In this document: positions 1 to 64,000 of the stretch, piece by piece
Layout: each line of letters opens with the position of its first letter
Numbering within the stretch: position 1 is the first letter of the stretch
Virus record (IMG/VR): IMGVR_UViG_3300012984_000568
Coordinates: 1-64,000 of that record
Source of the DNA: a virus
Reading direction: 5' to 3' (one strand)
Length of the DNA stretch: 64,000 nucleotides
The notes under the pieces: generated by a model
Told to the model about the DNA's origin: nothing
Database searches by the model: none
What the model saw: only the letters and a program-made list of their open reading frames with translations
Made by a program: the position numbers and the translations under genes

Positions 1-1167
1 ATGAGTGAGTGGGGGGTAGTGACACTTTCGAGCGAGACATGGGCTCCGTCGCGGCACTTCTCGATTCCCGTTCCACGGGCAGCGCCGGTTCGTTACACCG
101 GGCCCATGGTCCGTCTTGGCGACGTTGTCGATTTGGTGAGCGCAGGAAGTGGGCAGCGACGAGACGAACCGGTTGTCACCCCGAGCGGTGTGTCCCCACG
201 ATCGGGTGCCGTGCAGCCGCGCGCGCACGCGCCGACAGGGCCAGTCTTCAGACTGGGTCAGGGGCTACTCCCCGGGGACATCCTCGTTCCCCTGATCGGA
301 AAAGGACCGTGCGTATTGGCGGTGCCAGAGCACGCGGGCCTTGCCTTTTCTCGTGGTTTTGCGGCCGTGCGGACAAATGGGCAGCTGGCCCCAGCAGTGC
401 TTTGGGCGCTGCTCAGTTCACGTTCAGGGGTCGAGGCGAGGCATGCGCTGGACCGCGGCGCGATCGTACCGAGACTTTCAGCAGTCATGCTCACCGAGGT
501 GCTGATCCCGATGATTCCGCTCGCCGCCATTCCGTCTGTTCAACCGTTGTTGCCAAATCCTGCCGTTGACTGCAGCGGCATCGACGTGGTTGCGAGTCTT
601 TGGCGAGTTGTCTCGATGCGGACGGCTTCGAGTTGGGAGCCGACGCGACTGCTTGATCCTCTGAATGAGACCGGCAGCGTGCTGATCGCCGAACTCGGCA
701 AGGTTTGGGCAGGGCGCCTGGACGCGAGCAAGTTCAAAGAGGGGCCGTTTCCTGGCGGGACGCCCGCACTGCGGCCGAGCGACGTGGGCAGATTGATGAC
801 GCCCCGCTGGTGGGCGGAAGCTCAAAGCAGCGACGTCATCAAGCCGGAATCGATCATGGTCGGCGCGCTATCGGCGCGCGTCGCAACCTCGGAACAACCA
901 GTCGCCATCGCGCGGGACGTCCTCGTCGTCGACATTCTCACTAGACCGACCCTAAACGCCGCGGAGGTCCGGGACCGCGTCGTTGCCTACCTAAGCAGCG
1001 CACTTGGGCAACGTCGTCTCTCGCTGCAAAAAAAAGGCCTCATTCCGCGTCTGTCAAAGAAGAACTTCTTGCAAGTGAGAATTCCCGCGCCCGAGCAGCT
1101 TCCAGCGACGAGTCCCTCAGTGACGGAGCTACTCGAGACCAGCTTGGAGCGGGCGCTGTGGAGCTAA
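1..1167 (+). CDS. HsdS-like specificity subunit (defence/R-M type)
   Basis: A 388-aa protein with two similar halves, as in type I restriction specificity subunits that read DNA through two target-recognition domains. The first half carries GDILVPLIGKGPCVLAVPE and, later, DRGAIVPRLSAVMLTEVLIP. The second half has KGLIPRLSKKNFLQVRIP. Both match the end-of-TRD pattern (…IPRLS…L..v.IP). The two halves are shorter and less regular than in classical HsdS. The ATG is base 1 of the window, so the true start may lie further upstream. The next gene begins inside its last codons, so the cluster is translationally coupled. A methyltransferase or helicase partner would be expected upstream but is not visible. 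The family call is by pattern only. Confidence 0.55.
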   Translation: MSEWGVVTLSSETWAPSRHFSIPVPRAAPVRYTGPMVRLGDVVDLVSAGSGQRRDEPVVTPSGVSPRSGAVQPRAHAPTGPVFRLGQGLLPGDILVPLIGKGPCVLAVPEHAGLAFSRGFAAVRTNGQLAPAVLWALLSSRSGVEARHALDRGAIVPRLSAVMLTEVLIPMIPLAAIPSVQPLLPNPAVDCSGIDVVASLWRVVSMRTASSWEPTRLLDPLNETGSVLIAELGKVWAGRLDASKFKEGPFPGGTPALRPSDVGRLMTPRWWAEAQSSDVIKPESIMVGALSARVATSEQPVAIARDVLVVDILTRPTLNAAEVRDRVVAYLSSALGQRRLSLQKKGLIPRLSKKNFLQVRIPAPEQLPATSPSVTELLETSLERALWS

Positions 1168-2039
1168 CGATCGCGTACATCGACCAAACCCTGACTCCAA
1201 CCTACGGCGTGATCGGGGCGGCGTACGAACTGCTTCTGGAATCGACTGATGACGCGGTAGACGATGCGTTGGGAAAGCTGGACGCCACGCGCGCTGATTT
1301 GGCAAGAGTTGCCAGGCGTTGTCTGGACCTGCGACGCTTTGAAGCGAACGGACCGGCCGGGTTTGATGCACTTTGCGTCCTCACGTTCATTATTGGCAAT
1401 TGGGGCCGCGATTCTGGCGCGAACCGCGCGGGATTCGAGTTCGAACTGAGGCGAGAGGCGACCAAAGCCGGCGACAAGCCGCTCTATGTACCTTTCTGGG
1501 TTCCCTCGGTGGCAGGGATAAATCAGACAGACCTGCTTTTCCCAATAGTTGCGGCGAAACGAACACGCGCGCTTCGAGCGTACGAGGGCCTAGTCCACCA
1601 TTTACGATCCTTAACCGCCGACGCTTCGGAGGTTGCACTAACAGCCGTCCTGTGGCGGGTCGCCGCACTCAGCGACGGTCTGGCGCGGGACAGTGGCGGC
1701 ACAGCAGCGCGATTCAATGCGTTGCGGTTCCAAGTGGCGCAAGATCCCACAATTTCCGACCACGAGAAGCGACTCTGGAACCCGCTTACGACACGCTTCG
1801 TCCATAGCCGTGATGCGCTAACGCACATGATTTGCGAACGCGAAGGCGTCGTGCATGAGGTGTTCGAAACCGCAGTCGAATATGTCTTAGCGCAGCGTCA
1901 CGGGCTTGTCCCGGCGGCATCAGCGCTTGGGCTTGCTGTTTTGCAGGAGATTGCCGTCCACCTGTCCGACATGGATGCTCCGACCGTAGAGTGGGAACGG
2001 GTTCAGAGAGAACACCTGTGGATCGACGATCAGGCATGA
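1158..2039 (+). CDS. Uncharacterised protein of the defence-like cluster
   Basis: A 293-aa protein with a GTG start inside the end of the upstream HsdS-like gene (10-base overlap), preceded by GGAG at 1146-1149. It is soluble and mostly alpha-helical in composition, with no membrane segment and no motif I can name. A central segment, FWVPSVAGINQTDLLFPI, is the least generic part. The gene is locked between a specificity-like subunit and a DUF6361-like protein, which suggests a subunit of the same complex. Function is not assigned. Confidence 0.75.
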   Translation: MELTIAYIDQTLTPTYGVIGAAYELLLESTDDAVDDALGKLDATRADLARVARRCLDLRRFEANGPAGFDALCVLTFIIGNWGRDSGANRAGFEFELRREATKAGDKPLYVPFWVPSVAGINQTDLLFPIVAAKRTRALRAYEGLVHHLRSLTADASEVALTAVLWRVAALSDGLARDSGGTAARFNALRFQVAQDPTISDHEKRLWNPLTTRFVHSRDALTHMICEREGVVHEVFETAVEYVLAQRHGLVPAASALGLAVLQEIAVHLSDMDAPTVEWERVQREHLWIDDQA

Positions 2040-2067
2040 CGGTTTGGAAGCAAGGGAGAGCTCCCGC

Positions 2068-3669
2068 ATGGGATATGAGGTGACCACCGCGTGGATCCTT
2101 CCGCCCAGAGACATCACCGGCGAAGACCACCTCGCCCTGCGCGCGGTCGGTGAGGCGATCTACACTGAGCTGGTTCCCTGCGTCACCAACGTCACGGAGC
2201 GAATCCGCCACTACACCTTCTTCCCATGGTTCACTTGGAAATTCGCGCGCGAGAGGCGCGATGCTGACTACGACGAATTCGTGCGCTTGTTCCGACGGGC
2301 CGAGTGCTTGAATACCTTGATTGGCGCGCACCACGAGACCGGCGGCTCATCGGAGATGCACGGCGCAGGTCTCGCGGGAAGAGGGACGCTGCTCGATCCG
2401 CTTCGCGACCTCGGAAGTGGATCGCTCAGGCTCTCGACCTACGCAGACCCCGGGATTGACGGAGCGGAGCGTTACTTCAAAGCCCAACTCGGCGGGCTCG
2501 ATCAGTACTACCGCGGGACGCTGCAGAGCCTCGACGTCATGGGCGGCAACCGCCAGAGCGGATTGAAGGTCACCCCAAGACGCGGCGTTCGGCTCGCTGA
2601 GGCGTTCGACGCAGGGGTTCCGGGTGATCTGTTTTGGGACACCGTCGTTCGAGACGAGGTGTCCGCGAAGCGTCTCGATGAACTGTCGGCGTTCTGCCCC
2701 TGCCAGCTCGAGCATCAACAAAGAGAGGTCAGCTCCATTCTCGACGTACTATTGAATCGGGACCGAGCGGCGGACGTGCCGGACATGCGGGACGCCGTGC
2801 GGTTGGTCTGCGATTTCCTGGCGGCACAAAATACAACGGCCGAGCGCGGCGCAATCGTATGGGACTTCCGTGAGAGCGCCTATGGGGGGGTGGTTGCGGG
2901 CGGCGCGTGGATTGACCCAGCTCTTCCCAAATGGGCTGCATACCATCGTCATGAGTTGCTCAGCGTGGCGGTGCAGTCGTTGTTTTGGGCGGTATTCCGA
3001 GCGGTCGAGGACGCCGACGCCGGCGGCCAGCTTCCGGTCCTTCACTCCAGCAGCCGGGTCGCCGAATGGTTCATAGGCCGCCACGAGGCGGATCTGGGCG
3101 AGCTCGATCTCACTCGCCCAGTACTCAGCGTCTTCGAGCAGGCGATGAACGAGCTCCCGATACAGGAGGCGATCGCGGACGAGGGACATGAACTACGGCA
3201 GGCCCAACGTCTCATGGCCGAGGAAGAGATTGGGCCCGCGACTGTGGGCGCGCTCAGGCTGCTCACATCCCTGATCGCGCGAATGTCCGATGAGCCACCT
3301 TACGGAGGGTTTGGACGAGAAGAGGCGTATTTCACGGACTACCCCGTCAATCTACGAACCCTGCGCAGCTTCGCTCGCGGGAAGTGGCAATCACTCACAA
3401 TGAGGGATTGGCTGTCCTGGCTCGTGACGCACTGGTGCGTTGGTCACCACCTCCGGGTTGCGTTGCGAAAGCTGCATGCGCAAGGGATCGACACGTTCCG
3501 CCTTCGCCCAACCGAGCTTGGGCTTCAGCCGATCAGAAACATTGACGTAGGCTACGGCAATCCTCGCCTCGACGAGACCCTTCGGGCGCTCCGCGACCTA
3601 GGAATGATCAACGCACAGCACCAGCTTACGCAAGCTGGTGAGCTCCTTCGAAAGGAGCTGCATGGCTGA
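2068..3669 (+). CDS. DUF6361-like defence-island protein
   Basis: The ATG at 2068 is chosen because AAGGGAGAG at 2052-2060 gives a good ribosome-binding site; an in-frame TTG at 2044 has none. The protein is 533 aa. Near its N-terminus, ERIRHYTFFPWFTWKF resembles the 'R-ARYFLFVPWIY' signature I associate with DUF6361-type proteins found in defence islands. The C-terminus ends with a helical segment resembling a winged helix (LDETLRALRDLGMINAQH). It overlaps the downstream PLD gene by 8 bases, which implies coupled translation. Biochemical role is unknown, and the DUF assignment is from memory of the motif and could be wrong. Confidence 0.5.
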   Translation: MGYEVTTAWILPPRDITGEDHLALRAVGEAIYTELVPCVTNVTERIRHYTFFPWFTWKFARERRDADYDEFVRLFRRAECLNTLIGAHHETGGSSEMHGAGLAGRGTLLDPLRDLGSGSLRLSTYADPGIDGAERYFKAQLGGLDQYYRGTLQSLDVMGGNRQSGLKVTPRRGVRLAEAFDAGVPGDLFWDTVVRDEVSAKRLDELSAFCPCQLEHQQREVSSILDVLLNRDRAADVPDMRDAVRLVCDFLAAQNTTAERGAIVWDFRESAYGGVVAGGAWIDPALPKWAAYHRHELLSVAVQSLFWAVFRAVEDADAGGQLPVLHSSSRVAEWFIGRHEADLGELDLTRPVLSVFEQAMNELPIQEAIADEGHELRQAQRLMAEEEIGPATVGALRLLTSLIARMSDEPPYGGFGREEAYFTDYPVNLRTLRSFARGKWQSLTMRDWLSWLVTHWCVGHHLRVALRKLHAQGIDTFRLRPTELGLQPIRNIDVGYGNPRLDETLRALRDLGMINAQHQLTQAGELLRKELHG

Positions 3670-6109
3670 GGGCCTCGGCCTCCTTCAGGAGCTGAAGAAC
3701 GGAAGTTACCAGGCGGCCATCCTCGGTTCCTACAACGTCAGTTTCCCGTTCTTCGAGCAAGTGGTCCTGCGAGCGCTGCGCAGCCACGGCAGTGACCACA
3801 ACGTTCTGTTGATGGATGCTGCTCAGTGCGCAGCATGCCTCGGCGATGACGAGCTCGCACCTCGTTCTGCAGGCCGCCTCTACGCGCTCGTCCCTGTCGC
3901 TGCCCCCGGAGTCTTCCATCCCAAGTTCTTGCTGCTGCTGGGCAAGCGGCAATCGAAGCTCATCCTCGGCAGCCACAATTTGACCCTGAGCGGGTTCGGC
4001 TTGAACCGAGAGATATCCAACATGATCAGCATCCACGACCGTGAGTCGGAGGGTATCGGAAGGGCGGCCTTCGATTTCGCTCTCGCTTGGGCCGGCACGG
4101 CAGCGGGCGAGGTTGCCGAGTTGGTCGAGGCAGCACGAAACTGGGCGCCGTGGCTTGCAGGCAAGCGCGGCGCGAGCTCGGAGGTGGCCGCGCTTGGAAC
4201 CTATCCCATTGGTCCGTGCCTTTGGGACCAGCTGGAACCACTTCTGGGCAATGGCGTCTCGAGGATCACCGTGCTTGGTCCCTATTTCGACAATGGGATG
4301 CGCTTCATCACAACACTCCGAAATTATTCGGATGCGGAACTCGTGGTGGCCATTCACCCGGAACACTCGCAACTTGACCCTGTAGTGGCGAAGCGCCTAC
4401 CGGGTGTGTCATTCAAGGATCTTTCGTCCTGGCAGGGAGACCATCCCAAACGCCTCGTTCACGCAAAGGCGATCCATTTTGTGCTGAAGAACGGCGAGTC
4501 GGTGTTCGTGAGCGGCAGCGCCAACCCAAGCGCCCCGGCATGGCTTGACGCGGAGCGCCGCAACGCGGAGCTAGTGGTCGTTCGATGGCTACCCAAAGGT
4601 AACGTGCTCGCCGACCACCTCGGCATCACTTCACTGAGAGATTGCCCTGATGTCACGGAGGCTGTCTGGCAAGCAATCGATGGTCGCCGTGCCTCGGAAA
4701 CAGAGCGTGTCGATGCCAAAGGTCAACGGGCGTGGGTTGCGCTCGAGAACGAGAATGGGTTCACCGTCGAATCGAGCTTCGCTGGCCCCGACACGCCGGT
4801 CGCCGTGCTGGATGCTGAACGCGTTGAGCTCCTGCAGACCAAAGTCACTTCAACGGTCGACTCGCGCCGCATGATCGGGGCTACGGACAACGAGGTGCGC
4901 CAACTAGCAACGTACCTGGAGGTCAACGACGGGGCTGGCGTTCGTCGCGCCGTTGTTCAACACCTTCACGAACTACGTGATCGCGCGACGAGCAAGGAAC
5001 GGCGCTCCCTGCGCAAGGCGCTCATGGATCTGGATATGGCCGACGAGGGCATCGACGTCTACATGGCGGTGATCGAGAAGGCCATTTTCGACGGCGAGCC
5101 CGCGCCTCGACAGCGAGCAGGGCGAACGGGCCTGCCACAGAAGCATAGCGCCACTCCTGAAGGTTCAGTCGGTGTGGGTGAGCTCGAGAAGAGGGGTCGG
5201 AGAAGACCGCGCCTAAGCACAGGCGACGTCGGCGTCGTGCTTGACGCACTCATCCATAAACTCGGGGAAGGACTGCCCGGTGTTTCGGCCGCCGCTGCGC
5301 GCATCAGCGAGGAGCAGGTCGACGAGCACACCGAAATCGCGATTCCGCGGACCCGTGCAGAACAGCGAGCGCTAGCGCAGCGTTGCCGATTGAAAACTCG
5401 CAAGTTGATTCGACGAATGCTCAAGCGGTTGGAGCTGGCGTGGAACGAGGAAGCCGAGCCGTTCGCTGTGGCCGTGCAGTTCGTGGCCTGCCTCGGTTTG
5501 CTCCACCGCATTAGCGAACGTCAGGCCAAGTTCGAGTGGCTCCCTGCCGGAGGCGAATTGGTCGAGACCGAATGGCTGTGGAAATTGTTCAAGCGGGCTG
5601 CCGTCGTCGGGTTCGCTCCTCGCCACGGCGCTAGGACAGCGTTGGAGGCGGAGCATGGCGAGTTCTCGGAATTGGCATCCGCGGCGGCGCTGACGCTCTG
5701 GTCAGCCTGGACCACCGGGCTGGACCTGGGCACCGCCATGTCCACCCAGGCTGTCGAGGACGAAGAGCAGGAGGAGAATCTGACCGGTCTTTCCCTGCTG
5801 CTAAACTGCTTGGACCCAAACCTCATGCCCGACGATGAGGAGCTGGCGTACCTGTTCGGTGAGGACGGGCGCGCCTGGCTGGATCGGCACATGAAGTGGG
5901 CGAGCGCCATCCGGTCTTCTTCGTCGGCGAAGGGCGCCGCGAGGCCAGGCAGCGTCGTTCGCTTCCTGCTGGGCGGCGATGTCGAGCTGGGTGTCGTGGT
6001 GAAGACGCTCGATGGCAAGGTCGAAGTCATGGACAGGACGACGGGGGCGCTTCGGCGATATGATGCGAGCGCAGTAGAACGCCTGGCGCTGGAGTTGCTG
6101 CGGACATGA
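3662..6109 (+). CDS. Two-HKD phospholipase-D-fold protein, putative defence nuclease
   Basis: An 815-aa protein with ATG at 3662 placed 4 bases after AAAGGAG (3651-3657), so the longer frame from 3638 is rejected. Two PLD-type active-site motifs are visible: H86-x-K88 followed by GSHN (N106), and H267-x-K269 followed by GSANPS (N288). Both acidic positions of the classic HxKxxxxD are replaced, as in nuclease-type PLD proteins. The remaining ~500 residues are unlike the short DrmC-type PLD proteins and are rich in charged helical segments, including a long acidic stretch before the C-terminus. In this context it is probably the DNA-cleaving effector of the cluster, which is an inference. It ends 320 bases before the next recognisable gene, on the other strand. 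Confidence 0.7.
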   Translation: MAEGLGLLQELKNGSYQAAILGSYNVSFPFFEQVVLRALRSHGSDHNVLLMDAAQCAACLGDDELAPRSAGRLYALVPVAAPGVFHPKFLLLLGKRQSKLILGSHNLTLSGFGLNREISNMISIHDRESEGIGRAAFDFALAWAGTAAGEVAELVEAARNWAPWLAGKRGASSEVAALGTYPIGPCLWDQLEPLLGNGVSRITVLGPYFDNGMRFITTLRNYSDAELVVAIHPEHSQLDPVVAKRLPGVSFKDLSSWQGDHPKRLVHAKAIHFVLKNGESVFVSGSANPSAPAWLDAERRNAELVVVRWLPKGNVLADHLGITSLRDCPDVTEAVWQAIDGRRASETERVDAKGQRAWVALENENGFTVESSFAGPDTPVAVLDAERVELLQTKVTSTVDSRRMIGATDNEVRQLATYLEVNDGAGVRRAVVQHLHELRDRATSKERRSLRKALMDLDMADEGIDVYMAVIEKAIFDGEPAPRQRAGRTGLPQKHSATPEGSVGVGELEKRGRRRPRLSTGDVGVVLDALIHKLGEGLPGVSAAAARISEEQVDEHTEIAIPRTRAEQRALAQRCRLKTRKLIRRMLKRLELAWNEEAEPFAVAVQFVACLGLLHRISERQAKFEWLPAGGELVETEWLWKLFKRAAVVGFAPRHGARTALEAEHGEFSELASAAALTLWSAWTTGLDLGTAMSTQAVEDEEQEENLTGLSLLLNCLDPNLMPDDEELAYLFGEDGRAWLDRHMKWASAIRSSSSAKGAARPGSVVRFLLGGDVELGVVVKTLDGKVEVMDRTTGALRRYDASAVERLALELLRT

Positions 6110-6429
6110 AGCGCTCCCTGACTCTTGCCCCGCCTGCGCCAATTCAGGTCAAGTCCGTGGTACGCGCGCGCCCTGAAGTTGCTGAGCTGGTTTGGACTGT
6201 ATTACGCCAATACTTCGCCGCGATGTCGGCGCCGTCGACGCGCCCTCCGTACCGAAACCGCTGCCGCGGACGGATATCGACCTGCACGCGTCAGTGTTCG
6301 ACCTCGACCGCAGCTGATGCAATGCATGTTCGCGATCCGGGCTCCACGAGTGGCGGGGTAGCGGGACTCAAACCCGCAAGCGGTACAAATTGCCGAAGTT
6401 GCCATGAGGCGCTGACCTTCCTTCGCGAT
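6110..6429. other. Non-coding junction between defence cluster and HTH gene
   Basis: No credible gene. Short frames exist on both strands but lack ribosome-binding sites. The minus-strand frame here reads CTACGFESRYPA, the typical false peptide produced by translating a tRNA 3' end. The only structured element is the tRNA-like fragment at 6351-6378. Confidence 0.6.
6351..6378 (-). repeat. tRNA 3'-end-like fragment (candidate old att remnant)
   Basis: On the minus strand this reads a perfect 5-bp T-stem with a TTTGAGT loop (GCGGG…CCCGC), then TACCCCG and CCA. No matching 5' acceptor strand or anticodon arm is found in the 100 bases upstream, so it is not a complete tRNA. Integrative elements often carry such 3' fragments at their ends. 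No second copy was seen in the window. Confidence 0.4.
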
Positions 6430-7155
6430 CTAGACGGTTACGGCGCGGGCCTCGTGCTCGAGCATCGGCGTCCAATTCGAAACGTAGGTCGTCCCGCCGT
6501 TCCCATCCCGCAGGGCGAAGCGGACGTGCTCCACGCCACTGCTGTGTTGGCGCTCAACGTGAGCACGCTCGCTCGCCAAGCACGCTGCGCACGCCCGCAC
6601 GCGAGGCTCCTGGCCGCAGCCCATGCACGTCACGGGTCGCACGGGATGGGTGGCTGGCGCGCTCTGGGACCGCTCTGCCGCTTGGGCGCGGAGGGAGGCA
6701 AGCTCGCCAGCAGTGATTGTAACCTCGTCACGAAAGTCGCGGTACTGGGCGACCAGGGCCTTGACGGTCGCGGGCGCCACTGCGTGGCGTTTGACGATCT
6801 CGATCGGCGTCGCTTCCGCGTCCAATTCCCTAAAAACGAGCGCGGCGATGTCACCAGCCGCACCGCCGAGCTCGGAGATTGTTGTGCGATGGCGCAGTGT
6901 CGTGATCGTGCGCTTGACCTCAGTTTCATCGAACACGTGCACGCCGTCGATCACCTGTGCGCGAAGCAAACCGGCGCGCTCGCGCCGCACCACGGTCGAT
7001 GGGCTCACGCCCATCAGCGTCGCGACCTCAGTGCGCGTCAGTCGGCGTGCAGTTGGCGCGTCACCTGTCTCGACGGTGACAACCTCGGCAACCGCCACCT
7101 CATCGTTCACGGGTTCGCTATGTGTATAGGCGTTTTCGCCTAGATCGGCGGTCAT
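6430..7155 (-). CDS. HTH (MerR-like fold) DNA-binding protein with zinc-ribbon tail
   Basis: A 241-aa protein. Residues ~38-85 (RRLTRTEVATLMGVSPSTVV…) form a winged helix-turn-helix of the excisionase/MerR type. Residues ~90-150 are a helical region that again contains an HTH-like segment (TPIEIVKRHAVAPATVKAL). The C-terminal part has CMGCG…CAAC, a likely Zn ribbon. Its ATG overlaps a plus-strand ATG at 7154, but I place the divergent gene start at 7277, leaving ~120 bases of shared promoter space. It is probably a regulator of the integrative element carrying integrase A. Confidence 0.7.
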   Translation of the reverse strand: MTADLGENAYTHSEPVNDEVAVAEVVTVETGDAPTARRLTRTEVATLMGVSPSTVVRRERAGLLRAQVIDGVHVFDETEVKRTITTLRHRTTISELGGAAGDIAALVFRELDAEATPIEIVKRHAVAPATVKALVAQYRDFRDEVTITAGELASLRAQAAERSQSAPATHPVRPVTCMGCGQEPRVRACAACLASERAHVERQHSSGVEHVRFALRDGNGGTTYVSNWTPMLEHEARAVTV

Positions 7156-7276
7156 GGAAGATCCCTCTCATCGCAAAGATAGCGAGCCACGACGAAATGG
7201 CGAGCCGCTCCTGCGAAATCTTGCGGCTCAGCTGTCGGTCCTTGCCGAACGTTCGCGGAGGTGTACGGTCGTAGCC

Positions 7277-8290
7277 ATGCCCTCGCCGGCTCGAATTCGC
7301 AAAGGTTCACCGCCGTTCAACGCACCGGAGCTCGGAAGGGTTCTTGCGCGAATCGCCGAAGAGATCCGCTTGGCCGTTTGCGCGGTCGACGGTGCATTGC
7401 GAGCTGAGTTTGACACGAGCGAAGCTTCGCTCGCCGACCTTCGAAAAACGCAGCCACACGTGCAGCTTCCCAAGGTGCCGTACTGCTGCAAAGACCCCCA
7501 TATTCGCATCCGCCATGATCACGAGATGCTTTGCATCCGGTCCCCGCGCATCGCTGAAAAGCTGGACAAACTTGCGCAGGAGTTGCTCGGGCCAGATGCG
7601 CCGGGTCTCGCGATTTCTGCCTTTGATTTGAGGCCTTTTCCCAAGGCCGCTCGCCCGATCATTGACGCTCGAGCTTCATGCGAGGCGATTGTTGGTGAGG
7701 CGTGGAAGCGTGGCTATACGCCGTTCCAGGACGGTTCCGCCGACGTGATGTCTGTGGCTTGCGTGCTCACTGGGTCGCCGTGTCCCTTCGGCATAGCACT
7801 GCTCTCACTCTCGAAGATTGTAGAAACACCTACGCGGAGGGCGGTCAGGGACCTCGCTGACACGTTGTACTTTACTGGCTCGCGGCTACATTGGATCGCC
7901 GCGCGTATCGCCGACTGCGGGAATGTAGCGGGATTCGCGCAAGCGGTCGCGGGGCGTCTGCGCGAACTGCAGCCGTCACTACAAATGCTCGATGCTCAGA
8001 TCCGGGACGTATGTCTCTTTGACCCGACACCGCGTGGGCGCCGCTCGCGCGATATCGTCTTCCAAGAGGTCGTGTGCGCGTTGGCGAACGAAGGCTTCAG
8101 CGACGCGGAGATCGCGTGTCTCATCGTCGCGAACAAGGCACGGAAACCCGGTGTCTGGCGAAAGCGAATTGCCGACCACCTCGACCACGCAGCTAATCGC
8201 GGCTTTGGAATACCGCCGGTCAACCGCTTCGCCACCTCGTTTAGCCTTGGGTTTCCGTCGCATCTCGAGACCCTGAAGCAGCTCAACTGA
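7277..8290 (+). CDS. Uncharacterised protein, divergent from HTH regulator
   Basis: ATG at 7277 gives 337 aa. GGAGG lies at 7257-7261, rather far upstream. An in-frame ATG at 7154 would add 41 residues but lies inside the divergent gene's start codon and has no ribosome-binding site. The protein is soluble with no recognised domain. A CCKDPH…HEMLCIRSPR segment near residue 75 contains Cys/His residues. The C-terminal third includes an HTH-like stretch (EGFSDAEIACLIVANKA). Function unknown; probably cargo of the left integrative element. Confidence 0.65.
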   Translation: MPSPARIRKGSPPFNAPELGRVLARIAEEIRLAVCAVDGALRAEFDTSEASLADLRKTQPHVQLPKVPYCCKDPHIRIRHDHEMLCIRSPRIAEKLDKLAQELLGPDAPGLAISAFDLRPFPKAARPIIDARASCEAIVGEAWKRGYTPFQDGSADVMSVACVLTGSPCPFGIALLSLSKIVETPTRRAVRDLADTLYFTGSRLHWIAARIADCGNVAGFAQAVAGRLRELQPSLQMLDAQIRDVCLFDPTPRGRRSRDIVFQEVVCALANEGFSDAEIACLIVANKARKPGVWRKRIADHLDHAANRGFGIPPVNRFATSFSLGFPSHLETLKQLN

Positions 8291-8377
8291 TCAGTCGCGT
8301 GCCCCCCCATTCTGGGGTGCTACCTTGCGGACCTATCGCTCACGATGGCTTCATGCAGTTCACGAAAGGAAGCCATC

Positions 8378-8638
8378 ATGCCGAGTCCGTATCTGCTACT
8401 GCAGGAAATTGCCGAAGAAACGCGGACGCCTCTGAGCACCGTCCGACACTGGATCGCAACCGGGAGGCTGCCGAGCGTGCGGCCCGGGCGGCGCCGACTG
8501 GTCAGACGCGCGGACCTTGACGCGTTCCTGGCCCCGCCCGCCAACGACACAGTTGCCGACTCGGGTGCGGCGGTCCCGAGCGAGCTCGACCGCCAGCGTG
8601 CTTCGAAGGCATGTCGCCGCTTGGGGCTGCAGCCATGA
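8378..8638 (+). CDS. Excisionase-like HTH protein (first of pair)
   Basis: An 86-aa protein starting at ATG 8378 after GAAAGGAAG. Its core, LLLQEIAEETRTPLSTVRHW followed by IATGRLPSVRPGRRRLVRRA, is the HTH_17/excisionase winged-helix pattern, in which the wing arginines contact DNA. The stop overlaps the start of the second HTH gene (ATGA). It probably bends or marks attachment-site DNA for the adjacent integrase, or regulates it. Confidence 0.75.
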   Translation: MPSPYLLLQEIAEETRTPLSTVRHWIATGRLPSVRPGRRRLVRRADLDAFLAPPANDTVADSGAAVPSELDRQRASKACRRLGLQP

Positions 8639-8907
8639 ACCACGAGCAGCCGATTCACGCCTCCGAGGTACGCCAAATGCTGCGCGACGGCACGCTGATT
8701 ACCCGTGCCTCAGCTGAAGGGGCGCACGACATGGAACACGACGAAGTCCTTACCCTTCGTGATGTAGCAAGGTTGCTGCACTTCGAGCGACACACCATCA
8801 AAAAGCTGCTCGATCTCGGACTTCCGTCCCATCGCGTGGGTTCGATGCGCCGGTTTTTGCGCTCTGAGGTGCTTGTCTGGCTGAAGGCTCAGAAGGAGAC
8901 CAAGTAA
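8635..8907 (+). CDS. Excisionase-like HTH protein (second of pair)
   Basis: A 90-aa protein with a 4-base ATGA overlap with the preceding HTH gene and a 1-base overlap with the integrase start. TLRDVARLLHFERHTIKKLL and RVGSMRRFLRSEVLVWLKA give an excisionase-type HTH with a DNA-binding wing. The xis-int order, with direct coupling, is the usual arrangement for a recombination directionality factor. Confidence 0.75.
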   Translation: MNHEQPIHASEVRQMLRDGTLITRASAEGAHDMEHDEVLTLRDVARLLHFERHTIKKLLDLGLPSHRVGSMRRFLRSEVLVWLKAQKETK

Positions 8908-10280
8908 TGGCCGTCGTCCCGCGAAAGACCAAGACAGGAACCACCTATCGGGTCACGGTTCGAGACGCCGAGGGGAAGCAATTCTGGGAACCCGCCGGGT
9001 CCGATCGCCGCGCCGCACAGTCGCTCGAACGCAAGCGGAAGCGCGAGGTGCGCGACGGCACTTTCGCGCGCGGGAAACGGCCGACCATGCCATTCGGTGA
9101 GTTCCTCGCGGCGTGGGGGAAAGATCGCCGCAACCGCAACGCAGACGACGACCGGCGAATCATCGACACCCACCTGTGCAGCCGCCCGTGGCTAGCGAAT
9201 CTGCCGTGTGAAGAGCTTCGCCCGCTACACGCCGAGCGACTCGTACGTGAGTTGCTCGAAACCGTGAGCTCTCAGACAAGTCGCGCGCTCGGCGAAAAAT
9301 ACGTCTCGAATATTTACGGCCTCTTCCGCACGGCGTGCAGCGACGCCCGCCGACAAGAGCTCATGTTCGTCGACCCGTGCATCCTGCCGCGCGGCCTTCT
9401 GAGTCGGAAGCACCGCCGCGGAACGCGGCAGCCCTACGCCATCGAGAACGTGACGAAGTTGATCGGCCTACAAACCGAGGCGGGCGTCTTCGCCGCGTTG
9501 GCGCTGCTCACGGGCATGCGCGAGGGTGAGATCTGCGGCCTCCGATGGCGCGATGTCGACGAGGAGGTCAAGACTCTGGGCTGCATCAAGCTCACCTCGC
9601 AATACGACGGTCAGCCCCTTAAGACGGAGCGAGGACAGGGCGAGCACTCGCGGAACATCCCGATCCACCCCGAGCTGGGCCGCAAGCTCGCCTGGTGGCG
9701 CAGCAAAGGCTTCGAGCTCACAAACTGTCGCAAGCCGGGCCCCACAGACTTCATCGTCGCTCGCCGAGAGCGCGGAAACCTCGAGCGGCTCGTGAACCAC
9801 ACCAAGAAGAGCGGCGCCAAGCTCTGGGCGCGTGCCTGCCGTGAGGCCGGCGTCGAGAGCCAGACCCTCCACGCCACCCGCCACACCTTCATCACGCTCG
9901 CCCGCCGCGCCGGCGCCCGAACCGAGGTGGTCGAACGCATCACGCACAACTCGTCCGGGACGATCGTCGACCACTACACTCATTGGGACTGGGAGCCGCT
10001 CTGCGAGGCGGTCCTCGCAATTCGGCTCCCAGAGCCCGTTGCCAAAAATGTTGCCGCGCTTGCGGCGCGGCCCATTTTTTCCGTTCAAACAGAGTGGAGG
10101 CGCCGGGAATTGAAGTCGGTTCCTCAAGTAGTCCCGCGGGCAATTCTACGTCAATCCGTGGAATTGCAGCCTGATTTCCGGACGCGGTTTCCTGCGCAAT
10201 TTCACCGGTCAGGTGCAGACTTGGCCGCGCGTCAAAGTCGGGGCCGTTTGGGGGCGGAGAATCGAACAGCGAGCCGATAG
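8907..10280 (+). CDS. Tyrosine recombinase / integrase A
   Basis: A 457-aa site-specific recombinase. An N-terminal arm-binding segment (MAVVPRKTKTGTTYRVTV) is followed by a SAM-like core-binding domain and the catalytic domain: Arg205 in TGMREGEICGLRW, H322-x-x-R325 in HATRHTF, and nucleophile Tyr357 in VDHYTH. The catalytic domain ends near 10040, but the frame runs another ~75 codons through an intrinsic terminator (10053-10080) and an att-like sequence (10095-10114). The last part may therefore be DNA acquired at integration rather than native coding sequence. It is clearly homologous to integrase B on the opposite strand. Confidence 0.93.
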   Translation: MAVVPRKTKTGTTYRVTVRDAEGKQFWEPAGSDRRAAQSLERKRKREVRDGTFARGKRPTMPFGEFLAAWGKDRRNRNADDDRRIIDTHLCSRPWLANLPCEELRPLHAERLVRELLETVSSQTSRALGEKYVSNIYGLFRTACSDARRQELMFVDPCILPRGLLSRKHRRGTRQPYAIENVTKLIGLQTEAGVFAALALLTGMREGEICGLRWRDVDEEVKTLGCIKLTSQYDGQPLKTERGQGEHSRNIPIHPELGRKLAWWRSKGFELTNCRKPGPTDFIVARRERGNLERLVNHTKKSGAKLWARACREAGVESQTLHATRHTFITLARRAGARTEVVERITHNSSGTIVDHYTHWDWEPLCEAVLAIRLPEPVAKNVAALAARPIFSVQTEWRRRELKSVPQVVPRAILRQSVELQPDFRTRFPAQFHRSGADLAARQSRGRLGAENRTASR

Positions 10281-11358
10281 CGAGCACGGCGGCGCACAGC
10301 TCGGACCAGTCGCGGTGCGTGTAGCGGTCCACGATGTCCCCCTTGGCGTTGTGCGTCACCTTGGAGACCACCGCTTTGTCGCCCCCACCACGGCGCGCCA
10401 GCGTGATCATCGTGTGCCTGGTCGAGTGCAGGGTCTTGTTTGGGATGCCCGTCACCTTGAGCGCCTTCCGGGTGAAGAGCTTCGAGAAGCTCGACTTGGT
10501 ATGGTGCGGCGCCCTGGCCCACCGGCTGACATTGGGTACGATGTAGTCCTCGGGGGTCGGGGCTCGGCCCATCAGCTGAACGAACCCGACTCGAGCCCAG
10601 TGCTCCAAGATGCGCTGCAGGTCAGGGTGCACGGGCACCACGCGGCGCTTCTTGGTCTTCAGCGCCCGCCCGCCGTATTGGGTCCCGACCTCAAGCGCCC
10701 AAAGTGGGGTGGGGGCTTGGTCGAGGTCGCTCCAACGACGCCCGCAGGCCTCGCCCTCGCGCATGCCGCCGAGCAGGCAAAGGGCCAGGAGCACGCGGAT
10801 CGGCTCCGGGATCTTGTGGTGCGAAACGAGCACCGCTGTCTCGGTACGCGTGTAGGACTCGCGTTCCTTCGGGTCTTCGTCCGCAAAGTAGCCGCGGGGC
10901 AGCACGCACGGATTGGCCGTCACGAGTTCGGCGATCTGCGCGTCGCGGAACATCGTGTTCAGCGCGCCGTACGAGTTCTGAAGCGACTTCAGCTTCACCT
11001 TGCCGGCAATCTTGAGCTGCTCGAGCGCGGCCATGATGTGACGCGGCCGCACTTCCTCGATCTTGAGGCCGGCGAACTCTGGCAACGCGAGAAAGCGGCC
11101 GAGGTTGCGGCGATCGTCGGGTGCCGAGATGTTGCGGCGCGCGGCGCCCCACGTGGTGCCGTACTCAGCAACGGTCGGCTCGGCCGTCTTTTGGTTCGGG
11201 CGAAACGTGCCCTGCTTCACCTCGCGCTTGCGTTGCTTGTCGAGGCGTTGGGCTTCGCGCTTGTCGGTTCCGGAGCGCTCATTGTACGCAGCGCCCTGGA
11301 ACCAGGTGACGACGTAATAAGTCGTCACGTGCTTCCGCTTCTTGGTGACTACAGCCAT
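9940..11358 (-). CDS. Tyrosine recombinase / integrase B (prophage)
   Basis: A 472-aa protein homologous to integrase A over its whole length. Shared blocks include MAVV at the start, PCVLPRG, GGMREGEACGRRW (catalytic Arg), TLHSTRHTMITLARR (HxxR) and DIVDRYTHRDW (catalytic Tyr). It starts inside the end of the excisionase-like gene (4-base overlap), typical of xis-int coupling. As in integrase A, the frame continues ~100 codons past the catalytic domain through the att-like core and terminator, overlapping integrase A antisense by ~340 bases. It is the likely integrase of the prophage to the right. Confidence 0.93.
   Translation of the reverse strand: MAVVTKKRKHVTTYYVVTWFQGAAYNERSGTDKREAQRLDKQRKREVKQGTFRPNQKTAEPTVAEYGTTWGAARRNISAPDDRRNLGRFLALPEFAGLKIEEVRPRHIMAALEQLKIAGKVKLKSLQNSYGALNTMFRDAQIAELVTANPCVLPRGYFADEDPKERESYTRTETAVLVSHHKIPEPIRVLLALCLLGGMREGEACGRRWSDLDQAPTPLWALEVGTQYGGRALKTKKRRVVPVHPDLQRILEHWARVGFVQLMGRAPTPEDYIVPNVSRWARAPHHTKSSFSKLFTRKALKVTGIPNKTLHSTRHTMITLARRGGGDKAVVSKVTHNAKGDIVDRYTHRDWSELCAAVLAIGSLFDSPPPNGPDFDARPSLHLTGEIAQETASGNQAAIPRIDVELPAGLLEEPTSIPGASTLFERKKWAAPQARQHFWQRALGAELRGPPRRAAPSPNECSGRRSSRTSCA
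10053..10080. terminator. Bidirectional intrinsic terminator between convergent integrases
   Basis: A perfect 7-bp stem (GCCGCGC, 10053-10059; GCGCGGC, 10065-10071) with a 5-base loop is followed on the plus strand by a T-run at 10075-10080. On the minus strand the same hairpin is followed by five Ts (10033-10037 on plus are As). It would stop both integrase transcripts, yet it lies inside both open reading frames. Confidence 0.75.
10095..10114 (-). other. Candidate attachment core resembling a tmRNA 3' end
   Basis: Plus-strand TGGAGGCGCCGGGAATTGAA. Read on the minus strand it is TTCAATT, CCCGG, CGCCTCC, A: a T-loop, the 3' half of a T-stem, an acceptor strand and a discriminator. This resembles the 3' end of ssrA (tmRNA), a common target of phage integrases. 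It lies between two integrase genes pointing at it. Identity with the host gene cannot be tested here. Confidence 0.5.
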
Positions 11359-11651
11359 CAGCTCGCCTTCTTTTTTGCGCGTTGCTGCTCCAAGTACGAT
11401 TTCAAGTCGCTCACGTAGAAGCGCAGCAGCGAGCCGATTTTGAACGAGGGGATCTCGTTCTCGCGCGCTCGCTTTCGGAGCACTTCGACCGGCATCTTGA
11501 GGAACGTCGCGGCCTCTTCGCTCGTCAGCACCTCAGGCGGCAGCGACACGAGCGCGCTTTGCGCGAGCAGCGCTGCCTTGACCTCGGAGCGAACGAGCTC
11601 CGCGAGCTGACCGGCAGTCATGGTCACCATCATCATTTTCGGATCGGTCAA
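11358..11651 (-). CDS. Excisionase-like HTH protein of the prophage
   Basis: A 97-aa protein. After an N-terminal helix, LTSEEAATFLKMPVEVLRKR and SFKIGSLLRFYVSDLKSYLE form the HTH_17 excisionase pattern. It sits directly upstream of integrase B with overlapping stop and start. Several Met codons near the N-terminus make the exact start uncertain. Confidence 0.75.
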   Translation of the reverse strand: MTDPKMMMVTMTAGQLAELVRSEVKAALLAQSALVSLPPEVLTSEEAATFLKMPVEVLRKRARENEIPSFKIGSLLRFYVSDLKSYLEQQRAKKKAS

Positions 11652-11911
11652 GCTGCTCTCCTCGCTGCCAGCTGCGCCAGCACGGACTCGCGGGTGTCAC
11701 CTTCGCGCCACGCTTGTGCGTCGACCTCGTCAATGCCGACGGTGGGCGACTTGCCATCAACGCGGGGGAGCAATGCGCGCACCTTCGACACGCCTTCGAG
11801 CACCGCGCGCAAACGCGTCGCGGCCGTCACCACGGCGAGCGCTTTCACTCGCTTGCGATGCCAGACCCACCAATCAATGGGCGCGAGCTGTTCTTCGGAA
11901 GCGTTCTGCAT
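11648..11911 (-). CDS. Small uncharacterised protein upstream of xis
   Basis: An 87-aa helical, charged protein with no recognised motif. Its stop overlaps the xis start by 4 bases, and it follows the HNH gene after 7 bases, so it belongs to the integration operon. Confidence 0.6.
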   Translation of the reverse strand: MQNASEEQLAPIDWWVWHRKRVKALAVVTAATRLRAVLEGVSKVRALLPRVDGKSPTVGIDEVDAQAWREGDTRESVLAQLAARRAA

Positions 11912-11918
11912 CGGTCCC

Positions 11919-12377
11919 TCAAACGGCTTTTCGAAGTGGTTCTTGCCAAACGCCGAGTTCGTTCAGCTCGGCCCAAATCGCTCGCAGGCGCTCGCACTCT
12001 TGCTCTTGGAACGTGAGCCGCTGGGCGGCATCGAAGTGCGCGAACACGCCTTTGCCGGCGTGGAATAGGTCGTGATGCCTGCGGCACATCGGCAGCAAGA
12101 AGCGGTCAGGCGCGGTCTGACCCATGCCCTTGCGGGCGTCACCCTTGCCGTCGATGAGGTGGTGCGGGTCGGCCTTGCCGCAGCGCTTGCCACCCACACA
12201 GCAGGGGAGCGTTTTGACCCACGCCTTGTACGCGGGTTCGTCGCCAGGCTTCGGGCGGCGAGCCTTGCGCTTGAACGCAGTGCGCTTGAGTTCGCACACG
12301 CGAGCCAATGGCTTGGCCGCGAGCAGCGAGCTCGTGGAGCGCAGAGGCGACTTGCGGCGCAAGGGCGTTCGCTTCAC
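11919..12377 (-). CDS. HNH-type nuclease, Ref/DUF968-like
   Basis: A 152-aa protein. A GTG start at 12377 is preferred over the upstream frame because it forms a GTGA overlap with the stop of the small membrane gene before it and follows GGGGTGG. The N-terminus is very basic (KRTPLRRKSPLRS). The core C-C-VGGKRCGKADPHHLIDG followed by FLLPMCRRHHDLFHAG is a Cys/His HNH (beta-beta-alpha-metal) site with the DPHH pair. This resembles phage recombination-enhancing RecA-dependent nucleases (P1 Ref type) and DUF968 proteins. It probably cuts DNA in recombination intermediates or displacement loops. Confidence 0.7.
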   Translation of the reverse strand: MKRTPLRRKSPLRSTSSLLAAKPLARVCELKRTAFKRKARRPKPGDEPAYKAWVKTLPCCVGGKRCGKADPHHLIDGKGDARKGMGQTAPDRFLLPMCRRHHDLFHAGKGVFAHFDAAQRLTFQEQECERLRAIWAELNELGVWQEPLRKAV

Positions 12378-12505
12378 TTCCACCCCACAACGAGGTGATG
12401 CCACAAGCATCCGAAACCGTGCTCAACGCCCAAGGCGAGCAGGGCACCGACTATCGCGAGCAGAACGATCGCGCGTACGTAGTCCTTGTCGCTGGGCCCG
12501 TACAT
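12374..12505 (-). CDS. 43-aa single-span membrane protein
   Basis: A small gene, ATG at 12505 overlapping the preceding stop (TGATG) and ending with a GTGA overlap with the HNH gene. The product has a short hydrophilic head (MYGPSDKDYVRA), one hydrophobic segment (IVLLAIVGALLALGV) and a short tail. Perfect nesting between two coupled genes supports it being real. Function unknown; small phage membrane proteins of this kind often act in exclusion or lysis control. Confidence 0.55.
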   Translation of the reverse strand: MYGPSDKDYVRAIVLLAIVGALLALGVEHGFGCLWHHLVVGWK

Positions 12506-12957
12506 CAGCCGACCCCCAGCTGCCGTACCCAGCGGCGCACCTGCGACAGCTCACCGCCGCGCTTGCGGCTCGGCCGGTCCCACGACTCCTCGCGCGTCAG
12601 GCCGTCGTCGACGAACCCAGCCGCGCGCAGGGACGTCCCAGGCTCGTCCAGACGCGTGTACGTGCGAGCCTGCGTGTAGCCGATGCTGCCTGCTGCTCGG
12701 CACAATGCGCCGTAGAGCTTCGAGCACGCATTCTTTCTGCCATCCGTAGCGCAGCGCGTGATCTCGACGATGCGCCGCCCGCGGAGCGCCGGCGCCTTGG
12801 GCTCGCTCGCCATGGCCACGCCGGCGAGCTCGTCCCCGACGTAAACGGCCGATGCGAACAGCCCGCCCACGACCTTGGGCAAGTGCCGGTGCAAGAGCTT
12901 CACCTGCTTGCGCGCGCCCGTGATGCTCAGCGGGCGAAGCTCGAGCCGCTCTCCCAT
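12505..12957 (-). CDS. XF1762-family protein (GNAT-like)
   Basis: ATG at 12957 is chosen because GGAG lies 5 bases upstream; the frame itself is open much further. The 150-aa product matches the XF1762 phage family pattern: LLHRHLPKVVGGLFA, then VAMASEPKAPAL, then RCATDGRKNACSKLYGA, then SLRAAGF near the end. These are acetyltransferase-fold proteins, often found in phage early regions, of unknown substrate. It is first in the coupled chain leading to HNH, xis and int. Confidence 0.75.
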   Translation of the reverse strand: MGERLELRPLSITGARKQVKLLHRHLPKVVGGLFASAVYVGDELAGVAMASEPKAPALRGRRIVEITRCATDGRKNACSKLYGALCRAAGSIGYTQARTYTRLDEPGTSLRAAGFVDDGLTREESWDRPSRKRGGELSQVRRWVRQLGVG

Positions 12958-13008
12958 TTGGACTCCAAAGGTCGACGCCGGCTGCGCCGAAGCGCTTCCC
13001 GTCTGCAT

Positions 13009-13322
13009 GACGGAGCACGCGGGCCGGCCAACGCTCGCTGTTCGGTTTTTGTGGTCAGCCGAGCCCCAAGGACTTCCACCCTGGTTCCGGGTACGGAGCG
13101 GGCTCCACAACATTGGGCGGACCCAAGAGTTTCGCTGACGCTCCTGACCGTTGCTCGACGCTGTCTCTCCAGCTGTCAAAGTGTCGACTGTGCACACCGC
13201 TCGGGCCATCGAGCATTGGGACCGTGGTCCGTGCCCGGTTTGGCCTTGTTGCGCCACCCGCGATTGGTCGCAGCCGTTACTGACTACGAATGTTGCCGTT
13301 TTTGCATCCGCGGCCGACACTG
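13009..13322. other. Apparently non-coding stretch 3' of the tRNA
   Basis: About 310 bases between the XF1762-like gene region and the tRNA. A minus-strand frame is open here, but it runs straight through the tRNA and has no start or ribosome-binding site of its own. I see no other feature. Confidence 0.45.
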
Positions 13323-13394
<72 letters not shown>

Positions 13395-13568
13395 ATAAGC
13401 CAGCGGTACGGCGCACACAGCCGCCGAAGCAGCCTGCCTTGGCACCCCACGATCGCGCCGCTGGCAGCACGCTCGTGTCGCTTTGCATCAACGCTGACTC
13501 ACCAATGTCTTGGGTGAGCCAGCTCCGCTCAGCGATATAGGAGTTCTTTCGCCCCTCAAGTGCGGGGC

Positions 13569-13645
13569 TGGGCGCGCGGTCAGGGGTCGAACCTGACTTG
13601 CCGTGCACGGCGTTCCCATAGCGAACCTCGCGGTTCACTCGCGCG
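13569..13645 (-). ncRNA. tRNA-like element with T-arm and encoded CCA
   Basis: 77 nt on the minus strand. The ends pair (CGCGCG with CGCGCG), there is a perfect T-arm (TCAGG-TTCGACC-CCTGA), and a C discriminator is followed by CCA. The middle has a GAACC…GGTTC hairpin and a GCCG-TGCA-CGGC hairpin, but I cannot fold a standard anticodon arm. It could be a degenerate tRNA, a tRNA with a long variable arm, or another tRNA-mimic. It is 174 bases upstream of the initiator-like tRNA, in the same direction. Confidence 0.4.
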
Positions 13646-13863
13646 CTTGGCACTGACCCGTGCCACGGAGTCTCGTAAATTATCTGCCCAATATGGGCGC
13701 TAGAATCAGCTCGGTAGGTTTGATGGCTCTCGTGGTCGCAGGCACTCACGCACGAGGCTTTCACCTCGACCGCCGCATGGCTTCCTCCCTTGGAGCATTG
13801 CGAGATGCACGCCGTGACGATAGCAAGCCGCACAACGAGCATCCAGAACGAGAGCGCCTTCAT
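13646..13863 (-). CDS. Secreted-type protein, 3' end unclear
   Basis: ATG at 13863 overlaps the stop of the preceding small gene (ATGA), so translation probably starts here. The product begins with a signal-peptide-like segment (MKALSFWMLVVRLAIVTACI) and then has several Cys (ASCVSACDHES). The frame has no stop until 12505, crossing both tRNA-like elements, which cannot all be native coding sequence. The coordinates given cover only the part before the tRNA-like element. Either a frameshift removed the real stop or the gene has been fused to non-coding DNA. Confidence 0.35.
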
Positions 13864-14018
13864 TTGGCGTTACCTTTCTGCGGGTAGACGCACACGTCGA
13901 AAAAACCGACCTGCCAATCGCCGCCAGTCGATGAGCAGCGCTCAGCGCGGTACTGCTCGATGCACTCGATGGTGACGATGCCGAAGAGCAACGCGATGAG
14001 CGGGAAAAAGAACTTCAC
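13860..14018 (-). CDS. Small membrane/secreted protein
   Basis: A 52-aa product from GTG 14018, with AGGAGGG just upstream and a GTGA overlap with the preceding HTH gene. It has an N-terminal hydrophobic segment (KFFFPLIALLFGIVTIE) and then Cys residues in a short exposed tail. Role unknown. Confidence 0.5.
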   Translation of the reverse strand: MKFFFPLIALLFGIVTIECIEQYRAERCSSTGGDWQVGFFDVCVYPQKGNAK

Positions 14019-14344
14019 GCCGCCCTCCTGGCGCTGAACACGCGGTCCCACTCTTGACGAAAAAAAGGCCCAATCTTCGGCGCGTCGAGCAGCTTGGCGA
14101 CATTCGGCGCAACCTTGCCGCTCTCCCAGCGCTTGATCGTCTCGAAATGGACACCCACATCGAGCGCCGCACCCTCAAGGGTGAGCGATGCAGAGAAGCG
14201 CGCACGGCGCACGCAACCACGCAAACGTGCGCTGGTGCTGCTTTCTGCCGTGGCGATGCTCTGCTCATGCTCACGACGACGCGCAGCGACATCGCAAGAA
14301 GAAGACAGCGCCTCTCCCGAGAAACCGGGCCGCCTCAGCGCCAT
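14015..14344 (-). CDS. HTH protein, Cro/XRE-like C-terminal domain
   Basis: A 109-aa frame. The second half, LTLEGAALDVGVHFETIKRW then ESGKVAPNVAKLL, matches an XRE-type helix-turn-helix with the typical W-E-G turn. The N-terminal ~45 residues are low-complexity, and the real start may be internal. It overlaps the 73-aa membrane gene upstream and the small membrane gene downstream, so it belongs to the leftward regulatory operon. Confidence 0.55.
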   Translation of the reverse strand: MALRRPGFSGEALSSSCDVAARRREHEQSIATAESSTSARLRGCVRRARFSASLTLEGAALDVGVHFETIKRWESGKVAPNVAKLLDAPKIGPFFRQEWDRVFSARRAA

Positions 14345-14556
14345 GGGATTTGGTCCCTTTCAGCTTCGGCATCCACCTGGCGGCGGATACGCTCCGCTTC
14401 GGCCTGGTCGAGCAGCTCGGTGAACGAGTCGCGGCGTTCTTCGCGGTGTTGGCGATGCTCAGTGCGCAGCACGGCTGCCAGGCGAACCAGTGAGCGCGCA
14501 GCCACGAACAAGCCAACGAGCGACACGATGGCCGCAATGACCTGCACCGCGTTCAC
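14335..14556 (-). CDS. Small membrane protein with coiled-coil tail
   Basis: A 73-aa protein with a GTG start overlapping the upstream stop. An N-terminal membrane span (AVQVIAAIVSLVGLFVAARS) is followed by a charged helix (EERRDSFTELLDQAEAERI). It is cotranscribed with the flanking HTH genes. Function unknown; superinfection exclusion is one possibility. Confidence 0.55.
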   Translation of the reverse strand: MNAVQVIAAIVSLVGLFVAARSLVRLAAVLRTEHRQHREERRDSFTELLDQAEAERIRRQVDAEAERDQIPWR

Positions 14557-14795
14557 GCTGCCCCCTTGCGGCGCTCGGGGCGCAGCGGGATCGTCCAGAG
14601 CTCTGGGGCGATGCCTTTCTTGGAAAGAGCAACGACCTCCCGCACGTTGGCTTTCTTGTGCAGAGTAACGATGTCACTGATCGCCGATTGGCGCAGACCA
14701 ACATCGTCACCGAGCTCCGTCTGGGTCTGACCTTTCAGCAGCTCCACCAGGGCCGCCCAACCCTTCGTTTTGCCGATGTTTCCTGGCTTCCTCAT
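14553..14795 (-). CDS. XRE-family repressor-type protein (leftward)
   Basis: An 80-aa protein from ATG 14795, with no clear ribosome-binding site, so it may be leaderless; a TTG at 14807 is an alternative. GQTQTELGDDVGLRQSAISD is an HTH of the Cro/CI class. It is transcribed away from operator cluster O1 and is the first gene of the leftward lysogeny operon. By position it is a repressor or Cro analogue. Confidence 0.65.
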   Translation of the reverse strand: MRKPGNIGKTKGWAALVELLKGQTQTELGDDVGLRQSAISDIVTLHKKANVREVVALSKKGIAPELWTIPLRPERRKGAA

Positions 14796-14810
14796 TCGCG
14801 GGAGCAAGAA

Positions 14811-14843
14811 ATATCACATACGCGATATTATCGCAATCGCAAT
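14811..14843. promoter_or_regulatory. Operator cluster O1 between divergent regulators
   Basis: An AT-rich island. The 18-mer ATATCACATACGCGATAT (14811-14828) is an imperfect palindrome (7 of 9 positions). Immediately right is ATTATCGCAATCGCAAT (14827-14843). Both motifs recur at 15974-16020, the second in reverse orientation. It lies between the start codons of the 80-aa and 146-aa HTH proteins and should hold both promoters. Confidence 0.65.
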
Positions 14844-14894
14844 CTTTCTCCGCCCTTGTCGCCGGGTCGCAAACACCGAGAATGCTTCTGGAAG

Positions 14895-15335
14895 ATGGCC
14901 GCTGAGTCGGAGACGAAAGAAAAAAAACGTGGTGCACCGCCGCCCGAGGAGATGAAACAGCTTCCGCGTCGGCTGAAGGAGGAATTCCTTCGGAAGAAAA
15001 AGAAGGACGGCCTCACGCAGCAAGCAATCGCTGACGCGACAGGGCTATCCCAAGGACTCATCAGCGATCTGATGGCCGAGCCGCTCACCGAGGGGATGAC
15101 CGTCGCCGCCCTGGCGCTGATCTGCAAAGAGATGAACGTCTCCCTCGACTACATCGTCATGGGCGTGGGCGACGAGGCGCCGAAGCTTCACCGGTCGCAG
15201 CCGCCTCGTCCGCTTCCACCGGCCGAGCGGTCTTTACGCGAGAGCGAGACGCCCCCGGCGATGTTTCCTCCGGAGGCGAAGCCTCCGCCTCCGGCTGCCC
15301 CTGGTAAGGAATCGTCCCGCAATAAAGCGCGCTGA
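14895..15335 (+). CDS. CI-like HTH regulator (rightward)
   Basis: A 146-aa protein. Residues ~35-85 (LTQQAIADATGLSQGLISDL … VSLDYIVMGVG) form an XRE-type HTH with the 'LDYI..G' tail common in phage repressors. The last 45 residues are Pro/Glu-rich with no autocleavage (LexA-like) domain. ATG 14895 is 52 bases right of O1. The Pro-rich tail overlaps a convergent gene (15157-15495) by 179 bases, so the tail or the opposing gene may be the unreal part. Confidence 0.65.
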   Translation: MAAESETKEKKRGAPPPEEMKQLPRRLKEEFLRKKKKDGLTQQAIADATGLSQGLISDLMAEPLTEGMTVAALALICKEMNVSLDYIVMGVGDEAPKLHRSQPPRPLPPAERSLRESETPPAMFPPEAKPPPPAAPGKESSRNKAR

Positions 15336-15495
15336 CGCGCCCGACGTAGTCCTCCGATCCGTGGGCACGGATCGCGAGGCGTCTGCGCCCCGGAAGAACG
15401 CCGTAAATGCGGGTCTCAAACTGTCCGCTGGGTGTCTTTCGAATCATCGCGATCGCGCGTTCGCGCGGCTCGTTCCCCTGTCCGCTCTTCTTCAC
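15157..15495 (-). CDS. Uncharacterised basic protein, convergent overlap
   Basis: A 112-aa frame with a good GAGGG ribosome-binding site 7 bases before GTG 15495. The N-terminal ~60 residues (RKTPSGQFETRIYGVLPGRR) look like a small folded domain. The rest is low-complexity and lies antisense to the Pro-rich tail of the CI-like gene. Confidence 0.45.
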   Translation of the reverse strand: MKKSGQGNEPRERAIAMIRKTPSGQFETRIYGVLPGRRRLAIRAHGSEDYVGRVSALYCGTIPYQGQPEAEASPPEETSPGASRSRVKTARPVEADEAAATGEASAPRRPRP

Positions 15496-15653
15496 TTCAA
15501 GCCCTCAGAAAAAACTAGAAACCCCTGACTAGGATTTAACCCCATCGGGTGATTCTGTGTTCCGGTTTCTTACAAAAACGACACAGCTGCATTTTGCCTT
15601 CCTAAAGGTGACGCCCGGCGGCATCTTATGCCGAGCCGGCATGATGTTCCATT
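15496..15653. promoter_or_regulatory. Divergent intergenic region with nested palindrome
   Basis: An AT-richer spacer between the minus gene at 15495 and the plus XRE gene at 15654. CGGCATCTTATGCCG (15619-15633) is a perfect 6-bp dyad, followed by GCCGGCAT at 15635-15642. This is a plausible autoregulatory operator immediately upstream of the HTH gene. Confidence 0.45.
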
Positions 15654-15941
15654 GTGCGCGTGGTAAAGCCTGCTGCGCGCCGCGTCATGCTGCGCCTCGG
15701 TCTTCGCGTGATCGAAGAGCGCCAAAAAATTGACACGACCCAAGAGGAGCTCGCGGAGCGCCTCGGCTTATCGAGACGTCAGATGAACCGCGTCGAAGCG
15801 GGCGACGCCAACATCAGCTTGAGCACGCTGGTAGAACTCGCTGCGGCCCTCAGGGTCGAGATCGCGGAGCTGTTCACCTTGCCAGCCAAGAGCACCGCAC
15901 GCCGAACGGGGCGCCCGGTTCATAAGAAGTCGCGCACTTAG
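15654..15941 (+). CDS. XRE-family transcriptional regulator
   Basis: A 95-aa protein from GTG 15654. TQEELAERLGLSRRQMNRVE and AGDANISLSTLVELAAALRV form a textbook XRE helix-turn-helix, with a short basic tail. It is the third HTH protein of the switch and sits just left of the early operator/promoter O2. It lacks an obvious ribosome-binding site, so the start is approximate. Confidence 0.75.
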   Translation: MRVVKPAARRVMLRLGLRVIEERQKIDTTQEELAERLGLSRRQMNRVEAGDANISLSTLVELAAALRVEIAELFTLPAKSTARRTGRPVHKKSRT

Positions 15942-15973
15942 AGTCGTTCGTCGGACCGGCCGGGTAAGTATTT

Positions 15974-23465: not shown

Positions 23466-23883
23466 GCCCACCGAAGAAGAGCGCGCGGAGCTCCGGAAAC
23501 TAGCCGTGGCGGCAACGCCTGGCCCTTGGTCTCAGGGTCCCGGCTCGGAATCTCGCTCCTTCGTCTACAACACAACCGGAATGCGTCGACAGGTGGCGCG
23601 CACGCTGAAGCTTGGCGACAACCACGACGCTCGCTTCATCGCCGCAGCCAACCCAGCAGTCGTGCTCTCCCTGCTCGACGCTCTCGACTCCAGGGATAGG
23701 GCGTTGGCCGAAATCAAGGCCGCGCTGCGCCGCTTCGTCCCATCGAAGCTCGACTCCACTCGGTGTCGCAACTGCGAGGAGCCCCGTCACGAGCACTACT
23801 CGGGCCCATTTGCCGAACCAGACACGCTGTATTGCTCCAAGTACTTCGTGCCCATGAGGCCTACGGAGGGGCAATCCCGATGA
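23458..23883 (+). CDS. Ea22-like phage protein
   Basis: A 141-aa protein. LAVAATPGPW near residue 20 and HDARFIAAANPAVVLSLLDA around residue 60 form the hallmark pair of Ea22-like (ead) proteins. A C-terminal CRNCEEPRHEHYSG may be a metal site. Ea22 proteins are early phage accessories of unknown mechanism. Confidence 0.7.
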   Translation: MAEPTEEERAELRKLAVAATPGPWSQGPGSESRSFVYNTTGMRRQVARTLKLGDNHDARFIAAANPAVVLSLLDALDSRDRALAEIKAALRRFVPSKLDSTRCRNCEEPRHEHYSGPFAEPDTLYCSKYFVPMRPTEGQSR

Positions 23884-24248
23884 ACATCGACAACATCGCC
23901 ACGTGGACGCAGATCGCCTACCGCGCACCGGATAAGCGCCCATCACGCAAGCATAAGAAACGGCGCGCCCGCAACCTTCGACGCTGCCGAGTCGCGCTCG
24001 TTCGCTTCGCTGGCCACCACTTCACGGTGACAAGTGATCCCGCGAAGGTCAAGGCACACATCCAGCGGTTCGTCGACCAGTGGATGTTTTCGAAACCAAT
24101 CAGGGTCCCGACGTCGCTGCGCGGACTTCTCGGAAAAACCGTGGGCACCGCTTGGTCGACCTGGAAGATGACGCTCGACATGCAGGAGTTGATCGCCCAG
24201 GCAACGGCCATGGCGAATCAGATGAAGGCGAGTAACCCAGATGAGTAG
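23880..24248 (+). CDS. Basic early protein, unknown
   Basis: A 122-aa protein with a strongly basic segment (KRPSRKHKKRRARNLRRCR) and a helical C-terminus, so nucleic-acid binding is plausible. Overlaps both neighbours. Confidence 0.5.
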   Translation: MNIDNIATWTQIAYRAPDKRPSRKHKKRRARNLRRCRVALVRFAGHHFTVTSDPAKVKAHIQRFVDQWMFSKPIRVPTSLRGLLGKTVGTAWSTWKMTLDMQELIAQATAMANQMKASNPDE

Positions 24249-24705
24249 TATTACTGACCAAGTCCGTTGCATGGCCTGCGTAACCGAGAGCCTCGGCCCG
24301 CCGTTTCCAACGCCGCAACCGCAGCATGTCGATAGGTGCCCGTACGCGCCGACTACCCCAGCATCACCCGAGCCAGTGGAGCGATGTCCTGATTGCGACA
24401 GGCCGCTGTCTGGCGGCGATACCGGGACACTCGCGACGCATTGCTTCGCCAATCGTCAGGGTGATTGGCTCGGCGAGCGCCTCTGTCGCGACAACACCAT
24501 CGCCCGCCTGCGCTCAGAGCTCGCCAGTGTACAGGCACTGAATGCGGCCGAGAAGAACGTGCTGTTTTCAGCCGAGCAGCTGCACAAGAAGCTCGTGAGC
24601 GAGTCGATTGACGACGAAGACACCGGGGTCGAGCTCGAGCTCGTGAACAGCGCGGTTCGCGTGCTCTTGGACCTTCGAAAGGAAACGCCCAATGTTCCAT
24701 TGTAG
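24241..24705 (+). CDS. Cys-rich early protein with coiled coil
   Basis: A 154-aa protein. CMAC…CPYA…CPDCDRPL give a putative zinc-binding N-terminus. The second half is a coiled coil (DNTIARLRSELASVQALNAA). Unknown function. Confidence 0.5.
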   Translation: MSSITDQVRCMACVTESLGPPFPTPQPQHVDRCPYAPTTPASPEPVERCPDCDRPLSGGDTGTLATHCFANRQGDWLGERLCRDNTIARLRSELASVQALNAAEKNVLFSAEQLHKKLVSESIDDEDTGVELELVNSAVRVLLDLRKETPNVPL

Positions 24706-24877
24706 CATCAGCATCCTCACCCGAGACCTCCACCAAGTAGAGCGCGACATCATCACCGTCACCCAAGCTCGAATGCGGGCGCCGACCCTGGCCAACCTGA
24801 TATGCCTGGAAGAGTTGTTTGCGCGACGGGAGCGGGCGGTTCGTGATGTGGAGAGTCAGGTGCGTTGTGGTGCTTGA
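24692..24877 (+). CDS. Small helical early protein
   Basis: A 61-aa product overlapping both neighbours. LHQVERDIITVTQARM is helical. No family recognised. Confidence 0.45.
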   Translation: MFHCSISILTRDLHQVERDIITVTQARMRAPTLANLICLEELFARRERAVRDVESQVRCGA

Positions 24878-25151
24878 GACCGCCGAGGAATTCGAAAAGC
24901 GCGCGTCCGCCGGAGCGCCGACGCATGCGGAAGCCGTGGCGCTCATCAAGGAGCGAGATGCCGCCGTAGCTCGGGCTGCGAGGCTGGAGCTGCTGGATGA
25001 GCTAACCGAGCGAGGTTGCGAGTTGATGCGCGAAGCAGCAAACAACCCAGCGCTCGACCACGACACGGTGATGTCGCGCATTGCCGGCGTGTTCGCGCAA
25101 GCGATTCGCGAGGCAAAGTCCAAATACGGAGCAGCAAAGGAGCCCGGGTGA
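24846..25151 (+). CDS. Helical early protein, unknown
   Basis: A 101-aa product from ATG 24846. GTG 24867, with AGG six bases upstream, is an equally good start. It is rich in Ala/Glu helices (HAEAVALIKERDAAVARAAR). Confidence 0.45.
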   Translation: MWRVRCVVVLETAEEFEKRASAGAPTHAEAVALIKERDAAVARAARLELLDELTERGCELMREAANNPALDHDTVMSRIAGVFAQAIREAKSKYGAAKEPG

Positions 25152-25345
25152 TGCGAAACCACAAGGTCGTTTTCAGGCTCTACGGCATCCGACGCCCGCT
25201 CAAGTGGCGCCGGCGCATGGCGCGCCAGAACCGCCGACTCGCTGACCAGCTTGGAAAGAAGTGGCGCGCGTGCCGCGGATCCCACTCTCGCTGGTGGGAG
25301 CAGGGGTTGATTGAATCGATGTTCGAAGGAGTTCGCTTTGACTGA
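25151..25345 (+). CDS. Small very basic early protein
   Basis: A 64-aa protein. IRRPLKWRRRMARQNRRLAD dominates it, so it is probably nucleic-acid binding. Its ATG overlaps the previous stop. Confidence 0.45.
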   Translation: MRNHKVVFRLYGIRRPLKWRRRMARQNRRLADQLGKKWRACRGSHSRWWEQGLIESMFEGVRFD

Positions 25346-26510
25346 CCAATCTCGCCTCCAACGCGCCCTCCTGCTTGCCGACCTAGTTCCTGGAAAACCG
25401 AGTGACCCGGCGTCGCCTGGCTGGGGCGGAGTCGAAGCTGACCAGCTCACGGAAGCGCTGCTAGCCCACCGTGACCCTCAGGTGCGCATCGCGATAGCTG
25501 TCTCGAATCTGCTGCTCAAGGAGGCGAGCCGCGGCGCATTGCAGTCCTTCGACGAGCGAGAGGAGCAGGTGCACCCGATTGCGAGGGCTCACCAGCCGTT
25601 ACTCGACGGGCTGCGTGAGGCTCAATCCGAAGCCGAGGCAAACCCGAAGCTTCAGGAAAGAGTCGACGCGCACCCGAGTGGATTCGTTCACCCAGCGCCA
25701 GCATCGCCACCCACAAAAGAACAAGAGCCGCCCGAAGACGACTCCCGCTCTGACCCTCGGCAGAAGAATCGCCAGAGAGCCGCCGTCCAAACTGACAAGG
25801 CCGGACAGGGAATGCATACCATGCCGCACGCTGAAAGTTACCTGGCCCCAGGTCTGCAATTCAAAACGCTACGCGAGGAGCGCGACACCCTCCGCGCCAG
25901 AGTGGAGGAGCTGGAGGCGCGGCTCGGCGTGCTACCAGGCAACCCCGTCGAGGACGCAACGACTCGCCAGCAGCTGCAGCGAGGGCTCGACGACGTGGCC
26001 GGCGCGCTGGGCCGCCCGGCGCTTCTTGTAAGCGAGCACGGTCCGGCGGTGAAGGCCCGCATCCAGCAGCTCGAAGGCGAGCTAGCCACCCTGGGCTCAG
26101 CGTGCGACAAGATGCGCGTTCAGCACTCCGAGACATGCCGCGGCTTGGATGACGAAGCGAGCGAGCTGCGCACCGAGGTCAACCGCATCAACGCCGAGCT
26201 AACCGAGCTGAAGCGCCAGCAGCCCTACATGGACGAAGAGCAGCGCGAGCTAGGGAGGCGTGAGCGGGATGGCGAGGTAGCGGAGCTGGTCAAGAAGCTG
26301 GAGGGCTGGGATGTAGTCGGCGACGCGCTTCGGGAGAGAGAGGCTGTTGTCGAAGCCGCGCGCCGAACGGCTGACGTGTGGGAGCGGATGTTTCGTGAGT
26401 CGCATTCCAGATTGAGTCGCGCCCGCACCCTGATGATGGTCGGCACTCGTGACGAGATTTCGAAGTTCGCGGAAAACCTAGACCACGAACCAAGCGAGAC
26501 GAAGACATGA
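25338..26510 (+). CDS. Long coiled-coil early protein
   Basis: A 390-aa protein from TTG 25338, placed 6 bases after AAGGAG. An N-terminal ~60-residue region is followed by a disordered Pro/Glu/Lys stretch, then long coiled coils (REERDTLRARVEELEARLGV; DEASELRTEVNRINAELTEL) and a helical C-terminus. It is the largest early protein apart from ParB-like. No enzymatic motif; probably a scaffold or partner-binding protein. Confidence 0.55.
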   Translation: MTDQSRLQRALLLADLVPGKPSDPASPGWGGVEADQLTEALLAHRDPQVRIAIAVSNLLLKEASRGALQSFDEREEQVHPIARAHQPLLDGLREAQSEAEANPKLQERVDAHPSGFVHPAPASPPTKEQEPPEDDSRSDPRQKNRQRAAVQTDKAGQGMHTMPHAESYLAPGLQFKTLREERDTLRARVEELEARLGVLPGNPVEDATTRQQLQRGLDDVAGALGRPALLVSEHGPAVKARIQQLEGELATLGSACDKMRVQHSETCRGLDDEASELRTEVNRINAELTELKRQQPYMDEEQRELGRRERDGEVAELVKKLEGWDVVGDALREREAVVEAARRTADVWERMFRESHSRLSRARTLMMVGTRDEISKFAENLDHEPSETKT

Positions 26511-26707
26511 GCAAGCGGGCGCCGAAGCGAATTTACCTCGAGATTTGGCCAGAGGGCACAAGTCGCGAAGACCAGGTGCACTGCGAGCCTACTGGATACG
26601 GCGTCGACATGCGTACCGGGGCGACAAGTCGCATTGTCGCCTACGAGCGCGTGGCTCGACAGATGGCTACTGAACGAAAGGCGAAGCGTGGCACACGAAA
26701 ACGATGA
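26507..26707 (+). CDS. Small early protein, unknown
   Basis: A 66-aa product. RIYLEIWPEGTSREDQVHCE followed by a basic tail (TERKAKRGTRKR). ATGA overlap with the previous gene and 20-base overlap with the next. Confidence 0.45.
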   Translation: MSKRAPKRIYLEIWPEGTSREDQVHCEPTGYGVDMRTGATSRIVAYERVARQMATERKAKRGTRKR

Positions 26708-27713
26708 CTACGACTTTCGGAGAGCTGCCCAACGAATGGCGCTCGATCCGACCGACGAGAACATGGGGGTGACACTATCGGAAGACTTCTTGAACGAAGT
26801 TGCGCCGAAGGCCACACCCAACGACCTCCAATCCAAACTCGAAGACTCCAGCAACGTCATCACGCTTCACCAGCCGCTGAAGCCAGCACCTTGCCCGTTC
26901 TGTGGATGCGACGAGTGGGAATTCAATGGCGGCGACTCGGATGTCGTCGTCCAGTGTTGCGCTTGCTTGGCGGAGGGGCCGGTTGCGACCGTCGGGTGCC
27001 GCGGCGAGGATGAACTCGAAGGCGTTGACCTGGAATCGGAAGCGACGGAGCTCTGGAATAAGCGGCCCACTCAACAGCTCGCTGAGCTATGCGGAGACGC
27101 GAGTGGCTCGCTGCTTCTTGATGTCCAGCAGGATTGCATTGCGGCGAACAAACGATGCGCAGACCTAGAATCCAAGCTCGAAGCCCTCACCAACGCCGCC
27201 GCTGGCGCCCTCGGCTTCCTCCCTAGGAATGACCCTGGGGCTAGGATGGCGGCGGATAGGATTGAGAGGGTGCTGGGGGAGATTGGGGTGGCGTTACCGG
27301 CTCCAGCGCGTCCAATCGTTGTCGGTTCGAAGTGGCGCGACTCGGCGACCGAGAGCGAATTCACAGTGAAGAGAGTGGCGCGCGGAAAGGTGACGTACCT
27401 GACGCCAAAGGATGAATGCTGGGCGTTCCCAGAATACACGTGGGCTGAGGCGGTGTTCCGCAACAGCTTCGTTTGGGTCAGCGACCCCGAGCCAGCCAGC
27501 GAGCCTCGCGCGGTCGTCGTAAACAGCATCTGGCGCGGCAATGCCGGGCGCCGTTGTACGGTGCTCAAAATATATCCAGGGGAAGACAGGTGCGTAAGCG
27601 CGGCATGGGAGGACGACCCAATCCCGATGCTTCTGTTTTCGAAGCATGCCTTCGTTGAGTTCTTTACCTGGATCAGTGACCCTCCCGCCACCAGTGAGGG
27701 TGGGGAGCCGTGA
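26688..27713 (+). CDS. Lar-like zinc-ribbon protein, extended
   Basis: A 341-aa protein from GTG 26688. Residues ~65-125 match Lar-type restriction-alleviation proteins: APCPFCGCDEWEF, then VQCCACLAEGP, ending in the conserved ATELWNKRP. Lar counteracts host type I restriction. The remaining ~215 residues contain two copies of a small beta domain beginning VGSKWRD and VNSIWRG, which is unusual for Lar. Inference: an early anti-restriction protein with added domains. Confidence 0.65.
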   Translation: MAHENDDYDFRRAAQRMALDPTDENMGVTLSEDFLNEVAPKATPNDLQSKLEDSSNVITLHQPLKPAPCPFCGCDEWEFNGGDSDVVVQCCACLAEGPVATVGCRGEDELEGVDLESEATELWNKRPTQQLAELCGDASGSLLLDVQQDCIAANKRCADLESKLEALTNAAAGALGFLPRNDPGARMAADRIERVLGEIGVALPAPARPIVVGSKWRDSATESEFTVKRVARGKVTYLTPKDECWAFPEYTWAEAVFRNSFVWVSDPEPASEPRAVVVNSIWRGNAGRRCTVLKIYPGEDRCVSAAWEDDPIPMLLFSKHAFVEFFTWISDPPATSEGGEP

Positions 27714-27847
27714 GGGCCTACACCCGAATGCGAATCAGGCAAGCCTGGGATACCGGGCCAGCAATTTTCGGACGCTACCTAGCGACGTCAGTGGTAATTG
27801 GCTATGCAACGTGGCGCTTTACGATCTGGTTCTTTGGCCGGTGGTAG
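27710..27847 (+). CDS. 45-aa membrane protein
   Basis: GTG 27710 sits in a GTGA overlap with the Lar-like stop, after a GGGGAG ribosome-binding site. A basic N-terminus is followed by a hydrophobic segment (YLATSVVIGYATW) and FTIWFFGRW at the end. It is coupled to its neighbour, which supports it despite its size. Confidence 0.5.
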   Translation: MRAYTRMRIRQAWDTGPAIFGRYLATSVVIGYATWRFTIWFFGRW

Positions 27848-27857
27848 AGTCGAAGCC

Positions 27858-28205
27858 ATGAGCGAGCCAACCGAACCAAAGTGGATGGTCATCGCCAACG
27901 TGAAGCGCGAGACTACTCATGGCACCGGTCGCGCCGACGTCGAATCTGGCCTGAAGCACTTCTCGCCCGGAACCAAGGTGTACGTCACGCGGACGATGCA
28001 CGACCGTGCGCATGTTCTCGGGCGTCATCGTGGCGGCTCGCGCTTGGTGAGCATGGTGGTGGAGCTCCGACATCTGGAGAACTTTCGCGCGAAGCTCGTC
28101 TATGACCCGGGTGTGCTCGGTAATTGGGACGCTGCTCCGCTGAGCGAGTCCGATGCTCAGGACTATCTGGCGCGCGCGATCGCTGGATCGAGGTGGGGAC
28201 AGTGA
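27858..28205 (+). CDS. Early protein, unknown
   Basis: A 115-aa protein from ATG 27858. It has a regular beta-like sequence, EPKWMVIANVKRETTHG, then FSPGTKVYVTRTMHDRAHVL. It resembles a small SH3-like fold, but no family is recognised. Overlaps the next gene by GTGA. Confidence 0.55.
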   Translation: MSEPTEPKWMVIANVKRETTHGTGRADVESGLKHFSPGTKVYVTRTMHDRAHVLGRHRGGSRLVSMVVELRHLENFRAKLVYDPGVLGNWDAAPLSESDAQDYLARAIAGSRWGQ

Positions 28206-28495
28206 CTGACTCCGATCGTCCCATTCTCCAACCGTACGATCTCGTGCGCGCCACGTTCGCGCCGAAGCGCATCGACGACCTGAAGCCCGAAGCGGCATGG
28301 TGGGTAGGAAAAACCGCGAGCTGGCGCGTTGCGTGGCTCATAACGCCTGAGGATGGCGGCCCATACGTGGGTCAATGGGCGATGACGCTCAGTCGCGAAT
28401 CGGACGCCGAGACCGGGCCGCACAACGCAGTTGGGTGGGTTCCGTCGGGTGACTTGGAGGATGTCGAGCTGTTGCGGAGAATAGTCGATGGCTGA
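28202..28495 (+). CDS. Early protein, unknown
   Basis: A 97-aa protein from GTG 28202. LQPYDLVRATFAPKRIDDLK, then WRVAWLITPEDGGPYVGQW. It looks like a small beta domain. Unknown function. Confidence 0.5.
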   Translation: MTDSDRPILQPYDLVRATFAPKRIDDLKPEAAWWVGKTASWRVAWLITPEDGGPYVGQWAMTLSRESDAETGPHNAVGWVPSGDLEDVELLRRIVDG

Positions 28496-28733
28496 CCCCG
28501 ACCGCCCCATGGTTTCGCCCCCGCTCCCAGCTGGAGGCAAGCCCTGTCCCGACTGCGAGAGACCTTGGAGCGGTTCCGGCGTGCGCCACTGCCAGCGCGC
28601 GGCGCCGGGGAGCAAGTGCGTGGTCGAGGGATGCAATAGCCGGCCGCTCACCGAATGCATTGGTGCGGACGGGCAGCGGCTTGCGGTGATTTGCGCGAAG
28701 GGCGGCGCGCACCGGTGGAGAAAGCCAGCGTGA
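28488..28733 (+). CDS. Cys-rich early protein
   Basis: An 81-aa protein with CPDCERPWSG, CVVEGCNSRP and ICAKGGAHRW, probably one zinc site. Overlaps both neighbours. Confidence 0.5.
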   Translation: MADPDRPMVSPPLPAGGKPCPDCERPWSGSGVRHCQRAAPGSKCVVEGCNSRPLTECIGADGQRLAVICAKGGAHRWRKPA

Positions 28734-28987
28734 CAACAACGGAAGAGACAGCGCTGGAAGTTCTGAAGCTCCGTCGAGAATTGGAGGACCAGCAGCGCTC
28801 CTTTTCGGCTCAGAGCCAGCTGCTCTGCTCGGTCGTAGAGGCAGCCCGGTCGGTCGAGGCGTTATTCTCGACCAACCACTGCGAAGAGTTAGAGAGCCTA
28901 CGCGCAGAGCTTCACGCGCTAGATACAGCTCCCAGCCAGTGGGAGCCCGAGCCCCAGCATGGCTGGCGCCCACCGGAGGATGGCTAG
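28730..28987 (+). CDS. Small coiled-coil early protein
   Basis: An 85-aa product from a GTG in the previous stop. ALEVLKLRRELEDQQRSF is a coiled coil. Unknown function. Confidence 0.45.
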   Translation: MTTTEETALEVLKLRRELEDQQRSFSAQSQLLCSVVEAARSVEALFSTNHCEELESLRAELHALDTAPSQWEPEPQHGWRPPEDG

Positions 28988-28991
28988 GAGC

Positions 28992-29261
28992 ATGAGCGAA
29001 CAGACCCACTATCGAAAGCTCGTGCAGGCCAAGGACGTGCCCGACCTGCCGCTGCTCTACGCGATCAAGCGCTGCGAGCCGCATTGGGCGCTCATCTGGG
29101 ATTTGGCGGAGCTCCCAGAAATGGCCACGTTCCCGTTCAAAGTGGTGCGCGCCAAGCTTCAGCAGATGATCAACAGCGGGCTCATCTCGGGCTGCTGCTG
29201 CGGATGCCGCGGCGGGTTCGAACTCAAGCCTGCAGGCGTCGAGCGACTAGGAGCGAACTAA
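28992..29261 (+). CDS. Probable winged-helix early protein
   Basis: An 89-aa protein. FPFKVVRAKLQQMINSGLIS followed by CCCGCRGGFELKPAGVERLG has the pattern of a winged helix with the wing made by GGFELKPAG. TAATG overlap with the next gene. Confidence 0.55.
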   Translation: MSEQTHYRKLVQAKDVPDLPLLYAIKRCEPHWALIWDLAELPEMATFPFKVVRAKLQQMINSGLISGCCCGCRGGFELKPAGVERLGAN

Positions 29262-29602
29262 TGCTAACGATCACGTCCTACCCATGGGCAAACATTCGCG
29301 TCACTGGCGAGCCGTCGCTGGATGTCATGTCGCGGCCGGCTCGTTCACCGTTGCCAGCCGGCCCAGCACCGACGGAGGTGCTCTTCTCGCTGTACTACTC
29401 CGGCTCTGACAAGAGCGTGCTGGCGCTGATTCAGGACGCCATTGGGTCAACCGCAGACTCGCCGAGCCCGCGCACGCCAACCATCGAGGAATGCACCTCG
29501 CTACTCGAGCGGTTGCACGCGCTACATCCAGAGGCAACGTTCCGCGCGATTGGGCCTGGTTACAAGCTCGCGATTAATCGCACGGGCTGGCTTGACGCCT
29601 AG
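29261..29602 (+). CDS. Last early-operon protein, unknown
   Basis: A 113-aa protein, end of the rightward operon. TPTEVLFSLYYSGSDKSVLA and ATFRAIGPGYKLAINR. No family recognised. It meets the minus-strand gene tail to tail with a 4-base overlap. Confidence 0.55.
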   Translation: MLTITSYPWANIRVTGEPSLDVMSRPARSPLPAGPAPTEVLFSLYYSGSDKSVLALIQDAIGSTADSPSPRTPTIEECTSLLERLHALHPEATFRAIGPGYKLAINRTGWLDA

Positions 29603-29853
29603 CCGCGCGTCTCGACCATTCCAACGCCGCGATCATCAAACGGCGCTCTGCAGCACGCGACGACGTGCATCATCGACGGCGATGTGTGGCAAGAGCATGT
29701 GCACCGCTCATGAGCCGGAGCAGGGACGTCCGGCAGCTGCTCGACCGATGCCTTGATTCCGCAATCCGCTAGCACGGACGCGAAAGCGTTCACCAGTTCG
29801 GGAGGCACACCGGAACCATGCGCGATCGTCGCTCCCTTTGATTGCTCGCTCAT
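29599..29853 (-). CDS. Small Cys/His-rich protein
   Basis: An 84-aa protein. The C-terminal CTCSCHTSPSMMHVVACC is a compact Cys/His motif seen in many phage hypotheticals of high-GC hosts. There is no visible ribosome-binding site. It is isolated between the early operon's 3' end and the bidirectional terminator. Confidence 0.5.
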   Translation of the reverse strand: MSEQSKGATIAHGSGVPPELVNAFASVLADCGIKASVEQLPDVPAPAHERCTCSCHTSPSMMHVVACCRAPFDDRGVGMVETRG

Positions 29854-29879
29854 GAGCGTAATGATGCCACAAACGAGCT

Positions 29880-29911
29880 AACGCCCGCCAACCTTTGCGG
29901 CTGACGGGCGT
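29880..29911. terminator. Stem-loop at start of the late-operon 3' end
   Basis: A 7-bp perfect stem (ACGCCCG 29881-29887; CGGGCGT 29905-29911) with a 17-base loop, followed on the plus strand by TTTC. It would terminate the leftward late transcript and stop read-through from the early operon. Confidence 0.5.
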
Positions 29912-29939
29912 TTCGGGTGGAGCTCGAAATGGCTCGGGG

Positions 29940-30200
29940 CTAAGTTTTGCTTCCGCGCGCGGCGTACTGTCTTGCGAGTCTCAGCACGTAGTCCCGGTCT
30001 GCCTGTTGGTCTATCGCGCGGAACGACTGACAGAGCTGATCGAGCTCGAGTTCCAGCCGCGTCGTCGCCGCGTCCGGCTTGGTTGGCTCATCATCAGGGA
30101 TGCTCTCGAGTGGCGGTCGCTCCCCGTCGAGCAGCTGCGCCAGGGTGACGGTCTGAGAGACCTGGCGCCGGCGAGGTGGCAGCGGCGGCGGCTTGTTCAC
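29940..30200 (-). CDS. Last gene of lysis/late operon, unknown
   Basis: An 86-aa protein. A Pro/Arg-rich N-terminus is followed by a helix (LELELDQLCQSFRAIDQQAD). ATGA overlap with the membrane protein upstream. Confidence 0.5.
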   Translation of the reverse strand: MNKPPPLPPRRRQVSQTVTLAQLLDGERPPLESIPDDEPTKPDAATTRLELELDQLCQSFRAIDQQADRDYVLRLARQYAARGSKT

Positions 30201-30883
30201 GGCAGCGGGGGCGGGGGCGTTTTCACCTCGAGGATGATGCCGCCAGTGACGCGAGCCTTAGCGCGCGGCGCCGAGAACTCGACCGTTGTGCTCGGCAAGG
30301 CGTTGGGCTGCTTTGGAATGGCGACGCCGAACCGCGCCCAGATTTGGCGGTTGTAGTCGTCATAGTCGCGCGCCCACGCACGGCACTTGGTGGCGCCCAG
30401 CGCGGCAGCATCCACGGCTTCGGGGAGGGGCTTGGTGACCGTCTCTTGCGCCTGCACCTTGGCTTCGGTGTTGTCCTGCTTCTGGCGAATTTGACCGGCG
30501 TAGAGCTCGGCGAGCACGGTCACGGCGCCGAGAAACGCGGTCACCGCGGCGAGGAACTTGAAGACCGCGCTCTTCCACTGTCCGCGGCTTGGTGGTCGCT
30601 CGCTCGACGTTCCGCGCGCGCGGAGTTCGGCGAGCTCGTCCCGCTGCGCCGGAGGCCCCATGCCGACCAGGGTTGGCTCGTGCTCCGCCGGCTCGAGCAG
30701 CGGCTGGCTCCCCACACGCGTGCGCGGCATCGCGAGCGCGCGTGGCGGATCCATCCGCATCGCCGGCGGCGGCTCTGTGGGGGCTGCGTGCGCGTCCGGG
30801 ATTGGGGTGTGCGGCGCGTTTGAGACGTTGGGCTCTGCCACGGAGCGCGGCAAGCCGTCGGGGCGTGGCGGAGGGCGAGGCAT
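30197..30883 (-). CDS. Single-span membrane protein, spanin-like position
   Basis: A 228-aa protein. A ~100-residue Pro-rich cytoplasmic segment precedes one membrane helix (AVFKFLAAVTAFLGAVTVLA), then a coiled coil (IRQKQDNTEAKVQAQETVTK) and a periplasmic tail. The layout N-in, span, coiled coil fits an inner-membrane spanin, but the long N-terminus is unusual. No sequence match to Rz was recognised. Confidence 0.5.
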   Translation of the reverse strand: MPRPPPRPDGLPRSVAEPNVSNAPHTPIPDAHAAPTEPPPAMRMDPPRALAMPRTRVGSQPLLEPAEHEPTLVGMGPPAQRDELAELRARGTSSERPPSRGQWKSAVFKFLAAVTAFLGAVTVLAELYAGQIRQKQDNTEAKVQAQETVTKPLPEAVDAAALGATKCRAWARDYDDYNRQIWARFGVAIPKQPNALPSTTVEFSAPRAKARVTGGIILEVKTPPPPLP

Positions 30884-30886
30884 TGG

Positions 30887-31336
30887 TCAACGGAAGGTGC
30901 GAATTAGGGCGAGCACGGCGATGGCGCCAATGACGAGCAGAGCGACGTACGGCACCCACCGGCGCTCGAGGTCATACGCTCGTTGTCTTCGGTCGATCGC
31001 TTTTACGAGCTCGTTGGTCTCGATCGAGAGCTGCGCCGCCTTTCGGCTGCTCTTTTTGATGATCGTGAGGTCTTCGCCGCGCTTGCGGTCCGATTCTTCT
31101 AGCTTGGTGAGCCGCTCCATCACGCGAATTTCAAAAGGCCTCTCGGCTGGGGTGAGTTCGTCGTGGTCGGTGTCGCGGATCTCGTGATCGGCTTGCCCCA
31201 GGTTCGACAGCGGGCGCAGGCGCGTGACGCCGGCTACCGCTTCAGCGATTTGGAGCTTTGGGCGAGAGTCGAACGACTCCATCGGTGTGATCGCGCGATC
31301 GGCGTCGTCGAACTTGGGGGGCAACTCGCTTGCCAT
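30887..31336 (-). CDS. Tail-anchored membrane protein with coiled coil
   Basis: A 149-aa protein from ATG 31336. A long helix (VMERLTKLEESDRKRGEDLT) is followed by a C-terminal membrane anchor (WVPYVALLVIGAIAVLALI). Its ATG overlaps the lysozyme stop. The topology resembles XhlA-type haemolysin/holin partners of phages. Confidence 0.55.
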   Translation of the reverse strand: MASELPPKFDDADRAITPMESFDSRPKLQIAEAVAGVTRLRPLSNLGQADHEIRDTDHDELTPAERPFEIRVMERLTKLEESDRKRGEDLTIIKKSSRKAAQLSIETNELVKAIDRRQRAYDLERRWVPYVALLVIGAIAVLALIRTFR

Positions 31337-32133
31337 CAGGAGTTTTTCTCCGCGTTCAGATCGAGGCCAGCGGCAAGGTCGGTGGTGAGCTTGTCCCAAC
31401 CGGCAGCGTTGTACGCTTCTTGCTCGGCAAGGCGCTGCGCGAGCAACTCTTCGCGCGTCACCGGCGCTGGGATCTCGTGCGGCGGCACCGCATCGCTAGG
31501 GTTCGTCTTGGCCAGCGGCAGCGGCCCGTCCGCGACGTTCTGATCGAGCAGCATCGGCTTGATCGCCCCACCGGGGCCGCCTGGATTGTACGGACCGACC
31601 GTGCGCTGCCAGATCGCGAACGGCCTGTCTCCTGGCGTCGCTGGCTTCGCTGCGTGCGTGTAGTGAGCGACCCAAAGCGGGCGAGCGAGAACCCACGCCG
31701 GCTTGCCGAGGCGGCCGAAGTCGCGCTGCGTGATGTAGATCATCACCTCGCCGAACTCGCTCAGCAGCCCATCGCAAAACTGGCTTAGCTTCGGCTCCCA
31801 CGACGGCTCGAGCTTCGCGGTCAGGTCGTCTTCGACGTCGATCGCCGGCGCGATGTCGCCCGCTCCGATTCCGCAGGTGATGGCCTGCGCGCAGAATGCG
31901 TCGAGCTGCTCGGTGACGCCCTGGGTTGACCGAAAAAAATGATAGAGCCCGACCTGGAGCCGGGCCGCCCGCGCGTTCTTGATGTGGGCCTGAGCGCTAG
32001 CGTCCTTCGATGAGCCGTAGGTTGCGCGCACGATTGCGAACTTGCTGGCCTGCGCGATGGTTGACCAGGAAACGCCTGCGGGGGCGCTAGTGTTTTGGAA
32101 ATGCGAAACGTCGACGCCGTAGATGCGGGGCAT
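31336..32133 (-). CDS. GH25 lysozyme endolysin
   Basis: A 265-aa protein from ATG 32133. GVDVSHFQ at residues 6-13 carries the first catalytic Asp, and APAIDVEDD near residue 110 the acidic pair of GH25 muramidases. MIYITQRDF, PLWVAHYTH and AIWQRTVGP follow the family order around the TIM-barrel. It cleaves the N-acetylmuramic-N-acetylglucosamine bond of peptidoglycan to release progeny. A ~50-residue helical C-terminal extension is unassigned. No signal peptide, so it needs the holin. Confidence 0.9.
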   Translation of the reverse strand: MPRIYGVDVSHFQNTSAPAGVSWSTIAQASKFAIVRATYGSSKDASAQAHIKNARAARLQVGLYHFFRSTQGVTEQLDAFCAQAITCGIGAGDIAPAIDVEDDLTAKLEPSWEPKLSQFCDGLLSEFGEVMIYITQRDFGRLGKPAWVLARPLWVAHYTHAAKPATPGDRPFAIWQRTVGPYNPGGPGGAIKPMLLDQNVADGPLPLAKTNPSDAVPPHEIPAPVTREELLAQRLAEQEAYNAAGWDKLTTDLAAGLDLNAEKNS

Positions 32134-32435
32134 CACAGGTTTTCCCCACCAGGAACGAGCACGATGCCTTTGGCCGCACACTCGTCGGTAAGTCGGACCA
32201 CTTCCGCGCCATTATTCGCGCCGTGGCGTTGAGCCTCGACGAGCGCGTTGTATTCGCGATGCAACCGGCGCGACTCCTCGCCCATGCCGTCAGGGTAGTG
32301 AGACACGGCGGGCTGGGGAGGCGACCAGCCACTCAATTCTGCCGCAAGCGCATCGGCGAAGCGCTTGCGCTGACCGGCAGGCGAATCTGGCACCCAACTT
32401 GCGGCCCAATCAATCAACGATTCACGCGTTAGCAT
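32133..32435 (-). CDS. Small protein upstream of lysozyme
   Basis: A 100-aa product from ATG 32435. ESLIDWAASWVPDSPAGQRK, then HREYNALVEAQRHG. No family recognised; coupled to the lysozyme by TGATG overlap. Confidence 0.5.
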   Translation of the reverse strand: MLTRESLIDWAASWVPDSPAGQRKRFADALAAELSGWSPPQPAVSHYPDGMGEESRRLHREYNALVEAQRHGANNGAEVVRLTDECAAKGIVLVPGGENL

Positions 32436-32531
32436 CTTATTCTCGTCCCTCTCTCGAACGTCGCCCGCTCTGCGCGGCATCGAAGTCACGGCCGTTGGCG
32501 CCTCATCGGTACCGACCGCGGCTCTCAGGAA

Positions 32532-32786
32532 TCAGACCTCGTCAGCCCAGCGCCAGCACCAGGCGCCCGCGGGATTCGAGCTCTTATGCACCACCGAAGT
32601 GAAGCGCTCGAGCTGTTGTCCATACGGGTCCGTTTTGGACTCGTCTCCCGACACGATCACGAGGTTGCACCCCGGAATCGTTCCGCCGCCGCAACCTGGC
32701 CAGACCTTGGTGACAAGGGCCGGATGGGCCTCACGGTGCGCGTCAATGTAGACGATGCTGTCGCCGATCTTGAGTTCTCGTTCCAT
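32532..32786 (-). CDS. Small beta-rich protein
   Basis: An 84-aa protein. KIGDSIVYIDAHREAHPALV, then NLVIVSGDESKTDPYGQQLE and a Trp-rich end. This sequence type (a small SH3-like protein with Y-D-H…A-V) occurs in many phages. Role unknown. Confidence 0.6.
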   Translation of the reverse strand: MERELKIGDSIVYIDAHREAHPALVTKVWPGCGGGTIPGCNLVIVSGDESKTDPYGQQLERFTSVVHKSSNPAGAWCWRWADEV

Positions 32787-32946
32787 TTCGATGCTCGCTT
32801 TCCGCGGCTGCTTTGCCGCGCAGAGCGGGCGACGTTTTTTTTCGCAACTGGGCGCGCGAGCGCCCGAACAGTTCCCGCCACGGCGCGCCAGCCGACCCGC
32901 ACGCTGAACCGACCAGCGTCAGGGAACCGGCGGCGCCGTAGGCTGC
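32787..32946. other. Non-coding gap with two short hairpins
   Basis: CGCGGC/GCCGCG (32803-32820) and GGGCGC-GCGA-GCGCCC (32850-32865) flank a run of eight Ts. No frame here has a ribosome-binding site. The hairpins may process or pace the lysis transcript. Confidence 0.4.
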
Positions 32947-33084
32947 TTATCCGCTCACGAAATCTCTAAACATCTGCCGTGCCACACCGAGCGCGCCCTT
33001 GCTGAAGTAGTAGCCACACACACCGAGAGCGACGACGATTGCCGCCGCCTCGCAGGTGCGGACGAAGGCCTTGCTCGAGCGCAT
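32947..33084 (-). CDS. 45-aa membrane protein
   Basis: ATG 33084 overlaps the preceding stop (TGATG). A basic N-terminus precedes a hydrophobic segment (AAAIVVALGVCGYYF) and an amphipathic tail. It could be a small antiholin-type or pinholin-type protein of the lysis module. Confidence 0.5.
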   Translation of the reverse strand: MRSSKAFVRTCEAAAIVVALGVCGYYFSKGALGVARQMFRDFVSG

Positions 33085-33779
33085 CACGCAATGACGCTGG
33101 CTCGGCGCATCGACTGCGGAATGCCGCGGCGCGCGAGGCGACTGCCGTTCGTCTTCTTGGGCTCAGCCGCAAAGCGCTGCTGCCAGCCCTTGCTCACGGC
33201 ATGGAGGTCCAAATAGGCGAGGTAACCTCCAGTCAGGATTTGCAGCGGCTTGGTGACGGCGCCCGTGTAGCTCAGTGGTCCCGTCACGGGGACCGAGGGC
33301 ATCCAGAACTTCGGCAGCACGAAGTCCGACACGTACACGCCGTCGATCGGGTACGCGAACGAGTCGTCCTCGCACGCGTCGCAGACCTCCGTCGCGTAGA
33401 GCTTTTGCCCCGACTCGTCGAGCAAGCAGGCGTTGATTTCGGGATCGGCCAGGAGCTCGAGCAGCTCGTGGCTGAACGTCACCGTCCAGTTTCCGCCGTT
33501 CTTGCGCGTGGTCTCGGCGAAGCAGTACCCGATCGGCGTGCCCGCCTTCGTGGTCTCGTGATAGCCAAGCGACCCGGCGACGTCGGCGTTGTCGACCACG
33601 ATCAGCTGCCAATCGTAGGCGCTCATCGGGGTGTCCTTCGCCGAGAAATGGCATTGCGCTTGGATGCCATAGGCCTTGCCGAAGTGGTGCTCGACCTGCT
33701 TGTTGCAGGCGTCGATCACGCGCTTCACGTCGGTGTCCGCAACCACGGTGGAGTGGTTTTTGACCTGTACCGCGATCAT
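33084..33779 (-). CDS. Uncharacterised protein with SHELLELLADP motif
   Basis: A 231-aa protein from ATG 33779. WTVTFSHELLELLADPEIN contains a zincin-like HE pair but without the second His of HExxH; a C-rich VCDACEDD follows. The C-terminal third is basic. Similar proteins with SHE-LE-L-DP occur near lysis or tail genes of phages and may be metallopeptidases. It sits between the lipoprotein and the small membrane gene. Confidence 0.5.
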   Translation of the reverse strand: MIAVQVKNHSTVVADTDVKRVIDACNKQVEHHFGKAYGIQAQCHFSAKDTPMSAYDWQLIVVDNADVAGSLGYHETTKAGTPIGYCFAETTRKNGGNWTVTFSHELLELLADPEINACLLDESGQKLYATEVCDACEDDSFAYPIDGVYVSDFVLPKFWMPSVPVTGPLSYTGAVTKPLQILTGGYLAYLDLHAVSKGWQQRFAAEPKKTNGSRLARRGIPQSMRRASVIA

Positions 33780-34096
33780 TTGCTCGCCTCCGTGCACCGG
33801 CTGTTCGCCAAACAATTCTTCGCGCCAGACAGGCACTTGACCTGCGCGGCGGTTAGCGTTTTGCACCACGCATCCGGATCGGCCGCCTCGAAGCCGCAGC
33901 CGAGGCGCTTGGTGTTTTCGATCGCGTTGGCGCAGCTCGAGCCACCCGCCGCGGCGAACACCGTGCCGTCGACTGACGGGTCATCTGCTGGCCAGCTGGG
34001 ATCGGGGGTAGTCGGGTCCTTCGAGAGCGAACCGACGTTGCAGGAATTGCACGCGAGCGCGAGGGCTCCAACCAGGAGCAAGGCGAGCCGGTTCAT
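33776..34096 (-). CDS. Small Cys-rich lipoprotein
   Basis: A 106-aa protein from ATG 34096. MNRLALLLVGALALACNSC contains a signal peptide and a lipobox (ALAC), so it should be lipidated and placed in the outer membrane. Six further Cys suggest a disulfide-bonded domain. In a lysis module it could be an outer-membrane spanin-like subunit, but it is larger and more Cys-rich than Rz1. Confidence 0.6.
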   Translation of the reverse strand: MNRLALLLVGALALACNSCNVGSLSKDPTTPDPSWPADDPSVDGTVFAAAGGSSCANAIENTKRLGCGFEAADPDAWCKTLTAAQVKCLSGAKNCLANSRCTEASK

Positions 34097-34740
34097 TTGT
34101 ACGCCGCCTCGATCTTGGCCAAGAAAGCCTTGCCGCGCGCGACTCCGATACCCTCGTCCGGGGTGATGCGTTCGCCCGGTTTCCGCGCTGCAATCCTCGC
34201 TGAGAGCTGCTCGACGACGGCTTTGACCGCGCACTCCACGAACGCGAGGCCTTCCGTCTTGCCGAGCGCCAGTAGGTCGTCTTCGTAGCTGCCGCCGCTC
34301 GACGTCAGAACCGACTCGACTTCGCTGAAGAGCGTATCGGGCGTCGGTGCGCACTCGCCAATCTTGGGCCACACCGAGCCGCCAGGGCCGAACAGGCTGC
34401 ACCCGGGGAGACCGCAGGCGAGCATGAGCGTCAGAAGGAACATCGGCAACGGCGGGACGAACGGCTTCGCAGCCTTCAGCGGCGCGCTCGAGCGATTCGA
34501 CGGCGCACCAGGGAGCAGCAATGCCGCCGAGACGATCACAGCCACCGCAAAGTCGGTCCACGTGGTTGCGCCCGTCAGCGTGGCCTGCAGTGACGCCACG
34601 AACGGCAGAATCGGCGGAAGCCACACCTGAACGACAGCGGGGAGCTTTCCCCAAAAGGGCTTGGTGGCGGAGAAAATGCGGGTGAATTGGGCGAAGAACG
34701 CGAGCGAGATCGCGACGACTTGGGCGACGGTGAAGTGCAT
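34093..34740 (-). CDS. Holin-like multi-span membrane protein
   Basis: A 215-aa protein. Hydrophobic segments are at ~5-22 (VAQVVAISLAFFAQFTRIF), ~38-52 and ~64-80 (FAVAVIVSAALLLPG), then a fourth segment MFLLTLMLACGLPGC resembling a lipoprotein signal. A ~100-residue soluble helical C-terminus follows. The first three spans suit a holin. The internal signal-like segment suggests a fusion of holin and lipoprotein genes or an internal start. First gene of the lysis module. Confidence 0.55.
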   Translation of the reverse strand: MHFTVAQVVAISLAFFAQFTRIFSATKPFWGKLPAVVQVWLPPILPFVASLQATLTGATTWTDFAVAVIVSAALLLPGAPSNRSSAPLKAAKPFVPPLPMFLLTLMLACGLPGCSLFGPGGSVWPKIGECAPTPDTLFSEVESVLTSSGGSYEDDLLALGKTEGLAFVECAVKAVVEQLSARIAARKPGERITPDEGIGVARGKAFLAKIEAAYK

Positions 34741-34770
34741 GAGTTCCCTCTTTCGTTGTGTGAATCGCCG

Positions 34771-34851
34771 AGACGCAGAAGACCGGCCTCAGTGCTCCGC
34801 CCAGTGGGAGGGTGGAACCAACCGGGCGGCAGAGGCCGTTCTTCTGCGTCT
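34771..34851 (-). ncRNA. 81-nt extended hairpin between tail and lysis genes
   Basis: Outer arms of 20 bases (34771-34790 with 34832-34851) match at 19 of 20. Inside, CCGCCC (34797-34802) pairs with GGGCGG (34824-34829). There is no T-run. It lies 31 bases upstream of the holin-like ATG and 9 bases after the stop of the tail-adaptor gene. Confidence 0.6.
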
Positions 34852-34859
34852 TGGTGGAG

Positions 34860-35219
34860 CTAGTTGTTGCCGACGTAGAGTTCGAGCGTCTTGTCGCGGG
34901 TCGCGCCGTTGGATAGGAACCAACGGCTTCGGAGCAAGTAGCGCTTTGGATCGGGGCGCACGCCTGGCGTCACGACCGGATTAGCGACACCACCGTCGAC
35001 GCTGCACGTCGCCTTCCAAAACACGTCGAACGTCACCACGACGAGGCCGAGCGTGAACGCGGACGGAACCACGGGAACATCCGCGTCATCAACCTCAGTG
35101 ACCGTAACCGATGTGACCGTCACGCCCTCCGGAACGTCGCCGCCCCTGAACGTGATGGCGACGCGATCGTCCGGGTCTTTGACGCCTGGAAACCTGGGGA
35201 GTTTTGCGCTTGCGCTCAT
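34860..35219 (-). CDS. Tail-fibre adaptor-like protein
   Basis: A 119-aa beta protein from ATG 35219. FPGVKDPDDRVAITFRGGDV at the start and RYLLRSRWFLSNGATRDKTL at the end follow the layout of phage fibre-tail adaptor proteins (KDPDE-R-D at the start; Y-LR…G…D-T-L-V at the end). Overlaps the large fibre-like gene upstream by 4 bases. It ends in TAG. Confidence 0.5.
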   Translation of the reverse strand: MSASAKLPRFPGVKDPDDRVAITFRGGDVPEGVTVTSVTVTEVDDADVPVVPSAFTLGLVVVTFDVFWKATCSVDGGVANPVVTPGVRPDPKRYLLRSRWFLSNGATRDKTLELYVGNN

Positions 35220-38200
35220 TTCAAAACCAGGAGCGGTGAGGTGAACGGAGCATCGCCGAGATCGAACAGCGGAGAGCAGAACAGCAGCGACGCCACCGGC
35301 GCCCCGCTTGGGTCGAACGTCTTGGACGCGCCTGAGCGCTCGAGCGAGCGCACGCTGGTGCACGCCGTGAGCGCCGTGGTCGTGGTTGCTCCCGAGCTCG
35401 CCAGCGAACGAGTGACGCTTGGCGCCGAAATCGACCCTGAGAAATCCACCGACGCGCTCGACACTGCCATGCTGCGCGATGGGCTGCAGACGGTGCCTAG
35501 CGCAACCTGGGCGGCGCTTGAGCGTGCCAGCGAGCGGCTAGCGGAGGGGGAGCTCGTCGACAGCGTCGTGTCGACCGAAGCCCCCGAGCTCGCCAGGCTG
35601 CGGCTGCTCGAGCAGACAAGGGCAGCCGCGGCCACTGCGGCGCACGAGCTGCCGAGTCCGCGGGAAGCAGCGCAGACGGCGCCCACGGTGAGCACAGGAG
35701 CGCTCGAGCGGGCGAGAGAACGCGTCGTCGACGGGGCCGACGTCGAACCGGTGGTGTCGACCGAGGCCCCACTGGTCGCCAGGCTCCGCGTGCTTGAGCA
35801 AACCGTCCCCGTGTCGCTCACCGTCGCACCGGAGCGCGCGAGTGAGCGTGAGGCGGACGGCACCGAGACCGAGCCCGTTGAGTCGACGGATGCCCCAGAG
35901 CTGGCCTGGGACCGGACCGCCGAGCATGCCGCGAGGAGCAAGGCTGCGGCGGCCCCGCTCGAGCTCAGCGATCGGGACAGGCCCGGCGCGACCGTCGGTG
36001 ACTCCAGAGGGGCGCCCGACTTGGCGAGCGAGCGGATTGGCTGCCCCAGGGCGCTTGGGTTAGGGCTTACCGCGCCGCTATTGGCCGCGCTGCGCGTTGC
36101 CGCCGGCGCGTCGCCCGTCGTGTCAACCGCAGCTCCCGACGTCGCCAGCGAGCGCGTGGTGCTCGGAACCGAGGCCGTAGCCGTCGAGTCCACGGAAGCC
36201 CCCGAGTTCGCGAGGGAGCGACTCGGCTGCGCAGCGGCGCCGGCGGTGGTCTGAGTCGCCCCTGACGTTGCCTGCGAGCGCGCTGGGGTGGCAGCAATGA
36301 CGGCTGACGAGAGAGTCGCGCCAGAAACGCAGTCGCCCGGCCCACCAATCGAGATCGAAACCGCGGTGACGCTGGAAGCGCACGGGGAGAGCGGAGACCG
36401 AGATGGCGACGAAATATCGCTGGCGACGCATACCGCAGCGAACGCGCGGGCAGCGCTTCGGGTCGCGCTCGGCGCGCTCACTGAGCCGGTGCTATCGACA
36501 GACGCGCCAGATCGCGCCTGGGTGCGAGCAATAGCGGGAGCTGCGGTGACGTAGGTCTGCGTTGCCCCGGACCGGGCCTGCGACCGGCTCGTGGACGGAG
36601 CGCTCGCGCTCGTTCCAGTCGCGCGCATCCTGAGCACCACGCCAGGCCCGCGCGCGTTGGTAGTCGTACCGCCCGTCGTAGCCGTGAAGACCGGCGCCGC
36701 CGAACTCGTGCCGCTCAGCGCCTTCGCTGAAGCAATAAACCCGGCGATCTGATTGCCAGTCGCGGTGGTTGGTTCCGCCAGCTCCGTGACCGAGCTGTAG
36801 GTGATTCCCGTCGTGGTGACGGCTTCGGCTGAGTAGGTCGCTGCGTTCGACGCACCGTTAAATGCCAGCAGCACAACGTCGCCAGCAACTTCTCCAGGAT
36901 CACTTCCAGCCGTGATCGATACGTTGCCGGAGGTAGTGTCGCTTCCAGTTGCGCTCGCATAAGAGATCGTCGAACCAGCAATCGGACGCAGCAGAACGAA
37001 CGTTGCAGAGCAAACGTTGTTCGTCCCGACCGTGACAGATAGCGTCCCGCTCTCGCTTCCAGTTGCAGGGGTCGTCTTGCGATAGACGAACGTATTCGTG
37101 TTGCCCGTGCCCGAGCCGAGCGTTGTCGAGTAGCCGCCCGCGCCCGTGAGCGAGTCGATCAGTGTATAGCCGGTCGGTGTCGTAACCGTGCCGCTATTCG
37201 CTGTGCTCGGCTTCTGCGCGACAATCAGGATGATCTCATCGCCGGCCTGGATGGTCGGCAACGTCGAATAGCTAGGCGCGACGCTGGTACCGCCGCTCGT
37301 CGAATAGACGGGCGTGTTCGCGCCTAGGTTGCGCGTTCCGACGTAGACGAGCGCAGGCGAACTCGTGGTCGTTCCAGCATTCGTGCCGCCAGTCTCAGTG
37401 ACCGCGCACGTATAGCTTCCGAGATCGTCAGTGTACGCAAGCGCAGCAGTCGTGTAGCTCGAAGTAGTGCCACCGCTACCCGTGCTGACGTTGGTGCCGT
37501 TGATCTTCCACTGGTAGGAGAGAGTGCCGCCGCCAGATGCCGTCGCGGTGACCGAGAACGAAGCCGTCGCTCCGCTTGCAACCTGAGTCGACGCCGGCTG
37601 ACCTGTGATGTTCGGGCCGACGCTGCCGGGAATCAGCGCAATCGCAGTCGCTGACCACGCAGCGGCACTCGGCCCACCCGTCGAGATCGAGACCGAGCCA
37701 CCAGACGAAAAGCCATCGAGTGTCGCGACGTCGGGAAATGCGCTGCTTTTTACATAGCTCGAGTTTGTGCCGCAGCTGCCCGCTGTCTGAGTAGAGCCGT
37801 CGTTGGCGTTGACGAGCAGAACGCAAACATCGCCGGAGGTCGTGCCGGTTAGCGATACCGACGGTGCCGAGGCGGTGCCGGAACTCTGATTCTGGACGCG
37901 CAACCCGCTGCACGCAGGCAGCTCGACGATCGACATCGTGATGCCGTCGCCGCCTGAGATTGCCGCCGATGTGACAGTGTTGGCGCCAGCCGCAATGCCG
38001 AGCGCGTAGAAAATCCTAACCCACTTGAGGGTGCTTGGATCCTGAAAGGCGGTTGTCGCCGTGTACGAATTGCCGCGCGTGTCGCTGACCGATACGGGCG
38101 AATTGTCAGTTGACCACACGCATGCCGCGATCGTGTTGCCTGCGGTGTTGGCTGAACCGAATGCGACGGGGTTCGCTACCCCGCCGAAAACAACAGCGGA

Positions 38201-38227
38201 GGCCGATTGGATTGCGGGATCTGCCAT
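35216..38227 (-). CDS. Large repeat-containing tail fibre/tip protein
   Basis: A 1003-aa protein. The N-terminal ~200 residues are a beta domain (AGNTIAACVWSTDNSPVSVS … SIVELPACSGL). Residues ~205-295 are an Ig-like domain (LSYQWKINGTNVSTG … SYTCAVTETGG). A second beta domain runs to ~520. The rest is ~20 degenerate repeats of ~21 residues built on (S/T)RS-x-A-x-SGA. The protein lacks membrane or signal segments, as expected of a virion surface component. The repeats probably form a long fibrous shaft or an exchangeable receptor-contact region. Confidence 0.75.
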   Translation of the reverse strand: MADPAIQSASAVVFGGVANPVAFGSANTAGNTIAACVWSTDNSPVSVSDTRGNSYTATTAFQDPSTLKWVRIFYALGIAAGANTVTSAAISGGDGITMSIVELPACSGLRVQNQSSGTASAPSVSLTGTTSGDVCVLLVNANDGSTQTAGSCGTNSSYVKSSAFPDVATLDGFSSGGSVSISTGGPSAAAWSATAIALIPGSVGPNITGQPASTQVASGATASFSVTATASGGGTLSYQWKINGTNVSTGSGGTTSSYTTAALAYTDDLGSYTCAVTETGGTNAGTTTSSPALVYVGTRNLGANTPVYSTSGGTSVAPSYSTLPTIQAGDEIILIVAQKPSTANSGTVTTPTGYTLIDSLTGAGGYSTTLGSGTGNTNTFVYRKTTPATGSESGTLSVTVGTNNVCSATFVLLRPIAGSTISYASATGSDTTSGNVSITAGSDPGEVAGDVVLLAFNGASNAATYSAEAVTTTGITYSSVTELAEPTTATGNQIAGFIASAKALSGTSSAAPVFTATTGGTTTNARGPGVVLRMRATGTSASAPSTSRSQARSGATQTYVTAAPAIARTQARSGASVDSTGSVSAPSATRSAARAFAAVCVASDISSPSRSPLSPCASSVTAVSISIGGPGDCVSGATLSSAVIAATPARSQATSGATQTTAGAAAQPSRSLANSGASVDSTATASVPSTTRSLATSGAAVDTTGDAPAATRSAANSGAVSPNPSALGQPIRSLAKSGAPLESPTVAPGLSRSLSSSGAAAALLLAACSAVRSQASSGASVDSTGSVSVPSASRSLARSGATVSDTGTVCSSTRSLATSGASVDTTGSTSAPSTTRSLARSSAPVLTVGAVCAASRGLGSSCAAVAAAALVCSSSRSLASSGASVDTTLSTSSPSASRSLARSSAAQVALGTVCSPSRSMAVSSASVDFSGSISAPSVTRSLASSGATTTTALTACTSVRSLERSGASKTFDPSGAPVASLLFCSPLFDLGDAPFTSPLLVLK
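35290..36610 (-). repeat. ~63-bp tandem coding repeat array
   Basis: About 20 imperfect units, each encoding ~21 residues around a core such as SRSLASSGASVDTTGS. The units alternate between ones starting AP/VP and ones starting CS. One similar unit (APSASRSQARSGAS) occurs at the N-terminus of the next gene, 38231-39406. The bias also leaves a 337-codon open frame on the plus strand that I regard as an artefact. Confidence 0.75.
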
Positions 38228-38230
38228 TGC

Positions 38231-39406
38231 TCAAAACAATCGCTTGCGGAACAGCCCAGCGGTCCAACCAGACCAATAAAGAATCCCGTCCTGGCTGATC
38301 ATGTTTACGGGGCCGTCGCCCGTGGAGAGATCCGTCAGTTCAGTCCAGCTCGTCGGATTTGAGACCGGCGCCCGCCAAAGCTGATCCATGTAGTCGAACG
38401 ATCGCCAGGTGCGCCCCGTGTAGATGTAGCCATCTCCGCCATTGCACACGCCGGTGTAGATGCCACTCGGCAAAGCCGACAACGCCGCCCACGTAAGCCC
38501 ATTGTCGCTCGAGATGATCGGTTGCCCGCCTGCGCCCGCAATCAACCGACCATCGGGCAGGTACATAATGTGCTGGCCGACGTGAACCGCACTGAAAGCG
38601 CTGGTCACTTGCGTCCACGAGCTGCCGGCATTGGTCGTCCGCCAAATCCCGCTCCCGTCAGTGCCGACGAGCCACGTGTTTGCGTTGCCCTGTCCTGTTG
38701 CTGGATCGTAGAGAAACGCAGGGGGCTGCGTTCCGCCAGGCCATCCAGCGGGTGGGTTGTGGGCGGTCCACGTGCTCCCACCGTCAGTCGTCTCTAGGAT
38801 CCCGCTCGTAGAGAACCCTGTCCAGGGTGAATGTCCTCCGACAATCACATGATTGAAGTCAGTCGGATCGACAGAAAACGACGTGACGTCCTGAGAGCCA
38901 ACCGTGCTCGAAATAGACACGTAGCCCGCTGGCTTAAACCAGTTCGCGCCGCCGTCAGTTGTTTTCCAGAACCCAAAAACATCCGCAGTTTCACTGCGGA
39001 CACCGACAGTCAGATAGCCGAGCAGCGGATTCGTTGGGTGCCACCGGAGCTGATTCGGTGAATCGAAATACGTTGTGTTGTTGGTACCATTGACCGGCGA
39101 GATCTGTCCGCCCGTCCACGTGGCTCCGTAGTCGGTAGATTTCCAGAGCCCTTTTTGGTCTACGCAACACCAGATCTCACCCGCGCGAGAAGGGTTCGCT
39201 ACGACCCACACGACGCCATACGTAGCGGGGCTGGGCGGCACCATCGACCCGACGGGTGGGGTGATGTTGTTCCAAACATTGAGCGGCAATCCGGGCAAGC
39301 TCGAAACGCTTGCGCCGCTTCTTGCCTGCGAGCGCGAAGCGCTGGGCGCGGTCGACAGCACGCATACAGCGGCCGCCGCGCGCCCTATCCCTCGTTGTAC
39401 CGGCAC
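38231..39406 (-). CDS. BNR/sialidase-like beta-propeller tail protein
   Basis: A 391-aa protein from a GTG at 39406 with GAGG upstream. After a repeat-type N-terminus (residues ~1-35) come several Asp-box-like motifs: WKSTDYGATWTGG, FWKTTDGGANW, LETTDGGSTWTA, WRTTNAGSSWTQ, ISSDNGLTWAA. These are the signature of six- or seven-bladed beta-propellers in sialidases and photosystem-assembly-like proteins. Probably a receptor-binding or glycan-degrading tail protein; no catalytic sialidase residues could be verified. Confidence 0.75.
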   Translation of the reverse strand: MPVQRGIGRAAAAVCVLSTAPSASRSQARSGASVSSLPGLPLNVWNNITPPVGSMVPPSPATYGVVWVVANPSRAGEIWCCVDQKGLWKSTDYGATWTGGQISPVNGTNNTTYFDSPNQLRWHPTNPLLGYLTVGVRSETADVFGFWKTTDGGANWFKPAGYVSISSTVGSQDVTSFSVDPTDFNHVIVGGHSPWTGFSTSGILETTDGGSTWTAHNPPAGWPGGTQPPAFLYDPATGQGNANTWLVGTDGSGIWRTTNAGSSWTQVTSAFSAVHVGQHIMYLPDGRLIAGAGGQPIISSDNGLTWAALSALPSGIYTGVCNGGDGYIYTGRTWRSFDYMDQLWRAPVSNPTSWTELTDLSTGDGPVNMISQDGILYWSGWTAGLFRKRLF

Positions 39407-39412
39407 AAAGCC

Positions 39413-40282
39413 TCAGATCGTACCGATGCCCGCCGAAATATCGTGATTGAACGTGCCGGACGAAGCCGTGATTGGCAGGCCGCTATTCGTGGTCTGCGCG
39501 TCGCCGTGGTGCCCCGCCACGATGCCCGCCGAGAGGGCGTTGACCGAGATGCTGCGTGCGCCAAGCGCTGCCAAGGCGCTCAATGTCACAGTGACGCCGT
39601 TGGTCATCTGAATCACCGTTCCGGAAGGCAGCGGGCCCTCGAGTGGTTCGACCCACAACGTGGTGTCGCTCGTGCTCGCATCCTTCACGCAGCGGACCAA
39701 GGTGCGGCCGTCGCAGAAGTGGACCAGGCGCGAGGACGCTGCGGTGTTGCTGATGTTGTCGACCAACACCATGCCGTGCACGGTATCGTTCAACGTGATG
39801 CCAGTAACGTTTGCCGCGCCAATCGTGCCGTTTACGTTCGTCTTGCTCGAGAGCAATGCCGCAGAGGCGAAAGCGGGAGCTCCCGTGCACAGCGCGCCGT
39901 CGACCTTGTCGTAGGTATCGGCGGCGGTGAGGTTGATCGCGCAACCACCGCTCGAATACGTGCCTGTGCCAACGACGTTTTGGCCGTCGAGCGTGGTCAG
40001 CTGGTAGGTGTTCGTGGTGACGCCGGCGACCTTGAAAGTACCGTTGGCGTTCAGCATGCCAGCGACCCCGCGCTGCACGATGATGTCACCATTCGAAAAG
40101 CCGTGAGAGTTGCTGGTGACGACAGCGGGCGTAGCAGTCGTGATGCCGGTGATCGCTTTGATGCACGTGTCCGTCAGCGTGCCGTCGAGCTTGAGCGGCA
40201 TGAAACAGAAGTTGTGTGCATCCCAGTCGATGTCCGCAGCAACGAATCCCTGGCGGCCCTTATCGAAGAATCGGTTAGACAT
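39413..40282 (-). CDS. Tail fibre-associated structural protein
   Basis: A 289-aa protein. VVTSNSHGFSNGDIIVQRGV is the 'SHGFSNGD-V' strand motif common in phage tail and ubiquitin-like tail domains. FKVAGVTTNTYQLTTLDGQN follows the same fold. The rest is low-charge beta sequence. Probably a trimeric baseplate or fibre component. Confidence 0.6.
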   Translation of the reverse strand: MSNRFFDKGRQGFVAADIDWDAHNFCFMPLKLDGTLTDTCIKAITGITTATPAVVTSNSHGFSNGDIIVQRGVAGMLNANGTFKVAGVTTNTYQLTTLDGQNVVGTGTYSSGGCAINLTAADTYDKVDGALCTGAPAFASAALLSSKTNVNGTIGAANVTGITLNDTVHGMVLVDNISNTAASSRLVHFCDGRTLVRCVKDASTSDTTLWVEPLEGPLPSGTVIQMTNGVTVTLSALAALGARSISVNALSAGIVAGHHGDAQTTNSGLPITASSGTFNHDISAGIGTI

Positions 40283-40377
40283 TCGTTTCCCTTGGTTGGT
40301 CGTGCGCCGAGCAGGGCTCGGCCTCTGCAGCGCGTGGGCTGCGGTGGATGTTGTGAGTCGACTGCGCTAAGTCCGGC

Positions 40378-41754
40378 TCAATTGGGGAGCGCGAAGACGT
40401 ACGTCGGAGGCACGGTTGCTTGGTACAACCGAGAGACCGTGAGATTGGTGCCGTTGGCGCCCAAGAGCTCTGCTTGCAGCTCGGTCACCAGCACCGGGTC
40501 CCAAAGCAGATATCCGCCCTCGGCCAGATGGGTGCCGTCGACAGACAGGGAGCGGTTTGCCATGTCGGCCTGCGTTAGAACCTGGCCAACGTTCGCCATG
40601 CGGTGCGCGAATGTTGGCCACGTCGACAACAGGTCCGCGTTGATGATCTGTCGCGCGGCTTCGAAATTTGCGTCGCCTTGGACAGCTGACAACGTGCAGG
40701 CGATCACGCGGAAGCCATCCGCCATGCCGCGGCTGCACACCGACTTGTATGCAGGGAGGACGAGCGCGGCGACTTGACTTGGCGTAAGCGTGCCCAGCCC
40801 GGCGGACACGTCGTTGATCGAGATGCCCTGGCAGACGAGAATGTTTTTCGCTCTCGATGCCGAGTAGCGAGGGAGAGCATCGGTCAGATAGAACGCGGGG
40901 ATTTGCGCCGGATTCGTCGTACCCGTACCCGCCGCCGCAACGTTGATCGCGCGAGGGGGATTAGCCAGTCCATTCAAGGACGATTGCCACGCCGGGCGCC
41001 AAGCCGCGCCAACGGAATCTCCCAGGATGATAATCAGCGGCGCGGACGTCGGAGGGTTGCCGACGGGCTTGCTCACCAAATACGCTTGGAGATCGCCTTG
41101 GTCGGTCGACGACAGCGCCTGATAGAAAACCGCGTACTGACTTACTGCTAGGTGGGAGTTCGCGTATCCGGTCCAACGCCCCAGCTGGAAGTTGGTCAGC
41201 GTTCCGGCGGTGGGCGCCGTCGCGATCACCTTCGTCGACGTGACGCCGTTGATCGTGAGTCTGATCTCAAACTGAGTCGGGCTGCATGTCAGAAGTAGGT
41301 TGCACTCGGTGACGTTGTGACCCGGCTGAATACCAGTCAGCCCGGGTATGACTGCGGTGTACGCGGGCGATTGGAGAACAAAGCTCCCACCCTGCATATA
41401 CATCGCAAGATCGGTCCCGGCGCTGTGCGTAGCATACAGCAACGGCATGGTCTGCTGCCCGCCGCGTGACTGCCATGCGAGGCCGATCGTGCAGTTGTTC
41501 GCCGGCACCGGACTCGCCGGCGCAGGGAACACCATGTAATTCGGATCGCCCGAGTGAAAGTCGAGCGCGGCCGTTTCGCGCCAAGGCCTAGCGCTCCCAC
41601 TGGCCGTGATGTTTCCGGACAGCGGCGCAGGCTGCGCGATCTGCTGAACGCGACCGTATGGCGTCGCGGCGATCGTCGAGCCCGCGTCTGAGTAGGCGGT
41701 CTGAGATCCGTCGAACCAGAGCGCCAAGTTCGGCAGGGTTGCCGGCGTGCTCAT
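40378..41754 (-). CDS. SGNH/GDSL hydrolase with lectin-like domain (tail enzyme)
   Basis: A 458-aa protein. Residues ~1-230 are a LamG/concanavalin-like beta domain (LALWFDGSQTA … FEIRLTINGV). Residues ~240-430 are an SGNH hydrolase: block I LGDSVG with Ser247, block III around QGISINDV (Asn), and block V SVDGTHL (Asp and His near 410). Such enzymes deacetylate surface polysaccharides. In a tail cluster this suggests modification of host capsule or O-antigen during adsorption. Confidence 0.8.
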   Translation of the reverse strand: MSTPATLPNLALWFDGSQTAYSDAGSTIAATPYGRVQQIAQPAPLSGNITASGSARPWRETAALDFHSGDPNYMVFPAPASPVPANNCTIGLAWQSRGGQQTMPLLYATHSAGTDLAMYMQGGSFVLQSPAYTAVIPGLTGIQPGHNVTECNLLLTCSPTQFEIRLTINGVTSTKVIATAPTAGTLTNFQLGRWTGYANSHLAVSQYAVFYQALSSTDQGDLQAYLVSKPVGNPPTSAPLIIILGDSVGAAWRPAWQSSLNGLANPPRAINVAAAGTGTTNPAQIPAFYLTDALPRYSASRAKNILVCQGISINDVSAGLGTLTPSQVAALVLPAYKSVCSRGMADGFRVIACTLSAVQGDANFEAARQIINADLLSTWPTFAHRMANVGQVLTQADMANRSLSVDGTHLAEGGYLLWDPVLVTELQAELLGANGTNLTVSRLYQATVPPTYVFALPN

Positions 41755-42779
41755 ACAGCAACCGATCCGCCGTACTTCGCGGTGACCGCCGCGCGCACTG
41801 CCGACCAGTCGGGAAGATTCGGAGTGTAAACGAGCACCAAGAGCTCTGCGTTCGCGGGTACCCCAGCTCCGGGGGAGTGGAATACTCGAACGTTCGAAAC
41901 TGCGTCGTTACCTGCGTTGCCCGTAGCCGAAACGGCGCCGATCTTGGTTGTGTCGCTCGCATTATTCGAGCGTTTGATCTCCAGGATGTTCCAGTTAAGC
42001 GGATTGATAGTTACGCTGACGCCCGCGACGTTGGCGTTCTTATGGTAAAACCCTGTCGACGGCGTAGCGCTGAGACAGCCGACGCGATTGCCATACGCGG
42101 CGTCGCCGTTACCAAGCAGGCACGCATCCGCCGCCGTTGCCAAGTAGCGGAATACAGCAAATACGTAATACGGCGTGGTTCCCGGCGCGGGCAGCGTGAG
42201 GCCGGAAATGGAAAGCACGTCGTCAGAGCCGTCTGCAACGAGACTGTTGCAGCCTCCAAGACTTGCTGTGATAGCGGCGCGCGCAGTGCCTGAGGCAGTG
42301 CCGTTCTTGCCGTTGCCGCTACGATCAGTAACGGTCAACGTGGTCCCGTTGTCGGTCGTACCGACGTTCGGCTCCAAGATCGCCCAGGCGCCTGGGAAGT
42401 AGGTTGTCCAGTCGACAGAGGCAGCCGAAACCGTCACGTTCACCGCGGGAGAGTCGCCGGTTCCGCCAGCGGATGCCGTAGCGGTCGCGGTCAGAGAAGC
42501 AGCGCCTGTGCTCGAAGGCGTCCAGCTGTACGTCCACGACGTGCCGGATCCAGTCATCGATCCCACAGTCGAGCCGTTCACTTTGAAGGCGACGCCGCTC
42601 GCACTGACGCTCGTGGTTACATTGACCGTTACCGGCGTACCCTGCGTCACGGTCGCACCCGCGGTAGGCGAGGTGATCGCGCAGGTGATGCCACCGATGT
42701 CGTCAGCGGTTGTCGAGTTCTTCAGAGAAAATAGGTACTGCGACCCACCGAGAGCTTTCTCGATCGTCAATGCGCGCAT
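41751..42779 (-). CDS. Tail protein with Ig-like and LamG-like domains
   Basis: A 342-aa protein. Residues ~30-118 form an Ig-like domain (ITSPTAGATVTQGTPVTVNV … SWTYSWTPSSTG). Residues ~125-340 form a LamG/lectin-type domain (DDVLSISGLTLPAPG … FRYLATAADACLLG), also ending AVRAAVTAKYGG as in many such proteins. Likely carbohydrate binding on the virion. Confidence 0.7.
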   Translation of the reverse strand: MRALTIEKALGGSQYLFSLKNSTTADDIGGITCAITSPTAGATVTQGTPVTVNVTTSVSASGVAFKVNGSTVGSMTGSGTSWTYSWTPSSTGAASLTATATASAGGTGDSPAVNVTVSAASVDWTTYFPGAWAILEPNVGTTDNGTTLTVTDRSGNGKNGTASGTARAAITASLGGCNSLVADGSDDVLSISGLTLPAPGTTPYYVFAVFRYLATAADACLLGNGDAAYGNRVGCLSATPSTGFYHKNANVAGVSVTINPLNWNILEIKRSNNASDTTKIGAVSATGNAGNDAVSNVRVFHSPGAGVPANAELLVLVYTPNLPDWSAVRAAVTAKYGGSVAV

Positions 42780-42814
42780 GCGTTCAACCTTTCAAACGAG
42801 ATTGCGAGTCGCGG

Positions 42815-43585
42815 TCAGAGCAATCGCCAGGTCAGCTCGACGTCCCACGTGTAGGTGGTCGAAGCTTTTCCGGTGACCGTCATCACGACGCTGTTGCCGA
42901 CGACGGCGAGAGCCGGTGTGCCGCACGCAGCGTCGTCCTTCTGAATTGCGAAGACGTTGTTCACCGAGCCCCAGATGGTCGGCGCAGCTGAGGCAATGCG
43001 GCGATAGACGGCGCGCTGCTCGAGAAACACCATGTTCCCGGCAGCGTCCACACCCTTCCAGCGCGCGAACAGTGAAACGAGGTTGTTTGCTGCTAGCGGT
43101 ATACTGAGCGTGTTCGCCGTGGTCGCGTTGGCTGTCGTGTAGCGACCGACGGTGCGCGTCTCGACCTTACGCAACGTGGTAGCGTCGTGCAGCTGCAGCT
43201 CGTACGAGGTTCCGCCGCCATTGGCGTCCTGAATGAAGCGGAGGATGCCAACGTCGTCGAAGCTCGGCGGGTTGATGCCAGTTGAGCGCGCAACGAACTC
43301 GGCAATTGCATCGCCGTTCTGCGTTTCGTCGGGCGAACCGGAGACAACGCGGCTCTTTTTCGCGATGAAGCGAGCGGGCACCGCATCGCTGCTGAACTGA
43401 TACGACACCCAGCCGCGCTCGGCTGAGCTACCAGTGCTCAGCGCCGCATCTCCGGGGAATACGACGGAATCGGCCGTGTCGCGCATCACGCTGCCGACTC
43501 GGTTCGCCGTGTTCGCGTTCGCCGCGGTTTCGGTTTTGACGACGTCGGCAGAGGCCTGAAGCGTTGCTCGAGAGACAGCGGTCAT
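42815..43585 (-). CDS. Tail structural protein, unknown
   Basis: A 256-aa protein with a helical N-terminus (ATLQASADVVKTETAANANT) and then a beta-rich body. It has the layout of proximal fibre proteins that attach to the baseplate by an N-terminal helix. No family recognised. Confidence 0.55.
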   Translation of the reverse strand: MTAVSRATLQASADVVKTETAANANTANRVGSVMRDTADSVVFPGDAALSTGSSAERGWVSYQFSSDAVPARFIAKKSRVVSGSPDETQNGDAIAEFVARSTGINPPSFDDVGILRFIQDANGGGTSYELQLHDATTLRKVETRTVGRYTTANATTANTLSIPLAANNLVSLFARWKGVDAAGNMVFLEQRAVYRRIASAAPTIWGSVNNVFAIQKDDAACGTPALAVVGNSVVMTVTGKASTTYTWDVELTWRLL

Positions 43586-43594
43586 CGGGATTCC

Positions 43595-44371
43595 TCAGAC
43601 AAACGAGTCATCGAAAGTCACATCGAAAATGTCGGTGTAATCGACGAGCAGGACCGGCCACAGGTGGGTCGGGCGTAGCTTCAGCACCAGGCGCTCGAAC
43701 TCTTCGCGGCGCGTGTTCAGCACGTCAGCGTGGTTGGGAAACGTCGATGCGCCGATGTAGAAGAAGTACGGCCAAGTCGTTGGATCGTCGGGGACTGGCG
43801 GTGGCGCGCGGCGCGTCAGGTCTTTGTTGACCAGATAGTGAGTGTCGTTCGCCAGGAACGTGTTGCACTGGGGTTGCGTGGCATTGGGTAGCCCATATGC
43901 GGTGCACTGCGGTTGCACCGAGAGCAGCGAGTTGGGCGTGCACTGCACCGTGCCAATGCGCGGGCGCTGCGTGTAAGCTCGAGGGTCGCGGGCGACGTAG
44001 GGCGGACCAGAGCTCCACCAGTCGTGCACGTACACGTCGAAGCCCGCCGCGCGGAGGACACCTTGGATGTAGCTCGGTGATTGCCCACCGGTTGAGCGCC
44101 ACTCCGCAGCAAGCGCCAGCCGTCGCAACGCGACGTCGGCGGTCGCGGCTGGGACGAGCCCAAACTCCCGTTCCCACTCCTCAAGAGCCCCTGGCGTGCG
44201 GGCGGTGGCCGGGAATTGGTCCGACCAGATATCGTCGACGAATTGCCGGAGCGCGTCAGGGGTGCCGGTCAGCCCCTCGAACAGCTTTCGCAGCGTCTTG
44301 TTGCCGGTGAGCGCCCACGTCGGGCTGCGCGGCAAAAGGTGCTGGAGGGTGGCGAGAAACCGGGATGGCAT
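43595..44371 (-). CDS. Mu gp48/P2 gpI-like tail protein
   Basis: A 258-aa protein. LFEGLTGTPDALRQFVDDIW, TPGALEEWEREFGLVPAATA and a C-terminal LVLKLRPTHLWPVLLVDY match tail proteins of the DUF2313/YmfQ (Mu gp48) type. These connect the baseplate to the fibre network. The position beyond baseplate J agrees. Confidence 0.7.
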   Translation of the reverse strand: MPSRFLATLQHLLPRSPTWALTGNKTLRKLFEGLTGTPDALRQFVDDIWSDQFPATARTPGALEEWEREFGLVPAATADVALRRLALAAEWRSTGGQSPSYIQGVLRAAGFDVYVHDWWSSGPPYVARDPRAYTQRPRIGTVQCTPNSLLSVQPQCTAYGLPNATQPQCNTFLANDTHYLVNKDLTRRAPPPVPDDPTTWPYFFYIGASTFPNHADVLNTRREEFERLVLKLRPTHLWPVLLVDYTDIFDVTFDDSFV

Positions 44372-44439
44372 GAGGCGGCAGACACACGGTGGTCGGGCGA
44401 GCAGTTGCGCGAGCTTGCGGGCCGACTTAGCGTTGCTGG

Positions 44440-45225
44440 ATGTTCAGAGGGCTGTGCGCGTTGGGGCTGGTGGCGCTTGGATGCGGTGGGACAGCGGCTG
44501 AACCGCCTGAGCACGGGTTGCTGGCGGCACAGGCAGGGTCACCAAGCGATGCGCGCGGTGGCTCTGGGTCGGGGAGCATTGGCGGCTCTGCGCCGACTGC
44601 GCAGGGCGGAAGAGGCGGCAGCACGGCGCCCAAGGGCGGCGCCGGCGGTAGGTTGAGCATCGAAGACCGAGGCGGTGAGTCGAGTGGCGGCAGCGCCGGA
44701 CGAGCGAGCAGCGGTGGTCAGGGCGGAGACCCGGTCGAAGCAGGCGGTTCCGCGCCGGCGGTGGCAGGCTCGTCTAGCGGTGGTCAGGCAATCGTCGACA
44801 GCGGCGGATCGGCGTGGGGCGGCAGCTCTGCTGGTGGCTCGTGGGCTGGCAACGGCGGTGCCGCCAGCACCGGCGGCGGCGGGGCGGGTGGCTCCGTCGA
44901 TAGCGGATCGGGAGGTGCGAGTGCGGGTTCAGGCGGTAGCGCACCGTGCGTTTGCTCGAGCGGCGAGTGTTGCGATGGGTGCCAGTTCCGACCCTATTCC
45001 TATTTCCTGGGGGAGTTCCCGTCTACCACTCGCTGCTCCTCGGCGACTTGGCTCGAGACAGGATACCGAAACAAGTTCTGCACCGGTGCGTCAGCTACCG
45101 ACGTTCGCTGGAGTCCAACGCCTTGGTTCGTAGATAAGAATTGTGACGATGGTACCAGTACCGGCATGGTCTGCGCCGCAGTCGGCACCGGAAGCCTTGC
45201 CGCTCAATGCGTGCCGAAACCTTAA
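44440..45225 (+). CDS. Moron-type surface lipoprotein, Gly/Ser-rich
   Basis: A 261-aa protein, the only plus-strand gene in the late region. MFRGLCALGLVALGCGG is a signal peptide with lipobox (ALGC). About 130 residues of Gly/Ser/Ala-rich linker follow (SGGSAGRASSGGQGG and similar), then a Cys-rich C-terminal domain (CVCSSGECCDGCQFRPYSYF … CVPKP). Such lipoproteins with a long Gly/Ser linker are typical of Polyangia cell surfaces. It ends in a 3-base overlap with the tail gene at 45222 and begins 68 bases from the other tail gene. Probably expressed by the lysogen. Confidence 0.75.
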   Translation: MFRGLCALGLVALGCGGTAAEPPEHGLLAAQAGSPSDARGGSGSGSIGGSAPTAQGGRGGSTAPKGGAGGRLSIEDRGGESSGGSAGRASSGGQGGDPVEAGGSAPAVAGSSSGGQAIVDSGGSAWGGSSAGGSWAGNGGAASTGGGGAGGSVDSGSGGASAGSGGSAPCVCSSGECCDGCQFRPYSYFLGEFPSTTRCSSATWLETGYRNKFCTGASATDVRWSPTPWFVDKNCDDGTSTGMVCAAVGTGSLAAQCVPKP

Positions 45226-46445
45226 GCGCGCACCGACAGAGCAATTTCAGTTTGCGCACCAGTGGCATGCGCGACGACGAATCTCCCGTCCGCCACCACG
45301 ATTCGATTCCAACCCGCCGTTGCGACGCGGTGATTGCCGACCGCAACCGTTGACCAACTCGCGCCCTTGTTCGTCGAGTAAGCGATTCCGCCAAAGCTGG
45401 CGCTCTGGGTCACCATCACCCAGAGTGGACCGATTACCGCGAGGTCATTCGCTGCTGGCGGGCCAGGCGTAAGCGTCCAGGTCAAGCCGTCTGGCGATGT
45501 CGAATAGCCGAGGCCGTTTCCGATCGCCATCCACAGTCCATCGTACGAGCTGTAGGCAACGCCAACCCAAAGGCCTGAGCCTCCGAGTGCTCTTTCTGTC
45601 CAGTTGATGCCGTCAGGTGACGTGAGGCACTTGCTGTAGGAACCGAGCGGGAGGATCACAAAGAGTGACCCGTTCCACACGATTCGCCGCGCGCCACCGC
45701 AGCCAGAGACCCACGCGCCTGGCGTAGTGCGCACTGTCCAGCTGCCAGCAAGCCCAGTCGGCGACGTATAGATCACCCCAGCATCGCCAGCGAGAACCCA
45801 CAGGCTGAGGCTCTCTGCCCAGCAAGCGACGGCGTGCGCCGGCACCGTCGCAGAGAGAGGGCCCCAGGCGAGACCGTCTACCGACGTGTAGTATCCGGTC
45901 GGCGCAGCCCAGGTCATCAGGAAGCCCGGCGCGCCGTTGATTTTTCCGTATGCAACGCACTGATACGCCGCGTTGTTCAGCCCCGAGTGATCCCACTCGG
46001 TGCCATCCTCTGACGACCAAGGGCGGAACCCAGAAGTATTGCTCGGAGAGATGACCACGTAGCGTCCGCCGAGACTGACTCCGAGCGTTGGTGCCCACGC
46101 GATGTCCACCGGTCCGTCAGGCGTAACTAAATCGCCAGCGTCGTGGAAGCTTCCGCGCTCAGGCCAATTGATAGCTTGTTTCTTTTGAATTTCGCGGCGA
46201 CAGGCATCTCGAAGGGCATCGAGATATTGCGACGCGCCGACCTTGTCGGGCGTGTTCGTCGGAGTGATGCGCGCGGCATCGAGTAGCGCCTGCTCGAAGC
46301 CGAGGAAGTCGTTGACGAGGTCCTGCTCCCAGGGTGTACCCGTGCCGTCGTTGACGACTACAATGTTCTGCGCCTTGCCATTGGGATAGCCAGGATCGAG
46401 CGTCGATACCTGCCCTGGATAGCGAGTCTTTGGATCGAGTGCCAT
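45222..46445 (-). CDS. Tail protein with BNR-like repeats
   Basis: A 407-aa protein from ATG 46445. The N-terminal ~115 residues look like a baseplate-attachment domain (QDLVNDFLGFEQALLDAARI). The rest has propeller repeats: RPWSSEDGTEWDHSG, YYTSVDGLAWGP, YTSPTGLAGSW, LTSPDGINWTER, STSPDGLTWTL and YSTNKGASWST. Likely a receptor-binding beta-propeller. Confidence 0.7.
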   Translation of the reverse strand: MALDPKTRYPGQVSTLDPGYPNGKAQNIVVVNDGTGTPWEQDLVNDFLGFEQALLDAARITPTNTPDKVGASQYLDALRDACRREIQKKQAINWPERGSFHDAGDLVTPDGPVDIAWAPTLGVSLGGRYVVISPSNTSGFRPWSSEDGTEWDHSGLNNAAYQCVAYGKINGAPGFLMTWAAPTGYYTSVDGLAWGPLSATVPAHAVACWAESLSLWVLAGDAGVIYTSPTGLAGSWTVRTTPGAWVSGCGGARRIVWNGSLFVILPLGSYSKCLTSPDGINWTERALGGSGLWVGVAYSSYDGLWMAIGNGLGYSTSPDGLTWTLTPGPPAANDLAVIGPLWVMVTQSASFGGIAYSTNKGASWSTVAVGNHRVATAGWNRIVVADGRFVVAHATGAQTEIALSVRA

Positions 46446-46461
46446 GCTGTTTCGCGCTCGC

Positions 46462-47646
46462 TCAGGCGTAGTTGATATGGTCCAGTTTGGCTTTTTGCCC
46501 TGGGCCAAGAGTGAATGCCGGACCAGGCGAAGCGGTAACCTTCGTCACGCTCGCGCCGTTGGCATCAACGATCGTTTGCACGACGCCACCAATGGCAGAA
46601 TCGGTGACGCGGTCTCGGCGTGGCAACGTCGACAACCCTTCGATGTACGGCTCTCGGGTGCGCAAGAACTCGTCTACGCCAGCCTTCAAAGCTTCCCGCG
46701 TTGCTTGCACATCAGGGTCGAATCCAGCAACGGTGACGAGAACTGCTGTTCGAGTGATCGGGTAAACGTTGATCGCGGCGCCTACGGGCCGGCGGCTAGC
46801 AAGCCCAGAGCTGTCGATAAACTGGAGCGCGTTGAAAACCGCCGTGATCTGCGCTGGCGTGGCAATGCCATCCGCGCTCCCCGAACTCGCCTGGTCCGCC
46901 TCGACGTAGATGTCGACTTCGCCCGGGCGTGGGCTGGCGTACGGATAGACGTTGATGATCCCCGGAACTTCGAGCGCCCAGTCAACGTAGTCGGCGTAGC
47001 AGCCGCCCTGGGGCTTGCCCTGAGTTTTGGTAAGCAGGCGCGCGCGGTAAGCGTCGGTGGTTTCGGCATCTGTGCCTGCGACTTCCTGACCAACAACCGT
47101 TGCCTTGCTGACGACGTTTGGCGGCGGGTTGGCGAACTCGAGCACATCGCCGTTCTGCCGGTTTCCAATGCTGCCTGACCCGTCGCCGCCGGATTGGTCC
47201 GAAACGGCGCGCACGTTCACGGTAACCGTCGAAGCGTCGAGCGCCACTTCAGCTACGGTCTCATAAATGATGTTGGCTGCCGGAAAGAGCAGTGCGGTGC
47301 CGCTCGCCAACTTGCCGGTCTGGACCGTGACCGTGACGCTGATCTTGTGCTGCGCCTGTATCGCTGGCTCGGGGTCACCGATGCCACTGCGTCGGCCGAG
47401 TTCGACGAGCGGGCGAACGATCTTGCCGTTGATCGTCGTCTCTTTGTCCGTCGCATAGGCGACGAAAAGCTGCAGGAAGATAAAGCCGCAGTATTTCCAC
47501 AGAATGACGACGAGGCCGGCGAGCACCTTGGCCAGGACGTTGATGAACGCCTTGGGCAGGATTGGCACGGTCTGCTCGAGCGACGCGCCAATCTGATCGG
47601 AGATGTTGCCGCTCAGCTCCTGAGTCGATGGTGTGGGCAGGCTCAC
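46462..47646 (-). CDS. Baseplate J-like protein
   Basis: A 394-aa protein. Early residues (LAKVLAGLVVILWKYCGFIF) match the N-terminal helix of Mu gp47/P2 gpJ. SGTALLFPAANIIYETVAEV, TDAYRARLLTKTQGKPQGGC and VPGIINVYPYASPRPGEVDI are the conserved baseplate_J landmarks. It forms the baseplate wedge of contractile tails. Confidence 0.88.
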   Translation of the reverse strand: MSLPTPSTQELSGNISDQIGASLEQTVPILPKAFINVLAKVLAGLVVILWKYCGFIFLQLFVAYATDKETTINGKIVRPLVELGRRSGIGDPEPAIQAQHKISVTVTVQTGKLASGTALLFPAANIIYETVAEVALDASTVTVNVRAVSDQSGGDGSGSIGNRQNGDVLEFANPPPNVVSKATVVGQEVAGTDAETTDAYRARLLTKTQGKPQGGCYADYVDWALEVPGIINVYPYASPRPGEVDIYVEADQASSGSADGIATPAQITAVFNALQFIDSSGLASRRPVGAAINVYPITRTAVLVTVAGFDPDVQATREALKAGVDEFLRTREPYIEGLSTLPRRDRVTDSAIGGVVQTIVDANGASVTKVTASPGPAFTLGPGQKAKLDHINYA

Positions 47647-48071
47647 TTGGAGATTCCGGGCGGCTTGAGACTGAAGAGAGTTTTTTCGCCGTTGATGACG
47701 ACGGCGATGTCGACCTGGACCTTGTCGACGCCGGGCATGGTGGCGCGCGCAGCGACCGAATCAGCGACGCTCTCTTGCATCCAAGAGAGGTCTTTGACCG
47801 CTGCGTCCTCGAAGCGAGTTAGGTTTGCCGGGATGAGCGGCAGGGTCTTCAGCGCGTGCTGCAGTTCGCTGCGATAACGCTTGTCCGGATCAGACTCGTC
47901 GAAGTTCGCCCAGAACTGCTTTGAATCGTCAGCGGAGAGTCCAGAGTCATCAGAGTTCCCTCCGAAGCAGCTCAGGTACGCGGCAACGTCGAGCCCTTCG
48001 GTAAGGGTGATTTGCCCGTTTTCCGCGATGATTTCGCCACCGTCTGGCGTCTGAAAGATCAGGACGTCCAT
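47643..48071 (-). CDS. GP46-like baseplate protein
   Basis: A 142-aa protein. GLDVAAYLSCFGGNSDDSGL, then KQFWANFDESDPDKRYRSEL, then a C-terminal DKVQVDIAVVINGEKTLFSL match Mu gp46 (wedge protein). Overlaps the baseplate J gene by 4 bases. Confidence 0.8.
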   Translation of the reverse strand: MDVLIFQTPDGGEIIAENGQITLTEGLDVAAYLSCFGGNSDDSGLSADDSKQFWANFDESDPDKRYRSELQHALKTLPLIPANLTRFEDAAVKDLSWMQESVADSVAARATMPGVDKVQVDIAVVINGEKTLFSLKPPGISK

Positions 48072-48077
48072 TTCGAT

Positions 48078-48518
48078 TCAGGACCAGGGGATGACAGTGT
48101 TGGGTGGAGCGACGAGAGTGCTCAGCCCCGTTTTCATCCACGTGTTGATCAGCGAGGCGATCGCGCTCGCCGCTGCGGCTGCTGTGGGCGGCTTCGCACC
48201 GCCGAACTGCGCAGCAAAACCGACGGGGGCCGGCGGGGGCGTGGGCACGAATCCGGCCATGCCACCGCCAACAGTCACCGCGAACGCTGCGAACGCGCTC
48301 TCCATGCCGGGGATCGCGGAGGGCGCCGCGAACGCGCCGGCGAGCGATGAGGCTAGCGCAGCACTTGCGCTGGCGACCGTCGTTGACGCCGGTACGATGC
48401 TAGCTGCCCAGCCCTGTACTGCGTCTGCCCACGACTGCGCGCACGCGGCGTAGCCGTCAGGCGGACTCTCGAAAGTCGACTGTAGCCCGCTCGAGAGAGC
48501 GGAAAGATTGAGGGGCAT
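48078..48518 (-). CDS. Ala-rich baseplate-region protein
   Basis: A 146-aa protein, very Ala/Pro-rich and hydrophobic (FVPTPPPAPVGFAAQFGGAK). Proteins of this type lie between gp45 and gp46 homologues in some Mu-like phages. Function unknown. Confidence 0.55.
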   Translation of the reverse strand: MPLNLSALSSGLQSTFESPPDGYAACAQSWADAVQGWAASIVPASTTVASASAALASSLAGAFAAPSAIPGMESAFAAFAVTVGGGMAGFVPTPPPAPVGFAAQFGGAKPPTAAAAASAIASLINTWMKTGLSTLVAPPNTVIPWS

Positions 48519-49063
48519 CAGGTGCCCGGGGTGGGCTTGTCCGTGGGACCGACGCCCGTCGGGTGCAGATGCGTCGAGAGCGAAACACTCGCGCCGCCCG
48601 TCATCGCAGTGACTTCACCCGGGGCTTTGATGCTGCCGTCCTTGTCGATGACGACTCCGTTGATGATCACTTTGCCGCCGCTCACTGCCGTGGAAAGTTC
48701 GATGTCGGCGCCGTCCTTGAGTGCCGAGATCGCAATCTTGCCTGGGCCCTTCAGCCATATCTCGCAGACGACAGAGCCGTCGGCGGGGTCGCGCGCGTAG
48801 ATGCGTTTCTCGCCCGGCAGCGCTTTCCCCTTCGTCTTGGTGTTGGCATAGCCAGCGGAGCGCAGCGCGCCTTGCCCGGTCGAGTCAGCGGCGCCAGCGA
48901 AGTCGTCGGGCAACGGCAGAGAATCATCGCCGGCGTCCGCGACGTGCTCGAGCGTGAGCAGCTCGCCGCCGCCGGCGTCGACCGTAACCTCGACGAGCTC
49001 GCGGCCGTCATCTTTGGTTACTCGCTCGCTCGATTGAACGACGCCCGTTCGCGCATGCGCCAT
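48518..49063 (-). CDS. Baseplate spike (gpV / Mu gp45-like)
   Basis: A 181-aa protein. A central beta prism (GKIAISALKDGADIELSTAV) is followed by the terminal LSTHLHPTGVGPTDKPTPGT, the HxH-type iron-binding apex and the TG-GPT-PTPGT ending of spike proteins. It pierces the outer membrane. Directly follows the hub gene. Confidence 0.85.
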   Translation of the reverse strand: MAHARTGVVQSSERVTKDDGRELVEVTVDAGGGELLTLEHVADAGDDSLPLPDDFAGAADSTGQGALRSAGYANTKTKGKALPGEKRIYARDPADGSVVCEIWLKGPGKIAISALKDGADIELSTAVSGGKVIINGVVIDKDGSIKAPGEVTAMTGGASVSLSTHLHPTGVGPTDKPTPGT

Positions 49064-50169
49064 CAGTCCGCCTCATCCCAGGGCAAAACGTCCGGGGTCT
49101 CGCCGCTGAAGGCGCCAGGCAACACGAGGTTGAGCGATGCACTGAGCTTTTCCGTGCTCTGGCGCAGGGTCACCTCGCGGATGAGCATTTCCGTTTCTCG
49201 GTAAACCATCGCACCAGGAGCGAGCAGCGTGAGGCTCGTGTTCGGGTCCCAAAGCTTCCCGTCCGGATCTCGCCAGGTGGGGAGATCGTCAATCGTGTAG
49301 CTCACAATGTTCGCGAACATTCTCCCCATCATGGCTTTCGCCGAATCGGGAGCATCCGCGCGCTCGGTGTCGTTGAACTTCTTCGATATCGGACGGTATT
49401 CGTTGATTGGCGCGCCCGAGTCGAGGCGCGTTCCGAGGTGCGGGTTCAACGCCACCGTGACGCCGCCTTTTTTGCCTTTGCACGCCGGGGCGTAGCCAGT
49501 GATTTGGCTGTAGAAGTCCTGGGGCGAGAAGTTTGCGCTCACCTTCGTCAACGGCGGGACGGCTTCGACGAACTGCACGACCGGCGCGCCGCGTTTGATG
49601 GTGCGCCAAAACAGCACCTTCCCCGCCTCGGTATTCGTAATCACGAATCCGCGCTGCTGCGCGAGAGGGACGAGGAAGGCGTGGATCTTCTTTTCGATCT
49701 CGATGCTGACCCGATCGAACTTCGGGCCCGGGTCGCCGCGAAACTCGCAGTCCAAATCGAACGGGTCGCAGAGCTGCTGCGCGATCGCCTGCAGCGTCAT
49801 CTTGGTGAACTGCGTCTTGATTGCGCCTTTCGGCCGGCGCCCCTTGTAGCCTTCGCCGGTTGGCGCGGTGCAGTCGCAGAGCATGCCGGGGAAGGCGTAG
49901 CAGGACACCGACACCGTCTTCGAATCACGGTCTATCCTCGGGTCCGGCGTCAGCATCGTCCCAGTGAACAGCGGGTCGCCGTTCAGCAGGACCTGCACAG
50001 GCTGGTACGAGAAGGGCCGGAATAGGGTGCGAAATTCCTTCCGGGATGGCTCGAACGGAGCCGAGAATCGAATCGAATCGAACTTGTCGACCGACAGCGT
50101 GACCTCGAGATCGAGCCAGTTTGCGAACTTCTTGCCGGCGATCACCAGCTCGATTTTCTCGTCGAGCAT
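49063..50169 (-). CDS. Baseplate hub (Mu gp44 / P2 gpD-like)
   Basis: A 368-aa protein. IRFSAPFEPSRKEFRTLFRP, GDPLFTGTMLTPDPRIDRDS, YAFPGMLCDCTAPTGE, and IEKKIHAFLVPLAQQRGFVI give the late-control/hub architecture. It forms the trimeric hub holding the spike. Confidence 0.85.
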   Translation of the reverse strand: MLDEKIELVIAGKKFANWLDLEVTLSVDKFDSIRFSAPFEPSRKEFRTLFRPFSYQPVQVLLNGDPLFTGTMLTPDPRIDRDSKTVSVSCYAFPGMLCDCTAPTGEGYKGRRPKGAIKTQFTKMTLQAIAQQLCDPFDLDCEFRGDPGPKFDRVSIEIEKKIHAFLVPLAQQRGFVITNTEAGKVLFWRTIKRGAPVVQFVEAVPPLTKVSANFSPQDFYSQITGYAPACKGKKGGVTVALNPHLGTRLDSGAPINEYRPISKKFNDTERADAPDSAKAMMGRMFANIVSYTIDDLPTWRDPDGKLWDPNTSLTLLAPGAMVYRETEMLIREVTLRQSTEKLSASLNLVLPGAFSGETPDVLPWDEAD

Positions 50170-51572
50170 CAGGCCGCAGTCGGGTAGTAGACGATGCGTT
50201 TGCTCGCCGGCAGCTCGAGCAGCTCATCACCAGTGAGGTCGTTGCTCGTGATCAGCAGGTCGAGCTTCCCGTCCTTGTCGACGGTGCCGTAGAGCTCGGC
50301 GCACAAGTCGATGACGGTGCGCGGGCGGGTCAGGACCACAGCGCGCTCCGGCAGCGCCGAGAACGACGCTTGAATCAGGTAGCCAGCCGTCTTCGCCACT
50401 ACGTTCTGCAGCGCGGCGTAGGCTTCGCCGGTGTCGATGGCTTGGCTGGCATCGCCGATGGGGCCGAGTGCCGCAAACCCGTCGTCCCGCCAAGCCACGA
50501 GCGCGTCCATTTGCTCGAGCACCGCAGCAGCTGTCGAGAGGATCTGCGTTCGATTGCTGAAGCCCGCCGCAAGCGCGACGGTTGGCGCCTTGATCGGCTG
50601 CGAAATCGCGGTGACCACTGACCCCGCGACGGCGTTCATCGAGAAGAGGCTCGCGATGTGGAAGTCGTTGGCTACTTCCGCTTGATGCCCCGCGAGAACT
50701 GACGCCGAACTGAGCGCTTTCGCTGGACTGCCTGCGCTGGAGCCGAAGATCTCCGTGGCGAGCCGCGCATACGCGTCCAAGCGCGAGGCGATGCCAGCGA
50801 GCGCCCGTCCCGGCGCCTGGATCAGGTTCGAAATCTGCAGCGCAAGCGCCAGCGGGTTGCCAATGAGCACATCCATTCCGCCGTTGACCGCGGCCAATCC
50901 TTTGCCAAAGCCGTTGCGGACATCGGCAATAGAATCGGAGATCTTTCCTAGCGCCGCCTTGACCTTCTTCAGCAATCCCTTGAGCGTGCCAATGGCCGCC
51001 TGCTTCCGCACCGTGGCGAGTAGGTTGGTGTTCGACAAGAACTGCGCGGCGACGGCAGCATTGAAAAGATCGAGCAAGCCTTCGATGTCGCCGGTACCGC
51101 TGCTCGTGTCGTCCGGGTAGATCGCGGGGATGCTGGTCCAAAACGTCACCGTGACGACGCTCTGATTTGAGGCCGTGACCAGCGCGTCGTTTCGCTCGAC
51201 GGTACCAAACGGCAGGGCCGCGATCGTGCCGTAGAGAGGGTGCTCGAGCCGCCCAATCCCTGGCTCCATCAGCGCCGCTTCGAAGCCGCCGGCGAGCAGG
51301 TCGCAGTTCTTCCCGCCGAAGAAACAGACCATTGGATACTTGCGCGAGCTATACCCAGTCTGCTGCACATAAGAATCGCTGACGCCGGGAAAGTCGAAGG
51401 CTGTGCCGCGGACGTCGAAGCTGCGCCCGACGTCGGTGTACGCAAACGGCACACGCGTACCGGTGACGGGTGACGTGTATGCCGCTTCCTTGAGCCGATC
51501 GCGCCAGCTGCTTTGACCACCGAAGCCAATCAGCTTCGAGGCGACACTCGATACGGGTCCGAGGTCGGGCAT
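50169..51572 (-). CDS. DNA circularisation protein (Mu gp43-like)
   Basis: A 467-aa protein with WRDRLKEAAYTSPVTGTRVP and FDFPGVSDSYVQQTGYSSRK at the start and the DNA_circ_N-type core (MVCFFGGKNCDLLAGGFEAA). Long helical segments follow. In Mu the homologue is a tail protein that enters with DNA. Overlaps the tape-measure end by 1 base. Confidence 0.82.
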   Translation of the reverse strand: MPDLGPVSSVASKLIGFGGQSSWRDRLKEAAYTSPVTGTRVPFAYTDVGRSFDVRGTAFDFPGVSDSYVQQTGYSSRKYPMVCFFGGKNCDLLAGGFEAALMEPGIGRLEHPLYGTIAALPFGTVERNDALVTASNQSVVTVTFWTSIPAIYPDDTSSGTGDIEGLLDLFNAAVAAQFLSNTNLLATVRKQAAIGTLKGLLKKVKAALGKISDSIADVRNGFGKGLAAVNGGMDVLIGNPLALALQISNLIQAPGRALAGIASRLDAYARLATEIFGSSAGSPAKALSSASVLAGHQAEVANDFHIASLFSMNAVAGSVVTAISQPIKAPTVALAAGFSNRTQILSTAAAVLEQMDALVAWRDDGFAALGPIGDASQAIDTGEAYAALQNVVAKTAGYLIQASFSALPERAVVLTRPRTVIDLCAELYGTVDKDGKLDLLITSNDLTGDELLELPASKRIVYYPTAA

Positions 51573-53851
51573 CAGAAAGCACCGCTGGGCGTGAGGTTGA
51601 GGCTCACGCCGCCCTTGGACTGGCTCACAACGCGTGCGGCCGATCCGCCCTCGGCGCGCACGGCGATCTCGCCGTTGAATTGACCGGAGCCAGCCGCGCG
51701 CTCGGCTGGCGTGACCACTTGCGGCCCACTGCCTTCGCTGGGCGACGCACCTTGTTCACCACCGCCAAGCGCGCCTTCCGTGACTCCGTGACCAACACCT
51801 TGCACGAACTTGATTGCGCGCTCGATGCCGGAAACGATGGCCTCGACTTTGCCGATCACCCACCCCAATGCAGTTTCGAACGCATTAGAGATTGTGCTCC
51901 ACAGCCCAGCAAAGAACGTGGACAGTGGTGTCCAGATGGCGACGAACACGCCATAAAGATCCTTTGCCGTCTGTACGATCCCGCCCCACCAGAACGAGAA
52001 TACCGTCTTCACGCCTTGCCAGAGCGCGCTGTAAAACGCCGACAACGGCCCCCAGATCGCCTTGATATCCTCGATATAGACGTTGGCGACCGCGACGATT
52101 GCGTCCCATGCGAGTGAGAACGCCGTTCCGACGACACCCCACAACCAAGTGAAAAAAGCGACAATCGGCTCCCACATCGGCCTGAACAGATTGACGACGA
52201 AGCGCATGACCGTGCTCAGCGCATAAAGCTCGAGCGTCCAAATGCCGACGATGAAGTCGACTACGCCACGCACGGTCGACTTGAGGCCGTCCCAGAAGGC
52301 GCTGAAGAACGACGCGACCGGTCTCCAAACACTCAGGAAGGCATCCGAAACCTTGTGCCAGAGGTTCGAGAACCAGGCACCGACCGCCGCGGCGCCTTCC
52401 TTGATCGTCGTCCAGAGACGAGAGAAGAACGCCGAGATCTCGGGCCAGTATGCGACGATCAGCGCGATCGCGGCGACGATGGCTAGGGCGAGCGCGACGT
52501 AGGGATTGCTCGCGACGAAGTTGGCGATGTTGATCGCGGCGTTCGCCGTCTTGACGGCCGCCGAGAACGCCATGAAGACCGCGATGATCTTCAGAATGCG
52601 CATTCCCCACGTCACGATCTTCGGCATGTTGTCGGCAATGCTCTTGATGAAGTCGCTGACCCGAGTGACGATCAGTTCCTGATTCGCCTGGATCCACGCG
52701 TTCACCTGGTCGATGACTTGCCGAAGCGCGCCGCTCTTCAGCTGGAAGAGCTTCACTTCGAGCACTTCAATCGTAGAGAGCAGCAGTTTCCAGCTGCCCA
52801 TCGTGGTGTCGAGGCGGATCTGTGCGACCTTTTCGGCGTAATTGCCGGTGTTCTTGAGGCTCTCGAGCAGCTTGTCGAACTCCCCGGACTAGGCCATGCG
52901 CTCGAGCCCGAGCGCCGCCTTGTCGCCGCGCAACCCGACGAGCTCGGCAAAGAAGCTCATCTTGCTCATGTTGCCGCCAGCCTTGTCGCCGGCTTTCACG
53001 AACTGGCCGAGGACGTCGCGGAACGAGAGCATGTTGCCCTTCGCGTCCTGAAACTTGACCCCCATCGCCCTCATCTTGTCCGCCGCCTCCTTTGAGGGGT
53101 GGGAGATTTTGGCGAGCATGGTGGCGACCGCGCTGCCCGCGGTCGACGAGTCGATACCCGTCTTCTGCAGCAAGCCTACCGCCGCCGCGGTGTCTTCGAT
53201 CGACACGCCGAGGGCCTGAGCAGTTGGCGCCGCGATCGCGAGCGCCGTGCCCATGTCGGTGATCTTGGCGCCGGTCTTTTCCGCGGTGAAGGCCAGTACG
53301 TTCGCGACGTAGCCAGCCTGCTTCGCCTCCAAGCCGAAACCGCGGATTGCGCTACCAACGACGGTCGCGACTTCGGCCATGCCCTCTCCGGAGGCCGCGA
53401 TCGCGTTCAAAACGCCGGGAATGCCCTGCAGGATTTCCTCGGCGTCAAAGCCCTTGCGGGCCATGAACTCCATCGCTTCGGAGACTTCGGACGCCGAGAA
53501 CTGCGTAGTTACACCGAGGCTCAGCGCTGACTGTTCGAGCTCCGAGATCTGCGCGCGGGTCTTACCCATGACCGCGCCGACGTTCGTGATCGACTGCTCG
53601 AACTCAGCGCCGGAATGCACCACGTGATGCAGGCCGGCGCCGACGGCAGCACCGATCACAGCGCCTGCCGCTATCGCCTTGTGCGCTACGGCCTCAAAGC
53701 TCGCGCCGATCTTCTCATTGGCCTCGGCAATGCCGTGGATCGCTTTGGACGCACCAACACTGAAGCCGGACACGTTCGAGCGGATCTTCGCGATGACCGC
53801 GGAGACCTGGTCGTTGCCCTTGAAAAGGGCCTCGATTGAGAAGCGAGACAC
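51572..53851 (-). CDS. Tail tape-measure protein interrupted by an in-frame amber codon
   Basis: One 760-codon frame from 53851 to 51572, broken only by TAG at 52889-52891 (codon 321). The first part has the TP901-type tape-measure core: GAVMGKTRAQISELEQSALS, FSASEVSEAMEFMARKGFDA, NVLAFTAEKTGAKITDMGTA, ending LGLERMA then stop. In the same frame the sequence continues SGEFDKLLESLKNTG… with no shift. The second part contains hydrophobic segments (AALNIANF/ALALAIVAAIALIVAYW) and amphipathic repeats typical of the family. It sets tail length. Unless the TAG is suppressed or a sequencing error, only a fragment is made; ATG 52801 could start the second half. Confidence 0.85.
52889..52891 (-). other. 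Amber codon inside tape-measure gene
   Basis: TAG read on the minus strand (CTA on plus). Flanking residues are continuous family sequence on both sides. A single base change from CAG, AAG, GAG or TGG would produce it. Confidence 0.9.
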
Positions 53852-54483
53852 TTACGCTTTCGTGTGCTTTTTGAGTGCTTCGCGAATGCCGTTGTAGAAG
53901 AACCGAATCTCCTGCATCGACAACGTTCGTGGGTCGGGCAAACCTGGATAGTCACTGCATATCTGCAGCAACATCTCGCGGTAGACGGGAACCAGCCTAT
54001 GGCACTCGGCGCCGGTTTTTCTGTCTCTCTCGAGCCGCGCATCGACGCCGTTGCGCACGATTAGGTCGACGACCCTTACCCCAAAAAAAGGCCGACCAAC
54101 GCTGCGCAGAACGTGTAGTCGGGCGCCGCAAGCTTCGACAATTCGCCCCTCGGCCATCCGGTGAGGTCGGCGAGCATGGCGATCATCATGTGCTGTTCGC
54201 CCTGCTCTTTGCCGTCGTCCATCGCCATGAAGGTCGCGCCCTTGGCCATCCGGAACGTTAGCGGCTTGGCGCCGTCCACGGGCGGCGTGTACGTCGCCGT
54301 GCCGTCTTCTCCGACGACGAGCGTCCCCACGGAGATCTCTTTCACGATCTTCGCGCGGAGCTTCTTGAGCGATGTGAGCTCCTTTTTGGTCAGCCCGTCT
54401 TCGTCGATGTCGATGCGCCGCAACGTGCACAGCCGCTCGAACTCTTTTTCAGCGGCTTCCACCGCAACACGCAATTCAGCCAT
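53852..54483 (-). CDS. Frameshifted tail assembly chaperone (G-T fusion)
   Basis: A -1 shift at T TTT TTG (54082-54088) joins the zero-frame protein to …FFGVRVVDLIVRNGVDARLE … MQEIRFFYNGIREALKKHTK in the -1 frame, which runs to the TAA at 53852 and has no start or ribosome-binding site of its own. The predicted fusion is ~210 residues. Fusion chaperones of this kind bind the tape measure during tail assembly. The arrangement is a conserved hallmark of long-tailed phages. Confidence 0.8.
54076..54483 (-). CDS. Tail assembly chaperone (G-like, zero-frame product)
   Basis: A 135-aa protein. EAAEKEFERLCTLRRIDIDE, then TFRMAKGATFMAMDDGKEQG, ending PDYTFCAALVGLFLG. Length and position immediately before the tape measure fit the tail assembly chaperone of contractile phages. 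Its last codons form a slippery heptamer, so a fraction of ribosomes should extend into the downstream frame. Confidence 0.8.
   Translation of the reverse strand: MAELRVAVEAAEKEFERLCTLRRIDIDEDGLTKKELTSLKKLRAKIVKEISVGTLVVGEDGTATYTPPVDGAKPLTFRMAKGATFMAMDDGKEQGEQHMMIAMLADLTGWPRGELSKLAAPDYTFCAALVGLFLG
54082..54088 (-). promoter_or_regulatory. -1 ribosomal frameshift slippery site
   Basis: Minus-strand T TTT TTG in the correct reading phase (X XXY YYZ), 3 nt before the zero-frame TAA. The downstream frame entered by -1 slippage matches the second half of the chaperone. Confidence 0.85.
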
Positions 54484-54517
54484 GATTTACCCTCGTCCGT
54501 TTCTTCAAACAGCCGCT

Positions 54518-54901
54518 TTACTGCGGCGTGAGCTTGCCCTGGCCCATGAGCGTGATACTCGTGGTTGCCTTGGCGGTGCTGAAGTCGTGATCGTCCGCGA
54601 CGATGCCCTTGCCCTGGTAGGTGGTGCCGTCGATGTACGTGATTGTGCAGGGCACGATCTCCATCGCGTCGGCCTTGTCCTGCAGGAACTCGTTGTCAGC
54701 CTTGTCGTTGTCGATTGTGATCGTGATGTCGCTGACCGACCACGGCTCAACCGTGCCGAGCACTCGGACCGTGCCATCACCGTTGGCTTCGACGGCCACC
54801 TTCTTGCCGCCGAGCTTCACCTTCGCGTCCGCATCGGTCGCGACGGCGAACGGGCGCCCGTCGATCTCGATGCCTTTGATCGAACCACCTACTGCTGCCA
54901 T
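54518..54901 (-). CDS. Tail tube protein
   Basis: A 127-aa protein. IKGIEIDGRPFAVATDADAK, then VTVEPW-type and a central ITITIDNDKADNEFLQDKAD, then ATTSITLMGQGKLTPQ. The size, beta composition and position after the sheath fit the tail tube of contractile phages. It stacks in hexamers around the tape measure. Confidence 0.8.
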   Translation of the reverse strand: MAAVGGSIKGIEIDGRPFAVATDADAKVKLGGKKVAVEANGDGTVRVLGTVEPWSVSDITITIDNDKADNEFLQDKADAMEIVPCTITYIDGTTYQGKGIVADDHDFSTAKATTSITLMGQGKLTPQ

Positions 54902-54923
54902 TTGAATCCTCGCTCGTGCGTGG

Positions 54924-54952
54924 GGGAAGTGCGGGCACACCGCGGCCTTCCC
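54924..54952 (-). terminator. Hairpin between sheath and tube genes
   Basis: GGGAAG (54924-54929) pairs with CTTCCC (54947-54952), and GCGG/CCGC pair inside. It lies in a ~100-base gap with no gene. It may stabilise or partly terminate the transcript so that tube and sheath levels differ. Confidence 0.45.
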
Positions 54953-55005
54953 GACTGCGCAGCTGGGCGCTCAGGGGTCAGGCCGCGACGCGCGGTGATT
55001 GGTTG

Positions 55006-56793
55006 TTAGGCGACCAGCGTCTGCGGGTCGATGTAGTACGAGAACTCGAGCGTGACGGCCTTTTGCTTCGTGTTTCCCGAGATGTACCAAGTAGACTTGG
55101 TGTCGATTCGATTCGGAGCAGCGATGCGCGCCGTTGTCGACTTCTTGGTAGCCGCTGGGTCGCTGATGAGCGCCGCCAAACCGAGGTCATCCGCGAGCGC
55201 GGAGATTTCGGCGATCGCTGCGGACGGCTTGCGCGCGTCCGGGTTTGACGTCGCTTGGTCGGACGGAATGAGCACCGCGCGGCGCCACTTCGGACCGCCG
55301 AAGATCAGGGCTTCGTTGAAGATAATATTCATGATCTTCACGAGGTCCTTCACGTGGCGGTAAGCCGGAGGCTCCTCGCCAGTGGGCGCGTAACACGTCA
55401 AGATGTCCTCGAGCACCACGACCTTGTCCTCGATCGAGGTGGTCGAGCACCCCGCCAAGTTGGCTTGGTTGCGCGTCGGGAAGTCCCATTGCGCCGCGTC
55501 GGAGCCAGGGACAACGCCCTGTCCCGCGCTCGTGATCGGCAGCCCGCAATAGTCGAGTGCTGGGTTGGAGGCGGCTTGCACGGCAATGCGCGCGAGCGCT
55601 CGAGCGGCGACCACCAAAGGCAGGGTGGGTGAGTCCGGGGCAGCGATGATCGAGTTGATCCGGTCCGTTTTGCGCGTCGAGCTCACGGCGGACGCCTGGT
55701 CGACCGTGCTGTGGATCGTGCCGGTGAAGAAGACGATCGGCTTGTGGACGGTCGTCCCCCAACGCCCATCACCGAAGTTCTGGTAGGCGTCGAGCGCGTT
55801 CGTGTTGGCGACCGGCAGGGTGTTCAGACCGAACACCTCCCAAACGTTGCCAACCCAACCGAGCTGAGTGGTGGGGTCCGGGTCGGTGAGGCCGCCGTTC
55901 ATCGCTGTCGCGGCGAACACGACGCCGGTCTGCTGCATGAGGACCTCGATCTTCATGAGGTTCCCCATCGTGCCCTTCCAGCCTGCCGTGAAGTTGATCT
56001 TCGTCGCCGGCACGGTGATCGTGAACGTCGCGCCGACGCCGAAGTCGGTCGAGCCGTCCGTGATGGTAAAGCTCAGGCCGTTGACCGTGAACACGGTTGC
56101 AGCGCTGGCGCCGACCGTCTGAGTCAGAGTGCGCGAGAGCACATTGCCGAGCGGGTCGGTGAGCGTCCACACGCCACCGTTCACCACCGCGGTGTTCAGC
56201 ACGAGCTTATAGGCGCCGGGCAGCGCGGGACCAACGACAGAGAGCGCACCGATCGTGCCGTTGCCGGTACCAGACAGCGCGGAAGCCGTAGGCGTGCCGT
56301 AGGCGAACGACGTCGTGACCGGCATGTGCAACACGGAGTTCATCGCGAACCCGATCTTGGCCAGAGTCAGATTGACGTCGATGGCGCCGGCCGGGATACC
56401 GAACGACTTCGACGCCACTCCGCCGACGCGAACGACGTAGTCCGCCGCAAAGGCTGCTGTGCCAGAGGGGGTGAGGTCGCCCGTGGCAGCGGTCGCGCCG
56501 ACCGCGTCCGTCATCGGATAGACGGTGACCGGGATGGTGCCCACGCCATCACCGTTGGACGGAAAAAGCTCGCGCATCGCGAGGTAGATGGCCGACTTGT
56601 AGCCGTAGAGCGCGCCCGCGGCGCCAGCGCTCGTGAGCTCCTGCTTGGCAGCAGGGAACGAAACGCCGGTTTGCCCCTGAGCAAACACTGCAATGCGCGG
56701 CGGCAGGACGGCGCGAGAACCACCCGCCAAGGCCTTGTATTGGACGTCGATGCCAAGGACGCTGGCAATGGCGGTGCTATCGATCTGAGTCAT
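55006..56793 (-). CDS. Contractile tail sheath protein
   Basis: A 595-aa protein. SRAVLPPRIAVFAQGQTGVS, YGYKSAIYLAMRELFPSNGD and IPVTVYPMTD at the start, with SPTLPLVVAARALARIAVQA, LDYCGLPITSAG and ASLIED-type conserved positions later, match phage sheath proteins. The C-terminus (NTKQKAVTLEFSYYIDPQTL) is the conserved end domain. It defines a myovirus. Start overlaps the gene upstream by 4 bases. Confidence 0.88.
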   Translation of the reverse strand: MTQIDSTAIASVLGIDVQYKALAGGSRAVLPPRIAVFAQGQTGVSFPAAKQELTSAGAAGALYGYKSAIYLAMRELFPSNGDGVGTIPVTVYPMTDAVGATAATGDLTPSGTAAFAADYVVRVGGVASKSFGIPAGAIDVNLTLAKIGFAMNSVLHMPVTTSFAYGTPTASALSGTGNGTIGALSVVGPALPGAYKLVLNTAVVNGGVWTLTDPLGNVLSRTLTQTVGASAATVFTVNGLSFTITDGSTDFGVGATFTITVPATKINFTAGWKGTMGNLMKIEVLMQQTGVVFAATAMNGGLTDPDPTTQLGWVGNVWEVFGLNTLPVANTNALDAYQNFGDGRWGTTVHKPIVFFTGTIHSTVDQASAVSSTRKTDRINSIIAAPDSPTLPLVVAARALARIAVQAASNPALDYCGLPITSAGQGVVPGSDAAQWDFPTRNQANLAGCSTTSIEDKVVVLEDILTCYAPTGEEPPAYRHVKDLVKIMNIIFNEALIFGGPKWRRAVLIPSDQATSNPDARKPSAAIAEISALADDLGLAALISDPAATKKSTTARIAAPNRIDTKSTWYISGNTKQKAVTLEFSYYIDPQTLVA

Positions 56794-57542
56794 GGATTCT
56801 CAGGCTCCTGGGAAATCGGGAAGTCTGCGGTGAACAGGAGTTCGCCGGTTTCGGCGCGCATGAACGACGACGAGATGAGCTCGAGCGGCGCGCCCTGAAC
56901 TTGTTCGGAGAACTCGTTGAACGTGACGGCGAGCGAGACGCGCGCGCCTACGATGTGCTGCGCGACCCGCTCACTGGGGCCGACGGGCGACATCTGAATG
57001 CTTTGGACCCAACGTCCGCCCCAAATGACTTTGTTCTCACCCTTGGCCATTGGAAAGCCGAGGGTGATGTAGTGCGCCGACATGAGGATCGTGCGCACGA
57101 GGCGGTAAGCCCGCTTCGCTTCGATTGCGGCGAGTTCGTCACCGGTGAAGTGGCCCAACCCGTTTGGGTTGTCGGCAGTCAGGCCCAAGCCAAAACAGTC
57201 AATTAAGAACGTCCCGTCGGCGGCTTGGCGCTCGTGCGGGTCGCCCTTCGACTTGTCGAACGCCTCTTGGTCGAACGACACGTTGACGATGGGCGAGCGG
57301 TCGAAATCGGGCTTCGGCTTGCCCGCGCTCGGGGCGTCGGACCACATCTCCCACGCGTTCGAGCGCTCGACGAAAACGCGGAGTTTCCAGAGCTTCTCGT
57401 TCTTGCTAGCCGCTTTCGCCATCGCCTGCTGCGACAGCGACTCGGCGAGAAGAATTGCCCCGATTTGGTAGCAAATCAGCTCGGAGTTGTCCTGCCGATC
57501 GATCAGGGTGGTGATCTTCGACGGGATAGTCGCGATCGTCAT
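56790..57542 (-). CDS. Tail terminator / head-tail completion-like protein
   Basis: A 250-aa protein. Between head-tail joining genes and sheath. SELICYQIGAILLAESLSQQ, FGLGLTADNPNGLG and LVRTILMSAHYITLGFPMAK suggest a Mu gp37-like neck/tail completion protein. Family match is by layout rather than motif. Confidence 0.6.
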   Translation of the reverse strand: MTIATIPSKITTLIDRQDNSELICYQIGAILLAESLSQQAMAKAASKNEKLWKLRVFVERSNAWEMWSDAPSAGKPKPDFDRSPIVNVSFDQEAFDKSKGDPHERQAADGTFLIDCFGLGLTADNPNGLGHFTGDELAAIEAKRAYRLVRTILMSAHYITLGFPMAKGENKVIWGGRWVQSIQMSPVGPSERVAQHIVGARVSLAVTFNEFSEQVQGAPLELISSSFMRAETGELLFTADFPISQEPENP

Positions 57543-57546
57543 TTAG

Positions 57547-57936
57547 CTATCCGGGCGGCGGAGCGAGCTCGAAGAACTCGAGAATCAGGACGAGGCAGCC
57601 GAGCGTGCGATCGGGAATCGTCTCGGCGATCGTGAACGTCTGCGACTGGCAGCCGACGGTCTCAGCGAACGTCACCTGCCAGCACTTCGACTTGTCGGCG
57701 TCGAGCACACGGACCGGCTCCATGTTGACGAGCGCCAGGTCGCGCATCGACAGCGCCACCGAGCAGCGCCGCAGGCTCACCGTCTTGCCCGTCTCGGGAT
57801 CGACCGCGTGGGCGATGTCCGCCTGCATGCCGCGGAGCTCGGCCGTCCTGCCGCCGGGCTCTTGGAGGGTGACGACGCAGCCGTCGGCGTTCAGGATCGC
57901 CTGAATGTCGGCGGCTGCGATATCAGCGAGGCTCAC
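57547..57936 (-). CDS. Head-tail joining/closure-like protein
   Basis: A 129-aa protein. IAAADIQAILNADGCVVTLQ followed by GRTAELRGMQADIAH and a C-terminal beta part is the style of head-closure proteins. It sits 4 bases upstream of the terminator-like gene. Confidence 0.6.
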   Translation of the reverse strand: MSLADIAAADIQAILNADGCVVTLQEPGGRTAELRGMQADIAHAVDPETGKTVSLRRCSVALSMRDLALVNMEPVRVLDADKSKCWQVTFAETVGCQSQTFTIAETIPDRTLGCLVLILEFFELAPPPG

Positions 57937-58448
57937 TTGACGAAGTGGCCTTCGGCGTCTAGTTGGGCGAGACGCTCGGCGCCGTTGTGCATGATGTCGG
58001 CAGCGAAGACCTCTTCGCCCTCACCAAGCACGCCCCGCAGGCAGTGAATGGACTTGTTTTGGGCGAGTACGTAGCGCCGATCACTCGGCTGGCCCTGAGC
58101 GTCAGCAGCGCGAGCGATGCTCGACGACTGCGCGTCCGCTTGCTTTGCTAGCGCCGCATCCACGAGCAGTCCATGCTCGTATTCCGCGAAGTAATTTTCG
58201 TAGTTCTCGGCACGATATCCCTTCGCCACGAATTCGTCCACGGAGGGGCGCGTGTAGCCTTCGGGAAGTTTCTCGGTGCCATCGAGAACCACGGCGGCTC
58301 GAGCCTTCTCTTTCACCTGAGACTCCAGATCGGCAACTAGCGCAGTGAGTTGCGCATGGTTCAGACCATCCGTCTTCACTTCGGCGCTGAGTTGGACACC
58401 AAGCGCCAGGGCGCGTTCCGAGAGTTGCTTTTTGCTGAGATCTGCCAT
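57933..58448 (-). CDS. Structural-region protein, unknown
   Basis: A 171-aa protein from ATG 58448. An N-terminal helical SAP-like segment (LSKKQLSERALALGVQLSAE), then a charged helix and YRAENYENYFAEYEHGLLVD. It lies directly after the capsid gene. Possibly a head-tail connector component. Confidence 0.55.
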   Translation of the reverse strand: MADLSKKQLSERALALGVQLSAEVKTDGLNHAQLTALVADLESQVKEKARAAVVLDGTEKLPEGYTRPSVDEFVAKGYRAENYENYFAEYEHGLLVDAALAKQADAQSSSIARAADAQGQPSDRRYVLAQNKSIHCLRGVLGEGEEVFAADIMHNGAERLAQLDAEGHFVK

Positions 58449-58482
58449 TCGAATCACCAATCGGTTGATGCGAGTAAAGTGA

Positions 58483-58500
58483 GGGCGCGCAGAGGCGCCC
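58483..58500 (-). terminator. Hairpin after the major capsid gene
   Basis: GGGCGC (58483-58488) and GCGCCC (58495-58500) form a 6-bp stem right after the capsid stop; downstream is TCACTTTA. A weak terminator or RNA-stability element. Confidence 0.45.
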
Positions 58501-58509
58501 CCAAATCGC

Positions 58510-59598
58510 TCAGAACACGGTGATGCAACCGAAGGTATCGATTGCGACGGGGATGGTTAGCGGTCGCGTGCCAGCCGACACCTTCAGGTGCTGACCGTCT
58601 TGGGTGATCCACGCGTACGTGGACAGGTCGAACCCGTTGCCACTCATGCGAGTCGGCAGGTACGGGAGCACACGCGGATCGGGAGCAACGATGCGCGGGA
58701 TGCCACCGAACGATAGGTCCATGCGCGCGCTGGGCGACGTCATGATGACCTTGTTGTCGGCGACGTACGGCGTCAGCACCTTGGTCTGCGGATGAATGTA
58801 CGACCCGTCGTACAGCCACATTTCGAACCGGTAGTTCTGCACTACGATGGTGCCGGCGAACGTCGCATCTTGTGGACCTGCCTCAGCGGAGGGCACGGCA
58901 AGCTTGACCAAGTCCTGCATACCGATGCTGGCGATCGCAGCCTTGACGTCTGCGTTCTTGGTGAAGCGCTGCCATGCGCCGGCGCCGAAGGTGAGCTTGG
59001 CCGGGCGCTTGCGTCCGTCCTTGCGCAAAATGGCCGCCAATGCAGCCAGGTCACCCATCGGATCGCCGGTCGATCCGTTGGCCGCCCACGTCGTGCCGAC
59101 GGTGAAGAAGTGCGTGGACTTCGGCTGAAAGTCCAAGGTGTACAGTTCGACTCCCGCGTCATCGAACAAATGCAGTTCGCCGGTCTGCAAGACCTGCGAG
59201 GACATGAGTTCGACAGCGCGATTGACCTTGTTGCCCAGCTTCCGGAAAATGCTGAACGCCTTGACGATCGCGGTCGCTTGGAATACCGGGTCTTCGAACG
59301 GAACCACGCCCGGCTGACGCTTCAGGAGGTCGAACGACGTGATCGTTCCTTCCTCGTTGAACAACGGCGGGCGAAAGCTCTTGTTGGTGAATTTTCCGTC
59401 GGCGTTTTGGCGCGCGCCGGTGGAAAGGTCCTGAATTACGACAGCGACTTCTTCCGAGTCGCGCTGTACGTCGATCTCGACCTCTTCCGTGTTGTGGATT
59501 TGGCGCGGACCGGTGTGGAACTGGCTCGACAGGTACATCGGCGCCGGAGCTTCATCCGTGTACGCCTCGATCATCCGTCGGGTGGATGAATCACTCAT
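58510..59598 (-). CDS. Major capsid protein (lambda gpE family)
   Basis: A 362-aa protein. MYLSSQFHTGPRQIHNTEEV, FRPPLFNEEGTITSFDLLKR, ELHLFDDAGVELYTLDFQPK, LTFGAGAWQRFTKNADVKAA and FEMWLYDGSYIHPQTKVLTP match Phage_cap_E landmarks. It forms the icosahedral HK97-fold shell, with the decoration protein encoded just upstream. Confidence 0.9.
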   Translation of the reverse strand: MSDSSTRRMIEAYTDEAPAPMYLSSQFHTGPRQIHNTEEVEIDVQRDSEEVAVVIQDLSTGARQNADGKFTNKSFRPPLFNEEGTITSFDLLKRQPGVVPFEDPVFQATAIVKAFSIFRKLGNKVNRAVELMSSQVLQTGELHLFDDAGVELYTLDFQPKSTHFFTVGTTWAANGSTGDPMGDLAALAAILRKDGRKRPAKLTFGAGAWQRFTKNADVKAAIASIGMQDLVKLAVPSAEAGPQDATFAGTIVVQNYRFEMWLYDGSYIHPQTKVLTPYVADNKVIMTSPSARMDLSFGGIPRIVAPDPRVLPYLPTRMSGNGFDLSTYAWITQDGQHLKVSAGTRPLTIPVAIDTFGCITVF

Positions 59599-59682
59599 TG
59601 GGATTGTTCCTTATTGCGGTACGGAGAACGCACGAACGCCAATGGGCGATGCGTACCCGTCAAAACGAGTTGGGTTGTTTGA

Positions 59683-59717
59683 GGGCGGCGCCGACTCCGT
59701 AAACGGGAGCGCCGCCC
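59683..59717 (-). ncRNA. Perfect 9-bp hairpin upstream of capsid gene
   Basis: GGGCGGCGC (59683-59691) and GCGCCGCCC (59709-59717) surround a partly paired loop. It lies in the 130-base gap between decoration and capsid genes. No T-run follows; possible RNase-processing or translation-control element. Confidence 0.5.
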
Positions 59718-59728
59718 CAGAGTGTCAA

Positions 59729-60139
59729 TCAGTCGTGGGTGTCGAAACCTGCGATGTGATTCACATCGATCGGGATGATGTCGTAGTCACGCAGCTGGTC
59801 GAGCACCGCGCCGTCGATGTTCACGCCGGTACCGTCCACGTCGATGATGAGCTTCGACTTGTCTACGGTGCCTTTCACGAGCGCGCGGACCTTGTAGTCA
59901 GCCGCGCCGGTCGTAGTGAGCGGATAGGTCAAAACGGCTTTGGGAATGCCGTTTTGGTTGGTCGAACCGCCTTTGGCAAACACCACGAGCTTCAAGCTCA
60001 CGCTGTCGCGCGCAAAGATTGTTCCTGCGGGAAAGGTCTTCGCGCTAGCCGCGGTGAACACCTCGTCGCGAAATTCTTCGTCACGAAGGGCGACGGCACT
60101 GACCTCGATGTCAGTGACGGTCATGCTGTTTGCGGGCAT
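59729..60139 (-). CDS. Head decoration protein (gpD-like)
   Basis: A 136-aa protein. VTDIEVSAVALRDEEFRDEV then KTFPAGTIFARDSVSLKLVV is the layout of lambda gpD-type proteins (AGTILAR-like). It is immediately between protease/scaffold and capsid genes, as in lambda. It caps the capsid three-fold axes. Confidence 0.8.
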   Translation of the reverse strand: MPANSMTVTDIEVSAVALRDEEFRDEVFTAASAKTFPAGTIFARDSVSLKLVVFAKGGSTNQNGIPKAVLTYPLTTTGAADYKVRALVKGTVDKSKLIIDVDGTGVNIDGAVLDQLRDYDIIPIDVNHIAGFDTHD

Positions 60140-60522
60140 TACGCCACCTTCTTGCTGGTGCGGCCGAGTTGGCGATCGATTTCGTCAGCGACCTTGTCGC
60201 CCTTGTCTTCCGAGGAAGCCTCGGGAGTAGCTGCGGCAGCAGCCGCCGGGGAAGCGCCGGCGACAACTGCGCCAGCGGCGTCAGAATCGTCCTGGCGAGC
60301 ACCACGCGATGCGCGGTTCATCCCAGCAGCCATGTACTTGGCTTGCAGGGTTGCGGTCATTGCGGTGCCGGCGTTGATGGCGGCAATTGCCGTCGGCATG
60401 TCGCCAGATGCTTCGCCCATGGTGAGGTGGGCGCAGACGCGATCGCGCTCTTGAGTGACGCCCTGAGCCAGCACCGCCGCGTGAAGTTCCGGGTGCTGCG
60501 CGAGCAGTTCTTTCTCGTTCAT
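60139..60522 (-). CDS. Nested scaffold protein (internal start)
   Basis: ATG 60522 in frame with the protease, preceded by AGAAAG. The 127-aa product is helical with an acidic C-terminus, as expected of a Nu3-type scaffold. Inferred from the lambda organisation; the ribosome-binding site is moderate. Confidence 0.45.
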   Translation of the reverse strand: MNEKELLAQHPELHAAVLAQGVTQERDRVCAHLTMGEASGDMPTAIAAINAGTAMTATLQAKYMAAGMNRASRGARQDDSDAAGAVVAGASPAAAAAATPEASSEDKGDKVADEIDRQLGRTSKKVA

Positions 60523-61515
60523 TTTGGTCTTTCTGCTTTCGTGCCCGGGTTCCCGGGGCGGTGATGGTGGCGGCTCCGCGGCGGCCGAGACCGACGGGGG
60601 CTGCTGCGGTGCAGGCGCGCCATTGTTGGCGGCCGCAACTCTTGACGCGGGGGTCGGGTCAACCTCGACTTCATCGTCACCGGAGGCCTTGGTGCCGCGC
60701 TTAGGCTTCTTTGGCTTCTTGTCGATGAGTCCAGCTTCGAAGGCCGCCGCGGCCAGCATCGTGGCGCCGCGGCCGAAGTCACTGTTGACGCGCTCGACCG
60801 TGAACTGCATGCCAGTGGCATTGGTGCGCCCCCGAGCGATCGCATCAGCGAACAGCTCGTGGCAGGCATCGAGTTCCGCCACGATGACCGCCTTGCCATC
60901 GGGCGTGCGGGGGTCCGGGCGCTTGTTCGGCGCCGGCGTACTCGTCACATTGATGATCTCCTGGTCGGCCCAGAAGCTGTAGGTCTGCACGACTCCAATG
61001 CTGCCGAACTCGGACGCTGGACCTAGCGGGGTGATTGGCCCTGCCATGGCGGCTAGTGCGTAGGCGGCGGAGCACGCTAGCGACGCCTGCACAGCGATCG
61101 GCTTGCCAAACGCCTCGATCGCCGAGAGCGTGTCGAACATTCCGTCGCAGTAGCCGCCGGGGCTGTGTACGTCGAGAATCACGCTCTGGACGTTCGGATC
61201 GGCTCCGGCGAGCGCGAAGGAGTCGCGAATGTCCTGATAGCAGGTCTGATCTTCACCCATCAGCCACGCCCAAAAGTCGGGCGTTTCGGAGAGCACGCCC
61301 GCGACGCGGATTTGCGCAACGGTACCGACAACTGCGTAGTTTTCAGGATCGGACGAGGACGCGGCTCGAGCGCCTTCGACTGTAGCCGAGTAACGCGGGC
61401 GCGCAGCGAGCGCGGCGTTGAAGTCCTCGCGTTGCTTGATCGAAAGAGAGAGGCCCGACTTGTACAGCCGACCGATTTTCTCGGCGACGTCCGGGCGCAG
61501 GAACATTTGAAGCAT
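60139..61515 (-). CDS. S49-family head maturation protease fused to scaffold
   Basis: A 458-aa protein. Residues ~70-270 are a ClpP/SppA-fold peptidase: ILDVHSPGGYCDGMF, ASLACSAAYALAAMA (nucleophile Ser region) and SEFGSIGVVQTYSFWADQEI. A Pro-rich linker follows, and residues ~332-458 are a helical scaffold-like domain. The nested ATG 60522 (MNEKELLAQHPELHAAVLAQ) would make the scaffold alone (127 aa), as lambda C/Nu3. It cleaves scaffold during prohead assembly. Confidence 0.85.
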   Translation of the reverse strand: MLQMFLRPDVAEKIGRLYKSGLSLSIKQREDFNAALAARPRYSATVEGARAASSSDPENYAVVGTVAQIRVAGVLSETPDFWAWLMGEDQTCYQDIRDSFALAGADPNVQSVILDVHSPGGYCDGMFDTLSAIEAFGKPIAVQASLACSAAYALAAMAGPITPLGPASEFGSIGVVQTYSFWADQEIINVTSTPAPNKRPDPRTPDGKAVIVAELDACHELFADAIARGRTNATGMQFTVERVNSDFGRGATMLAAAAFEAGLIDKKPKKPKRGTKASGDDEVEVDPTPASRVAAANNGAPAPQQPPSVSAAAEPPPSPPREPGHESRKTKMNEKELLAQHPELHAAVLAQGVTQERDRVCAHLTMGEASGDMPTAIAAINAGTAMTATLQAKYMAAGMNRASRGARQDDSDAAGAVVAGASPAAAAAATPEASSEDKGDKVADEIDRQLGRTSKKVA

Positions 61516-61517
61516 TT

Positions 61518-63170
61518 TTAGGCGGCTCTCTCGAGGCGAAGGCGCGTGCGGGCGAGCTCGATATCCTCGAGTGCGTCGAGCGCATCTTGGCCTTCGGCGA
61601 AATCGTCTTGTGGTTTGCTCTCGTCGGCCGCTGGCTGCTTTGGCGCTTTTGTGGCGGCTTCCAGGGCAGCAAGCGGGGCGTTCGCAGCAGCGATCAGCTC
61701 GTTTTCTCGCTTTAGCTTTGGCGCGTTCTTCGAGAACTTAGTCCCGAACGTTTCGCGCGCCGCGCGATCACGGGTCATGAAGCCTTCTTTGACGGCTTCC
61801 GCGTACCCCTTGACCATCTTCATGATGTCGACCGACGGCTTGATTTGCCCGGTCCAATCGCTAGATGTCCACGCCGCGAAGATGTCGAACTTCGACCAAT
61901 CGCGCCAAGCTTCAATGAAGCCGTCTGCTCGCACGCGCCCAGCAAGCGTCTCAGCTAGGAGCCACTCCGTGTAAATCGGCTGGCAGAAGTTGTCTCCGAA
62001 TTCCTGACGAACCTTGTTCAGGTACATCTTGAATTCGTTGATGGCGGCCTGCGAAGCGCTGTAGTTCGAGTTGAAAGAGAGCAGCAGAATCTCGGGCGGC
62101 ATCTCGTGCGCCCACGCAATTCCCTGGATGATCGCGGCTTCGAACACACCGAACGTCTCGACGGTGCCGTTCGACTGGAAAGCCTGAGGCTTTTCGCCTT
62201 TTTGCAGCTGCTCGATCACGAGCCCTGGAACGTGCTGGGCGGTTCTGAATGCGCGATCTGGACCAGAAGACTCCGAGGAAGCGACCTCGACACCATTCTT
62301 GGTTGCGCTGCGTGTCAGCGGACGGGACGACACAGCGTCCTCGCCCTTCTCGATATACATCGCGAGGCAACTGAGGATGAACGCCTTGCGTTGCGTGCTG
62401 TCTCTGAAGCGATCGATCTCCTTCAAGCTTTGCAGGACGAGCGACAGCAACGGCTTGCCGCGGACGTCGTCCATGCGCTTGTCGGTGCCGTAAAGCAGCC
62501 AAGCTAGCCGGCGCCCAGACTTTTCCCCGAAAGCCGGTAGCCGCTTCGACGTACCGTCGGGCTGCCGCACCCAATAGGCCACCTGGCGACCCATCGAGTC
62601 GACCTCAACACCATGCTTGATTTCGTTCCCGCCTTGAGGGCTTGCTTCAATTGGAGTCTGGACGGCCTCCCCGTTGATCAGCTGCACGCGCGGGAGCTGC
62701 GTGCGGGGGTCCTGACGCAGCAGCACAAGCACATCGCCGGCGACGAGCGCTTCGGTGCGCGCGATCGCTTGGAGCGCACCGAACGTTAGCTTTTCGCCCT
62801 GGTCACAGAGCCATGCGTTGGAGCGCCAAAGCGAGAAGCGGTTCTCCGTCTCTTCGGTCCAGTCCGCGAGCTCGTCCTCAGCGAAACCGAGGATCGCCTC
62901 CTCTGGAGTGGCCTCGAGGTGCAACCCGACGTTGATTTCGTTCGTGACGAGACGGCGAATCAGGCCGCGGGCGTACAGGTTTTTTTCGTACAGCTCCGCA
63001 CTGCGGCGCCGAAGGGTCCAGTAGTCCGGAATCAGGACTTCAGTCGCGCCGAATCCGCCGGCGAACTTGGAACCGTCATCCCACGAGAAACGGACATCGG
63101 GGAGTTGCCCGAGCGTTAGTTTCGGAACTTTCGGCCGAAACCAGCTCTTTACGACGTCGACGATGTACAT
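61518..63170 (-). CDS. Portal protein (lambda gpB family)
   Basis: A 550-aa protein. YWTLRRRSAELYEKNLYARG, LVTNEINVGLHLEATPEEAI and NAWLCDQGEKLTFGALQAIA at the start, then VQLINGEAVQTPIE, LLYGTDKRMDDVRGKPLLSL and EMPPEILLLSFNSNYSASQA are typical lambda-type portal positions. It forms the dodecameric DNA gate. The C-terminus is charged and disordered. Confidence 0.9.
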   Translation of the reverse strand: MYIVDVVKSWFRPKVPKLTLGQLPDVRFSWDDGSKFAGGFGATEVLIPDYWTLRRRSAELYEKNLYARGLIRRLVTNEINVGLHLEATPEEAILGFAEDELADWTEETENRFSLWRSNAWLCDQGEKLTFGALQAIARTEALVAGDVLVLLRQDPRTQLPRVQLINGEAVQTPIEASPQGGNEIKHGVEVDSMGRQVAYWVRQPDGTSKRLPAFGEKSGRRLAWLLYGTDKRMDDVRGKPLLSLVLQSLKEIDRFRDSTQRKAFILSCLAMYIEKGEDAVSSRPLTRSATKNGVEVASSESSGPDRAFRTAQHVPGLVIEQLQKGEKPQAFQSNGTVETFGVFEAAIIQGIAWAHEMPPEILLLSFNSNYSASQAAINEFKMYLNKVRQEFGDNFCQPIYTEWLLAETLAGRVRADGFIEAWRDWSKFDIFAAWTSSDWTGQIKPSVDIMKMVKGYAEAVKEGFMTRDRAARETFGTKFSKNAPKLKRENELIAAANAPLAALEAATKAPKQPAADESKPQDDFAEGQDALDALEDIELARTRLRLERAA

Positions 63171-63433
63171 CAGAAGCCTGGCACTACGTGCGTCGATCCG
63201 GTGCGGCAGAGCATCGACTCAAGCATGGTGACCTGATTGAACAACCACGCGGCGTGCTCACGCATCGAGGTGAGATTCAGTCTGGTCACAAGGTGACGCG
63301 TTTGCCCGCTGTCGAATTGGTAGCTGGCCATCCCGTCTACAGCGACCTTCGCGATCGCCGTGTTGAGCGACGCGAGCTGAAGCTTGAACGCCGCGAGCTG
63401 CGTCGAAAGCGTCTCGTCGCAGGAGTCGGCCAT
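63170..63433 (-). CDS. gpW-like head-tail joining protein
   Basis: An 87-aa protein between terminase and portal, a position held by gpW in lambda-like phages. ETLSTQLAAFKLQLASLNTA then MREHAAWLFNQVTMLESMLC. Short, with a beta hairpin (MASYQFDSGQTRHLVTRL). Assignment rests mainly on size and position. Confidence 0.65.
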   Translation of the reverse strand: MADSCDETLSTQLAAFKLQLASLNTAIAKVAVDGMASYQFDSGQTRHLVTRLNLTSMREHAAWLFNQVTMLESMLCRTGSTHVVPGF

Positions 63434-63436
63434 TGT

Positions 63437-64000
63437 TCAGTTTGGGGCTTCGTAGAAGAAAAGTTGCTGCTCGATGCAAGCCGAGAAGAATTCATCCCAG
63501 TCCACGAACTCGCGCTTTTTCTGCTTCACGCAATAGTCGTGAGCGATCATCTCGAGTGCCGCGTTGGCGTACACAAGACAGTCCCATAGCTCGTTTTTTG
63601 CGCCGCTTGGCCGGCGCCATTCAGTCCCGATGCGCTCATTCGTGACAGCGTCGCGCTTCTCGACTTTGACCTCGACCGTAAGCTCTTTCAGCTGATCGTC
63701 GACGACGTCTTGTGGCGCGTTGAAGTGCCCGTGCGGTTGCAGCCCATCGCCGATCCAACTGCGGCGCAAGCGCGCGCTCCAACGGTCCTTGTAGATGTCG
63801 ACCGTGATGCCGTAGGCGATGGTGCCCATGGTGGTCGTGAATTCCGAGAATTCTTTGAGGTTCGCGCCCTTCGGCGGCAGTTCGCGCCCCTTGATCGGGA
63901 ACACGCCGGCGCCGCAATCAGCGGCGAAGCGATAGACTTGGTCCGTTAGATGACCTGAATCGATGAGCGTGAGTTCGATCCGGTACCGCTTGCCGTCGTC
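63437..64000 (-). CDS. Terminase large subunit, C-terminal part (continues beyond window)
   Basis: The frame is open to the window edge. IDSGHLTDQVYRFAADCGA carries the nuclease-domain D-S-G motif of gpA-type terminases, and AYGITVDIYKDRWSARLRRS, YANAALEMIAHDY belong to the same domain. The ATPase half lies outside the window. It packages DNA into proheads. Stop at 63437, 3 bases before the gpW-like gene. Confidence 0.85.
   Translation of the reverse strand, partial: DDGKRYRIELTLIDSGHLTDQVYRFAADCGAGVFPIKGRELPPKGANLKEFSEFTTTMGTIAYGITVDIYKDRWSARLRRSWIGDGLQPHGHFNAPQDVVDDQLKELTVEVKVEKRDAVTNERIGTEWRRPSGAKNELWDCLVYANAALEMIAHDYCVKQKKREFVDWDEFFSACIEQQLFFYEAPN

What the first reader, a model, noticed from the sequence alone, without database searches (positions are those of the whole stretch)
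1..6109. Defence-type cluster pairing HsdS-like, DUF6361-like and an 815-aa double-HKD protein
Four co-directional genes overlapping or nearly touching end to end: a two-TRD specificity-like protein, a 293-aa unknown, a protein with an RIRHYTFFPWF motif (DUF6361-like), and a large PLD-fold protein with H86xK88/N106 and H267xK269/N288. Separately, PLD nucleases and specificity subunits occur in defence islands such as DISARM or methylation-linked systems. This exact combination, with such a long PLD effector, I do not recognise as a named system. The cluster lies next to an integrase-bearing element end, consistent with mobile cargo. The missing upstream part decides its class.
Basis: partly seen in the sequence, partly recalled or inferred. 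Interest (0 to 1): 0.72.

Follow-up and report, generated by a model that had tools for sequence, protein, structure and literature searches.

The report
DUF6361-like and PLD nuclease defence pair
The last two of the four genes are a conserved, tightly coupled pair, a predicted DNA-cutting enzyme and a partner of unrecognised fold, that turns up alone and inside different anti-virus gene clusters, among them restriction-modification operons.

Summary
The four co-directional genes are real. The record begins at base 1, so nothing upstream can be read. ORF1 is a divergent two-TRD HsdS-like protein; ORF2 (293 aa) is essentially an orphan. ORF3+ORF4 are the core: a long-form relative of the pair that PADLOC-DB calls ZacA (Pfam DUF6361) and ZacB (PLD). 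Both genes are present in 50 of 56 fetched homologous loci and adjacent in all 50, with overlapping frames in 48; their distances co-vary (r=0.95). ZacB models as a single-chain, two-site PLD fold (Tdp1/PLD3-like) with conserved HxK..N..E pairs. ZacA models confidently (pLDDT 90) without a significant PDB match. Same-strand neighbours vary: type I R-M genes (10 of 50), SNF2-helicase/DrmMI-methylase genes (8 of 50, one Zorya I), neither (32). The tree needs at least 7 changes of type I context. HsdS-x-ZacA-ZacB, as in the window, recurs inside hsd operons, so the window is probably the 3' end of a type I R-M-like operon carrying the pair. The canonical helicase ZacC is not in the visible part. 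My paper searches found no description of ZAC. New variant of a known kind; the mechanism (nuclease effector plus partner, antiviral) is inferred, untested.

The parts
1..1167 (+). ORF1, HsdS-like specificity protein with two target-recognition halves (388 aa; may be 5'-truncated or start exactly here)
   Evidence: PADLOC Specificity_I 8.9e-5 and mad5 7.5e-4; hit at 1.3e-4 by a local HMM grown by iteration from the HsdS of L024; hhalign to 9 HsdS, prob 89.5, E 2e-6, residues 87-175; stretch GxIPRLS...IP shared between its halves, E 8e-4 in a two-sequence comparison
1158..2039 (+). ORF2, 293-aa protein without informative relatives
   Evidence: No hit in Pfam, PADLOC, NCBIfam at E<=1, plasmids, viral contigs; one marginal match (7e-4) in 377 genomes
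2068..3669 (+). ORF3, long-form ZacA (DUF6361-like), 533 aa from ATG 2068 or 541 aa from TTG 2044; conserved N-terminal NVTxRxRxYxFxPW motif
   Evidence: PADLOC ZacA hit by 6 of 7 family members, not by the window protein itself; hhalign to two DUF6361 proteins, prob 93, E 3.5e-7; AF2 model pLDDT 90.3, pTM 0.88; no significant PDB fold match
3662..6109 (+). ORF4, long-form ZacB, PLD-family phosphodiesterase with two HxK..N..E sites in one chain and a C-terminal extension of about 460 aa; 815 aa from ATG 3662 or 823 aa from GTG 3638
   Evidence: PLDc_2 7.6e-7; ZacB 1.3e-11; catalytic residues invariant, or at least 90% for K96, in 45 sequences; model matches Tdp1 and other PLD folds
3662..4711 (+). 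approximate codons of the two-site PLD domain inside ORF4 (to residue 358 of the 823-aa form; first site H94/K96/N114/E125, second H275/K277/N296/E311)
   Evidence: model range aligned to Tdp1 and PLD3 (about residues 5-358); conservation

Best explanation
ORF3-ORF4 are a long-form ZacA-ZacB pair, an antiviral module that here sits at the 3' end of a type I R-M-like operon whose hsdM (and perhaps hsdR) lay upstream of the record's first base. ZacB would be a metal-independent DNA phosphodiesterase: its two HxK..N..E half-sites in one chain form one PLD active site working through a phospho-histidine intermediate (PLD chemistry as recalled, not tested). ZacA, encoded in an overlapping frame just before it, would be its partner, holding it inactive or loading it. 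Discrimination of self from foreign DNA and DNA translocation would be supplied by the host operon (HsdM/HsdS methylation and HsdR here; an SNF2 helicase with a DrmMI-type methylase elsewhere; the dedicated helicase ZacC in canonical ZAC). Shown: conservation and co-variation of the pair, domain identity, active-site conservation, recurrent R-M or helicase context. Inferred: nuclease activity on DNA, antiviral function, coupling to the neighbouring translocase, hsdM upstream of the window.
For: Adjacent ZacA-ZacB in all 50 loci (of 56) where both were found, overlapping frames in 48 of 50, distance matrices r=0.95 over 45 rows, 0 of 2000 permutations as high. PLD catalytic residues conserved in 45 sequences; Tdp1/PLD3/PLD4-like fold. 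Homology of both proteins to canonical ZacA/ZacB, which form a triad with a helicase, ZacC, in L064 and L066. Same-strand type I R-M genes in 10 of 50 loci: M-S-x-(x)-ZacA-ZacB-R in L024 and L032, the same in L026 with R cut by the locus end, R-M-S-x-ZacA-ZacB in Sorangium L038. HsdM within the fetched DNA of 9 of 50 loci against about 0.6% expected per 20 kb (139 HsdM_N matches in 120 genomes of one phylum). Window ORF1 is itself HsdS-like.
Against: 32 of 50 loci have neither type I R-M nor SNF2/DrmMI genes in the same-strand run, and 28 have none anywhere in the fetched DNA (several contigs are short). Seven further loci from evenly drawn genomes show none by my HMMs, so the pair may act alone. 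No HsdM or HsdR match among the ORFs of the window's first 14 kb. The HsdS match of ORF1 is weak. I found no experiment on any ZacAB.
Confidence: 0.55

Rival explanations
1. ZacAB is a self-sufficient two-gene defence unit (nuclease plus partner, possibly abortive), and R-M or helicase neighbours are only fellow residents of defence islands.
For: 32 of 50 loci lack R-M/SNF2 genes in the same-strand run; pairs without such neighbours among evenly drawn genomes, e.g. L079, L081; genes between HsdS and ZacA differ from locus to locus.
Against: In L024, L026 and L032 the pair lies between hsdS and hsdR of one hsd gene run, which is more than loose clustering.
Confidence: 0.33
2. The cluster is the tail of an already named system (MADS, BREX, DISARM) whose signature genes lie upstream.
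For: ORF1 matches MAD5 weakly (7.5e-4; 4.6e-4 in NCBIfam, far below its cut-off); six ZacAB loci carry DrmMI-type methylases by local HMM, four of them checked with PADLOC, some with a DrmD/DpdE-like helicase; one pair follows Zorya I.
Against: ORF1 matches Specificity_I better than mad5. ORF2 and ORF3 match no PADLOC model at E<=1, and ORF4 matches ZacB (1.3e-11) far better than DrmC (0.0058).
Confidence: 0.07
3. ZacB is a Tdp1-like DNA-end repair enzyme and the pair serves repair rather than defence.
For: The best Foldseek matches are Tdp1.
Against: Patchy distribution (7 of 398 genomes; 2 of 356), plasmid carriage, placement in R-M, Zorya and SNF2/methylase clusters.
Confidence: 0.05

Closest known systems
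PADLOC-DB ZAC (ZacA PDLC03828, ZacB PDLC03829, ZacC PDLC03830)
   Same: ORF3 and ORF4 are homologous to ZacA (Pfam DUF6361 in the two canonical loci checked) and ZacB, in the same order
   Different: Window proteins are longer (533/815 aa against about 400/600 aa) and very divergent; Pfam DUF6361 does not reach ORF3; no ZacC helicase in the visible part; an HsdS-like gene and an orphan precede the pair
Type I restriction-modification operon
   Same: HsdS-like gene on the same strand, one gene away from ZacA-ZacB, as in L032 and L038 (two or three genes away in L024 and L026)
   Different: hsdM and hsdR not visible; carries two extra genes of the ZAC kind
DISARM (DrmMI, DrmA, DrmB, DrmC)
   Same: PLD-family protein in a methylase/helicase defence cluster; DrmMI- and DrmD-like neighbours in several relatives
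   Different: ZacB is a two-site protein of about 820 aa that DrmC models match only weakly (0.0058); no DrmA or DrmB match among ORF1-ORF4
MADS (MAD5 specificity subunit)
   Same: ORF1 weakly resembles MAD5
   Different: No MADS model matches ORF2-ORF4
PbeA, an HKD endoDNase fused to an SF2 helicase
   Same: Same theme of a PLD/HKD nuclease with an SF2 translocase (PMC10853773, passages read); weak PbeA match of ORF4, 2.8e-5
   Different: Here the nuclease is a separate protein with a DUF6361-like partner, and the translocase, if any, is borrowed

Membership tests
PADLOC ZAC (ZacABC) | ZacA / DUF6361 protein | tested here: met
   By profiles only: 6 of 7 family members hit ZacA (best 1.5e-5), the window protein not; hhalign to two DUF6361 proteins 3.5e-7; Pfam DUF6361 not reached
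PADLOC ZAC (ZacABC) | ZacB PLD protein directly after ZacA | tested here: met
   ZacB 1.3e-11; hhalign 1.7e-12 over 302 columns; 8-nt overlap with ORF3
PADLOC ZAC (ZacABC) | ZacC helicase adjacent | tested here: inconclusive
   None of the window proteins scanned with Pfam after ZacB is a helicase; upstream of base 1 cannot be read
Type I R-M | HsdS with two target-recognition domains | tested here: met
   Weak but consistent:
Type I R-M | HsdM and HsdR | tested here: inconclusive
   No HsdM or HsdR HMM match among ORFs of the window's first 14 kb; upstream of base 1 cannot be read
MADS | MAD1-MAD8 gene set | tested here: inconclusive
   ORF1 weak mad5; ORF2-ORF4 hit no mad model; upstream not readable
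DISARM | DrmA helicase and DrmB DUF1998 protein | tested here: inconclusive
   No DrmA/DrmB match among ORF1-ORF4; upstream not readable
BREX | PglZ, BrxC and PglX | tested here: inconclusive
   No such match among ORF1-ORF4; upstream not readable
PLD superfamily nuclease | Two conserved HxK..N/D sites in a bilobal fold | tested here: met
PLD superfamily nuclease | DNA cleavage activity | not testable with these tools
   Needs biochemistry

The most novel reading that the evidence does not exclude
Long-form ZacAB is a general nuclease 'plug-in': one effector pair that couples physically to whichever DNA translocase and methylation-discrimination system is encoded beside it (HsdR with HsdMS, SNF2 helicase with DrmMI, ZorD), turning a restriction enzyme into a two-stage or fail-safe immune system, with ZacA, a protein of no recognised fold, as the adaptor.
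Probability: 0.27. Interest if true: 0.75.

Novelty: new variant of a known kind. Interest (0 to 1): 0.5.

Why it matters
ZacA, ZacB and ZacC exist as database profiles, but my searches of the open-licence PMC library found no paper that describes them (PADLOC+ZAC: 0 papers; Zac protein names: 504 papers, the 20 listed all unrelated). The long form shows the pair without its own helicase, found now in type I R-M operons, now in SNF2/methylase clusters, now alone. If it works in the first two, one nuclease-adaptor pair can be served by unrelated translocases, which gives a clean experimental handle on how R-M operons acquire embedded second effectors. ZacA is also a confidently modelled helical family for which no solved relative was found here.

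Tried and rejected
ORF3 in viral contigs and phages, and the ORF3-ORF4 DNA in E. coli genomes in 'near' mode: no match. ORF2 and ORF1 against plasmids, ORF2 against viral contigs and five homologue genomes: no match; ORF2 in 377 genomes gave one marginal match, which I do not use; ORF1 in 377 genomes none at 1e-5. PDB sequence searches with ORF1, ORF2 and the ZacA profile gave nothing usable (best E 0.18 and 0.67). Fold searches with the ZacA model gave no match at E<=0.001 in PDB or BFVD and a best second-look Z of 4.8 over 101 residues; this does not prove a new fold. The idea that ORF2 belongs to a family of small proteins found directly upstream of ZacA elsewhere was rejected: those are several unrelated families (PIN7, DUF4268, others) and none matches ORF2. 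A tRNA-anchored insertion was looked for at tRNA-Met 13322-13394; no second copy of its end was found in the window. My first guess that L020 shows an M-S-x-ZacA-ZacB operon was wrong: the three genes before its ZacA match LmuB weakly, a YhcG-type nuclease (PDC-S02) and an HNH protein. Paper searches: DUF6361 0 papers; 'Zorya-associated' 0; PADLOC+ZAC 0; PADLOC+ZAC+DISARM+Zorya 0; Zac protein names 504 papers, 20 listed, none relevant; one search listed 10 of 139,328, none with ZacB; some searches listed 2, 5 and 3 papers, of which I opened one for passages (PMC9142583). Of the 10 listed I opened one for passages (PMC10853773).
Full report
What is there. The window's first 6.1 kb hold four + strand genes as described. 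Starts and residues were checked directly: ORF1 1-1167, ORF2 1158-2039, ORF3 2068-3669 (533 aa), ORF4 3662-6109 (815 aa; H86/K88/N106/E117 and H267/K269/N288/E303). The window is the first 64,000 bases of an 84,372-base virus record that starts at the same base. ORF1 opens with ATG at base 1, as if the record had been trimmed at a gene boundary (inference). Nothing upstream can therefore be read.

ORF1. No Pfam hit. PADLOC gives Specificity_I 8.9e-5 and mad5 7.5e-4, NCBIfam MAD5 4.6e-4, far below its cut-off. An HMM grown by iteration from the HsdS of locus L024 picks ORF1 at 1.3e-4 among 5052 ORFs, and hhalign against nine HsdS proteins gives prob 89.5, E 2e-6, over residues 87-175. The two halves of ORF1 share a GxIPRLS...IP stretch (E 8e-4 in a two-sequence comparison), as I would expect of two target-recognition domains. 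It is a divergent HsdS-like protein.

ORF2. No relative in Pfam, PADLOC, NCBIfam, plasmids or viral contigs, nothing below E 0.67 in the PDB, none in 5 homologue genomes, one marginal match among 377 genomes. Its role is unknown. It occupies the slot between HsdS and ZacA in which other loci have unrelated genes.

ORF3 and ORF4 are a conserved pair. ORF3 found 8 plasmid records by tblastn, of which I fetched 6. A two-row alignment found 50 loci in genome contigs. Of these 56 loci, 55 have a blastp-detectable ZacA ORF and 50 also ZacB, each time directly after it. The six without ZacB are four with only a fragment of ZacA (L034, L042, L054, L055) and two whose contig ends inside it (L047, L057). 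In the two plasmid records not fetched, the ZacB match also directly follows the ZacA match. The ORFs, taken from their first possible start codon, overlap in 48 of 50 loci; L024 and L052 have gaps of 95 and 259 nt. Over 45 rows with both proteins well called (window included), pairwise distances correlate at r=0.95, 0 of 2000 permutations as high; shared descent contributes to this. Left out of the alignments: for ZacA L034, L042, L047, L052, L055, L057; for ZacB L015, L024, L025, L039, L043, L052 (frameshifted, truncated or doubtful start).

Names. PADLOC calls ORF4 ZacB (1.3e-11; weaker PDC-M27B 5e-8, PbeA 2.8e-5, DrmC 0.0058) and 6 of 7 ORF3-family members ZacA (best 1.5e-5; the window's own not). 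The ZacA of two canonical loci is Pfam DUF6361. These loci, L064 and L066, show ZacA-ZacB-ZacC, with ZacC a protein of about 1050 aa with SF2 helicase domains. The long-form profiles match the canonical proteins: ZacA about residues 23-114, prob 93, E 3.5e-7; ZacB 302 columns, prob 97.7, E 1.7e-12. L064 carries both a long-form pair and a canonical ZAC locus about 9 kb apart.

ZacB. The active-site residues H94, N114, E125, H275, K277, N296, E311 (823-aa numbering) are invariant in 45 sequences and K96 in at least 90%. The model (pLDDT 83.6, pTM 0.73) matches Tdp1 with DNA (Foldseek 4.3e-9). In the second look, vaccinia F13 and a phospholipase D lead at Z about 22-23, then Tdp1, PLD3 and PLD4 at about 20-21, over about residues 5-358. 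The remaining 460 or so residues (beta domain, helical domain, small C-terminal barrel, low-confidence linkers 490-527 and 542-567) are uncharacterised.

ZacA. The model (44 sequences, pLDDT 90.3, pTM 0.88) is mostly helical. No PDB match reached E 0.001, best second-look Z 4.8 over 101 residues, no BFVD match at E 0.001. Invariant residues include T51, R53, R55, Y57, W62 in the N-terminal motif and H469, R508, D518 near the C-terminus (541-aa numbering).

Contexts. Same-strand runs around ZacAB contain type I R-M genes in 10 of 50 loci (L010, L024, L025, L026, L031, L032, L035, L038, L043, L056) and SNF2-helicase and/or DrmMI-type methylase genes in 8 of 50 (L004, L007, L011, L014, L015, L017, L020, L033; L015 is on the same strand but was not flagged as part of the run by my rule). 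L004 is Zorya I. In L024 the order is hsdM-hsdS-GIY/DUF4357-PIN7-zacA-zacB-hsdR; L026 and L032 are similar; Sorangium L038 is hsdR-hsdM-hsdS-x-zacA-zacB. The window's HsdS-x-ZacA-ZacB fits this pattern. HsdM lies within the fetched DNA of 9 of 50 loci (L005, L010, L024, L026, L032, L035, L038, L052, L056, plus a fragment in L021), against 139 HsdM_N matches in 120 genomes of the phylum of L024's genome, about 0.6% per 20 kb. The detection methods and the spread of phyla differ and defence genes cluster, so this is a guide only. On a quick ZacA tree of 50 rows the type I label, with the window left uncounted, needs at least 7 changes and the SNF2/DrmMI label 6, so the pair has changed company repeatedly. 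The labels are also somewhat clustered: with the window counted as type I, that label needs 8 changes against a shuffled mean of 10.2, as low in 26 of 500 shuffles, and all three labels need 13 against 17.5, as low in 0 of 200. The tree has some long branches.

Results against. 32 of 50 loci have neither kind of neighbour in the same-strand run. Four of these have type I matches elsewhere in the fetched DNA (L005, L052, a fragment in L021, an HsdR-HMM match on the other strand in L008), and 28 have none, some because contigs are short. Evenly drawn genomes carry the family rarely: 2 of 356 (one of them the known centre) and 7 of 398 (one the known centre, L024's genome, and one whose coordinates match L029). 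Of seven further loci taken from these draws, 5 have adjacent ZacA-ZacB, 2 (L082, L083) no ZacB match, and none has R-M or SNF2 genes by my HMMs; L078 and L080 have a RecQ-HMM match nearby, and L080 and L084 are short. So coupling to R-M is not obligatory.

Mechanism. Most likely ZacB cuts DNA by PLD chemistry (recalled, not tested) and ZacA, encoded with it, controls or recruits it; in operons like this one the type I enzyme would supply self/non-self discrimination and translocation. The pairing of HKD nucleases with SF2 helicases is a known theme (PMC10853773, passages read). For DISARM, where the PLD protein DrmC is dispensable, mixing of nucleases from elsewhere has been proposed (PMC9142583, passages read). 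None of the functional steps is shown here.

Mobility. The pair lies about 3 kb from two tyrosine integrases (8907-10280 + and 9940-11358 -; Pfam Phage_integrase), 38.6% identical and convergent, each with small HTH-like ORFs before it (by eye). The right-hand integrase borders what reads, by eye, as a prophage; the left-hand one has its own small genes on the ZacAB side. ZacAB is thus more likely on a neighbouring element or host island than cargo of the prophage itself (inference).

Noticed in passing
window 8907-10280 (+) and 9940-11358 (-): Two convergent tyrosine integrases, 38.6% identical, whose 3' ends overlap by 341 nt, each preceded by small HTH-like ORFs (by eye): looks like the abutting ends of two integrated elements.
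   Followed up: partly
window 50169-63170 (-): By eye, without a search, the translations read as a tailed, Mu-like prophage (portal 61518-63170, S49-type protease 60139-61515, sheath 55006-56793). A search of the record with one terminase family, PF03354, found nothing.
   Followed up: no
window 19193-20842 (+): By eye a ParB-like protein of 549 aa.
   Followed up: no
window 35216-38227 (-): 1003-aa protein whose C-terminal half repeats a short SxxRSxAxSGA-like stretch many times (by eye).
   Followed up: no
L064 248-4448 and 12091-19502: One contig of a gammaproteobacterial MAG holds a long-form ZacAB pair and, about 9 kb on, a canonical ZAC locus preceded by a further PLD protein.
   Followed up: partly
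L012 7396-8880: A protein matching PADLOC BilD (1.3e-169) lies two genes before ZacA.
   Followed up: no
L033 7179-10001: A Dsr1-like protein (4.6e-99) lies directly before ZacA in a SNF2/DrmMI cluster.
   Followed up: no
L024 8330-9950; relatives in L026 and L021: A GIY-YIG/DUF4357 (PDC-S14) gene and a PIN7 gene sit between hsdS and zacA in L024, with homologues before zacA in L026 and L021, so such operons carry several candidate effectors.
   Followed up: partly
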